Source: Isoptericola sp.
GTDB taxonomy: Bacteria; Actinomycetota; Actinomycetes; Actinomycetales; Cellulomonadaceae
Reading direction: 5' to 3'
Assembly (NCBI GenBank): GCA_031181105.1
Contig: JAPSLD010000003.1
Coordinates: 1-46,368 of the forward strand
Length of the DNA stretch: 46,368 nucleotides
Below are positions 1 to 46,368 of this stretch, one piece after another. Both the position numbers and the translations under genes were made by a program. The notes beneath the pieces were generated by a model. It saw only the letters and a program-made list of their open reading frames with translations. It searched no databases and was not told the origin of the DNA. Positions within the stretch are counted from its first letter, which is position 1. Each line of letters begins with the position of its first letter.

Positions 1-701
1 TCAAGCGGCAGGTGGAGCAGGCGGCCCTGCACTGGCACAAGCCCGACCGCGGGATCTGGGAGGTCCGCGGCGAGCCGCAGCACTTCACCTCGAGCAAGCT
101 CATGTGCTGGGTCGCGCTCGACCGCGGCGCCCGGCTCGCGCGCCTGTACGACGAGCACGACTTCGCCGAGCAGTGGCAGAAGCTCGCCGACGAGATCCAC
201 GCCGACATCTGCGCGAAGGGCGTCGACGAGCGCGGCGTCTTCGTCCAGCGCTACGGCTCCGACGCGCTCGACGCGTCGCTGCTGCTCGTGCCGCTGCTGC
301 GGTTCCTTCCGCCCGACGACGAGCGGGTGCGCGCGACGGTGCTGGCGATCGCGGACGAGCTCACCGAGGACGGGCTCGTGCTGCGCTACCGGGTCGACGA
401 GACCGACGACGGCCTGTCGGGCGAGGAGGGCACGTTCACGATCTGCTCGTTCTGGCTCGTCTCGGCGCTCGCCGAGATCGGCGAGGTCGAGCGGGCGCGC
501 TCGCTGTGCGAGCGGCTGCTGTCGTTCGCGAGCTCGCTGAACCTCTACGCCGAGGAGATCGACCCGCGCACCGGCCGGCACCTCGGCAACTTCCCGCAGG
601 CCTTCACGCACCTGGCGCTCATCAACGCCGTCATGCACGTCATCCGGGCCGAGGAGGCCACGCTCGACCACCGCGCGTTCCGCGTCCCGAGCCGCTCGTA
701 G
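1..701 (+). CDS. Glycoside hydrolase family 15 (glucoamylase/trehalase-like), C-terminal part; begins before window
   Basis: Frame open from window start; KPDRGIWEVRGEPQHFTSSKLMCWVALDRG and EEGTFTICSFWLVSALA motifs typical of GH15. Confidence 0.9.
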   Translation, partial: KRQVEQAALHWHKPDRGIWEVRGEPQHFTSSKLMCWVALDRGARLARLYDEHDFAEQWQKLADEIHADICAKGVDERGVFVQRYGSDALDASLLLVPLLRFLPPDDERVRATVLAIADELTEDGLVLRYRVDETDDGLSGEEGTFTICSFWLVSALAEIGEVERARSLCERLLSFASSLNLYAEEIDPRTGRHLGNFPQAFTHLALINAVMHVIRAEEATLDHRAFRVPSRS

Positions 702-739
702 CCGCCTCGCGCGGGCCTCTCCCGCGGCCGCCCGGCGGC

Positions 740-2146
740 TCAGCGGGCGAGGTAGCCCAGCAGGTCGTGCCGCGTGAGCACGCCGACCGGGTCGCCGCCG
801 TCGACCACGAGCAGCGCGTCGGAGCCCTGCAGCGCCCTGCGGACGGCGTCGAGGCCCTCCCCGACCCCCACGAGCGGGAAGCGCTCGGCCATGTGGTCGG
901 CGACCCGGTCGGCGAGCTGCGCCTTGCCCGCGAAGACGGCGTCGAGCAGGTCGCGCTCGGTCACCGCGCCGGCGACCTCGCCGATCTTGACGGGCGGCTC
1001 GGCGACGACCACCGGCATCTGCGAGACGCCGTACTCGTGGAGGATCTCGATCGCGTCACGCACCGTCTCGTTGGGGTGCGTGTGCACGAGGTCCGGCACC
1101 GCGCCCGACTTGCCGCGCAGCACGTCGCCCGCCGTGATCTCGGCATCGGCGTCGAGGAACCCGTACGAGCGCATCCACGCGTCGGAGAAGATCTTCGACA
1201 TGTAACCGCGCCCGGAGTCGGGGAGCAGGACGACGATCACGGCCTTCGACGCCGCCTCCGGGTCCTCCTCCTCGAGGCGCCGGGCCAGGCGCAGGGCCGC
1301 CTCGACAGCCATGCCGCACGAGCCGCCGACCAGCAGGCCCTCCTCGCGCGCGAGCCGCCGCGTCATGGCGAACGAGTCGGCGTCGGTCACGGGGATGACC
1401 TCGTCCGGCACGCTGGGGTCGTACGCACGGGGCCAGAAGTCCTCGCCGACGCCCTCGACCAGGTACGGCCGGCCGTCGCCGCCGGAGTACACGGACCCCG
1501 CCGGGTCCGCGCCCACGATCCGCACCGGCCCGCCGTCGTCGGGCGACCGGTCGGCCGAGACCTCCTTGAGGTACCGGCCCGTGCCCGTGATGGTGCCGCC
1601 GGTGCCGACGCCCGCGACGAAGTGCGTGACCCTGCCCTCGGTGTCGTCCCAGACCTCGGGGCCCGTCGACTCGTAGTGCGACGCCGGCCCGTTGGGGTTG
1701 GAGTACTGGTCCGGCTTCCAGGCGCCCGGGATCTCCTCGACGAGCCGGTCCGAGACCGAGTAGTACGAGTCCGGGTGGTCGGGCGGCACCGCCGTCGGGG
1801 TCACGACGACGCGCGCGCCGTAGGCGGCGAGGACGTCGCGCTTGTCCTTGCTGACCTTGTCGGGGCACACGAAAACGCAGTCGTACCCCTTGCGCTGGGC
1901 GACGAGCGCGAGGCCGACGCCGGTGTTGCCGCTCGTCGGCTCGACGATCGTGCCGCCGGGCCGCAGCTGCCCCGACTCCTCGGCCGCCTCGACCATCTTG
2001 AGCGCGATGCGGTCCTTCACGGAGCCGCCGGGGTTGAAGTACTCGACCTTCGCGAGGATCGTCGCGGACAGGCCCTCGGTGACCCGGCTCAGGCGGACCA
2101 GGGGTGTCCGGCCCACGAGCTCGGAGATGTGCTCGGCGTATCGCAT
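740..2146 (-). CDS. cbs: Cystathionine beta-synthase with C-terminal CBS domains
   Basis: MRYAEHISELVGRTPLVRL..., PLP site GGSVKDRIALKM, CBS pair at C-terminus. Start moved to ATG at 2146; the longer ORF is translated repeat DNA. Confidence 0.92.
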   Translation of the reverse strand: MRYAEHISELVGRTPLVRLSRVTEGLSATILAKVEYFNPGGSVKDRIALKMVEAAEESGQLRPGGTIVEPTSGNTGVGLALVAQRKGYDCVFVCPDKVSKDKRDVLAAYGARVVVTPTAVPPDHPDSYYSVSDRLVEEIPGAWKPDQYSNPNGPASHYESTGPEVWDDTEGRVTHFVAGVGTGGTITGTGRYLKEVSADRSPDDGGPVRIVGADPAGSVYSGGDGRPYLVEGVGEDFWPRAYDPSVPDEVIPVTDADSFAMTRRLAREEGLLVGGSCGMAVEAALRLARRLEEEDPEAASKAVIVVLLPDSGRGYMSKIFSDAWMRSYGFLDADAEITAGDVLRGKSGAVPDLVHTHPNETVRDAIEILHEYGVSQMPVVVAEPPVKIGEVAGAVTERDLLDAVFAGKAQLADRVADHMAERFPLVGVGEGLDAVRRALQGSDALLVVDGGDPVGVLTRHDLLGYLAR

Positions 2147-2180
2147 GGCGTCATCCTCCCACCGGGCCACCACGCCGCGC

Positions 2181-2392
2181 GCGCGAGGTAGCGCGCCCCG
2201 CGCCGAGGTAGCGCGTCCCGCGCCGAGGTAGCGCGCCCCGCGCCGAGGTAGCGCGTCCCGCGCCGAGGTAGCGCGTCTCGCGCCGAGGTAGCGCGCCGCG
2301 ACGCGGGCACGAAAAGACCGGCGAGGTAGCACGCGTTCGCGTGCTACCTCGCCGGATCGTGCGCTACCTCGGCGGACCGGGCGCTACCTCGT
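2181..2392. repeat. 20-bp-period tandem array of CGCCGAGGTAGCGCG: 6 direct copies, a hairpin copy, then copies in inverted orientation
   Basis: gaggta at 2185, 2205, 2225, 2245, 2265, 2285 (exactly 20 nt), then 2324; inverted gctacctc at 2343, 2363, 2383. Confidence 0.95.
2311..2355 (-). terminator. Intrinsic terminator for the Bax1/YccA gene, built from two inverted repeat copies
   Basis: CCGGCGAGGTAGCACGCG-TT-CGCGTGCTACCTCGCCGG (2318-2355) is a perfect inverted repeat; on the minus strand followed by TCTTTTC. Confidence 0.8.
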
Positions 2393-3264
2393 CACTCGCT
2401 GCTGTTGAAGATCGCGATGAGGCGGAGGAACTCGAGGTACAGCCAGACCAGCGTGACGGTGAGACCGAACGCCGCGGACCAGGCGAACTTGGCCGGAACG
2501 CCCTGCTCGACGCCGCGCTTGATCGCGTCGAAGTCGACGATGAGCGAGGCCGCCGCCAGGCCGACCGCGAACAGGCCGACGACGATGCCGAGCGCACCGC
2601 CGCGCATGCCCCAGCCGTCGAGCACGCCGGTCCACGTCAGGACGACGTTGATGAGCGAGAACGCCAGGTAGCCCACCATCGCGATGAGCAGCCAGCGCGT
2701 GAACTTCGGCGTGACGCGCACGCGGCCCGACTTGTAGAGGAACAGCGCCGCCGCGAACGTCGCCATGGTGGCGACGATGGCCTGCAGCACGATCCCGGTC
2801 AGCGACCCGCCGCTCGAACCCACGGCGATGCCCGCGAACGCGAGGCTGATGCCACCGAGGAAGACGCCCTCGGCCACCGCGTACAGCGTGATGAGCACCG
2901 GGCTCGGGTTCTTCTTGAACGCGTTGACCAGACCCAGCACCAGACCGGCGATCATGCCGATCGGCCACAGGCCGGGCGCGAACGTCCACGTCGCCGCCGC
3001 GACCACGACCAGCAGGGCGAGCAGCCCGCCGGTCTTGATGATCACGTCGTCGTAGGTGAGGCGCTTGGTGTCGGCCGTCGTCGCGGCCGGCGCGCTGTAC
3101 ATGTTCTCGAGCGACGCGGCGTCGGCCGCCTGCGCGCCGGCGGTGCCGTACTGGCCGAACTGCGGCTGGCCGTACGGCGCGGGCGCCGTCGCGGTACCGC
3201 CACGGCGGGCCGTGCGGCGGGGCTCGCCGAAGACGTCGCTGTTCGAGAAGACGGGGTTGCTCAT
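2392..3264 (-). CDS. Bax inhibitor-1/YccA family membrane protein
   Basis: MSNPVFSNSDVFGEP... multi-TM protein with Bax1-I family pattern. Confidence 0.88.
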   Translation of the reverse strand: MSNPVFSNSDVFGEPRRTARRGGTATAPAPYGQPQFGQYGTAGAQAADAASLENMYSAPAATTADTKRLTYDDVIIKTGGLLALLVVVAAATWTFAPGLWPIGMIAGLVLGLVNAFKKNPSPVLITLYAVAEGVFLGGISLAFAGIAVGSSGGSLTGIVLQAIVATMATFAAALFLYKSGRVRVTPKFTRWLLIAMVGYLAFSLINVVLTWTGVLDGWGMRGGALGIVVGLFAVGLAAASLIVDFDAIKRGVEQGVPAKFAWSAAFGLTVTLVWLYLEFLRLIAIFNSSE

Positions 3265-3387
3265 GAACTCCTCCTGGTCGCGGCTGCCGGTTGCCCGACG
3301 ACGGGACGTCGCGCGAGCATGGCCGGGTCGCTGGCCGTGCGACTCATCCTAGGGAACGCCACCTGCCCCCGAAAGGTTCCCGAGGGT

Positions 3388-3405
3388 TCACGACGACTTT
3401 CGTGA
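3388..3405. promoter_or_regulatory. Inverted repeat TCACGA-N6-TCGTGA overlapping a putative -35 of the ABC operon
   Basis: Palindrome 3388-3405; possible -10 TAGGCT at 3425-3430. Confidence 0.4.
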
Positions 3406-3463
3406 CGTCCCCGTGACCGCCCCCTAGGCTCGAGGCCAGGGAGAGCCGACCGAGGGGCGACGC

Positions 3464-4411
3464 ATGATCGAGGCACGAGACCTGTCCAAGCGCTACGGCG
3501 ACAAGCTGGCCGTCGACGACGTCACCTTCTCCGTGCGGCCGGGCGTGGTCACGGGGTTCCTGGGGCCCAACGGCGCCGGGAAGTCGACGACGATGCGCAT
3601 GATCATGGGCCTCGACCGGCCCACCTCCGGCAGCGTCACGGTCAACGGACGCCCGTACGCCCAGCACCGCGCCCCGCTCGCGGAGGTCGGCGCGCTGCTC
3701 GAGGCCAAGGCGGTGCACCCGGGCCGGACCGCACGCCAGCACCTGCAGGCCCTCGCCGCGACGCACGGCATCCCCACCACGCGCGTCGACGAGGTCATCG
3801 ACCTGACCGGGCTGACGGCCGTGGCGCGCAAGCGCGTCGGCGGCTTCTCGCTGGGCATGGGTCAGCGGCTCGGCATCGCGGTCGCGCTCCTCGGCGACCC
3901 GCGCACGCTCATCCTCGACGAGCCGGTCAACGGGCTCGACCCCGAGGGTGTCCTGTGGGTGCGCAACCTCGCCCGATACCTCGCGGAGGAGGGGCGCACC
4001 GTGTTCCTGTCGAGCCACCTCATGAGCGAGGTCGCGCTCACGGCCGACCACGTCATCGTCATCGGCAAGGGCCGCATCCTCGCCGACACCCCGGTCCGGG
4101 AGCTGCTCGACGGCGCCTCGCGGCGCCGCGTGCGCGTCCGCACCCCGCAGGGCGCCGAGCTCGCCGCGGCGCTGCGCCGCGAGGGTGCCGAGGTCGAGGT
4201 GTCCGACGACGGCGCCCTCGACGTCGCCGGCCTGGACGCGGCACGCGTCGGCGAGCTCGCGGCCGGTGCCGCCGTCGTCCTGCACGAGCTGACCCCCGTG
4301 TCGTCGACGCTCGAGGACGCCTACATGGCGCTCACCGCCGACGCGGTCGAGTACCACGCCGAGGACGTCCCCGCCGTCCCGGCGACCACTCCCGGAGGAG
4401 CCGACCGATGA
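3464..4411 (+). CDS. ABC transporter ATP-binding protein
   Basis: Walker A GPNGAGKST, signature FSLGMGQRLGIA, Walker B LILDEP. Confidence 0.95.
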   Translation: MIEARDLSKRYGDKLAVDDVTFSVRPGVVTGFLGPNGAGKSTTMRMIMGLDRPTSGSVTVNGRPYAQHRAPLAEVGALLEAKAVHPGRTARQHLQALAATHGIPTTRVDEVIDLTGLTAVARKRVGGFSLGMGQRLGIAVALLGDPRTLILDEPVNGLDPEGVLWVRNLARYLAEEGRTVFLSSHLMSEVALTADHVIVIGKGRILADTPVRELLDGASRRRVRVRTPQGAELAAALRREGAEVEVSDDGALDVAGLDAARVGELAAGAAVVLHELTPVSSTLEDAYMALTADAVEYHAEDVPAVPATTPGGADR

Positions 4412-5280
4412 GCGCCACGACCTCGACGACCGGCGCACCGCCGTCGGGCACGCCCGTGCACCGGGTGTCGTTCTGGCGCGTGCTGCGCGCCGAGTGGATC
4501 AAGTTCCGCACCCTGCGCTCGACGGTGTGGACCGCGGTCGTCACCGCGGTGGTCATGGTGGGCTTCGCGCTCATGATGGCGGCGATCATGCGGGCGTCCA
4601 CGGGCAACCCGGAGATGCAGGAGGGCATGTCGCAGGACCCGGGCCTGCAGGCCATGGGCATGACCGGCACCACGGTGATCACGCTCGGCTACTCGTTCGG
4701 CCAGCTCGCGATCGCGGTGCTGGCGGCGCTCGTCGTGACCAACGAGTACTCCACCGGGATGGTCCGGTCCACGTTCGCCGCGGTGCCGCAGCGCCTGCCG
4801 GCGTTGTGGGCCAAGCTCGTCGTCATCGTCGTGGCGACGGTCGTGATCATCTCGCTCGCCCTGGGCGTCGCGTACCTCGTCACCATGCCGCTGCTCGACG
4901 ACGCCGGCATGGCCGTCGACCTCGGGGACGCCGAGCAGGTCCGCGCGCTGCTCGGCTGCGTGCTCTACCTCGCGACGGTCGCGGCGTTCTCGCTCGCCGT
5001 CGGGACGCTGATGCGGCACACGGCCGGGGCGATCTTCACGCTCGTCGCGCTGTTCTTCGTGCTGCCGATCATCTTCTCGATCGTCGTGGCCGCGACCGAC
5101 GCGGCGTGGACCGACCAGGTGAACAAGCTCCTGCCGTCGGTCGCCGGCGAGCGGATCATCGCGACGGGCCCGACGCCCGAGACCCTGCTCGAGCCGTGGA
5201 CCGGCTACGGCGTGCTCGCCGCCTACACGGTCGCGCTGCTCGTGGGGGCGGCCGTGGCGATCCGGCGCCGGGACGCCTGA
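4408..5280 (+). CDS. ABC transporter permease (ABC-2 type)
   Basis: ATGA overlap with upstream gene; MSATTSTTGAPPSGTPVHRVSFWRVLRAEWIKFRTLRSTVWT... multi-TM. Confidence 0.9.
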   Translation: MSATTSTTGAPPSGTPVHRVSFWRVLRAEWIKFRTLRSTVWTAVVTAVVMVGFALMMAAIMRASTGNPEMQEGMSQDPGLQAMGMTGTTVITLGYSFGQLAIAVLAALVVTNEYSTGMVRSTFAAVPQRLPALWAKLVVIVVATVVIISLALGVAYLVTMPLLDDAGMAVDLGDAEQVRALLGCVLYLATVAAFSLAVGTLMRHTAGAIFTLVALFFVLPIIFSIVVAATDAAWTDQVNKLLPSVAGERIIATGPTPETLLEPWTGYGVLAAYTVALLVGAAVAIRRRDA

Positions 5281-5356
5281 CCCACCGCAGGGCCTGTCCG
5301 CCGGAAGACGCACCGGGGGCAGCGGCTCGGTGCCGTCACGCCGCCTCGAACGCTGC

Positions 5357-5409
5357 CAAGACTCATTTGCAAAGAAACACTTGCAAAGAGTCCTTTGGAC
5401 TCGTACGGT
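5357..5409 (+). promoter_or_regulatory. AT-rich promoter/operator with TTGCAAAGA direct repeats and flanking GACTC/GAGTC
   Basis: TTGCAAAGA at 5367 and 5381 (14 nt apart); second copy can be a -35 (TTGCAA 5381-5386) with 17-bp spacer to TACGGT (5404-5409). Confidence 0.6.
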
Positions 5410-5445
5410 GGTCATGTTGCCGCAGACCAGACCCCAGGAGTCCCG

Positions 5446-5688
5446 ATGCTCGCCGCCGTCCCGTCGCTCCCCCGCACCGCCGACCTGCGCGGCGTCGACC
5501 GTGCCGCCGTCCGGCTCGGCACGTTCCTCGTCGAGACGGGCCGGCGCCGCGCGGCGGCCCGCGCCGAGCGCCTCGCACGACGCGCCGCCCACGCCGCGAC
5601 CGCCCACGAGCTCGAGGTCCGCCGGCGCGCCGCCGTCGAGCGGCGGCAGGACAACGCGGCACAGCTGAACGTCCTCGGTCTGCGCTGA
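5446..5688 (+). CDS. Small Ala/Arg-rich hypothetical protein (80 aa)
   Basis: ATG at 5446 preceded by CCAGGAGTCCCG; MLAAVPSLPRTADLRGVDRAAVRLGTFLVETGRRR... Confidence 0.65.
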   Translation: MLAAVPSLPRTADLRGVDRAAVRLGTFLVETGRRRAAARAERLARRAAHAATAHELEVRRRAAVERRQDNAAQLNVLGLR

Positions 5689-5719
5689 GCCCGGCCGCGC
5701 GGTGGGTAACGTCAGGTCC

Positions 5720-6505
5720 ATGAGCACCGACCCCGACGACGACCGCAGGGCCGACGAGGAGACCGCGGGCACGCCCCGGCCGCAGCCCCGCCCCGCGCCT
5801 GCCGGGCTCGGTGACGCGATCCGGGACGCGGTGACCGAGAGCGTCACCGCGGGCCTGCAGGCCGCGTCGGACTCTCTCGACGAGCTCGACGGCCTCGGCG
5901 ACCGGATCCGCGCCGGGGTCGAGGACGCGCTCGGCGACGCGCTCGGTCCCAGCGCCCTGCGCGGCCTGTCGCACCCGTTGCGCGTGAAGATCCTCGACCT
6001 GCTCAACACCCGGGGCCCCCTGACGGCGAGCGGCCTCGCCGAGCTGGTCGGCGAGTCGAGCGGCTCCACGAGCTACCACCTGCGCCAGCTCGCCAAGCAC
6101 GGGTTCGTGCGCGAGGTCGAGGGCAAGGGCACCGCCCGGGAGCGCTGGTGGGAGACCGTCCCCGGCCGGTTCAGCGTCATGCCCGACCCCGCCGACGACC
6201 CCGGGACCCGCATGGCCAAGGACCTCGTCAACGCGGAGTTCGAGCGGGCCCGGCAGGAGAAGATCTGGGCCGTCCTGCGCGCGATGAACGACGCACCGCA
6301 GCGGCACTCCGAGTGGGTGGAGGCCACCACGCTGAGCACCATCAGCCTGCGGGCGACGCCGGAACAGCTCGAGCGCATCGTCGTCGCCGTGCAGGCGGTG
6401 CTCGCGGAGCAGGTGGCCCCGATCCGGCGCCAGCGCGACGTCCCGGGCGCACGGCCCGTGCAGATCCACTTCAACGCCTTCCCCGTGGTCGGCGGCGAGG
6501 AGTAG
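5720..6505 (+). CDS. ArsR-like winged helix-turn-helix transcriptional regulator
   Basis: LSHPLRVKILDLLNTRGPLTASGLAELVGESSGSTSYHLRQLAKHGFVREVEGKGTARERWWE. Confidence 0.9.
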   Translation: MSTDPDDDRRADEETAGTPRPQPRPAPAGLGDAIRDAVTESVTAGLQAASDSLDELDGLGDRIRAGVEDALGDALGPSALRGLSHPLRVKILDLLNTRGPLTASGLAELVGESSGSTSYHLRQLAKHGFVREVEGKGTARERWWETVPGRFSVMPDPADDPGTRMAKDLVNAEFERARQEKIWAVLRAMNDAPQRHSEWVEATTLSTISLRATPEQLERIVVAVQAVLAEQVAPIRRQRDVPGARPVQIHFNAFPVVGGEE

Positions 6506-6646
6506 GCGCACCCGCGCTTCACCCTGGCCGTCAGCTTCCGAGGGGTGTAGATGTGGCCTGTGCGCCGGCAGCGCCGCCGGCACCACCGACGCACGGACCG
6601 TACGTCCACCCGGGCGGCCCGCCGCCCTGACCGGAAGCTGCCTCCT

Positions 6647-7558
6647 GTGACGTCACCACTCCAGCGCCGACCCCTGCTCGTCGCGACCGCCGCCCTCGCT
6701 CTCACCCTTCCTGGGCTCGCCGCCCCGGCCTCGGCCGACACCCTCGCGTGCGGCGACACCATCACCACGAGCACCAGGCTCACGCACGACCTCGTGTGCG
6801 GGCCCGGCGACGGGCTCGTCATCGGCGCCGACGGCGTCGTGCTCGACCTCGCCGACCACACGATCAGCGGTGCCGGCGCGTACGGCGCGGGCGCCGGGGC
6901 GGGCGTCCGGATCGCCGGTCGCAGCGACGTCACGGTCACCCGCGGCACCATCACCGGGTTCGCGACCGCCGTCGAGGTCCAGCAGTCGTGGCGTGCCGCG
7001 CTCACCAAGCTCACCGCAAGCCGAGGAGACCGTGGCATCAACGTCGGCGGCGGAGGGAACCACCACATCGCCCAGAACACGCTCACGGACAACGGCCGGG
7101 ACGCCGTCCGGCTCGCTGTCACCACCGGGAACGTCGTGCGCCAGAACGTGCTCGCGGGCAACGTCTTCGGCATCGGCGTCGCGGACTTCAGCACGGCGAA
7201 CCTCGTGGAGCGCAACAGCGTCGCCGGGTCCCGCGACTGGGGCGTCGCCGTGTTCGGCTCCGCGACCGGGACCACGGTGCGTCAGAACGGCGTGAGCGCC
7301 AGCACCGCCGACGGGATCCTCGTCACGGCCGATACCTCGGGCACGGTGGTCGACCGGAACGCCACCGTCGGCAACGGCGACGACGGCATCGACGTGCGCA
7401 CGACCGACGCGACGATCGCCAAGAACCGGGCGAGCGACAACGGTGACCTGGGCATCTCCGCACCCGACGGCGTGCGGGACGGTGGCGGCAACGTCGCCGG
7501 CGGCAACGGGAACCCCGCCCAGTGCAACGGTGTGCAGTGCGAGGTGCCGGAGCAGTGA
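6647..7558 (+). CDS. Secreted right-handed parallel beta-helix (NosD/CASH-like) protein
   Basis: Signal peptide VTSPLQRRPLLVATAALALTLPGLAAPASA and repeated N-x-V-x-x-N-x beta-helix rungs; GTG start inferred. Confidence 0.75.
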   Translation: MTSPLQRRPLLVATAALALTLPGLAAPASADTLACGDTITTSTRLTHDLVCGPGDGLVIGADGVVLDLADHTISGAGAYGAGAGAGVRIAGRSDVTVTRGTITGFATAVEVQQSWRAALTKLTASRGDRGINVGGGGNHHIAQNTLTDNGRDAVRLAVTTGNVVRQNVLAGNVFGIGVADFSTANLVERNSVAGSRDWGVAVFGSATGTTVRQNGVSASTADGILVTADTSGTVVDRNATVGNGDDGIDVRTTDATIAKNRASDNGDLGISAPDGVRDGGGNVAGGNGNPAQCNGVQCEVPEQ

Positions 7559-7578
7559 GCCCTCCGGCGGAGGCGTCC

Positions 7579-7593
7579 TCTGCCCTGGGCAGA
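7579..7593. promoter_or_regulatory. PopR-box-like palindrome TCTGCC-CTG-GGCAGA upstream of clpP pair
   Basis: Perfect inverted repeat 56 nt upstream of clpP ATG; second match at 9394-9410 upstream of the XRE regulator. Confidence 0.75.
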
Positions 7594-7649
7594 TGCGCCC
7601 ACCGCAGAGAACGCTTCCGCGCCCGGCGTCGGCGGCGGACCGTGGGGGC

Positions 7650-8261
7650 ATGACCACCACACCGGCACCACCCACCTCCCCCTTCGACGACCAGCTCGCG
7701 TTCCGGCTGCTGCACCAGCGGATCGTCGTGCTCGGCAGCGAGATCGACGACGCCGTCGCCAACCGCGTGTGCGCACAGCTGCTCCTGCTGTCGGCCGAGG
7801 ACGCGGCGTCGGACATCGCCCTGTACGTCAACTCCCCCGGCGGCTCCGTGACCGCCGGTCTGGCCGTCTACGACACGATGCGGCTGCTGCCCAACGACGT
7901 CGCGACCGTCGGCTTCGGCTTCGCCGCGAGCATGGGACAGTTCCTGCTCACCGCCGGCACCAAGGGCAAGCGGTACGCCCTGCCGCACACGCGCGTGATG
8001 ATGCACCAGCCGTCGGCCGGGATCGGCGGCACCGCCGTCGACATCGCGATCCAGGCGGAGAACCTGGAGCACACCAAGCGCGTCATGCACGAGCTCATCG
8101 CCAAGCACACCGGCCGCACGGTCGAGCAGGTGGCCGCGGACTCCGACCGCGACCGCTGGTTCACGGCGAGCGAGGCCCTCGAGTACGGCATGGTCGACCG
8201 GATCGTGGAGTCCGTCGAGGACGTCCGCCCGTCCGCGACCGGCCGGAAGGCGGGGCTGTGA
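7650..8261 (+). CDS. clpP: ClpP-family serine protease (first of tandem pair)
   Basis: INVNSPGG-type motif ([12 protein letters not shown]), catalytic [36 protein letters not shown]. Confidence 0.93.
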
Positions 8262-8869
8262 TGGCCGGCTACACCATCCCCACGGTGCTGGAGAAGACCC
8301 CGCTCGGCGAGCGCGCCTACGACGTCTTCAGCCGCCTGCTGCGCGAGCGCATCATCTTCCTCGGCACGGAGATCGACGACGGCGTCGCGAACGTCGTCAT
8401 GGCCCAGCTGCTGCACCTCGAGTCCGAGGCGCCGGAGCAGGAGATCGGCCTGTACATCAACTCGCCGGGCGGGTCCGCGACCGCGATGACGGCGATCTAC
8501 GACACGATGCAGTTCGTCCGGTCCGAGGTCTCGACGATCTGCATGGGCCAGGCGGCGTCGGCGGCGGCCGTGCTGCTGGCCGCGGGAGCGCCCGGCAAGC
8601 GGTACGTGCTCGAGCACTCCCGGATCCTGCTGCACCAGCCGTCCGGGCAGGGGCAGGGCACGGTGTCCGACCTGGCGATCCAGGCCCGGGAGATCCTGCG
8701 GCTGCGCGCCGAGACGGAGGCCCTGCTGGCCCGGCACACGGGGCGCAGCGTCGAGCAGCTGCGGGCGGACACCGACCGCGACCTCGTGCTCTCCGCGCGC
8801 GAGGCGATCGAGTACGGCGTCGCGGACGCCGTCGTCGGATCCCGCAAGCTGTCGTCGGCGGCTGCCTGA
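8261..8869 (+). CDS. clpP: ClpP-family serine protease (second of tandem pair)
   Basis: [56 protein letters not shown] overlap with upstream clpP. Confidence 0.93.
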
Positions 8870-8888
8870 GGACCGCGAGCCCCGCCGG

Positions 8889-8947
8889 CCGGTGGTCCTG
8901 GTTCGTCGCGCGATCCGCCCGAGGACGCGACGCACCAGGACCACCGG
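8889..8947. terminator. Large hairpin between convergent clpP and XRE genes; probable bidirectional terminator
   Basis: CCGGTGGTCCTGGT-T-CGTCGCG ... CGCGACG-C-ACCAGGACCACCGG: 14 bp + 7 bp stem with one mismatch. Confidence 0.75.
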
Positions 8948-8966
8948 GCTGCTGGGCGCGGCGCTG

Positions 8967-9332
8967 TCAGGCCGCCAGCGAGATCGCGTCGACGGCGGTC
9001 GTCGTCGAGCGCACGTACCGCACGCCCGCGGAGCGCTCGCCCGCGGAGCTCAGCACGCGCACGCCGCGCTGCTCGGCCGTGGCGGCGAGCGCGTCGTGCG
9101 CCTGGGCGACGAGGTCGACCAGCCGGATGCCCAGCGCTCCGCAGACGGCGGCGAGCACCTCGGACGACGCCTCCTTGCGCCCGCGCTCCACCTCGGACAG
9201 GTACGCGGTCGACATGCGGGCCGTGGCGGCCACCTCCTGCAGGGTCCTGCCCTGGCGCAGCCTCGCCCGGCGCAGGATCGAGCCGACGAGGTGCCGCAGC
9301 AGCGGCTCGCGCACTTCCGTCGCGTCGGTCAT
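8967..9332 (-). CDS. XRE-family regulator, PopR/ClgR-like, ending in ...AISLAA
   Basis: LRQGRTLQEVAATARMSTAYLSEVERGRKEASSEVLAAVCGALGI HTH; C-terminal LAA; adjacent to clpP pair. Confidence 0.88.
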   Translation of the reverse strand: MTDATEVREPLLRHLVGSILRRARLRQGRTLQEVAATARMSTAYLSEVERGRKEASSEVLAAVCGALGIRLVDLVAQAHDALAATAEQRGVRVLSSAGERSAGVRYVRSTTTAVDAISLAA

Positions 9333-10267
9333 GACGACGACGCTACCCCCGCCGCCGTCGCCGCGGCCCGCGGCGGCGTGCTCGGGGGTCTCGTTCTGCT
9401 ACGGGCAGAAGACGTGCTGCCCAGCAGCACCCCGACGACGACGAGGACCCCGCCGGCGAGCTCGCCGGCCGTCACCGTCTCCCCCAGGACGACCCACGCG
9501 GCCGACATCCCGAACACGGGCACGAGCATCGAGAACGGCGCCACCACACCGGCGGGGTGGCGCGTCATCAGCCACGTCCACAGGCCGGAGCCCACGACCG
9601 TGCCGAGCACCACGGTGTACGCCAGGCCCACGAGCGCGCCGGCGGCGCCCGGCGCACCGAGGCCGGTCAGCGACGCCGCGATCGCCTCCGGACCCTCGAC
9701 GAGCAGCGAGACCCCGAGCATCGGCAGAGGCGGTACCACCGACATCCACAGTGTCAGGCGCAGCGGGTTCTGCGGACGCGCCTGCCGGTTGCAGACGTTG
9801 CCGAGCGCCCAGCCGAACGCTCCGGCGAGCGTGAGCAGGAACGGCAGCAGCGCCGCGTGCTCGGCACGCTGCCAGCCGACGACGGCGAGCCCGCCGACCG
9901 CGACGAGGATCCCGGCGACCTGCCGCGGGCCGACGCGCTCCCGCAGGACCGTCGCCCCGAGCAGGACCGTGAACGGACCGGACGCCTGCAGCACGAGCGA
10001 CGCGAGACCGGCCGGCATGCCCGTCGCCATGCCCCAGTAGAGGAACGTGAACTGCAGGACGCCGAACCCGAGCCCGTAGCCGACGAGCCACCGCGCCGGG
10101 ACCTGCGGGCGGGGGACGAGGAGCACCGTCGGCACGGCGAGGAGCGCGAACCGCAGCGCGACGAGGAACATCGGCGGGAAGTGGCCCAGGGACGCGTCGA
10201 TCGCGACGAAGTTCACGCCCCACAGGAGGGCGACGACGACGGCGAGGAGTCGGTGGCGGCTCGGCAT
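9329..10267 (-). CDS. EamA/DMT-family transporter
   Basis: Multi-TM EamA repeats (LLWGVNFVAIDASLGHFPPMFLVALRFALLAVP...); ATGA overlap with downstream XRE gene; start 10267 or 10303. Confidence 0.88.
   Translation of the reverse strand: MPSRHRLLAVVVALLWGVNFVAIDASLGHFPPMFLVALRFALLAVPTVLLVPRPQVPARWLVGYGLGFGVLQFTFLYWGMATGMPAGLASLVLQASGPFTVLLGATVLRERVGPRQVAGILVAVGGLAVVGWQRAEHAALLPFLLTLAGAFGWALGNVCNRQARPQNPLRLTLWMSVVPPLPMLGVSLLVEGPEAIAASLTGLGAPGAAGALVGLAYTVVLGTVVGSGLWTWLMTRHPAGVVAPFSMLVPVFGMSAAWVVLGETVTAGELAGGVLVVVGVLLGSTSSARSRTRPPSTPPRAAATAAGVASSS
9394..9410. promoter_or_regulatory. PopR-box-like palindrome TTCTGCT-ACG-GGCAGAA upstream of XRE regulator
   Basis: 61 nt upstream of XRE start codon (minus strand); matches clpP-upstream palindrome at 7579-7593. 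Confidence 0.75.
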
Positions 10268-10290
10268 GCGTCCATGCTCGAACCGGCCGA

Positions 10291-10321
10291 CGATGAAGCA
10301 CAAGCGAAAGTTGCTTCATCG
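10291..10321. promoter_or_regulatory. Divergent operator CGATGAAGCA-N11-TGCTTCATCG between eamA and lysR
   Basis: Perfect 10-bp inverted repeat between divergent EamA and LysR genes. Confidence 0.7.
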
Positions 10322-10339
10322 ACCTTGTAGGCTGCCTGC

Positions 10340-11281
10340 ATGGACTTCCGGCACCTCGAGCTGGTGCGCGAGCTCGCCGACCGCGGCAGCGTCAGCGCCG
10401 TCGCCGCGGCGACGCACCGGACGCCGTCCGCCGTCTCGCAGCAGCTCAAGACGGCGCAGCGCGAGGCCGGCGTGCCGCTGGTCGAGCCCGCCGGGCGCGG
10501 GCTGCGGCTCACCGACGCGGGCCGGCTGCTCGCCGAGGGCGGGGCGGAGGTCGCCGCAGCCCTCGAACGGGTGCAGGCGCGGTGGGACGCGTTCCGGGGT
10601 GCGCCGTCCGGCACCGTGTCCGTGGCCGCGCTCCCGAGCGCGGCCACGTTCCTGCTCCCGGCCGTGATGCGGGAGCTCGCCGACGGCGCGATCACGCTCC
10701 GCTGCACCGACGTCGATCTCGCCGAGGCCGAGTACGCCGCGCTGACCGCCGACCACGACGTCGTGATCGCCCACAGCCTCACCAGCGTGCGCCCCGCCGG
10801 GACCGACGGGCTCACCGTCGTGCCGCTCGTCCGCGAGCCGCTCGACATCGCGATGGCCGCCGACCACCCGCTCGCGGGCCGGGAGCTCGTGCGCCCGGAG
10901 GACCTCGTCGACCGCGCATGGATCGGCGTCCCCCGCGGCTACCCGTTCGACACCGTGCTGCAGGCGGTCGAGCGGGCGACCGGTGCGCAGCTCGACGTCA
11001 CGCAGCGGCTGCGCGACAACCGGCTGATCGAGGCGCTCGTGGCGGCGTCGGACCGGATCGCCGTGCTGCCCCGGTTCACGACGCCGGTGGGCGCGGGACT
11101 CGTCCTGCGCGAGCTGCGCGGCGTGGCCTCGGCCCGCCACGTCTCCGCCGTCCTGCGCCCGGACCGCGCCGAGCGGGCGGCCGTCAGGCGCGTGCTCGCG
11201 GCGCTCGAGCGCGCCGCCGCGGAGGTCGCGGGGCGCCACGTGCCCCCGCCCGGGTTCGAACCGGGACTGGACCGGGTTTAA
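10340..11281 (+). CDS. LysR-family transcriptional regulator
   Basis: MDFRHLELVRELADRGSVSAVAAATHRTPSAVSQQLKTAQREAGVPL; C-terminus overlaps an antisense tRNA. Confidence 0.9.
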   Translation: MDFRHLELVRELADRGSVSAVAAATHRTPSAVSQQLKTAQREAGVPLVEPAGRGLRLTDAGRLLAEGGAEVAAALERVQARWDAFRGAPSGTVSVAALPSAATFLLPAVMRELADGAITLRCTDVDLAEAEYAALTADHDVVIAHSLTSVRPAGTDGLTVVPLVREPLDIAMAADHPLAGRELVRPEDLVDRAWIGVPRGYPFDTVLQAVERATGAQLDVTQRLRDNRLIEALVAASDRIAVLPRFTTPVGAGLVLRELRGVASARHVSAVLRPDRAERAAVRRVLAALERAAAEVAGRHVPPPGFEPGLDRV

Positions 11282-11314
11282 GCCGGCTGCCTCTGCCAGT
11301 TGGGCTACGGGGGC
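11241..11314 (-). tRNA. tRNA, anticodon TAA (nominally Leu-UUA) on a class I short-variable-arm scaffold
   Basis: GCCCCCG TA GCCCAACTGGCAGAGGC A GCCGG CTTAAAC CCGGT CCAGT CCCGG TTCGAAC CCGGG CGGGGGC A; full cloverleaf; CCA not encoded. Confidence 0.85.
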
Positions 11315-11433
11315 CACCTGCCGGGACGCCACGGGCGGCCCCGCTCGGCACGCCCGGACCCGCCCGGCACCTCACGGTACCGACCGAGACCTCGGCTGCC
11401 GGACGAGGCCGCCCGTGGCGTCGTCGAGCCGGT

Positions 11434-12885
11434 TCAGCCCTTCGACGACTGGTCGGCCGAGGACCACGCCTTCTGCTCGACCTTGACGTTCGCCTCCTTG
11501 GGAGGCACCGACGCCTTGCGGAACTCCTCGCGGGGGTCGTGCAGCGAGCCGAGCGAGACGATCTCGCGGCCCATGAGGAACTGGCCGGTCCAGCCCACGA
11601 GGATGCGGAACTTGCGGTTGACCGTCGGCATCGCCATGAGGTGGTAGCCGCGGTGCGCGAGCCACGCGAGCGTGCCCTTGAGCTTGAGGAAGCCGAACAG
11701 CTCCGCGACGCCCTTGTACATGCCGAGCGACGCGACGACGCCGAGGCTCTCGTGCTTGTACTCCTCGGGCTGCTCGCCCTTGAGGATCGCGACCATGTTG
11801 TCGGCGAGCTGCTTGGCCTCGCGGATCGCGTGCTGCGCGTTCGGGGGGCAGAACTGGCCGGGGTTCAGCACGTCCGGCACGGCGGCGCAGTCGCCGGCGG
11901 CCCAGGCGTCGGGGACGATCTCGCCGTCCTCCGTGGCGACCTGCAGCGTCGGCTTGACCGTGACGCGGCCGAGGCGCTCGTACGGCAGGTCGGACGACTC
12001 CTTGATCACCGGGTTCGCCTTGACGCCCGCGGTCCACACGATGGTGTCGGAGTCGAACTCGACGCCGGTCGAGGTGACGACGTGGCCGTCGACGCACGAG
12101 TTGAGGAACGTGTTGAGGTGGAACTCGATGCCGCGCTTCTTCATCTCCTCGAGCGCCCACCGGCCCATGGGCTCGGTGACCTCGGGCAGGATGCGGCCGC
12201 TGCCCTCGATCATGACGAAACGCAGGTCGCCCGGCTCGATCGTCGGGTAGTTGCGGGTGGCGTAGCGCGCCATGTCCTCGATCTCGGCGAGCGCCTCGAT
12301 GCCGGCGAAGCCGCCGCCCACGAACGTGAACGTCAGCATGCGCTTGCGGGCCTCGGCGTCCCACGTGGACGACGCGACGTCCATCCGGTTCAGGACGTGG
12401 TTGCGGACCGCGATGGCCTCCTCCACGTTCTTGAAGCCGATCGCGTTCTCCGCCAGGCCGGGGATCGGCAGGGTGCGCGAGACCGAGCCGAGGCCGACGA
12501 CGAGCTGGTCGTAGGAGACCTCGTAGTCCGGGCCCTCCTCGGGGCGGATCGTGACCTTCTTGTCGCCGTGGGCGATGTTGACGACCTTGCCCTGGAGCAC
12601 GTCGACGCCCTTGAGCGCGAGGCGGTGCGGCGCGACGACGTCGCGCGCGTCGATCGAGCCGGCGCCGGCCTCCGGCAGGAACGGTGCGTACGTCATGTAC
12701 GGCCGCGGGTCGACGACGACGATCGCCGCCTCCTTCTTGCCCAGCTTGCGGCGCAGGCGGCGCGCCACGTACAGGCCGACCGAACCGCCTCCGAGCACCA
12801 CGACGCGGGGAACCTTGCGGGGGCGGGGCGTGCGCGCCGGCGCGTCCTGGGCACGGCTCAGCACGGACACATCGTTCTCAGGCAT
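11434..12885 (-). CDS. ndh: Type II NADH dehydrogenase / FAD-dependent oxidoreductase
   Basis: VVVLGGGSVGLYVARRL, VVDPRPYMTYAPFLPEA..., TFVGGGFAGIEALAEI, WAAGDCAAVPD. Confidence 0.9.
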   Translation of the reverse strand: MPENDVSVLSRAQDAPARTPRPRKVPRVVVLGGGSVGLYVARRLRRKLGKKEAAIVVVDPRPYMTYAPFLPEAGAGSIDARDVVAPHRLALKGVDVLQGKVVNIAHGDKKVTIRPEEGPDYEVSYDQLVVGLGSVSRTLPIPGLAENAIGFKNVEEAIAVRNHVLNRMDVASSTWDAEARKRMLTFTFVGGGFAGIEALAEIEDMARYATRNYPTIEPGDLRFVMIEGSGRILPEVTEPMGRWALEEMKKRGIEFHLNTFLNSCVDGHVVTSTGVEFDSDTIVWTAGVKANPVIKESSDLPYERLGRVTVKPTLQVATEDGEIVPDAWAAGDCAAVPDVLNPGQFCPPNAQHAIREAKQLADNMVAILKGEQPEEYKHESLGVVASLGMYKGVAELFGFLKLKGTLAWLAHRGYHLMAMPTVNRKFRILVGWTGQFLMGREIVSLGSLHDPREEFRKASVPPKEANVKVEQKAWSSADQSSKG

Positions 12886-12948
12886 GGGTCCCAGTCTACG
12901 ACCGCCGCGGGGCCACGCTCCCCGGGGCACCGGTGGGCGAGACCGACG

Positions 12949-13905
12949 TCACGCGACGGAGAGCGCGATGCCGTCGAGGATGTCGGTCTCGCTCGTCACG
13001 ACCTCGGTGAGGTGCCCGCCGGCGGCCGCGACCTCGTCGCGCACGCGGGCGACGACCTCCGACCACACGAGCGCGCCCGCCCCGATGACGTCGGCGCGCC
13101 CGGGGTGCATGAAGCCCAGCGCGAGCCGCTGCTCGCGCGTGCGGTGCAGGAGGTCGTCGCACGCGGCGAGAGCCTCGTCCGGTGCGAGCGTCGCGCCGTG
13201 CACCCGCTCCCGCTGGTAGGCGGGCAGCCCGAGCGCGTGGGCGGTCACGGTCGTGATCGAGCCAGCGAGCCCGACGAGCGTGGCGGTCCTGCCCAGGGGC
13301 ACGACGGCGGCCGCCGCGTCGAGCGCCGCCCGCACGTCGGCGCGCGCCGCGGCGACCTCCTCGCCGGTGGGAGGGTCGGACGACAGGTGCCGCTCGGTGA
13401 GCCGGACGGAGCCGACGTCGAGCGACAGGGCCGCGTCCGGCGTCGTCGTCCCGAGCACGAGCTCGGTGGAGCCGCCGCCCAGGTCGACGACGAGGTAGGG
13501 GGCGCGGTGCTGGGTGGCCGTGCCGCTCGTCGCGCCGGTGAAGGACAGCAGCGCCTCCTCGTCCCCGGAGACGACCTCGGGCTCGACGCCCACGGCGTCG
13601 AGGACCCCGTCGCGGAAGACGTCACGGTTGCGCGCGTCGCGGGTGGCCGACGTCGCGACGAACCGCACGCGCGTCGCGCCGAGCTCCGCGATGACCCGCG
13701 CGTACTCGCGCGACGCGGCCAGCGTGCGCTCCAGGGCCTCGGGCGCGAGCTCGCCCGTGCGGTCGACGCCCTGCCCGAGCCGGACGACCTGCGTCCGCCG
13801 GTCGACCTCGTGCAGCGTCCCGTCGGAGACGTCGGCCACGAGGAGGCGGATGGAGTTGGTGCCGCAGTCGATGGCGGCGACCCGCCGGGTGGAGCTCGAT
13901 GTCAC
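12949..13905 (-). CDS. Ppx/GppA exopolyphosphatase family
   Basis: VAAIDCGTNSIRLLVADV, YLVVDLGGGSTELVLG, GLAGSITTVTA. Confidence 0.93.
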   Translation of the reverse strand: MTSSSTRRVAAIDCGTNSIRLLVADVSDGTLHEVDRRTQVVRLGQGVDRTGELAPEALERTLAASREYARVIAELGATRVRFVATSATRDARNRDVFRDGVLDAVGVEPEVVSGDEEALLSFTGATSGTATQHRAPYLVVDLGGGSTELVLGTTTPDAALSLDVGSVRLTERHLSSDPPTGEEVAAARADVRAALDAAAAVVPLGRTATLVGLAGSITTVTAHALGLPAYQRERVHGATLAPDEALAACDDLLHRTREQRLALGFMHPGRADVIGAGALVWSEVVARVRDEVAAAGGHLTEVVTSETDILDGIALSVA

Positions 13906-13942
13906 GGGCCCACCCTCTCATCGCGGAGCGGCACGGCGCGCG

Positions 13943-14470
13943 TCAGCAGGTGCAGCGGTCGGGACGCCACTCGTCGCGGACCCGCTCGAGCGCCTCGTCG
14001 CCGAGCGGGTTCACGCCGGGGCCGGCCGCGAGCGCGTGGCCCATGAGCACATGGACGCACTTGACGCGCGTGGGCATGCCGCCGGCGGAGATGCCGTCGA
14101 TCTCCTGGACGTGCCCGAGCTGCTCGCGCTGCGCGAGGTAGTGCTCGTGGGCGCGGCGGTACGCGGCCGCCAGCTCCGGGTCCTCGCCGAGGCGGGCGGT
14201 CATCTCCTTCATGACGCCCTGGGCCTCGAGCCGCGACGCCGCGGCCACCGCGCCGGGGTGCGTCAGGTAGAACGTCGTCGGGAACGGCGTGCCGTCGGGC
14301 AGCCGCGGCGCCGTGCGGACGACGAGGGGACGCCCGCAGACGCAGCGCGCGGCGACGCCGACGACTCCGCGCGGCGTCCGGCCGAGCTGCTCGGCGAGCA
14401 CCTCGAGGTCGTGCTCGGTCACGGCGGTCGGGTCGTCGGCACGCTCGGCGGCGGGGGTCGGTCGGGTCAC
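13943..14470 (-). CDS. DUF501 domain protein
   Basis: VAARCVCGRPLVVRTAPRLPDGTPFPTTFYLTHP...PTRVKCVHVLMGHALAAGPGVNPLGDEAL; between ppx and ftsB-like genes as usual in Actinobacteria. Confidence 0.88.
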   Translation of the reverse strand: MTRPTPAAERADDPTAVTEHDLEVLAEQLGRTPRGVVGVAARCVCGRPLVVRTAPRLPDGTPFPTTFYLTHPGAVAAASRLEAQGVMKEMTARLGEDPELAAAYRRAHEHYLAQREQLGHVQEIDGISAGGMPTRVKCVHVLMGHALAAGPGVNPLGDEALERVRDEWRPDRCTC

Positions 14471-14517
14471 CCGCTCATTCTCCCCGATCGCGTCACCCGC
14501 CCGCCGACGACCGCTGC

Positions 14518-15198
14518 TCAGCCGCCGTCGCCGGCGGACGGGGCGGGGCTCGACGTCGGGCCGCCGCCGGCGGGCTCCTCGCCGTCGCCGGCCTCCGGCG
14601 ACGGCGACGGGCCGTCCGCGACCTGCACCGACTCCCACACCGACTGGAACCACGGCACGTCCGAGGTCGGGTCCGTGCCGACCGGTCCGGCGTCGACGGC
14701 CTCGCCGGTCAGGGGGTCGAGGTCCTCGACGACGGTGTCGGCGTCGAGCGTGCGCCAGACCTTGTCCCCCGGGAACACGAACTGCAGCCGCGAGCGCGCC
14801 TGCTCGACGACGTAGGTGCGGTCCTCCCAGCGTGCGAGCTCCACCTCGAGCCGGTCCCGCTCGGCCTCGTGGCGCGCGAGCTCGGCGCGCAGCCGGTCGA
14901 TCTCCGCGGACTGCTGGACGGCGCCGCGCACCGTCGGCAGCAGCAGGACCAGCGCGAGCAGCACGACCACCGACAGGACGATGACCCGGACAGTCAGGAC
15001 CTCGGGCAGCACGAGCCCGTACCGGCTGCGCCTGCGCTCCTCGCGCGCGGGCCCGGCCGGGCGCCGCGGCGGGCGGGGTGCGGTCGGCCGCGTGCCCGTC
15101 GACGTGCCGCCCGCCGACGAGCCGGCCGTGCCGCGCGCACCCGACGGGCGGGACGCAGGGCGGCGGGACGACGGCGCGGCGGGTCGGCGGGAGGGCAC
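14518..15198 (-). CDS. Septum formation initiator (FtsB/DivIC-like)
   Basis: Single TM followed by coiled coil AEIDRLRAELARHEAERDRLEVELARWEDRTYVVEQARSRL. Confidence 0.88.
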   Translation of the reverse strand: MPSRRPAAPSSRRPASRPSGARGTAGSSAGGTSTGTRPTAPRPPRRPAGPAREERRRSRYGLVLPEVLTVRVIVLSVVVLLALVLLLPTVRGAVQQSAEIDRLRAELARHEAERDRLEVELARWEDRTYVVEQARSRLQFVFPGDKVWRTLDADTVVEDLDPLTGEAVDAGPVGTDPTSDVPWFQSVWESVQVADGPSPSPEAGDGEEPAGGGPTSSPAPSAGDGG

Positions 15199-15260
15199 GT
15201 CCCGATTGTGCCGACCCCGACCGCCCGGGTGGTGGACCGCCGTCGGCGCGCCACGGGCGA

Positions 15261-15340
15261 GCGCGCGCTACCTCGGCGCATCCCGCGCTACCTCGGCGCA
15301 TCCCGCGCTACCTCGGCGTAGGACGCGCTACCTCGGCGGG
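15261..15340. repeat. Second 20-bp-period array of GCGCTACCTCGGCG (4 copies)
   Basis: gcgctacctcggcg units starting about 15265, 15285, 15305, 15325; exact 20-nt period; same unit as array at 2181-2392. Confidence 0.95.
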
Positions 15341-15344
15341 TGGA

Positions 15345-15389
15345 CGGCGACGGCCGGCCGCCTCGCGAGGAGGCGACCGGCCGTCGTCG
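15345..15389 (-). terminator. Strong GC-rich hairpin downstream of enolase
   Basis: CGACGGCCGG-C-CGCCTC-GCGAG-GAGGCG-A-CCGGCCGTCG about 15 nt past eno stop. Confidence 0.65.
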
Positions 15390-15403
15390 TGGGTGCGGGT
15401 GCG

Positions 15404-16705
<1,302 letters not shown>

Positions 16706-16832
16706 TCACGGGCGCTACCGTGCGGCCAGGCCAGGGCACGTGCCCGGGGCCGCCTACGCCCGCGACGGTGGTGGGTTGACGCCCCCAGCCTAGACCGGTG
16801 CGGTCGGTGCGGCGTCCGGTCCCGACAGGTGG

Positions 16833-17504
16833 TCACGCGCCGCCGGGGAGCTTCTCCCGCGCGGCACGGCGCAGGGCCGCCGGGAGCGCGTCGCCCGTGC
16901 GCGCGAGGAACGCCCGCACCGCCTCGGGGTCGGCCGCTCCGGCGTGCTTGAGCGCGATGCCGACCGGCTTGCGGACGACCGGGTCGGCGTCGCCCGCCAG
17001 CAGCTCCGCGAGGCGCAGGAGGTCCGCGACGCCGTCCGGGTGCGGCGGCCTCGTGTACGCGAGCGGGGCCGTCATCGCCGTGCGGCGGCGCAGGGGGTCG
17101 GCCGAGCGCGCGAGCTCGAAGAGCGGTGCGCGCGAGCGGTCGCGCAGGTGCCCGCCGACGACGCGCGGGGCGGCGCGGTCGACCATGTCCCAGGTGTCGA
17201 TCCGGTCGTGCCGGTCGAGGTACAGGCGGTACCGCGCCGCGCGCTCGTCGTCCGTCACGCGTGGCCGGCGGACGAAGAAGTCGAGCACGCAGAACGCGGC
17301 GAGCCGTGGTTCGTACGCGTCGTCGTCGAGGAGGCGGTCGACCTCCTCGAGCGGCATCGCGGCGTAGCGCTTCGCGACGTCGAACAGCGTGCCCATCCGG
17401 ACCCCGAGGACTCCCCCGTCGCCGGCGTAGTGGCGGTTGGGGTGCGCGACCGGGTCCGCGACGGCGCGCAGGTCGGCGACGAGCGAGTCGGCCGTGAGCT
17501 CCAC
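16833..17504 (-). CDS. DNA alkylation repair (AlkD-like HEAT repeat) family protein
   Basis: GVRMGTLFDVAKRYAAMPLEEVDRLLDDDAYEPRLAAFCVLDF...DTWDMVDRAAPRVVG...VRKPVGIALKHAG. Confidence 0.8.
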   Translation of the reverse strand: MELTADSLVADLRAVADPVAHPNRHYAGDGGVLGVRMGTLFDVAKRYAAMPLEEVDRLLDDDAYEPRLAAFCVLDFFVRRPRVTDDERAARYRLYLDRHDRIDTWDMVDRAAPRVVGGHLRDRSRAPLFELARSADPLRRRTAMTAPLAYTRPPHPDGVADLLRLAELLAGDADPVVRKPVGIALKHAGAADPEAVRAFLARTGDALPAALRRAAREKLPGGA

Positions 17505-17602
17505 GCCCTCACGATAGGACGGCGCACCGACACCGGGTCGCGCCGGGATTTCGCCCGCTCCCGGCCCTCCCGTCCCGGTCGCGGTCTGCCAGGCTTGCCA
17601 GC

Positions 17603-18802
17603 GTGAGCCGCATCGTCGTCGTCGGAGCCGGGATCCTCGGGCTGGCCGTCGCCGCGCGCCTGGCCCGCCGGGGTGACGACGTCGTCGTGCTCGAGAAGGA
17701 GGACCGCCTCGCCGCCCACCAGACCGGGCGCAACTCCGGGGTGATCCACTCGGGCCTGTACTACCCGCCGGGCTCGCTCAAGGCCCGGCTCGGCGTGGCC
17801 GGCCAGGCGTCGATGACGCGGTTCGCCCGCGAGCACGGCGTGGCCGTGGACGTCTGCGGCAAGCTCGTCGTGGCGACGTCGCGCTCCGAGGTCGCCCGCA
17901 TGCGCACGCTCGCCGAGCGCGGCACGGCGAACGGCGTGCCCGGCATCCGCGAGCTGTCCCGGGCCGAGGCGCGCGAGCACGAGCCGAACGTCGAGTGCGT
18001 GGCGGCCCTCCACATCCCGACCACCGGCATCGTCGACTACCGCGGCGTGTGCGACGTCCTCGCGGACCAGGTGCGCGCGGCCGGCGGCGAGATCCGCCTG
18101 GGGACGACGGTCGGCCCCGCGACGCGGCGCGACGGGCGCGTGGCCGTGACGGCGGGTCCCGACGTCGTCGTCGCGGACGCCCTCGTCGCGTGCGCGGGGC
18201 TGCACGCGGACCGCTTCGCCCGCGCGTCCGGCGTCGACCCGCAGGCGCGGATCGTGCCGTTCCGCGGCGAGTACTACGAGCTCGCGTCGCACGCCGCCGA
18301 CCTCGTCAAGGGCCTCGTGTACCCCGTGCCCGACCCGCGCTTCCCGTTCCTCGGCGTCCACCTGACCCGCATGGTGCACGGCGGCGTGCACGCCGGGCCG
18401 AACGCCGTCCTCGCGCTCGCCCGGGAGGGCTACACCTGGCGCGACGTCGTGCCGGCCGACGTGCTCGACTGGGCGCGGTGGCCGGGGACGTGGCGGCTCG
18501 TCGCCCGCAACGTCGTCCCCGGTGCGCGCGAGGTCTCGCGGTCGGTGTCGCGGCGGCTCTTCGCCCGCTCGCTCGCGCGGCTCGTGCCCGGGATCGGGCC
18601 CGACGACATCGAGCCGGCACCGTCCGGGGTGCGGGCGCAGGCCCTCGCCCGCGACGGCTCGCTCGTGCAGGACTTCCTCGTGGCGGCCGGCCCGCGCCAG
18701 GTCCACGTGATCAACGCGCCCTCGCCCGCGGCGACGGCGTCGCTCGAGATCGCCCGGCACCTGGAGCAGCGCGTGGACGAGGTGCTCGCCGCGACCCGCT
18801 GA
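17603..18802 (+). CDS. lhgO: L-2-hydroxyglutarate oxidase
   Basis: IVVVGAGILGLAVAARLARRGDDVVVLEKE, HQTGRNSGVIHSGLYYPPGSLKA, PFRGEYYEL. Confidence 0.93.
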   Translation: MSRIVVVGAGILGLAVAARLARRGDDVVVLEKEDRLAAHQTGRNSGVIHSGLYYPPGSLKARLGVAGQASMTRFAREHGVAVDVCGKLVVATSRSEVARMRTLAERGTANGVPGIRELSRAEAREHEPNVECVAALHIPTTGIVDYRGVCDVLADQVRAAGGEIRLGTTVGPATRRDGRVAVTAGPDVVVADALVACAGLHADRFARASGVDPQARIVPFRGEYYELASHAADLVKGLVYPVPDPRFPFLGVHLTRMVHGGVHAGPNAVLALAREGYTWRDVVPADVLDWARWPGTWRLVARNVVPGAREVSRSVSRRLFARSLARLVPGIGPDDIEPAPSGVRAQALARDGSLVQDFLVAAGPRQVHVINAPSPAATASLEIARHLEQRVDEVLAATR

Positions 18803-18822
18803 GCGGGGACCCGCTCAGCGGG
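18795..18822. terminator. Perfect 12-bp hairpin shared by convergent lhgO and mfd, containing both stop codons
   Basis: CCCGCTGAGCGG-GGAC-CCGCTCAGCGGG; lhgO TGA 18800-18802 and mfd stop 18815-18817 both in the stem. Confidence 0.8.
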
Positions 18823-21800
18823 CGGCCGTGCCGACGCTCGCCGCGGCGCTCACCTCGCCCAGGATCACCGCGTCGACCAGGTCGCGGGCCCACGCGAGGA
18901 CCTGGGCGCCGCGCAGCGGTCGTCCGCCGATGCGCGCCGTCGTCGGGAAGGGCACGAGGATCGCCCGGATCGCCGGCTTGAGCACCGTCCCGGGGTAGAG
19001 CCGCCGGAGGCGCAGCTGCGCGGACTCGGGCAGGTCCACGGGCGCGAACCGCACGTGCTTGCCCTGCGCCGTGACGTCGGAGAGCCCGGCCCGGCGCGCG
19101 TGGTTGCGGAAGTCCGCCACCTCGAAGAGGGCGGACGCGACCTCGGGCAGCGTGCCGTAGCGGTCCTCGAGCTCGGCGCGCACCTCCGCGAGCGCGGCGG
19201 CGTCGTGCGCCGCGGCGATCTTCTTGTACGCCTCGAGCCGCAGCCGCTCGGTCGCGATGTACGACTCGGGCAGGTGGGCGTCGACCGGCAGCTCGATGGT
19301 GACGTCGGGGGCCTCCTCCTCCTTCTCGCCGCGGAAGGCCTGCACGGCCTCCCCGACCATCCGCACGTAGAGGTCGAAGCCGACGCCGGCGATGTGGCCC
19401 GACTGCTCGCCGCCGAGCAGGTTCCCCGCGCCGCGGATCTCGAGGTCCTTCATGGCGATCTGCATGCCGGCGCCGAGGTCGGTGTTGGCGGCCATGGTGG
19501 CGAGACGGTCGTGCGCGGTCTCGGTCAGCGGCCGCTCCGGCGGGTAGAGGAAGTAGGCGTAGGCGCGCTCGCGGCCACGGCCCACGCGGCCGCGGAGCTG
19601 GTGCAGCTGCGACAGGCCGAGCATGTCGGCGCGCTCGAGGATCAGGGTGTTGGCGTTCGAGATGTCCAGGCCGGTCTCGACGATCGTGGTGCACACCAGG
19701 ACGTCGAGCTCCTTCTCCCAGAAGCCGCGGATCACCTGGTCGAGCTGGGCCTCGTTCATCTTGCCGTGCGCGACGCCCACACGGGCCTCGGGCACCAGCT
19801 CGCGCAGCCGGGCGGCGGTCCGGTCGATCGTCTCGACCTTGTTGTGCACGTAGAACACCTGGCCCTCGCGCAGCAGCTCGCGCCGCAGGGCAGCGGTGAT
19901 CTGCTTCTCGTCGTACGCGCCGACGTAGGTCAGGACGGGGTGGCGCTCCTCGGGCGGCGTGGCGAGCGTCGACATCTCGCGGATGCCGGTGACCGCCATC
20001 TCGAGCGTGCGCGGGATCGGCGTGGCGGACATCGCCAGCACGTCGACGTTGGTCCGCAGCTGCTTGAGGGTCTCCTTGTGCTCGACGCCGAAGCGCTGCT
20101 CCTCGTCGACGATCACGAGCCCGAGGTCCTTGAACTGCACCGACCCGGTGATCAGCCGGTGCGTGCCGATGACGACGTCGACCGTGCCGTCCTTGAGCCC
20201 CGCGACGACCTCGGCCGCCTCCTTCTCGGACTGGAACCGGCTCAGCGCCTTGACCGTCACGGGGAAACCGGCGTACCGCTCGGAGAACGTGTCGAAGTGC
20301 TGCTGCACCAGCAGCGTCGTCGGCACGAGCACGGCGACCTGCTTGCCGTCCTGCACCGCCTTGAAGGCCGCGCGGATCGCGATCTCCGTCTTGCCGTAGC
20401 CCACGTCGCCGCACACGAGCCGGTCCATCGGGACCGGCTTCTCCATGTCGGCCTTGACCTCCTCGATGGTGGCGAGCTGGTCGGGCGTCTCGACGTACGC
20501 GAACGCGTCCTCGAGCTCGCGCTGCCACGGCGAGTCCGGGCTGAAGGCGTGCCCCTGGGTCGCCATGCGGGCGCTGTAGAGGCGGATGAGCTCCGAGGCG
20601 ATCTGCCGCACGTGCTTGCGGGCCTTCGCCTTGGTGTTCTTCCAGTCGGCCCCGCCCATCTTGTTCAGGCTCGGGGACTCGCCGCCGGTGTACTTGGTGA
20701 CCTGGTCGAGCTGGTCCATCGGCACGAACAGCCGGTCCCCCGGCTGCCCGCGCTTGGACGACGCGTACTCGATGACGAGGTACTCGCGCGTCGCGGCGTT
20801 GGCGCCCGCGCCGAGCGTGCGCTGCACCATCTCGACGAAGCGCCCGACCCCGTGCTGCTCGTGCACGACGAAGTCGCCGGCCTTGAGCTGCAGCGGGTCG
20901 ACGACGTTGCGCCGGCGCGACGGCATCTTGCGCATGTCGCGGGTCGTCGGGCCCTGCCGGCCGGTCAGGTCCGACTCGCTGAAGACGGCGAGCCGCAGCT
21001 CCGGCGCGACGAAGCCCTTGCCGACGAGGGCCGGTGCGACGAGCACGACGCCGCCGTCGGGCTCGTCCGCGAGCTCGCTCACGAGCCGCGCCGCCGTGTC
21101 GGCCGCCGAGAGCTGCTCGACCATCCGCTTGGCGGGGCCGGGACCCTCGGTCGTGAGCACGAGCCGCCAGCCCGCGCGCTGCAGCGACTTGACGTCGTCG
21201 AGCGCCCGCTGCAGGTCTCCTCGGTAGGACTCGACGTCGCGCGCGCCGACCGTGAGGGTGGTGGTGCCGTCGTCCGGCTCGGTGGCGGCCGCGCCGCCGA
21301 TCTCCTCGCCGGCCTCGCCCGACGTCGCCGCGTCGAGGCTGAAGGACGAGAGGGTCCACCAGCCCAGCCCCCGCCGCGCCGCGACCTCGCGCACCTCGGC
21401 GAACGTCGCGAAGCTGGCCGCGGACAGGTCGATCGGCGCCGCGCCGCCGGCCACCGCGCCCGTCCACGCCGCCGCGAGGAACTCCTCCGTCGTGGCCACG
21501 AGGTCGTGGGCCCGACGCCGGACGCGCTCGGGCTCGTCGAGAACGAGCAGCGCGTCCTCGGGCACGAGGTCCAGGACAGGCACCATGCGGTCGGCGAGGA
21601 CCGGCGCGAGCGACTCCATGCCCTCCACCGCGACGCCGGCGGCGAGCCGGTCGAGCATCTCGACCGCGCCGGGCAGCTGCTCGACGAGCGCGGCGGCCCG
21701 CTCGCGAACCTTCTCGGTGAGGAGGATCTCGCGGCACGGGGGCGCCCACAGGCCGTGCTGGGCGACCTCGAGCGACCGCTGGTCCGCGACGGCGAACCAG

Positions 21801-22438
21801 CGGACCTCGGAGACCTCGTCGCCCCAGAACTCGATGCGCAGCGGGTGGTCCTCGGTGGGCGGGAACACGTCGAGGATGCCGCCGCGCACGGCGAACTCGC
21901 CCCGCCGCTCGACCATGTCGACGCGCGAGTACGCCGCGGCGCTGAGGCGGTCCGCGACGTCGGTCAGGTCCGCCGTGCCGCCGGGGTGCAGCTCGACGGG
22001 CTCCAGCTCGCCCAGCCCGTCGACGACCGGCTGCAGCAGCGCCCGCACGGGCATGACGAGCACACGGATCGGGCCGGTCGGGCCGGGCTGGTCGCTCGGG
22101 TGGGCGAGGCGGCGGAACACGGCGAGCCGCTTGGCCACGGTGTCCGCGCGGGGCGAGAGCCGCTCGTGCGGCAGCGTCTCCCACGCGGGCAGCACCGCCA
22201 CGTCGTCGGACCGCTCGTCCGGCAGGTACGCGCGCACGCTCGCGGCGAGCTCGTCGGCGTCCCGCCCCGTGGCCGTCACCACGACGAGCGGGCGCCGCTC
22301 CGCCGCGGCGGCCAGCAGGGGCGGCCGCGCACCCCCGGGACCGACGACGTCGACGAACCCGCGCGCGGCGACGCGCTCGACGGCAGCGGCGGCGCCGGGG
22401 TCGGCGAGCAGGGCTGGGACGATGCCGGTGAGGTTCAT
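18815..22438 (-). CDS. mfd: Transcription-repair coupling factor
   Basis: 1207 aa; RecG-like helicase motifs GDVGYGKTEIAIRAAFKA, VPTTLL, DEEQRFGV, SATPIPRTLEMA, HQLRGRVGRG. Confidence 0.97.
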   Translation of the reverse strand: MNLTGIVPALLADPGAAAAVERVAARGFVDVVGPGGARPPLLAAAAERRPLVVVTATGRDADELAASVRAYLPDERSDDVAVLPAWETLPHERLSPRADTVAKRLAVFRRLAHPSDQPGPTGPIRVLVMPVRALLQPVVDGLGELEPVELHPGGTADLTDVADRLSAAAYSRVDMVERRGEFAVRGGILDVFPPTEDHPLRIEFWGDEVSEVRWFAVADQRSLEVAQHGLWAPPCREILLTEKVRERAAALVEQLPGAVEMLDRLAAGVAVEGMESLAPVLADRMVPVLDLVPEDALLVLDEPERVRRRAHDLVATTEEFLAAAWTGAVAGGAAPIDLSAASFATFAEVREVAARRGLGWWTLSSFSLDAATSGEAGEEIGGAAATEPDDGTTTLTVGARDVESYRGDLQRALDDVKSLQRAGWRLVLTTEGPGPAKRMVEQLSAADTAARLVSELADEPDGGVVLVAPALVGKGFVAPELRLAVFSESDLTGRQGPTTRDMRKMPSRRRNVVDPLQLKAGDFVVHEQHGVGRFVEMVQRTLGAGANAATREYLVIEYASSKRGQPGDRLFVPMDQLDQVTKYTGGESPSLNKMGGADWKNTKAKARKHVRQIASELIRLYSARMATQGHAFSPDSPWQRELEDAFAYVETPDQLATIEEVKADMEKPVPMDRLVCGDVGYGKTEIAIRAAFKAVQDGKQVAVLVPTTLLVQQHFDTFSERYAGFPVTVKALSRFQSEKEAAEVVAGLKDGTVDVVIGTHRLITGSVQFKDLGLVIVDEEQRFGVEHKETLKQLRTNVDVLAMSATPIPRTLEMAVTGIREMSTLATPPEERHPVLTYVGAYDEKQITAALRRELLREGQVFYVHNKVETIDRTAARLRELVPEARVGVAHGKMNEAQLDQVIRGFWEKELDVLVCTTIVETGLDISNANTLILERADMLGLSQLHQLRGRVGRGRERAYAYFLYPPERPLTETAHDRLATMAANTDLGAGMQIAMKDLEIRGAGNLLGGEQSGHIAGVGFDLYVRMVGEAVQAFRGEKEEEAPDVTIELPVDAHLPESYIATERLRLEAYKKIAAAHDAAALAEVRAELEDRYGTLPEVASALFEVADFRNHARRAGLSDVTAQGKHVRFAPVDLPESAQLRLRRLYPGTVLKPAIRAILVPFPTTARIGGRPLRGAQVLAWARDLVDAVILGEVSAAASVGTAAR

Positions 22439-22512
22439 GGGGAGTCCTTCGGGCGCACGACGACGGGTCCGCCTCGTCCCCGGGGCGGGGTGGGCGGACG
22501 TGCGTTCTCAGA

Positions 22513-23784
22513 CTACGACGGCGGACCGACGGTGCCGTTCCCGCTGCCGTTCCCGCTGCCGTTCCCGCTGCCGGTCCCGCTGCGCCGGGCCGTCGCGAGC
22601 CACGCCGCCTGGAGCAGGAGCTCGGCGGCGAAGGGCGGGGTCGGCGAGAGCCACGCGGCCCGCAGCGCCTCGGCGTCGACCAGGTCGTCGTCGAGACCCG
22701 AGCCGTCCCAGTCCCGCGCGAACGCACGTTCCCGGTCGCCCCAGCGGGTGGCGTTGAAGCGCGCCTTCGACGTGCGCGCGAGCACGTCGTCCGGCAGCAG
22801 GTCCCCGAAGAGGCGCCGGAAGACGTCGGTGCGGCCGGCGTAGCCCCACGCACCGCCCTCGGCCGCGAGCGCCCGCACGACGCGCGGCTCGGCGAACGGG
22901 TGCAGGTGGACGACGTCGTGCTCGCGGGCCACGACGTCGAGGTTGTGCATGACGACGGCGGTGGCCCGCGACCGCAGCAGGCGCTCGGTCGCACGGTCCC
23001 AGCGCAGCGGCATCCGCTGGTCGCGCGCGAACCGCGCGGCCGCCGCGTGCGCGACGTCGTCGGGCAGCCACGGCGGGAAGATCGGTCGGTACGCCGCCGC
23101 GGGCACGGTCCAGGCGGGCCGGAGCGCGCCGGGCAGCTCGCGGACGAGCCGGCGCGACGGCAGCCGCCCCGCGGCGAGCGCCCGGCGCAGGTGGTAGAGC
23201 GAGGTGCCGCGCCGCCGCGACAGCAGGTCGTCACCGCCCTCGCCGGTCACGACGACCCGGCCGCGCAGGTGCGACAGGCGCACCGTCGCCCACTGGACCG
23301 ACGCCGGGAACACGAGCCCGCGTCGCTGCAGGCCCGCCGTCGCGGCGTCGCCGAGCAGGCGCTGCTCGTCCGTGACCAGCAGCACCTCGTGCTCGTCGAC
23401 CCGCAGGTGCTCGAGCACGCGCTCCTGCCAGCGGGACTCGTCGCTCTCGACGTCCCCGGGGTACCGGACGGTGAACGGGACCGGGAGGGGAAGTCCCTCG
23501 CGCCGCGCGACGTGGACGGCCACGGCGAGCAGCGCGGAGGAGTCGCGGCCGCCCGAGAAGAGCACGGCCGCCGGTCCCGGGTCGAGCGCCTCGAGCAGGA
23601 CCTGCTCCAGCACGCGCCGGGTCAGCCCGGCCCGCGGACCGGCGAGCGGCGTCGCGGGGGGCGGGGGCGTCCGCCCGAAGATCCACCCGACCGCGAGCTC
23701 GAGGCCGTCGGGCCGGTGGTAGCCGGACGCGCCGACGGCCGGCGCCCCGAGGAGGCGCCGACCGCCGGGTGTCGTCTCGGGCAC
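22513..23784 (-). CDS. Asparagine synthetase-like protein (candidate lasso/RiPP macrolactam synthetase C), lacking an N-terminal glutaminase domain
   Basis: AVLFSGGRDSSALLAVAVH ATP-PPi motif, VVTGEGGDDLLSRRRG; GTG start 7 nt after precursor stop. Confidence 0.85.
   Translation of the reverse strand: MPETTPGGRRLLGAPAVGASGYHRPDGLELAVGWIFGRTPPPPATPLAGPRAGLTRRVLEQVLLEALDPGPAAVLFSGGRDSSALLAVAVHVARREGLPLPVPFTVRYPGDVESDESRWQERVLEHLRVDEHEVLLVTDEQRLLGDAATAGLQRRGLVFPASVQWATVRLSHLRGRVVVTGEGGDDLLSRRRGTSLYHLRRALAAGRLPSRRLVRELPGALRPAWTVPAAAYRPIFPPWLPDDVAHAAAARFARDQRMPLRWDRATERLLRSRATAVVMHNLDVVAREHDVVHLHPFAEPRVVRALAAEGGAWGYAGRTDVFRRLFGDLLPDDVLARTSKARFNATRWGDRERAFARDWDGSGLDDDLVDAEALRAAWLSPTPPFAAELLLQAAWLATARRSGTGSGNGSGNGSGNGTVGPPS
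22535..22582. repeat. 12-bp in-frame tandem repeat ccgttcccgctg (3 copies plus one variant)
   Basis: Encodes GSGNGSGNGSGNG at the extreme C-terminus of the cyclase-like protein. Confidence 0.9.
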
Positions 23785-23791
23785 GTCGTGC

Positions 23792-23971
23792 TCAGGAGAC
23801 GAAGCAGCCGGCCGGGGCGTTCTCCTTGTCCTGGCCGCTGAGGTCGGCCAGCCCGACCTCCTGGTTCGGCTGGTCGTTGTCCGCGCCATAGCCGTACTTG
23901 CACGCCTGGATCGGCAGGAGCGTCATTCCACGCACGGAGCCGACCACAGCGATGGTGGGTCGCCGGTACAT
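23792..23971 (-). CDS. Candidate lasso-class RiPP precursor peptide (59 aa), not in supplied ORF list
   Basis: MYRRPTIAVVGSVRGMTLLPIQACKYGYGADNDQPNQEVGLADLSGQDKENAPAGCFVS; SD GAGGAGGGG before ATG; leader YxxPxI-x3-G-x5-T with canonical spacing; immediately upstream of cyclase. Confidence 0.8.
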   Translation of the reverse strand: MYRRPTIAVVGSVRGMTLLPIQACKYGYGADNDQPNQEVGLADLSGQDKENAPAGCFVS

Positions 23972-24042
23972 GCGACCCCTCCTCTCATCGGTGCCGCCGG
24001 CGGTGCCGGCGTCCTCGCCCCCACAGCCGTGGGTGCCTCTTC

Positions 24043-24117
24043 ACAGTAAGCCGGTGCCCCGCCGCCGGTGATCGCGCCGGAGGACATTCACCCGGACGTC
24101 CGGGGGCTTTCACCCGG
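24043..24117. promoter_or_regulatory. Cluster element site A: TTCACCCGG pair (24087, 24109) between precursor gene and ABC exporter
   Basis: Repeats 22 nt apart; minus-strand -10 TACTGT (24048-24043) 39 nt from proximal repeat; CCCGGACGTCCGGG palindrome at 24091-24104. Confidence 0.7.
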
Positions 24118-24178
24118 CCGGTCCGGGGACAGCGCCGACCCGGCGGGGAACACTGGCGGGAGACGGGAGGAGCCACCC

Positions 24179-26050
24179 GTGGCAGACGACACCGGGACGT
24201 TCGTCGATCCCCTCGACCTCGCCGTCCAGGCGCGCCGGCAGCGGCGTTCCGTGCGCCGCCTCGGCCGGCTCGTCGGGCGCAGCACCCGGCTCGTGTGGGC
24301 GTCGGGACGGGGCCTGTTCGTGGCGCTCGGCGTCCTGCAGGTCGCGACGGCGGCGACACTCGCCGGGCAGGTCCTCGCGGTCGAGGCCTTCCTGACGGCC
24401 GTCCTGGAGGTCGGCGCCGGCGACCCGGTCGGGCCGCTCGTCGGCCCGGTCGCCTGGCTCGCCTCGCTGCTCGCGGCGGCGGCGCTGCTCGGCAGCGTCC
24501 AGGGCTACCTCAGGCGCTTTCTCGGGGACGCGGTGGCGCGGCGCACGCAGCTCGAGATCCTCGACGTCGCGACGCGCGTGAGCCTGCGGGAGTTCGAGCA
24601 CCCGCGGTTCTACGACGCCGTGCAGCGGGTGCAGACGAGCGCGTCCACGCGCCCGATGCAGGTCACCCAGGCGCTCATGACGATCGCCGGCGCGGTCGCC
24701 GTGACGGTCGGCGTGGGTGCGACGCTCGCGGCGATCGACCCGCTCCTGCTCGGGCTGCTCGTGCTCGGCGGCCTGCCGCTGCTGCTGACCAACCGGCAGG
24801 AGAGCCGGCTGGAGTTCGAGTTCACCGTCGCGCAGACGTACCCGCTGCGCGAGCGCGGCTACCTGACCTACCTGCTCACCGGCCGCCCGGAGTCCAAGGA
24901 GGTCCGTGCGTTCGGCCTGGGCGGTCCGTTGCTGCGCCGCCTCGACGCGCTGTGGGGGCGCTACCGCCGCGACCTCGCCCGCCACCTGCGCCGGCGCGCC
25001 GGCCTGAGCCTGGTGGGCAACGCGCTGTCCGCGCTCGTGCTCGGCGCCACCTTCCTCGTCGTCGTGCTGCTGATCGCCCGCGGCCGCATGGGCGTGGCCG
25101 AGGCCGGCGCCGCCGTCGTCGCCATCCGCATGCTGCAGGGCCAGGTGCAGGGCCTGCTGGGTGCCGTGCAGGCGATCTTCGAGGCCGGCCTGTTCCTCGA
25201 CGACGTCGACGCGTTCCTGGCCATGGGCCCCACGGCCGACGACGCGGAGTCCGGGACCCCGGCCCCCGCGGCGTTCGACCGCATCGAGGCCAGGGGCGTG
25301 CGCTTCACCTACCCCGGGTCGGACGTCGAGGCGCTGCGCGGGGTCGACGTCGAGATCCGCAGGGGCGAGGTCGTCGCCCTCGTGGGCGAGAACGGCTCCG
25401 GCAAGACGACGCTCGCCAAGGTGCTGGCGGGCCTCTACGACCCCACCGGCGGAGAGGTCCGGTGGGACGGGACGCCCACGACGGCGCTCGACCGGTCGAG
25501 CGTGCGGTCGCGCGTCGCGGTGATCTTCCAGGACTACGTCCGCTACGCCTTCCCCGCGGACGAGAACGTCGCCGTGAGCGACATCGGCACGGCCCTCGAT
25601 GAGCACCGGGTCCGCAGGGCGGCGGCCGACGCCGGTGCCGACGAGTTCCTGGCGGCGCTCCCCCAGGGCTACGCGACCATGCTGTCCCGGCTCTTCCGCG
25701 GCGGGCAGGACCTGTCGGGCGGGCAGTGGCAGCGCGTCGCGATCGCCCGGGCGTTCTACCGGGACAGCCCGCTGGTGATCCTCGACGAGCCGACGGCCGC
25801 CCTGGACCCGCGCGCCGAGCACGACCTGTACACGTCGCTGCGCCGCGTCCTCGACGACCGCAGCGCGGTGTTCGTCTCGCACCGCTTCTCGTCCGTCCGC
25901 TCCGCCGACCGCATCTACGTGCTCGACGCCGGCCAGGTCGTCGAGCACGGCACGCACGACGAGCTCATGGCGGCCGGCGGCCTGTACGCCGAGCTCTTCA
26001 CGCTGCAGGCCGAGGCCTACCTCTCCCCCGTCCGCACGGACGGGGCCTGA
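24179..26050 (+). CDS. ABC transporter, fused permease and ATP-binding domains (candidate RiPP exporter)
   Basis: TM region then VALVGENGSGKTTLAKVLAGLYDPTGGEVRWDG, LSGGQWQRVAIARAFYRDSPLVILDEPTAALDP; GTG start with GGGAGGAG SD. Confidence 0.92.
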   Translation: MADDTGTFVDPLDLAVQARRQRRSVRRLGRLVGRSTRLVWASGRGLFVALGVLQVATAATLAGQVLAVEAFLTAVLEVGAGDPVGPLVGPVAWLASLLAAAALLGSVQGYLRRFLGDAVARRTQLEILDVATRVSLREFEHPRFYDAVQRVQTSASTRPMQVTQALMTIAGAVAVTVGVGATLAAIDPLLLGLLVLGGLPLLLTNRQESRLEFEFTVAQTYPLRERGYLTYLLTGRPESKEVRAFGLGGPLLRRLDALWGRYRRDLARHLRRRAGLSLVGNALSALVLGATFLVVVLLIARGRMGVAEAGAAVVAIRMLQGQVQGLLGAVQAIFEAGLFLDDVDAFLAMGPTADDAESGTPAPAAFDRIEARGVRFTYPGSDVEALRGVDVEIRRGEVVALVGENGSGKTTLAKVLAGLYDPTGGEVRWDGTPTTALDRSSVRSRVAVIFQDYVRYAFPADENVAVSDIGTALDEHRVRRAAADAGADEFLAALPQGYATMLSRLFRGGQDLSGGQWQRVAIARAFYRDSPLVILDEPTAALDPRAEHDLYTSLRRVLDDRSAVFVSHRFSSVRSADRIYVLDAGQVVEHGTHDELMAAGGLYAELFTLQAEAYLSPVRTDGA

Positions 26051-26066
26051 ACCGGAGGACCCGCGC

Positions 26067-26744
26067 GTGCCGGGTGGGCAGGCAGGCGGCGGCGCCGCGC
26101 GGGCGCCCCGCCGGCGGGCCGTGCTGCTGCCCGTCGTGACGGCCGCCGCGTTCGGCCTCGTCTACGCGCTGGCCGTGCGCACCGGGGCGGGCCAGCGCTG
26201 GGACGCCGGGTCGTTCTCCGACGTCGTCGTGCTGCACGACGCCGCGGGTGGGTTCTTCCGGCTGCTGCGCGACTCGCTGCCGCTCCTCCTGGCGGTCGCG
26301 GTGGTGCCGGCGGGCGTCGCCGTGGCGGCGCGCGCCTGGCGGCGCCTGGCCGCGGCGGCCGTCGTGCTGGCCGTGTCGGCCACCGGGGCGCGGGTGCTGC
26401 GGGACCACGTGCTGACCCGGCCGGACCTCGGTGACAACGGGTACCCCCAGAACAGCTTCCCGAGCGGGCACGTGGCCGTCGCCGCGGCCCTGTGCGTCGC
26501 CTTCGTGCTGCTGTGGCCCGGCGGGGCCGGGCGGGCGGTCGTGGCCTCGTGGGGCACCGTCGCGGCGCTCTCCGCCGTCGCCAACGTCGTCACGTTCGCG
26601 CACCGTCCCGCCGACGTCGTCGGCTCGCTCCTGCTCGTCGGCACGGTGGCCGCGGCGACCGTTCAGGCGCTGCGCCCGGACGCCACCCCGGCGGTCGCCG
26701 TGCCGTGGCGGTCCCGCGGCCGGCCGTCGGACGAGCCGCGGTAG
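26067..26744 (+). CDS. PAP2-superfamily phosphatase (membrane)
   Basis: Multi-TM with NSFPSGHVAVAAAL and TFAHRPADVVGSLL. Confidence 0.8.
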   Translation: MPGGQAGGGAARAPRRRAVLLPVVTAAAFGLVYALAVRTGAGQRWDAGSFSDVVVLHDAAGGFFRLLRDSLPLLLAVAVVPAGVAVAARAWRRLAAAAVVLAVSATGARVLRDHVLTRPDLGDNGYPQNSFPSGHVAVAAALCVAFVLLWPGGAGRAVVASWGTVAALSAVANVVTFAHRPADVVGSLLLVGTVAAATVQALRPDATPAVAVPWRSRGRPSDEPR

Positions 26745-27766
26745 AGCTCCTCGTACCGGTCGACGACGCGCCCGAGGGAGAACTCCTGGGCCCGCACGAG
26801 GCCTGCCCCCGCGAGCGCCGCGCGCCGGTCCGCGTCGTCGAGCAGGTCGGCGAGGGTACGGCCCACCTGGCCCAGCGTGGTCAGCGCGCCCGCGCGGCCC
26901 TCGTCGGTCACGTACCGGGCGCCGACGTTGGGCGTGGCGACGACCGGGAGGCCGCTGGCCATGGCCTCGACGTACGGGATGCCGAAGCCCTCGTAGTCGG
27001 ACGGCAGGCAGAACGCCCAGGCGCGGCGGTACGCGTCGGCCAGGGCCGCGTCGTCCAGGGCGCCCAGCGACCGGACGCCCGGGCCGGGCTCGGCCGGGAC
27101 GTCCCGCGCGACCATCCACAGCCCGGCGCCGGGGTGCCGCGGCAGCACGTCCCGGGCGAACTGGCGGGCGAGCTCCGCGCCGTTCTTGCGGCCGCCCCAC
27201 GTGCCGACGAACAGCACCACGGGGTGGTCGGCACGCCGGGCCGGGTCGGGGCGGAACCGCCCGAGGTCGACGCCGTTGGGCACGACGTCGCGCACCCAGG
27301 GGTACCAGCGCCGGGTCGCGGGCGAGACGACCACGGTGCGGTCGGCCACGACGCTCGCGAGCACCTCGGAGAGCCCCAGCAGCACCATGCGGGCGCGCTC
27401 CTTGGCGCCCCGGATCCGCCGCGCCTCCTCGAAGCACGAGCCGTGCAGCGTGCGGACGTGGCGCGGCGCGCGCCGCCGCCAGAGCCAGTAGTCGTCGCCG
27501 TGGGCGTGGATCACGTCGTAGCCGGACAGGTCCGTCCGGCGCAGCGTCGTCGCGAACCGGAACGTCCGCAGGGACCCGTCGAGCACGACGTGCCGGTGCC
27601 CGTAGGCGGCGCCCGCCACCGGCGGGCACTCGCTGAGCACGTCGACGTGGTGCCCCCGCCGCACGAGCTCGGTCGCGAGCTCGTGCACCTGGTACCCGAT
27701 CCCCTGCTTGCTCGCGCTGGGCAGGTAGTACGAGATCATCGCGACGCGCAGCGGCCGGCCGGTCAC
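26663..27766 (-). CDS. Glycosyltransferase family 4/GT1-like
   Basis: VAMISYYLPSASKQGIGYQVHELATELVRRGHHVDVLS..., VPNGVDLGRF, PSDYEGFGIPYVEAMASGLPVVAT. Confidence 0.92.
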   Translation of the reverse strand: MTGRPLRVAMISYYLPSASKQGIGYQVHELATELVRRGHHVDVLSECPPVAGAAYGHRHVVLDGSLRTFRFATTLRRTDLSGYDVIHAHGDDYWLWRRRAPRHVRTLHGSCFEEARRIRGAKERARMVLLGLSEVLASVVADRTVVVSPATRRWYPWVRDVVPNGVDLGRFRPDPARRADHPVVLFVGTWGGRKNGAELARQFARDVLPRHPGAGLWMVARDVPAEPGPGVRSLGALDDAALADAYRRAWAFCLPSDYEGFGIPYVEAMASGLPVVATPNVGARYVTDEGRAGALTTLGQVGRTLADLLDDADRRAALAGAGLVRAQEFSLGRVVDRYEELYRGSSDGRPRDRHGTATAGVASGRSA

Positions 27767-28860
27767 GGGGCGCTCGCCAGCCCGCCGCGCAGGGCCTCGA
27801 GCCAGCCGCGGCCGAACCGCAGGTCCGGCTCGAGGTGGTTGCCCTCCGCCCACTCGTTCCACGACTTGACCCACAGCAGTCGCTCCTCGGCGGGCCGGTG
27901 CGCGACCGACGCGACCGCCTGGCGGACGTTGGCCCGGAACTTGTCCGGCGTGGCGCCGTGCAGGACGACGCCGCGGCGGCCCGACCGCGGGGTGTTGTCC
28001 CAGTTGGGGTACACGCACGGCTGCACCAGGTCGCCGGTGCGGTTCTGCCCGGCCCAGTCGGTCGTGTACGGGTAGATCTCGGGCCCGCCGGCGAGCTTGC
28101 GGACGGCCCGCATGCGCAGCACGTCGAGCCGTGACGTCCCGGCCGGCATGCGCATGTAGACGCCGGCGTCGAAGCCGTCCTCCTTGACGCGGTCGTACCG
28201 CACGCCGCCTCCCACGAGGTCGCTCATCTCGGCGACGAGGTAGAGCCCCTCGAGGCCCGCGCGCCGCGCGAGCGACTGCCACAGGTCGACGAACCGGCCG
28301 GCGTCGGGCAGCTCCTCGGGGCGGAAGACGTAGAAGACGGGGCGGCCGCCGACCCGCAGGTAGCGCGGGTCGCGGAGGGCGGGGAGGACCGCCTCGAAGT
28401 GGGCGACGTGGTCGTCGTCGCCCGGGTAGTCCTGCCGCACGAGGACGCGGTCCGGGTCGCCGTGCCAGATGCCGCTCCACGTCTGGTTCGCCCAGGCGAG
28501 GCAGAACGGCAGGTCCGGCTCCCCCGAGGACAGCACCTCGCGGAACGGCCGGTCCAGGAGGCGCCGGCCGTTGCCGAACCAGTAGTGCCAGTACGCGAAG
28601 GCCTCGACGCCGTACGCACGGGCGAGCTCGGCCTGCGCGGCCCGGGCCTCCGGCAGGCGCAGGTCGTAGAACCCGAGGTCCGCGGGCACGACCGGCTGCG
28701 CGTGGCCCGGGTAGAGCCGGCGCGCACGCGCGACGTTCGTCCACTCGGTGAAGCCCGGGCCCCACCACTCGTCGTTCTCGGGGACCGGGTGGAACTGGGG
28801 CAGGTAGAAGGCAACCGCGCGCGCCGACGTCGTCGGGCCCATGGTCGGGTTCGTCGTCAC
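27763..28860 (-). CDS. WbsX-like (GH99-like domain) glycan biosynthesis protein
   Basis: AVAFYLPQFHPVPENDEWWGPGFTEWTNVARARRLYPGHAQP..., YWHYWFGNGRRLLDRPF, KSWNEWAEGNHLEPDLRFG. Confidence 0.9.
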   Translation of the reverse strand: MTTNPTMGPTTSARAVAFYLPQFHPVPENDEWWGPGFTEWTNVARARRLYPGHAQPVVPADLGFYDLRLPEARAAQAELARAYGVEAFAYWHYWFGNGRRLLDRPFREVLSSGEPDLPFCLAWANQTWSGIWHGDPDRVLVRQDYPGDDDHVAHFEAVLPALRDPRYLRVGGRPVFYVFRPEELPDAGRFVDLWQSLARRAGLEGLYLVAEMSDLVGGGVRYDRVKEDGFDAGVYMRMPAGTSRLDVLRMRAVRKLAGGPEIYPYTTDWAGQNRTGDLVQPCVYPNWDNTPRSGRRGVVLHGATPDKFRANVRQAVASVAHRPAEERLLWVKSWNEWAEGNHLEPDLRFGRGWLEALRGGLASAP

Positions 28861-28906
28861 CCGGTCACCGTCCTCGTCCGTGCCGTGCGGCCGGTCCTGC
28901 ACTGCG

Positions 28907-28981
28907 ACGATACGGGCGGCGGCACGCGTGGTCCGAGGTCCGGGGGGTGGATTCACCCGGCTCCGGCGTGATCTCACCCGA
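28907..28981 (-). promoter_or_regulatory. Cluster element site B: TTCACCCGG (28952) and CTCACCCG (28973) upstream of wbsX-like gene
   Basis: Minus-strand -10 TATCGT (28912-28907) 40 nt from proximal repeat; repeats 21 nt apart. Confidence 0.7.
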
Positions 28982-29013
28982 GCGCCGACGGCCCCGGGGC
29001 CGGCTGCTCGCGC

Positions 29014-30231
29014 TCACGGCTTCGGCGCCGCCTGCACCACGGCGAGGTACGCGTCGCGGGCGCCGGTGTCCGGGACGTCGAGGTGGAGCGGGTTCGCCTC
29101 CTCGGTGGTGCCTGCCGGCCCCCCGCGACGCCGCAGACCGTCCCGCCACGTCGCGGCGAGGCTGCGCGCGGTGGTCGACCGGGCGTTCTGGTACACGATG
29201 CGTGCCGTGCGGCGGTCGCCCGGCGTCCACGGGAGCGGCACGACGTGGTCGACCGCCGCCGCGACCGCCCGCCACGTGGCGCAGCGCCGGCGCGGCCGCG
29301 TCGCCTCGGCGGGCAGCGGGAACACGCGCGCCGCACGGTCCAGGGCGAGCCGCAGCGGCAGCTCGACACCGTAGGCACGGGCTCGCGCGCGCACGAGGGC
29401 CCAGTCCGCCTGGTCCGCGGACGCCGACGCCATGTCCATGAGCCACAGCAGCCGGTACCCCCCGGACAGCGTCGTGTGATAGCCGAGGTGCAGGAGGGTG
29501 TCGACGGGGTCGAGCACCGGCGCCTCGGTGCTGCCGACCTCCAGCGGGACCGCTCTGGCGAGCAGCTCCTCGGTCGGGAACGTGAGCTCCCGGCGCAGCG
29601 GCGCGGCGTTCACGAGGTCCCAGTGCAGGTCGAGCCCCGTGCCGAACGGGAGCCGGACCGTCAGCTCCGCGCGGACCTGGTCCCGCACCAGCGGCCAGTT
29701 CCGGTCCACCAGGCACGCCCCCGCGCCGACGAGCGCGTCGAGCGCCGTGGCGAACCGCCGCCGCTCCACCAGCAGGTCGAGGTCGTAGTACTCGCGCATG
29801 TCCGGCCTCGGCCACCGCTGCGCGACGGCCGCGCCCTTCAGGAGCGCCCAGCCGACCCCGGCGGCGGTCAGCGCCGCACCCGCCGCGCGGAGGTCCGCCA
29901 GGGAGCGCAGCTGGCGCATCTTCTGCTGGACGTACGCCGCCTCCAGCGGTCCGAGCAGCCCGACGTCGTCGGTGACGGGCGCGAGCGCGAGGAAGACGGC
30001 CGGGCCGACCCGGTGCCAGGCCGCGGCCTCGTGAAGGGCGTCCGGGGCGACGGCGCGCAGGTGGGCGGCGGAGATCTCCGCACCGGTCAGGGACCGGACG
30101 AGCACCTCCGCGACGGCCCCGCGCCGCGCCCCGCGCCCTGCCGCGAGCCGTGCCGTCAGCGGTGCCGTGCCCGCGCCGTCCGCCCGTGCGGTCCCTGCCG
30201 GCCGCGGGTCCTCGGCCGCGTCGATGAGCAC
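29014..30231 (-). CDS. Nucleotidyltransferase family protein (NTP_transf_5-like) of RiPP/HPr-rel-type locus
   Basis: GVGWALLKGAAVAQRWPRPDMREYYDLDLLVERRRFATALDAL...GLDLHWDLVN; downstream of HprK-like gene. Confidence 0.8.
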   Translation of the reverse strand: MLIDAAEDPRPAGTARADGAGTAPLTARLAAGRGARRGAVAEVLVRSLTGAEISAAHLRAVAPDALHEAAAWHRVGPAVFLALAPVTDDVGLLGPLEAAYVQQKMRQLRSLADLRAAGAALTAAGVGWALLKGAAVAQRWPRPDMREYYDLDLLVERRRFATALDALVGAGACLVDRNWPLVRDQVRAELTVRLPFGTGLDLHWDLVNAAPLRRELTFPTEELLARAVPLEVGSTEAPVLDPVDTLLHLGYHTTLSGGYRLLWLMDMASASADQADWALVRARARAYGVELPLRLALDRAARVFPLPAEATRPRRRCATWRAVAAAVDHVVPLPWTPGDRRTARIVYQNARSTTARSLAATWRDGLRRRGGPAGTTEEANPLHLDVPDTGARDAYLAVVQAAPKP

Positions 30232-30239
30232 CCCGCCCC

Positions 30240-31208
30240 CTAGGCCACGGCCTGGCCGAGCGGCGGTACCGCCGCGCGGACCGCCGCGAGGAGCTCGGCA
30301 CCCAGCGTCGGGCCGAACGGCGGCCCCCACGGGACGCGCGCGGCGACGACCGGGACGCGACGGCTGAGCTCGGACAGGCCCTCGAACGTCGCGCGCACCA
30401 CTCCCGGGTGGGTCCACCCCTCGAGGCGCGGGACCGCCAGCAGCGTCAGCAAGGCGTCGCGCCGCGACAGCACGTCGACCTCGAGGGGCCGGCCGCTCCG
30501 GTCCGGCCAGGGCACGACGACCGCCGCGAGGGGACGGTCGCCCGCGGCGGCGTCCCGCAGGCGCAGGACCTGGCGTCCGTCGACGCTGACCCGCCGGTCC
30601 GGGCGTGCGCCGTCGAACCGCTCGAGCAGCGTGTCGGCGCCCTTGCGCAGCCGGAGCTCGGTCGCGCCCAGGACGGCGCGCGCGGAGCCGTCGTCGGGCA
30701 GCGTGACCGTGAGCAGGTCGTCCGTGACCAGCGCGGCGCCGGCGGCGCAGGTGAGCGCCGCCGTCGTGGACTTGCCCCGCCCGGACGCGCCCGTGAACGC
30801 GACGGCGACGCCGTCGTGCTCGACGGCGCTCGCGTGCAGCACGAGCCTGCCGCGCAGGGTGAGGACGAAGGCGCACAGGGCCCCGACCGTCAGCACCGTC
30901 GCGAGACCGGGGTCGGCGCCGGGCGCCTGGTGCACGGTGACCCGCGCGAGGTCCGCCGAGACTGCGAAGTCGCACACGTCGGCGAACCGGAGCCGCCAGC
31001 CGCCGTCCGAGCGGGCGTGGGCCACGTACCGCGCGCCGCCGCGCTCGAACTCGAGCACGGGCTCGCCGGCCGGCTCCGGGCAGCGGGCCCCGTCCGGCGC
31101 CGTGCGGACCACCAGGTCCGCGACGGCCCCCGGCGGTGCCGGGCGGTCCTGGTGCAGGTCGAGGTCCGAGTCGACGACCATGCCGTAGAGCAGGTAGCGG
31201 TACGTCAT
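30240..31208 (-). CDS. HPr kinase-like P-loop protein (HprK-related kinase)
   Basis: VLHASAVEHDGVAVAFTGASGRGKSTTAALTCAAGAALVTDDLLTV; ATGA overlap with B2 gene. Confidence 0.85.
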   Translation of the reverse strand: MTYRYLLYGMVVDSDLDLHQDRPAPPGAVADLVVRTAPDGARCPEPAGEPVLEFERGGARYVAHARSDGGWRLRFADVCDFAVSADLARVTVHQAPGADPGLATVLTVGALCAFVLTLRGRLVLHASAVEHDGVAVAFTGASGRGKSTTAALTCAAGAALVTDDLLTVTLPDDGSARAVLGATELRLRKGADTLLERFDGARPDRRVSVDGRQVLRLRDAAAGDRPLAAVVVPWPDRSGRPLEVDVLSRRDALLTLLAVPRLEGWTHPGVVRATFEGLSELSRRVPVVAARVPWGPPFGPTLGAELLAAVRAAVPPLGQAVA

Positions 31209-31675
31209 GCGGCCGCCCTCGACGCGGGGACGAGCGGCGTGTACGCCCGCGAGCTCATCGGGTCGAGGTCGACGCCGTCGACCACGACCCAGGCGTGGGC
31301 GCGGAGCTCGCCGTCCTCGCGGCGCACGCCGACGAGCAGCCGGGGCCGGCGCGCGCGCAGCACCCAGCCCAGGACGAGCGCCCGGCGCAGGCAGGTGTCC
31401 GGGAACGGGCCGCGGGCGAGCACCGCCAGGCCGGCGCGCACCCGGCGCCGGGTGCGCGGCGACAGCGCCAGCTGCCCGGACCGCGCCTGCGCCCCGGGCC
31501 CGAGCCCCGCGGGATCCAGGACGAGCCCGCACAGGCGCGCCAGGGTCGGCAGGCGAAGGACGCGCAGACCCACCTCGACGCCCGTGACGACCGCGGCGGC
31601 CTCGAGCAGCCACGGCGCGGCGCGGACCAGCCGTGCGGTGCGCCGCAGGGCGGCGGCCGGGCGTCCGGACGGCAT
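31205..31675 (-). CDS. Lasso peptide biosynthesis B2 protein (transglutaminase-like leader peptidase)
   Basis: GPFPDTCLRRALVLGWVLRARRPRLLVGVRREDGELRAHAWVVVDGVDLD with Cys-His-Asp triad; SD GGAGG before ATG. Confidence 0.88.
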   Translation of the reverse strand: MPSGRPAAALRRTARLVRAAPWLLEAAAVVTGVEVGLRVLRLPTLARLCGLVLDPAGLGPGAQARSGQLALSPRTRRRVRAGLAVLARGPFPDTCLRRALVLGWVLRARRPRLLVGVRREDGELRAHAWVVVDGVDLDPMSSRAYTPLVPASRAAA

Positions 31676-31718
31676 GGGGACCTCCATCGCGTCGCGCCGG
31701 GCGAGGCCCGACCTCCCG

Positions 31719-31830
31719 AGTCTGTGCACGCCGCCCGGGCCGCTCCAACGGGGCCGGGGTGTTTTCACCCCGCACAGCCGTGACCGGCACCCAAGTTCAC
31801 CCCCGCGTGCCCGGCGGCGGCGCCTACGCT
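31719..31830. promoter_or_regulatory. Cluster element site C: TTCACCC pair (31764, 31796) between divergent B2 and PqqD genes
   Basis: 32-nt spacing; minus-strand -10 CAGACT (31724-31719) 40 nt from proximal repeat; plus-strand -10 TACGCT 31825-31830. Confidence 0.7.
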
Positions 31831-31836
31831 CGCGGA

Positions 31837-32088
31837 ATGAGGCTGCGCACGGACGGCATCGCCTGGCAGGAGCTCGACGGCGAGCTCGTCGTGCTCGACC
31901 TGCAGGCCTCGACCTACCTCGAGGCGAACGCCACGGGCACGTTCCTGGCCGGGCTCCTGAAGGAGGAGCGGACGCTCGAGGAGCTGCGCGACGCGCTCGT
32001 CGAGAGGTACGGCATCGCCCCGGACGTCGCCGAGCAGGACGCGCGCGCGTACGTCGACGAGCTGCGCGGGCTCGGGCTGCTCGCCTGA
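31837..32088 (+). CDS. PqqD-family peptide-binding (RRE/B1-like) protein
   Basis: IAWQELDGELVVLDLQASTYLEANATGTFLAGLLKEERTLEELRDALVERYGIAPDVAEQDARAYVDELRGLGLLA. Confidence 0.88.
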   Translation: MRLRTDGIAWQELDGELVVLDLQASTYLEANATGTFLAGLLKEERTLEELRDALVERYGIAPDVAEQDARAYVDELRGLGLLA

Positions 32089-32117
32089 CCCGGCGGCGGG
32101 ACGCGGGAGGAGGCGCG

Positions 32118-33029
32118 ATGACGAGGCTCGGTGCGTACGTGCTCCCCGGCGACCTGGTGTGGCTCGCCGGCACCCTGCCGGCCTACTACCCGTACCTGGA
32201 CGAGCTCGTGGTCCCGTTCCCGACGGACGGGCTGGGGTGGAGCGGGCAGCGCGTGCCCGCCGCCGCCTGCCTCGCGGCCGTCCGGCGCGCCGACGTCCGG
32301 GGGATCCTGCGGGTGGTGCGCGGCACGTGGCGCGACGTCGACGACCCGCTGCGGGGCGAGACGGCCCAGCGCCAGGCGGCGCTCGACGCGTTCTCCCCCG
32401 ACGTCGAGTGGGTCCTGCAGCTCGACGGCGACGAGCTGCTCCCGCGCCCCGACGCGCTGCTGGACGCCCTCGCGCTCGCCGACGAGCGTGGCTGCCGGGC
32501 GGTCGAGTGGCCCATGCGGGTGCTCTTCCGCCGCACGCGGCGCGGCTTCCTCGAGGTCACGACCGCGGCGGGCACGCCCGCCTACGAGTACCCCGGTCCC
32601 GTCGCGGTCCGCCGCGGGACGACGCTCGCGTCCGCGCGGCGCGTCGACGGACCACGGCTGCGCGTGCTCGTCGCGGGCGACACGACGTCGCCCGCGGTCC
32701 TCCGGGCGCCCGAGCCCGGCGAGGTGCGGGTGGCGGCCGCCGACCCCGCCGACGCGATCGTGCACAACTCCTGGGCCCGGAGCCTGGCGCAGGTCCGCGC
32801 CAAGGTCCGCGGCTGGGGCCACGCGCGCGACGTGTCCGCCGCGCGCTACGTGTGGCTCGTGTGGTGGCCCGCCCCCGTGACGTGGCGGCTGCTGCGCGAC
32901 CTGCACCCGCTCTTCGGCGCCGTGTGGCCGCGGCTGCGGCCCGTCGCCGCCGCCACGCTCCTCCCGCGTCCGGCAGGAGGTACCGCAGCGGGGACCGCTG
33001 CCGGTGCGACGGCGGTGAGCCGTGCCTGA
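32118..33029 (+). CDS. Glycosyltransferase-like protein
   Basis: WVLQLDGDELLPRPDALLDAL...AVEWPMRVLFRRTRRGF; SD GGGAGGAGG. Confidence 0.7.
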   Translation: MTRLGAYVLPGDLVWLAGTLPAYYPYLDELVVPFPTDGLGWSGQRVPAAACLAAVRRADVRGILRVVRGTWRDVDDPLRGETAQRQAALDAFSPDVEWVLQLDGDELLPRPDALLDALALADERGCRAVEWPMRVLFRRTRRGFLEVTTAAGTPAYEYPGPVAVRRGTTLASARRVDGPRLRVLVAGDTTSPAVLRAPEPGEVRVAAADPADAIVHNSWARSLAQVRAKVRGWGHARDVSAARYVWLVWWPAPVTWRLLRDLHPLFGAVWPRLRPVAAATLLPRPAGGTAAGTAAGATAVSRA

Positions 33030-34050
33030 GCCGCGACACCTCGTGGTGGTGCTCAGCTGGCACGGCCGGCGCGACACGGTGCGCTGCGTCGAGTCGATCC
33101 GCACCGGCTCGCCGGGTGTCGACGCCCTGGTGGTCGACAACGGGTCGCACGACGGCGTCCTGGACGAGGTCGCCGCGCGCTGGCCCGGCGTCGCGACGCT
33201 GCAGACCGGCGACAACCTCGGGTTCGCCGGCGGCATGAACCGCGGCGTCGCGTGGGCGGCGCGGCACGGCTACGAGGTCGTGACCGTGCTGAACAACGAC
33301 ACGGTGGTCGACCCCGGGGCGCTGGACCGGCTCGCGGCGCTCGCCGGGCCCGGCGTCGCGGTGGGCCCGCGCATCGTGCGCCTCGTCGACGGTCCGGACG
33401 GCGACGCCCCCCTGTGGTTCGCCGGCGGGGTGCTCGACGCCCTCGACGGCCTGCCGCGGCACCTCGCGGAGCCCGAGGCGCGGGGCCGGCTCGCGGCCGC
33501 GCGACCGTTCGGGACGGACCTGCTCACCGGCTGCTGCGTGTGCGCGACGACGGCGACGTGGCGCCGGGCGGGCCTGTTCGACGCCCGCTTCTTCCTCGAC
33601 TTCGAGGACTCCGACTGGAGCCTGCGCGCCCGCGGCCGCGGCGTGCACCTGCTCGTCGACCCGGGCGCCGTCGTGCGCCACCGCGTCTCGGCGTCCTTCA
33701 CCGGTGCGGCGTCGTACCTCGGCACGTTCTACTACGTGCGCAACGCGCTGCTGTTCGCCCGCCGCTGGCGCCGGGCCGGCGTGCGTCCGGTGCGCCTCCT
33801 GCGCCACCGCCTGCTGCCGCTGCCGGTGCGCACCTGGCGCGACGGCGGCCCGCGCGAGGCCGTACGCGCGGCCGTCGTCGTGGGCGCGGCGATCCTCGCC
33901 CACGCGCTGGGGCTCTACGGCCGCGCGCCGCGCGCGCTCGAGGCGCTCGCCGCGCGCTGGTCGCCGCCCGCCGCCGACCGGGTGGAAAACGCCCCGGACC
34001 GGGGTGAAAAGGCCCTCGACCCCCGCAGCGCCGAGGCCGCGCGGGGTTAG
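33022..34050 (+). CDS. Glycosyltransferase family 2 (rhamnosyltransferase-like)
   Basis: LVVVLSWHGRRDTVRCVESI...VDNGSHDG...GFAGGMNRGVAWAARHGYEVVTVLNNDTVVDPGAL. Confidence 0.9.
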   Translation: MPEPRHLVVVLSWHGRRDTVRCVESIRTGSPGVDALVVDNGSHDGVLDEVAARWPGVATLQTGDNLGFAGGMNRGVAWAARHGYEVVTVLNNDTVVDPGALDRLAALAGPGVAVGPRIVRLVDGPDGDAPLWFAGGVLDALDGLPRHLAEPEARGRLAAARPFGTDLLTGCCVCATTATWRRAGLFDARFFLDFEDSDWSLRARGRGVHLLVDPGAVVRHRVSASFTGAASYLGTFYYVRNALLFARRWRRAGVRPVRLLRHRLLPLPVRTWRDGGPREAVRAAVVVGAAILAHALGLYGRAPRALEALAARWSPPAADRVENAPDRGEKALDPRSAEAARG

Positions 34051-34053
34051 CGT
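33980..34053 (+). promoter_or_regulatory. Cluster element site D: GGGTG(G)AAAA pair upstream of Wzt-like gene
   Basis: GGGTGGAAAA (33980) and GGGTGAAAA (34002), 21-22 nt apart around CCCCGGACCGGGG; -10 TAGCGT (34048-34053) 40 nt from proximal repeat. Confidence 0.65.
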
Positions 34054-34088
34054 GGCCGCACGCCGACCCGCCGGAGCGAGGACCCCGC

Positions 34089-35291
<1,203 letters not shown>

Positions 35292-35293
35292 GC

Positions 35294-36133
35294 ATGCGGC
35301 GCGAACCGGGCGGCCAGCCCTACGTCGTCCTCCTCCCGCCGGGGCGGCTCAACCTGCCCCGGGGGCGCGAGATCTGGGAGGCGCGCGAGATCCTGTACCG
35401 CTTCGGCGTGCGCGACGTCGTGCTGCGCTACCGGCAGACCGCCGTGGGCATCGCGTGGGTCGTGCTCCAGCCGCTCGTCACGGCGGCGATCTTCGCGATC
35501 GTCTTCGGCCGCGTGGCGGGCCTGTCCTCGGGCGACGTGCCGTACTTCCTGTTCGCGTTCGCCGGCACGATCGCCTGGACGGTGTTCTCGGGCGTGCTGA
35601 CCCGCGCCGCACCGTCGCTCGTGGCCAACCAGGCGCTCGTGTCCAAGGTGTTCTTCCCGCGGGTCGTCGTGCCGCTGTCGGCGAACCTCTCGGTGCTGAT
35701 CGACTTCGCGGTCTCGCTCGCGCTCTTCGCGGTGCTCCTCGCGGTCAACGACGTCAACCCCGGGTGGGCGGTGCTCACGCTGCCGCTGTGGACGCTGTGC
35801 GCCCTCGCCCTGGGCTCGGGTGCCGGGCTCGCGGCGTCGGCCGTCATGGTCAAGTACCGGGACGTCTCGTACGCGCTGCCCTGGCTGGTCCAGGTGCTGA
35901 TGTACGCGACGCCGGTCGCCTACGCCCTCGACGCCGTGCCGCCCGGCCTGACCTGGTGGTTCGACGCCAACCCCCTCACCTGGCTGATGGAGTGCTTCCG
36001 GTGGGCCCTGCTCGGCTCGGCCCCGCCGCCCGCGTGGCAGGTGGTCGGGCTCGTGGTGGCCTCGGTGGTGGCGGTGCTGGCGGGCCTGCTGGTCTTCCAG
36101 CGCCGCGAGCGCGAGTTCGCGGACGTGATCTGA
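35294..36133 (+). CDS. Polysaccharide ABC exporter permease (Wzm-like)
   Basis: REILYRFGVRDVVLRYRQTAVGIAWVVLQPLVTAAIFAIVFGRVA...KVFFPRVVVPLS. Confidence 0.95.
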   Translation: MRREPGGQPYVVLLPPGRLNLPRGREIWEAREILYRFGVRDVVLRYRQTAVGIAWVVLQPLVTAAIFAIVFGRVAGLSSGDVPYFLFAFAGTIAWTVFSGVLTRAAPSLVANQALVSKVFFPRVVVPLSANLSVLIDFAVSLALFAVLLAVNDVNPGWAVLTLPLWTLCALALGSGAGLAASAVMVKYRDVSYALPWLVQVLMYATPVAYALDAVPPGLTWWFDANPLTWLMECFRWALLGSAPPPAWQVVGLVVASVVAVLAGLLVFQRREREFADVI

Positions 36134-37077
36134 TGGGCGCGTCGTCGGGGGCTCCGCCCCGCGTCACGGTGGTCATGTCGACCAACCGCGTCTCGCCCTA
36201 CCTCGCCGAGGCGCTCGCGTCGGTCGTCGCCCAGACCTACACGGACTGGCACGTGCTGCTCATGGACAACGGGTCCCCCGACGCGGACCGGCTCGCCGAG
36301 ATTGCCGCGGGCGTCCCCGGCTGCGAGCTCGTGCGCGAGAAGGGCCACGTCGTGTCGATCCCGCTGAACCACGGGGCGGCGCTGGCCCGGGGCGAGTACG
36401 TGACCTTCCTCGACGACGACGACGTCTGGCTGCCCGACCGTCTCCAGGTCCTGGTCGACGCGCTCGACGCCGACCCCGCGGCCGGGGCCGTGTACTCGTC
36501 GGTCGACGTCATCGACTCCGACGGGCGGCGCCGCGGCCCGCTGTTCGTCGCCGACGGCGAGACGGCGCGGGACCTCCTGGCGGGCCGGTACCCGTTCCCC
36601 AACGTCGTGTCCGTGCTCTACCGGCGCACCGAGCTGCTGCGCGTCGGCGGGTTCAACCCCGCCTTCCGGTACGCCGAGGACACCGACCTGACCTTCCGGA
36701 TGCTCCAGTACTCGACGATGATCGGCGTCCCGCAGGTGCTCACGCTCTACCGGCGCCACGAGCAGAACGTGACCAAGGTGGAGCCCAGCGTCGTGCACGA
36801 CGCCGCGCGGCGCATGATCCGCATGCAGCTCTGGGGCGCCGAGAACCACCCGGACCCCCGCGTCCTCGGCGACGTCCGGGCGAACCTCGCCGCGCTCGAC
36901 GCCCAGGACGCCACCGACTCCGTCGGCGAGGGCTTCGCGCGGCTGCGCGAGGGCAGCCCCGTGGGAGCGGCGCAGATGCTCGTCCGCGCGGCCCGGCTCG
37001 ACCCGCGGGCGGCGGCGCGCGAGGCCTGGCGGCGCGGCCGCCACCGGCTCGCCGCGCGGTCCGGGCTGCGGCGGTGA
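36133..37077 (+). CDS. Glycosyltransferase family 2
   Basis: VTVVMSTNRVSPYLAEALASVVAQTYTDWHVLLMDNGSPD...VTFLDDDDVWLPDRLQVLV. Confidence 0.92.
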   Translation: MGASSGAPPRVTVVMSTNRVSPYLAEALASVVAQTYTDWHVLLMDNGSPDADRLAEIAAGVPGCELVREKGHVVSIPLNHGAALARGEYVTFLDDDDVWLPDRLQVLVDALDADPAAGAVYSSVDVIDSDGRRRGPLFVADGETARDLLAGRYPFPNVVSVLYRRTELLRVGGFNPAFRYAEDTDLTFRMLQYSTMIGVPQVLTLYRRHEQNVTKVEPSVVHDAARRMIRMQLWGAENHPDPRVLGDVRANLAALDAQDATDSVGEGFARLREGSPVGAAQMLVRAARLDPRAAAREAWRRGRHRLAARSGLRR

Positions 37078-37104
37078 GGGAACCGGCACCGGTCCTCCTT
37101 AACT

Positions 37105-38553
37105 TCAGCGCACGGGGTGCGTGCCGAGCACCAGCAGCCAGTCCTGGTCGCCGGCCGAGTTGGCCCCCGGCGTCGTCATCGTCTCGGCGAGGGGCGCCGG
37201 CACGGCCGTCCCGGTGCTCGGGTCGACCCACTGCGCGCCCGAGCCCGGCGCGAGCTCGTCGAGCGCGAGAATGATCGTGCGCTCCGTCGGCACGTAGACG
37301 AGCGCGAGGTCGCCGTCGGGGCTGACGGCCGCGGTCGCGAGCGTGGACTCGAGCTGGTCCCACGCCTCCTCCTCGCCGCCCGCCCCGCCGGTCAGCAGGC
37401 GGCCGTCGTCGGGGACGAGCGTCCACCAGGGCAGCGCCGCGACGACGTCGCGCAGGCGGGACACCTGCAGCGCGCCCTCGGAGCGCAGCCGGTCCTGCCA
37501 CCCGGGCAGGAACTCCCAGTCGTCCGTGCCGAAGATGTCCCCCGGCGAGCCGGACGTGACCGCCCACAGCACCTGCCGCCGCAGCGTCTCGGTCGTGGTG
37601 GGCGGCCCGCCCGTGTTGTTCTCGCCCTCGTAGTTCGACTCGCTCAGCAGCGAGGGTCGCACCCAGCGGTCGTCGTAGGCCTGGCGGACCGCCTCGTGCA
37701 CGGGCTGGTAGGTGTAGACGAAGTCCCAGTCGACCAGCGGTGCCCAGTGCTCGTCGTCGGCCGGCGAGCGCACCGAGATGAGCTGGGCCGAGAAGGGCCG
37801 CCGGTCCCCCGTGGCGCGGATCCCTTCCTGCACGGCCACGAAGCAGGCGTCGTGCTCGGGCGTGGGCGTGTAGTCGCCGCCTGCCATCCACAGGATGTTC
37901 GGCAGGTCCGCCGCCCACTCGCCGACCAGCTCCCCGTACCGGCGGCAGTCGTCCACGGACGACGGCGAGAACACGCGGTCGATCACCCAGCTGTCGGCCG
38001 GGTAGAGCAGCACGGTCAGGCCCAGCTCGGCGGCGCGCGCCAGCACCGCGTGCGCCCGGTCCCAGTAGGGCGCCGACGGCCGGGTCACGTCGCCGTCGAC
38101 GAACGGCGCCAGGCCGTCCACGGTGGTCCCGTCGCCGTGCGGACCACCGTTGGACGGCTCGCCCAGCAGCGACACGACCAGCGCGTTGAACCCCTGCTCC
38201 GAGCGCGCCGAGAGGTACGTGTCGGCCTCGTCCGGCAGGAGGTCCACCAGCAGCGACCACGGCGAGTCGCCGCGCACGAGGATCGGCTCGCCGTCCTGGT
38301 CCACGAAGTAGCGCCCGTCCGGGTGGACGGCGCTCACGTACCGCGGCGACCCGTCCGCGGTCCGGCGGGCGGTCGACGGCGTCCCGGGGCGCACCGGGGC
38401 GTCGGCCGCCGGCGGCCGCTCGTACCACCCGTCCTGCTGCGGCGTCGCGGGCCGCACCAGCCGGTAGGCCGCGTAGCCGGCGACGAGGGCGAGCGCCAGG
38501 CAGAGCAGCACGGCGACCACCGTCCGGACCGTCCCGCCCACCGTCGCGCTCAT
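37105..38553 (-). CDS. DUF4038/apiosidase-like membrane-anchored glycosidase-like protein
   Basis: N-terminal TM; GRYFVDQDGEPILVRGDSPWSLLVDLLPDEADTYLSARSEQGFNALVVSLLGEPSNGG. Confidence 0.82.
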   Translation of the reverse strand: MSATVGGTVRTVVAVLLCLALALVAGYAAYRLVRPATPQQDGWYERPPAADAPVRPGTPSTARRTADGSPRYVSAVHPDGRYFVDQDGEPILVRGDSPWSLLVDLLPDEADTYLSARSEQGFNALVVSLLGEPSNGGPHGDGTTVDGLAPFVDGDVTRPSAPYWDRAHAVLARAAELGLTVLLYPADSWVIDRVFSPSSVDDCRRYGELVGEWAADLPNILWMAGGDYTPTPEHDACFVAVQEGIRATGDRRPFSAQLISVRSPADDEHWAPLVDWDFVYTYQPVHEAVRQAYDDRWVRPSLLSESNYEGENNTGGPPTTTETLRRQVLWAVTSGSPGDIFGTDDWEFLPGWQDRLRSEGALQVSRLRDVVAALPWWTLVPDDGRLLTGGAGGEEEAWDQLESTLATAAVSPDGDLALVYVPTERTIILALDELAPGSGAQWVDPSTGTAVPAPLAETMTTPGANSAGDQDWLLVLGTHPVR

Positions 38554-39773
38554 CGGGGCGCGACCAGCCCGACGTGCCGTGCGGCACCGGACCCGGTACC
38601 GGCCGGACGCCCGAGGCCCAGCAGCCGCCGGACCCGGTCGGCCTGGGCGCGCACCGCGGCGCGGTCAGCGGCGGCCGTCGCGCGCACGCGGGCGGACTCC
38701 GCCGCGTGGTCGGCGAGGATCTCGCGGACCTGCGCGACCACCAGGCCGGCGTCGTAGCCGTCGCGGTCGTGCGCCCGGCCGGCCGCCCCGTACGCGGCCA
38801 CGAGGGACGCCTGCTTGTGCCCGTAGCCCGTCGCGACGACGGGCACGCCCTCGCTGACGGCCGCCACGAGGTTGTGGTACCGCGCGGCGACCAGCACGTG
38901 GCAGCCGTCCAGGGCCCGTGCGGCGTCCTCCACCGAGCGCACGTCCGGCAGCTCGACGGCGGCGCCCGGGTCGGCCGCGCGCACCCGCCGCACGACCTCG
39001 GCGGCGACCCGGCGGTCCAGCTCCTCGCCGACGAGCACGCGCACGCGCACGCCCGCGGCGAGCAGCGCCCGGACGAGCGCCGTGCTGCGGGCCGTGTACG
39101 TCTCGCGTCCCTCGTCGCGCTCCGTGCCGCCCCAGTCCATGACGCCGACGGCGACCACGGGGTCCGTGGACGCGGAGCCGGGCACCGGCGGCTGGGTGAC
39201 CGGCTCGCGGCCGAGCACGAGGTCGGGCACCACGGGAGCGGGCCGCCGGACGCCCAGCGCGGCCACCGCGCGCGCCGACCGGGCGTCGCGCACCGTGAGC
39301 ACGTCGGCCCAGGCGAGCGCGCGCCCCAGCAGGAGGCGCACCCCCGGGGTGCCGAGGTCGTCCACGCCGACGCTCAGCAGCAGCAGCGGGCGGCGCAGCG
39401 CGCGTGCCCACGCCGCCAGCCAGAACAGCGAGAAGGGGATGCCGCGCGGACGCACGCCCTGCCCCTCGAAGATCCCCGTGCCCGGCACCACGACCGCGTC
39501 GACGGACCGCACGGTCCGGCCCAGGTGCACCACGTCGGCCACGCGCCCGGCGAGCCCCCGGGCCCCGCGCCGGGGCGCGGACGGGTGGCGGATGTCGACC
39601 GCCGGGACCGCGTGGGCGGCCGCGACCACGTCCGGCAGCTGCGCGACGGCCAGCGGCACGGCGCCGGTGCCCTCGAGCAGCCGCAGCCCGGCGTCCAGCG
39701 ACGCCTCGTTGCCGTGGTTCCCGACGCCGGTCTCGCCGAAGAACGCCACCCGGCGCACCGGTCGGGACCTCAT
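38550..39773 (-). CDS. Polysaccharide pyruvyl transferase family protein
   Basis: RVAFFGETGVGNHGNEASLDAGLRLL...VVPGTGIFEGQG...VVATGYGHKQASLV. Confidence 0.88.
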   Translation of the reverse strand: MRSRPVRRVAFFGETGVGNHGNEASLDAGLRLLEGTGAVPLAVAQLPDVVAAAHAVPAVDIRHPSAPRRGARGLAGRVADVVHLGRTVRSVDAVVVPGTGIFEGQGVRPRGIPFSLFWLAAWARALRRPLLLLSVGVDDLGTPGVRLLLGRALAWADVLTVRDARSARAVAALGVRRPAPVVPDLVLGREPVTQPPVPGSASTDPVVAVGVMDWGGTERDEGRETYTARSTALVRALLAAGVRVRVLVGEELDRRVAAEVVRRVRAADPGAAVELPDVRSVEDAARALDGCHVLVAARYHNLVAAVSEGVPVVATGYGHKQASLVAAYGAAGRAHDRDGYDAGLVVAQVREILADHAAESARVRATAAADRAAVRAQADRVRRLLGLGRPAGTGSGAARHVGLVAPR

Positions 39774-40678
39774 CGCCCGCTCCGCACCAGCCCGGCGTCC
39801 CACGGCAGCCGCGCCACGTCGCCCGCGATCGTGCGCCAGCCGGGCACGGTCCACCGGCCCAGCACGGTGGCGGCGCAGCGGGCGCGCTCGGCGGGGTCGA
39901 GCGGCGCGGCGGCGACCGCGCGCAGCAGCAGCGACGTGGACCGCGAGTACGGGAAGAGGGTGCGCGGGCGGTCGGGGTCGACCCAGGCCGCCTCGGAGGC
40001 GCGGTCGCCCCCGTGCCGCTCGGGGTGCTGCCGGATCCCCAGCAGCCCGCGCTCGGGCACCACCGGCAGCCGGCCGCGCATCGCGAGCGCGGCGGGGAGC
40101 ACCATCTCCCCCGCGGTCGAGACGGTCACGCCCCCGACCGCGCGGAGGACCGCGGTCCGCACGACGCCGAACTGGACCTGCCCGACCATGCGCCGCAGGA
40201 CCGCGCCGAGCCGCCGGTGCGGCGCGGTCGACGTGAGCCCGGACGCGAGGTCGGGGTCGCCGTCGCCGTGCTCGCCGACCTCGCGCCCGCCGGCGTCGAC
40301 GAGGACGACGCGCGGGACCGCGCACACCGCCTCCTCGCCCGCGGCGTCGAGCACCTCGACGCTGCGCCGCAGCCACGCGGGGTCGCGCACGTCGTCGTGG
40401 TACGCCCAGGCGAACAGCGGCGAGCGCGCCCGCTCGAGGAGCCAGTTGGAGTTGTGCGCGCCGCCCACGTTGCGCGGGTGCCGCACGTAGGTGAACCGCG
40501 GGTCGGCGCCGGCCACGGCGCGCGCGATCTCGCCGGTCGCGTCGGTGGACGCGTTGTCCGCGACGACGACGGCGAAGTCGTCGTAGTCCTGCGCCTGCAG
40601 CGCGGCGAGCGCGGCCTCGAGGTAGCGCTCGCCGTCGTGCACCGGCACGCCGACCGTCACGCGGGGCACGGCCGTCAT
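39770..40678 (-). CDS. Glycosyltransferase family 2
   Basis: RVTVGVPVHDGERYLEAALAALQAQDYDDFAVVVADNASTDATGEIARA. Confidence 0.92.
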   Translation of the reverse strand: MTAVPRVTVGVPVHDGERYLEAALAALQAQDYDDFAVVVADNASTDATGEIARAVAGADPRFTYVRHPRNVGGAHNSNWLLERARSPLFAWAYHDDVRDPAWLRRSVEVLDAAGEEAVCAVPRVVLVDAGGREVGEHGDGDPDLASGLTSTAPHRRLGAVLRRMVGQVQFGVVRTAVLRAVGGVTVSTAGEMVLPAALAMRGRLPVVPERGLLGIRQHPERHGGDRASEAAWVDPDRPRTLFPYSRSTSLLLRAVAAAPLDPAERARCAATVLGRWTVPGWRTIAGDVARLPWDAGLVRSGR

Positions 40679-42057
40679 GGCGTGCTCCCCACGGTCGTGC
40701 GCGCGCGGTCCGGCGCCGGCGACCGGCCGGCACCGAGGCCGAGCGCCTGGACCAGGCGGTCCGCCTCGGCGTGCACGGTCGCGTGCGCCTCGCGGCACGC
40801 GGCGTCGAGCTGCCGGGTCAGGCGGTCGGCGTCCGCGTGCGCGGCGCGGACGAGCGCGAGGACGCGGTCGACGTCGACGTCGTCGATGGGCACCACGTAC
40901 TCCGCGGCGCCGAGGCGGCGCATGAGCGCGGCGTCCTTGTCGGCGTGGCTGAGGGCCACGACCGGGCGCCGGGCCAGGCCCGCGGCCACCAGCAGGTGGA
41001 AGCGGCTCGCGACCACGACGTCGGCCGCGGCGACCCGCTCGAGGAGCGCGTCGAAGCCGCCGGTCTCGTCGTGCACCGCCACGGGCGTCGCGACGCCCGG
41101 GTCGGCCGGGTCGTCCGGGTCGCCGGCCGCGACCGCCGCCAGGACCGACGCGACCGGCGAGCGGTCGGCCGCGTCCGCGGCGAGCAGCTCGACCTCGGCA
41201 CCCGCACGCAGCAGCGCCCGCACGAGCGCCGCGGTCCGGCGCTCGTAGCGCTCCCGCAGCAGCCGCCCGCGCGGGCCCGGGCCGGCGTCGTGGTCGATGA
41301 CGGCGACCGCCACCCGGCGCGGCCCGTCCGTCGCCGGGCGCGGGTCCTGCGCCGCGTGCGTCGCCGGGCGGGCGGGCGGGTCGACCGCCTCCGGCCGGCT
41401 CAGCACCGCGTCGTGCGCGACCGGGTCGGCGTGCAGCCCCGGCCAGGGCAGGGCGTCCCGGGTCTCCGCGTTGCGGTACGAGCGGTACCGGGTGCCCAGG
41501 GCCGCGAGGACGGCCGTCCAGGCGGGCACCCGGTGCGCGTAGGTGCTGCCGCCCACGGCGAACCACGCCGTCGTGGTCCCCCGCAGGCGGCAGGCCAGGG
41601 ACACGAGCACCAGCCACACGAGCACCCCGCCGGGTGCCCGCTGCCGGGCTCGTTCGAGCACCCCCGTGCCGGGCACGACGACGGCGTCGAGGTCGCCGGC
41701 GAGCCGCACGAGGTGGACGAGGTCGGCCGCCTTGCCGACGAGCTGGGCCGGCACGCCGTGGCGTCCTGCCGCCCGCAGCCGCCGCGAGACGCCCGACGTC
41801 AGCGGCGCCGTCTCGTCGAACACCGCACCCTTCGACACGGCGCCCTCCGGCACCGCGCCCGCCGGCGCCGAGCCGGGGACGCCGACGTCCCGGCCGACGG
41901 CGACGATGCGCACACCCGGGACGCGCTCGCGCAGCAGCGCGGCCACGGCCGCGAACGACGCGTCGTTGCCCACGCTGCCCACGCCGACCTCCCCGAGGAG
42001 CGCGACGCGCGGCGCCGGGCGAGCCGTCCGGCGGGGCGTCCGGCGAGAACCGTTCAC
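40675..42057 (-). CDS. Polysaccharide pyruvyl transferase family protein (second copy)
   Basis: RVALLGEVGVGSVGNDASFAAVAALLRERVPGVRIVAVGRD...VVPGTGVLERARQ...VVALSHADKDAALM. Confidence 0.85.
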   Translation of the reverse strand: MNGSRRTPRRTARPAPRVALLGEVGVGSVGNDASFAAVAALLRERVPGVRIVAVGRDVGVPGSAPAGAVPEGAVSKGAVFDETAPLTSGVSRRLRAAGRHGVPAQLVGKAADLVHLVRLAGDLDAVVVPGTGVLERARQRAPGGVLVWLVLVSLACRLRGTTTAWFAVGGSTYAHRVPAWTAVLAALGTRYRSYRNAETRDALPWPGLHADPVAHDAVLSRPEAVDPPARPATHAAQDPRPATDGPRRVAVAVIDHDAGPGPRGRLLRERYERRTAALVRALLRAGAEVELLAADAADRSPVASVLAAVAAGDPDDPADPGVATPVAVHDETGGFDALLERVAAADVVVASRFHLLVAAGLARRPVVALSHADKDAALMRRLGAAEYVVPIDDVDVDRVLALVRAAHADADRLTRQLDAACREAHATVHAEADRLVQALGLGAGRSPAPDRARTTVGSTP

Positions 42058-42716
42058 GACGCTCCCCCGGCCGGGCCGACGTCCAGGCGCAGCTTGCGCA
42101 CGGTGAACCCCTCGGCGTAGCGCGAGCGGCACTCCATGCCCCGCACGCGCATCAGCCCGAGGAACATCTCGTCGTCCCACCAGTCGCGCCCGACCTGGGA
42201 GGGGTAGTGCTTCGTGAGCAGCTCGACCTTGCGGCGGGCGCGCTCCGGCTCGACGGGCACGTACGTCGTCACGCGGCGCAGGTCGCCGTCCCACTTCGGG
42301 ATCTCGTACTCCAGCACGAGGGCGTCCCGCCACACGGTGGGCACGAGCTCGCCCAGGAGACGGTGGTCCTGGTGCGCGTCCTCGCGGCTCGGGGCGAGCA
42401 CCAGGTCCGGCGGGTCGTCGGCGAGGTCCCGGGCGAGCTCCTCGAGCGCGGCCTTGACCTCGCCCCAGTGCGCGGGCAGGCGCCCGTCCGGCAGCGACCA
42501 GGAGCGGCTGCCCGCTCCCGGGCAGAACGCCTGCGCGGCCGCCTCGGCCTCCGCGCGACGCTCCGGGACGCCGGTCAGCGTGGCGAACGTCGCGCGCACG
42601 CCGCCGCGGGCGCCGAGCTCGAGCAGCGTGCCGCCGCACGCGATCTCGACGTCGTCGGGGTGCGCGGCGACGCACAGCAGCCGGACGTCGCCGGACGGCA
42701 GGGCGAGGCCGATCAC
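42054..42716 (-). CDS. PIG-L family deacetylase
   Basis: VRLLCVAAHPDDVEIACGGTLLELGARGG...APSREDAHQDHRLLGELVPTVW. Confidence 0.93.
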   Translation of the reverse strand: MIGLALPSGDVRLLCVAAHPDDVEIACGGTLLELGARGGVRATFATLTGVPERRAEAEAAAQAFCPGAGSRSWSLPDGRLPAHWGEVKAALEELARDLADDPPDLVLAPSREDAHQDHRLLGELVPTVWRDALVLEYEIPKWDGDLRRVTTYVPVEPERARRKVELLTKHYPSQVGRDWWDDEMFLGLMRVRGMECRSRYAEGFTVRKLRLDVGPAGGAS

Positions 42717-43558
42717 GGCACCACGGCCGGGAGCCCGACCTCGGGCGCGACGAGCGCCGGCGGGTCCGGCAGGGTGCCGGGCTCGTGCTCCCACACCGCC
42801 CACGGGGGCCGACCGCCGAGGTAGAGCTTCTCGAGCTCGGTGCGCTCCTTGAGCGTGTCCATCGGCGCCCAGAACCCGTCGTAGCGCACCGCGCGGAACC
42901 GCCCGGCCCGGGCCGCGCGCACGCAGCCGTCCATGACGAGGTCGTCGCCCTCCTCGAGGTAGTCGAAGATGTCCTGGCGCAGCACGAAGTACCCGCCGTT
43001 GATGCGCATCTCCATGTCCGCCACGGGCTCGATGTCACGCAGGTGCCCGTCGGCGCCGATCCGCACCACGTGGAACGAGTCCTGCGGGTCGACGGCGAGC
43101 AGCGAGCCGACGTCGTCCGTGGCGAGGAAGTCGTCGATGATCTGGTTCATCGGCGCGTCGGTCAGCACGTCCCCGTAGTTGGCGAGGAAGACGTCGTCGT
43201 CGTCGAGGAAGCGGCGCACGCGGCGCAGGCGCTCGCCGATGGCGGTGTCGATCCCGGTGTCGACGAACGTGATGCGCCACTCGCTCACGTCGGTGGAGAG
43301 CAGCTCGACCTCGCGGCAGCCCTTGGACAGCACGAAGTCGTTGGTGTGGGTCTCCTGGTAGTTCAGGAAGTAGTCCTTGACCGCGCTCGCGCCGTACCCG
43401 AGGCAGAGCACGAACTCCGTGTGCCCGAAGTGCGCGTAGTACTTCATGATGTGCCACAGCACGGGCCGGGACCCGATGGGCGTCATGGGCTTGGGCAGCG
43501 ACTCCGGCCCGGACCGGATGCGCATGCCGAGCCCGCCGCAGAACAGCACGACCTTCAC
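42713..43558 (-). CDS. rfbF: Glucose-1-phosphate cytidylyltransferase-like nucleotidyltransferase
   Basis: VVLFCGGLGMRIRSGPESLPKPMTPIGSRPVLWHIMKYYAHFGHTEFVLCLGYGASAVKDYFLNY. Confidence 0.9.
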   Translation of the reverse strand: MKVVLFCGGLGMRIRSGPESLPKPMTPIGSRPVLWHIMKYYAHFGHTEFVLCLGYGASAVKDYFLNYQETHTNDFVLSKGCREVELLSTDVSEWRITFVDTGIDTAIGERLRRVRRFLDDDDVFLANYGDVLTDAPMNQIIDDFLATDDVGSLLAVDPQDSFHVVRIGADGHLRDIEPVADMEMRINGGYFVLRQDIFDYLEEGDDLVMDGCVRAARAGRFRAVRYDGFWAPMDTLKERTELEKLYLGGRPPWAVWEHEPGTLPDPPALVAPEVGLPAVVP

Positions 43559-44964
43559 GGGGTCACCTCCAGGGTGGCGTCGGGGAGCCGGCGCGGCGCC
43601 GCGCGCTCGCGCATCGCGGGCGCCACGGGGCGACCGCGCAGGAGTCCGTCGGTGGTCCCGGCGTCGAGCGCGCGGGCGTAGACGGCCATCGCGCCGCGCG
43701 CGGCCTCCACGGTCAGCTCGATGTCGGCGTCGGTGTGGGCGGCCGAGATCACGAGGGACTGGGCCAGCACGCCGCGCTCGAGCAGCTCCTGGATGAACAG
43801 GGTGCGGAACGCCTGCGACGGGTTGCCCTCGTGGTCGCGCGTGCCGAACACGAGGCACGACGGCCGCCCGAGGATCGGGACGTGCTCGGCCACCCCGGCC
43901 TCGGCGGCCGCCTCCTGCAGGCCCGCCCGGAGCTTGGTGCCCTGCGCCTCCATGATCCCGACGACGTCGCGCTCGGCGTACGCGTCCGCGACCGCGAGGT
44001 AGGCGGCCAGGCCCGTGGTCTCCGCGCCGTGGGTCGTCGACAGCAGGAAGGGCCGGGACGCGTCGGTGTCCAGTCCGCCCGGGCGCATGAGGTCGGCCCG
44101 GCCGACGAGCGCGGAGACCGAGAAGCCGTTGCCCAGCGCCTTGCCCCAGGTCGACAGGTCGGGCCGCACGCCGTACACCGACTGCGCGCCGCCCGCGGCC
44201 CAGCGCATGCCGGTGATCATCTCGTCGAAGACGAGCACGAAGCCGTCGCGGTCGGCCAGCTCGCGCAGGCCCTCCAGGAACCCGGGTGCCGGCTCGGCGG
44301 TCGCGGTGGCCTGCTCGAGGATGAGGGCCGCGATGCGCCCGGGGTACCGGTCGAGCAGCTCGCGCACCGAGTCGAGCTCGTTGTAGCGGAACCCGACCGT
44401 GAGCTCGCGGTGGGGCTCCGGGATGCCGGCCCGCATCGCCGTGGTCCCGACGAACCAGTCGTCGGTCGAGAAGAACGGCTGCGTGGCGCAGACGGCGACC
44501 ATGTCGCGGCCGGTCGCGGCGCGCGCGAGCTTGATCGCGGCGGTCGTCACGTCCGAGCCGTTCTTGGCGAACTTCACCATCTCCGCGCCCGGCACCTGGT
44601 CGACGAGGCGCTCCGCGGCCTGCAGCTCGAGCACGGTCGGGCGCGAGAAGTTCACGCCGTCCTGCGCGGCGCGCACGACGGCGTCGACCACGGGGCGGTA
44701 CCCGTGCCCGAGCGTCACGGCGCGCAGGCCCATGCCGTACTCGACGAGCTCGTTGCCGTCGAGGTCGTGGACGCGGGCCCCGGCCCCGCGCACGAGCACG
44801 GGCGCCATGTTCTCCGGGTACTGGTCGGATCCGCGGGCGTAGGTGTGCGCCCCGCCCGGGACGAGCTCGTGCAGTCGGGCCTGCGCCGCCGCCGAGGCGG
44901 CGAAGGTCCGGCGCGGGGTCGCGGCCGCGGAGGCCGTGCCGGTGGGGGCGAGCTGTGGGGTCAT
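43555..44964 (-). CDS. Class III aminotransferase (glutamate-1-semialdehyde aminomutase-like)
   Basis: LVPGGAHTYARGSDQYPENMAPVLVRGAGARVHDLDGNELVEYGMGL...FVLVFDEMITGMRW...STWGKALGNGFSVSALVGR. Confidence 0.92.
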   Translation of the reverse strand: MTPQLAPTGTASAAATPRRTFAASAAAQARLHELVPGGAHTYARGSDQYPENMAPVLVRGAGARVHDLDGNELVEYGMGLRAVTLGHGYRPVVDAVVRAAQDGVNFSRPTVLELQAAERLVDQVPGAEMVKFAKNGSDVTTAAIKLARAATGRDMVAVCATQPFFSTDDWFVGTTAMRAGIPEPHRELTVGFRYNELDSVRELLDRYPGRIAALILEQATATAEPAPGFLEGLRELADRDGFVLVFDEMITGMRWAAGGAQSVYGVRPDLSTWGKALGNGFSVSALVGRADLMRPGGLDTDASRPFLLSTTHGAETTGLAAYLAVADAYAERDVVGIMEAQGTKLRAGLQEAAAEAGVAEHVPILGRPSCLVFGTRDHEGNPSQAFRTLFIQELLERGVLAQSLVISAAHTDADIELTVEAARGAMAVYARALDAGTTDGLLRGRPVAPAMRERAAPRRLPDATLEVTP

Positions 44965-45010
44965 GCGTTCCTCCCGGCGCCGGGCGGGCGGGACGCCCGC
45001 GGGCACTGCC

Positions 45011-45133
45011 AGTCTGTGATCGGCCGCGCGCGCCGCGGAAGGCGGATCGCGCCAGTTCACCCGGCTCACGGGGGCCCGGACGGCGATTTCATCCGCTCGG
45101 CCGGTGCCGGGTCTCGCCGGGCGTCCCTAGCGT
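45011..45133. promoter_or_regulatory. Cluster element site E: TTCACCCGG (45056) and TTCATCCG (45088) between divergent aminotransferase and epimerase genes
   Basis: 32-nt spacing; minus-strand -10 CAGACT (45016-45011) 40 nt from proximal repeat; plus-strand -10 TAGCGT 45128-45133. Confidence 0.7.
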
Positions 45134-45140
45134 GGCCGGT

Positions 45141-45689
45141 ATGAAGATCATCGAGACGTCGATCCCCGGGCTGCTCGTCTTCGAGCCGACCCCGCACCGC
45201 GACGAGCGCGGCTACTTCACGCGCACGTTCGACGTCGAGGTCGTGGCGAGCGCCGGCATCGACCCCACGGGTTTCAAGCAGGAGAACCAGTCACGCTCCT
45301 ACCAGGGCGTCGTGCGCGGGCTGCACGGCCGGTCGAACAAGGGCGAGGCGAAGCTCGTGCGCTGCGCGCACGGCGCGGTGCTCGACGTCGCGATCGACGC
45401 CCGCCCCGACTCCCCCACGTTCGGGCGCATGGAGACGTTCCTGCTCGACGACCAGCTGTGCCGCCAGGTCTACATCCCGCGCGGGTTCCTGCACGGCTAC
45501 CAGGCGCTGACCTCGATGACCGACTTCGTGTACCGCATGGACGACTTCTACGGGCCGACGGAGGACCTCACGGTGCGCTACGACGACCCGGAGCTGGCCG
45601 TGCCGTGGCCGGCGCCCGTGACGATCGTCAGCGAGCGCGACCGGAACGCCATGAGCTGGGCGCAGTACCGCGCCGGCGTCGGACGCTGA
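45141..45689 (+). CDS. dTDP-4-dehydrorhamnose 3,5-epimerase family (RmlC-like)
   Basis: IPGLLVFEPTPHRDERGYFTRTFD...FKQENQSRSYQGVVRGLHGRSNKGEAKLVRCAHGAVLDVAID...YIPRGFLHGYQAL. Confidence 0.93.
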   Translation: MKIIETSIPGLLVFEPTPHRDERGYFTRTFDVEVVASAGIDPTGFKQENQSRSYQGVVRGLHGRSNKGEAKLVRCAHGAVLDVAIDARPDSPTFGRMETFLLDDQLCRQVYIPRGFLHGYQALTSMTDFVYRMDDFYGPTEDLTVRYDDPELAVPWPAPVTIVSERDRNAMSWAQYRAGVGR

Positions 45690-45738
45690 CGGCGGGGCAC
45701 CCGCCGCTGGCGGCGGGCACCCGCGTGCGGCGGCCGGG

Positions 45739-46368
45739 CTACGCCCGCTGCGGCTCGACCTCGCGCGGCATCGGGTCGAGGACGACCCAGCGGCCGCCGG
45801 CCGCCTCGATCTCGGGCAGCGCCGCCCGTACCTCGGCCAGCAGGTCGGGCACGAACAGCAGCACGCGGTCGGGCCGCAGCGCCACGAGGTCGGCGGGCGA
45901 GACGATCGGGATCCGGTTGCCCGGCATGGTCCGCCCGTGCTTGGCGACCGAGGCGTCCGCGACCGCCACGACCTCGTCGGACGTGATGTGCGCGCAGCGC
46001 AGGAGCGCCGAGGTGCGCGACGCCGCGCCGTAGCCCGCCACCCGCAGGCCCGCCGCGGTGGCGGAGCGCAGGTACGCCTCGATCGCCGCGACGGACTCCT
46101 CGAGGGCCGCGCCGAGCGAGGCCACGCGCGCGGGCGATGTGATGCCCTCGGCGAGCTCGCGGTCGACCGTCGCGGTCACGTCCGGGTGCTGGCCGGCGGC
46201 GGCCGCGGGCGAACCCTCCTTGGCGAAGGCGAGCAGGACGGTGCCGCCGTACAGCGGGTACTCCCAGCACCCGACCGCCACGAGCCCCAGCTCGCGGCCC
46301 ATCGCGACGAGCACGGGGGTCGAGTAGTACGCGAAGTGGCCGTGCCGCAGCGCGTTCCAGATGCCCGA
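45739..46368 (-). CDS. SAM-dependent sugar C-methyltransferase, C-terminal part; continues beyond window
   Basis: SGIWNALRHGHFAYYSTPVLVAMGRELG...VAGYGAASRTSALL...VADASVAKHGRTMPGNRIPIVSPADL; frame open to window edge. Confidence 0.85.
   Translation of the reverse strand, partial: SGIWNALRHGHFAYYSTPVLVAMGRELGLVAVGCWEYPLYGGTVLLAFAKEGSPAAAAGQHPDVTATVDRELAEGITSPARVASLGAALEESVAAIEAYLRSATAAGLRVAGYGAASRTSALLRCAHITSDEVVAVADASVAKHGRTMPGNRIPIVSPADLVALRPDRVLLFVPDLLAEVRAALPEIEAAGGRWVVLDPMPREVEPQRA

Follow-up and report, generated by a model that had tools for sequence, protein, structure and literature searches.

Known lasso peptides are 13 to 33 residues long (PMC13352647), and their natural rings comprise 7 to 9 residues (PMC13352647; PMC8498205). 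The fusilassin enzymes tolerate engineered rings of 7 to 10 residues, with one-residue changes usually lowering production (PMC13352647); no natural lasso ring of more than 9 residues was found in the literature searched, the sole larger ones being fusilassin rings engineered to a size of at most 10. Rules for genome mining and programs that predict lasso cores presuppose 7 to 9 residues in the ring. Paeninodin and pseudomycoidin, the phosphorylated lasso peptides, are encoded with an HprK-like kinase, a nucleotidyltransferase, split B1 and B2 proteins and a precursor ending in Ser (PMC8498205), the residue on which kinases of this HprK-like type act (PMC8498205). Lasso clusters with a kinase, a nucleotidyltransferase and an MsbA-like transporter among polysaccharide genes are known in Bacillota (PMC13381572; PMC8498205).

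The cluster described here lies in a 46,368-nucleotide stretch of an Isoptericola genome (the window) and shares these features with the paeninodin and pseudomycoidin systems, from which it differs in being actinobacterial, in having a cyclase without an N-terminal domain and in a precursor with no acid at core positions 7 to 9, a putative ring acceptor at position 13 and two Cys. A pairing of one ring-region Cys with one tail Cys is also found in class III lasso peptides (BI-32169 type), but their ring is standard, whereas the core in the window is far longer and its disulfide is putative. Clusters for linear polyphosphorylated peptides (LPP) of Bacillota resemble the locus in their RRE, HprK-like kinase, NTP transferase, MsbA-like transporter and polysaccharide surroundings (PMC13381572); their precursors carry the motif YxxPxVLxHQxIxFETxxS and are accompanied by a signal-peptidase-like enzyme and no cyclase, whereas the window encodes a lasso-type leader end, a B2 and a cyclase, and the LPP motif is absent. 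Canonical lasso clusters with short cyclases in the same and related genera (e.g., L092 and L094, with TL|AQGWNGNDDKFLWFAWGTDSRVS) have the same leader, B1, B2, kinase and ABC exporter, and a homologous cyclase about 48 to 52% identical to that of the window. Their cores have a D8 or D9 acceptor, 23 to 24 aa and no Cys, whereas the window core has D13, 41 aa and two Cys. In gene content the cluster is of lasso type, but its core has no acid where the usual count would place the defining ring acceptor.

The precursor gene, A, occupies positions 23792 to 23971 on the minus strand (59 aa; ATG at 23971, stop at 23794-23792), its leader (M1-L18) being encoded by 23971-23918 and its predicted core (L19-S59) by 23917-23795. 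It is preceded by the Shine-Dalgarno sequence GAGGAGGGG (23976-23985, minus strand), kept in two Isoptericola relatives; AGGAGGGG, four bases 5' of the ATG, makes a strong ribosome-binding site. A 59-codon ORF with a strong Shine-Dalgarno sequence directly upstream of an Asn-synthetase-like gene is exactly what had been described from the sequence beforehand. The proposed match to lasso leaders also holds: the leader fits Y-x2-P-x-I-x3-G-x5-T, and the six reading frames of the window contain the pattern Y-x2-P-x-[LIV]-x3-G-x5-T a single time, compared to 0.035 occurrences expected from second-order Markov shuffles.

Three others among the 222 genomes of the family encode full-length homologues of gene A with the frame kept: an Isoptericola MAG (97% identity), Isoptericola halalbus CFH 91151 (73%) and Cellulosimicrobium arenosum KCTC 49039 (56%). 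Each homologue sits directly upstream of the same cyclase, and dN/dS relative to the window is about 0.22, 0.37 and 0.48, respectively. Because homologues at 97, 73 and 56% identity retain the frame with dN/dS of about 0.22 to 0.48, the ORF is a real coding gene, not a chance frame. The original prediction was to be given up if no conserved ORF stood upstream of related cyclases or if the frame was not kept; the ORF is conserved there, in frame. The window precursor alone has no match in Pfam or NCBIfam. The homologue in C. arenosum reaches 15.8 bits, short of the NCBIfam lasso-leader cut-off of 19, which sibling precursors pass; two canonical precursors beside related cyclases pass the curated cut-off of NCBIfam lasso_leader_L3, and the window leader is closely homologous to the leaders of canonical precursors beside such cyclases. 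Searches for more distant precursors in the order and class returned chance or leader-only matches and nothing else, and none was found in the plasmid collection. In these data, the D13 type is known from three distinct species only.

Directly behind gene A lies the cyclase gene, C (22513-23784, minus strand; about 423 aa), as is characteristic of lasso clusters. Its GTG start at 23784 falls about 7 nt past the gene A stop, and the nearest relative has an ATG in the same place. The protein contains an asparagine-synthase domain only (PF00733, E=1.2e-18), with no N-terminal glutaminase-like domain, and matches NF033535 weakly (17.7 of 525 bits, short of the cut-off), over profile positions 262 to 378 of 668. 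Related cyclases with near-complete frames are all about 380 to 440 aa, and the missing N-terminal domain is therefore a property of the whole group. The AlphaFold2 model of cyclase C is confident and single-domain (pLDDT 91.2, pTM 0.88).

The remaining genes comprise an MsbA-like ABC exporter, D (24179-26050, plus strand), an NTP_transf_5 nucleotidyltransferase as in paeninodin-like clusters (29014-30231, minus strand; PF14907, E=1.9e-35), a predicted HprK-like kinase (30240-31208, minus strand; Walker A GASGRGKST), the leader peptidase B2 (31205-31675, minus strand; NF033537, lasso_biosyn_B2, 53.8 bits with a curated cut-off of 33) and a PqqD-like leader-binding protein, B1 (31837-32088, plus strand; PF05402, E=7.5e-15; 39 bits against NF033530, under its cut-off of 70). 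The kinase matches TIGR04352 and TIGR04355 weakly, below cut-off, and its homologues are syntenic; together with the C-terminal Ser of the precursor, it resembles the paeninodin type. I. halalbus shares the gene set in synteny, and C. arenosum and the canonical lasso clusters of the family share it in rearranged order; gene content and synteny agree with canonical clusters of other Isoptericola species. The whole cluster lies inside a polysaccharide locus. By these comparisons, the lasso-type cluster is complete, with the 59-codon ORF as its gene A beside C, B2, B1, kinase, nucleotidyltransferase and ABC exporter. Its product is almost certainly a lasso-type precursor, and the class originally assigned to it is borne out by leader and neighbors alike.

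Which residue, then, could close the ring? Counted from Thr-Leu, the window core has 41 aa with K, Y and G at positions 7 to 9; its first acids are D13 and D15, and positions 6 and 38 are Cys, just as first described. Cores of the D13 family begin LPIQACKYGYGADN..., EPIQACKLGFGSDN... and GYPQNCKYGHGADN... and run to 41 to 43 aa. None of the four homologues has an acid at positions 7 to 9 under this count, and an Asp or Glu falls there only if the core start is shifted four residues later; the missing acceptor noticed in a single peptide is a conserved property of the clade. Invariant core residues include Q4, C6, K7, G9, G11, D13, N14, G22-L-A-D25, S27, G28, K31 and the terminal Ser. No acid is invariant in the precursor family apart from D13 and D25, and C6, K7, G9, G11, D13 and N14 form a single conserved block. 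Each homologue has exactly two Cys, one in the ring region at position 6 and one in the tail. On the minus strand, the codons concerned are those of the proposed acceptor D13 (Asp31, 23879-23881; invariant in four of four), C6 (Cys24, 23900-23902), C38 (Cys56, 23804-23806) and the C-terminal Ser59 (23795-23797), a proposed kinase target in view of the specificity of such kinases (PMC8498205).

Searching with the cyclase in the family, class and order yielded about 49 related cyclases, and beside them precursors were matched by their leader in 63 occurrences, some of them redundant. An acid stands at core 7 to 9 in 51 of these 63, mostly as D9, and the precursors without one cluster on the cyclase tree, in the window clade (D13) and in genus g38 and L046 (D10/D11). 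The D13-clade cyclases are monophyletic (support 1.0) and retain 49 of the 50 columns that do not vary among the remaining 47 cyclases, the SGGRDSS ATP motif among them. An E187D replacement, numbered on the window cyclase, follows the GEGGD motif; it is fixed in this clade, and none of the 47 others has it. In a neighboring clade of eight cyclases (support 0.92), all seven known precursors have G1 and D10 after the Thr-Leu leader end, with variation in the acids at 7 or 8; these precursors, at L036, L038, L077, L079, L080, L082 and L074 (second precursor), are predicted to form natural 10-residue lasso rings. Acceptor class requires 4 changes on the cyclase tree compared to a mean of 13.4 with shuffled labels; precursor and cyclase are co-inherited, so this contrast shows stability, not causation. 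The L069 core QFKTFGAADG and the g38 core RNKKFGTRSDG are in register from Thr-Leu at K3, F5 and G6 while the Asp moves from 9 to 10, suggestive of a true ring expansion in g38. In that genus (L100-L104), leader-bearing precursors, mostly paired in tandem, conserve an acid at core position 10 or 11 (motif SDG), and one of the two tandem types mostly has CxC tails. On predicted cores, the D13 of the window appears as the extreme of a series of related cyclase clades with acceptors at 9, 10, 11 and 13, not as an isolated oddity. Given the D10 clade, acceptors past position 9 would not be unique to the window, and an expanded ring size becomes plausible.

The best explanation, to which we assign a probability of roughly 0.43, is a phosphorylation-type lasso cluster whose product would carry a macrolactam between its N terminus and D13, a disulfide between C6 and the tail Cys and a phosphorylated C-terminal Ser. 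By analogy with known systems, B1 would bind the YxxPxI leader, and B2 would cut after Thr-Leu, releasing a core roughly 41 residues long. The short cyclase C would then adenylate an Asp side chain at the expense of ATP and join it to the new N terminus, and D13, which is probably the acceptor, would give a 13-residue macrolactam. Cys6 and the single tail Cys could form a disulfide that secures the tail inside or against the larger ring, perhaps threaded. The HprK-like kinase would phosphorylate the C-terminal Ser; this phosphate may in turn be decorated by the nucleotidyltransferase, and D would export the product. With a ring of 13 residues in a core of 41, the product would fall beyond the known lasso range. 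We tentatively suggest a natural lasso-type 13-residue macrolactam with a ring-tail disulfide, formed by a cyclase clade without the N-terminal domain and standing beside a clade with 10-residue rings. The earlier expectation of either a larger macrocycle or a second cleavage survives in its first half, with D13 as the leading position.

The ring of 13 residues depends on where the core starts. The 99% complete genome of C. arenosum encodes just one B2, yet it contains two A-C pairs: the first is of the D13 type, the second of a D10/E7 type with GWDTWREYQDE. Both precursors have near-identical leader ends, GLTL|G. The one B2 probably cuts both at the same place, which favors cleavage after Thr-Leu and hence a 13-residue ring. 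D25, however, is invariant too, and ACKYGYGAD would make a plausible ring of the standard 9 residues from A5 to D13, with a leader effectively four residues longer. B2 would then cut after the invariant Gln (LPIQ, EPIQ, GYPQ), or another peptidase would trim four residues before cyclization. Neither this displacement nor the acceptor series 9, 10, 11 and 13 was seen in the original prediction. The invariance of core Gln4 fits such a shift, as do the likeness of ACKYGYGADN to ALNGFGSSDN of a canonical precursor and the one-residue insertion of genus g38 between TL and an otherwise conserved GKQFG..SDGDF. When a profile of 21 canonical cores is slid over the core, the four-residue offset scores best in two of three members, but the test is weak (P = 0.46, 0.014 and 0.63) and not significant overall. 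A shifted cut would also disregard Thr at -2, the known B2 recognition residue (PMC10368454), and the sole C. arenosum B2 presumably also handles a normal TL|G leader. We regard a ring starting right after Thr-Leu as slightly short of an even bet and the A5-D13 ring as doubtful. For the cyclized, disulfide-bonded product, the calculated neutral monoisotopic mass with a 13-residue ring or with a 9-residue ring lacking the first four residues is 4261.93 or 3810.65 for the window, 4567.96 or 4100.72 for I. halalbus and 4132.84 or 3687.65 for C. arenosum, and phosphorylation would add 79.97 to each.

It is unlikely that the product has no N-terminal macrolactam at all and is instead a linear peptide of the LPP kind, phosphorylated or glycosylated, or one cross-linked otherwise (e.g., Lys7 or Lys31 to Asp13 or Asp25). 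Lys7, Lys31 and Asp25 are indeed invariant, and LPP clusters too have at their core a kinase, an NTP transferase and an MsbA-like transporter within a polysaccharide locus (PMC13381572), but these clusters typically lack a cyclase and have a signal-peptidase-like enzyme, whereas B2 is present here and a cyclase with all conserved motifs stands directly behind the precursor in every homologue. The second cleavage once proposed, before GLADLSGQD, fares worse and is very improbable. GLADxSG is conserved, and the cut would free 20 residues, a normal lasso length, as a short lasso closed from G1 to D9 (calculated neutral monoisotopic mass of the cyclized window form, 1959.90 Da). Yet conservation is lacking for protein D48, its would-be acceptor: the segment in C. 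arenosum, GLADGSGDW, has its acid at 8 instead of 9. Moreover, no leader-like peptidase signal precedes the site, and the conserved block before it would be left without a role. Hardly credible is a decaying, non-functional precursor, suggested by its departure from canonical cores, by one of the four D13-type genomes being a MAG and by the window assembly being 74% complete; three species keep frame, motifs and purifying selection (dN/dS 0.22-0.48), and the neighbors are intact.

If the 13-residue ring is real, ring size would be set by the cyclase clade, well past the 7-to-9 rule; if cleavage is shifted instead, the Thr(-2) rule is broken, and core prediction changes under either outcome. 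A conserved natural clade whose sole nearby acceptor is at 13, beside the G1/D10 clade, makes the maximum lasso ring size directly testable in named strains. The D10 clade is the most useful by-product of the analysis.

At L053, L054, L056, L057 and L060-L063, two distinct D9 precursors precede one cyclase, which apparently serves both cores. L015, a leader-bearing ORF without an acid at 7 to 9, was set aside, as its 19-kb stretch contains no cyclase. Its match at L090 (G522:C23:237631), a leader-bearing minus-strand ORF with the core SRCNPSLSGPPPKDSPDVPHHIDQHGECSANGDNGGFS, lies near a UvrD-like helicase gene; it has two Cys, no acid at 7 to 9 and no cyclase nearby, a lasso cluster being about 59 kb off in the same genome. 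From 26067 to 45069 of the window, lasso genes are interleaved with polysaccharide genes (by eye, WbsX-type and other glycosyltransferases, a Wzt-like ABC ATPase and WcaK-like proteins), as they are in I. halalbus and another Isoptericola (L094). The transcription-repair gene mfd repeatedly adjoins the lasso cluster, in the window (18815-22438) as well as at L071, L074 and L095.
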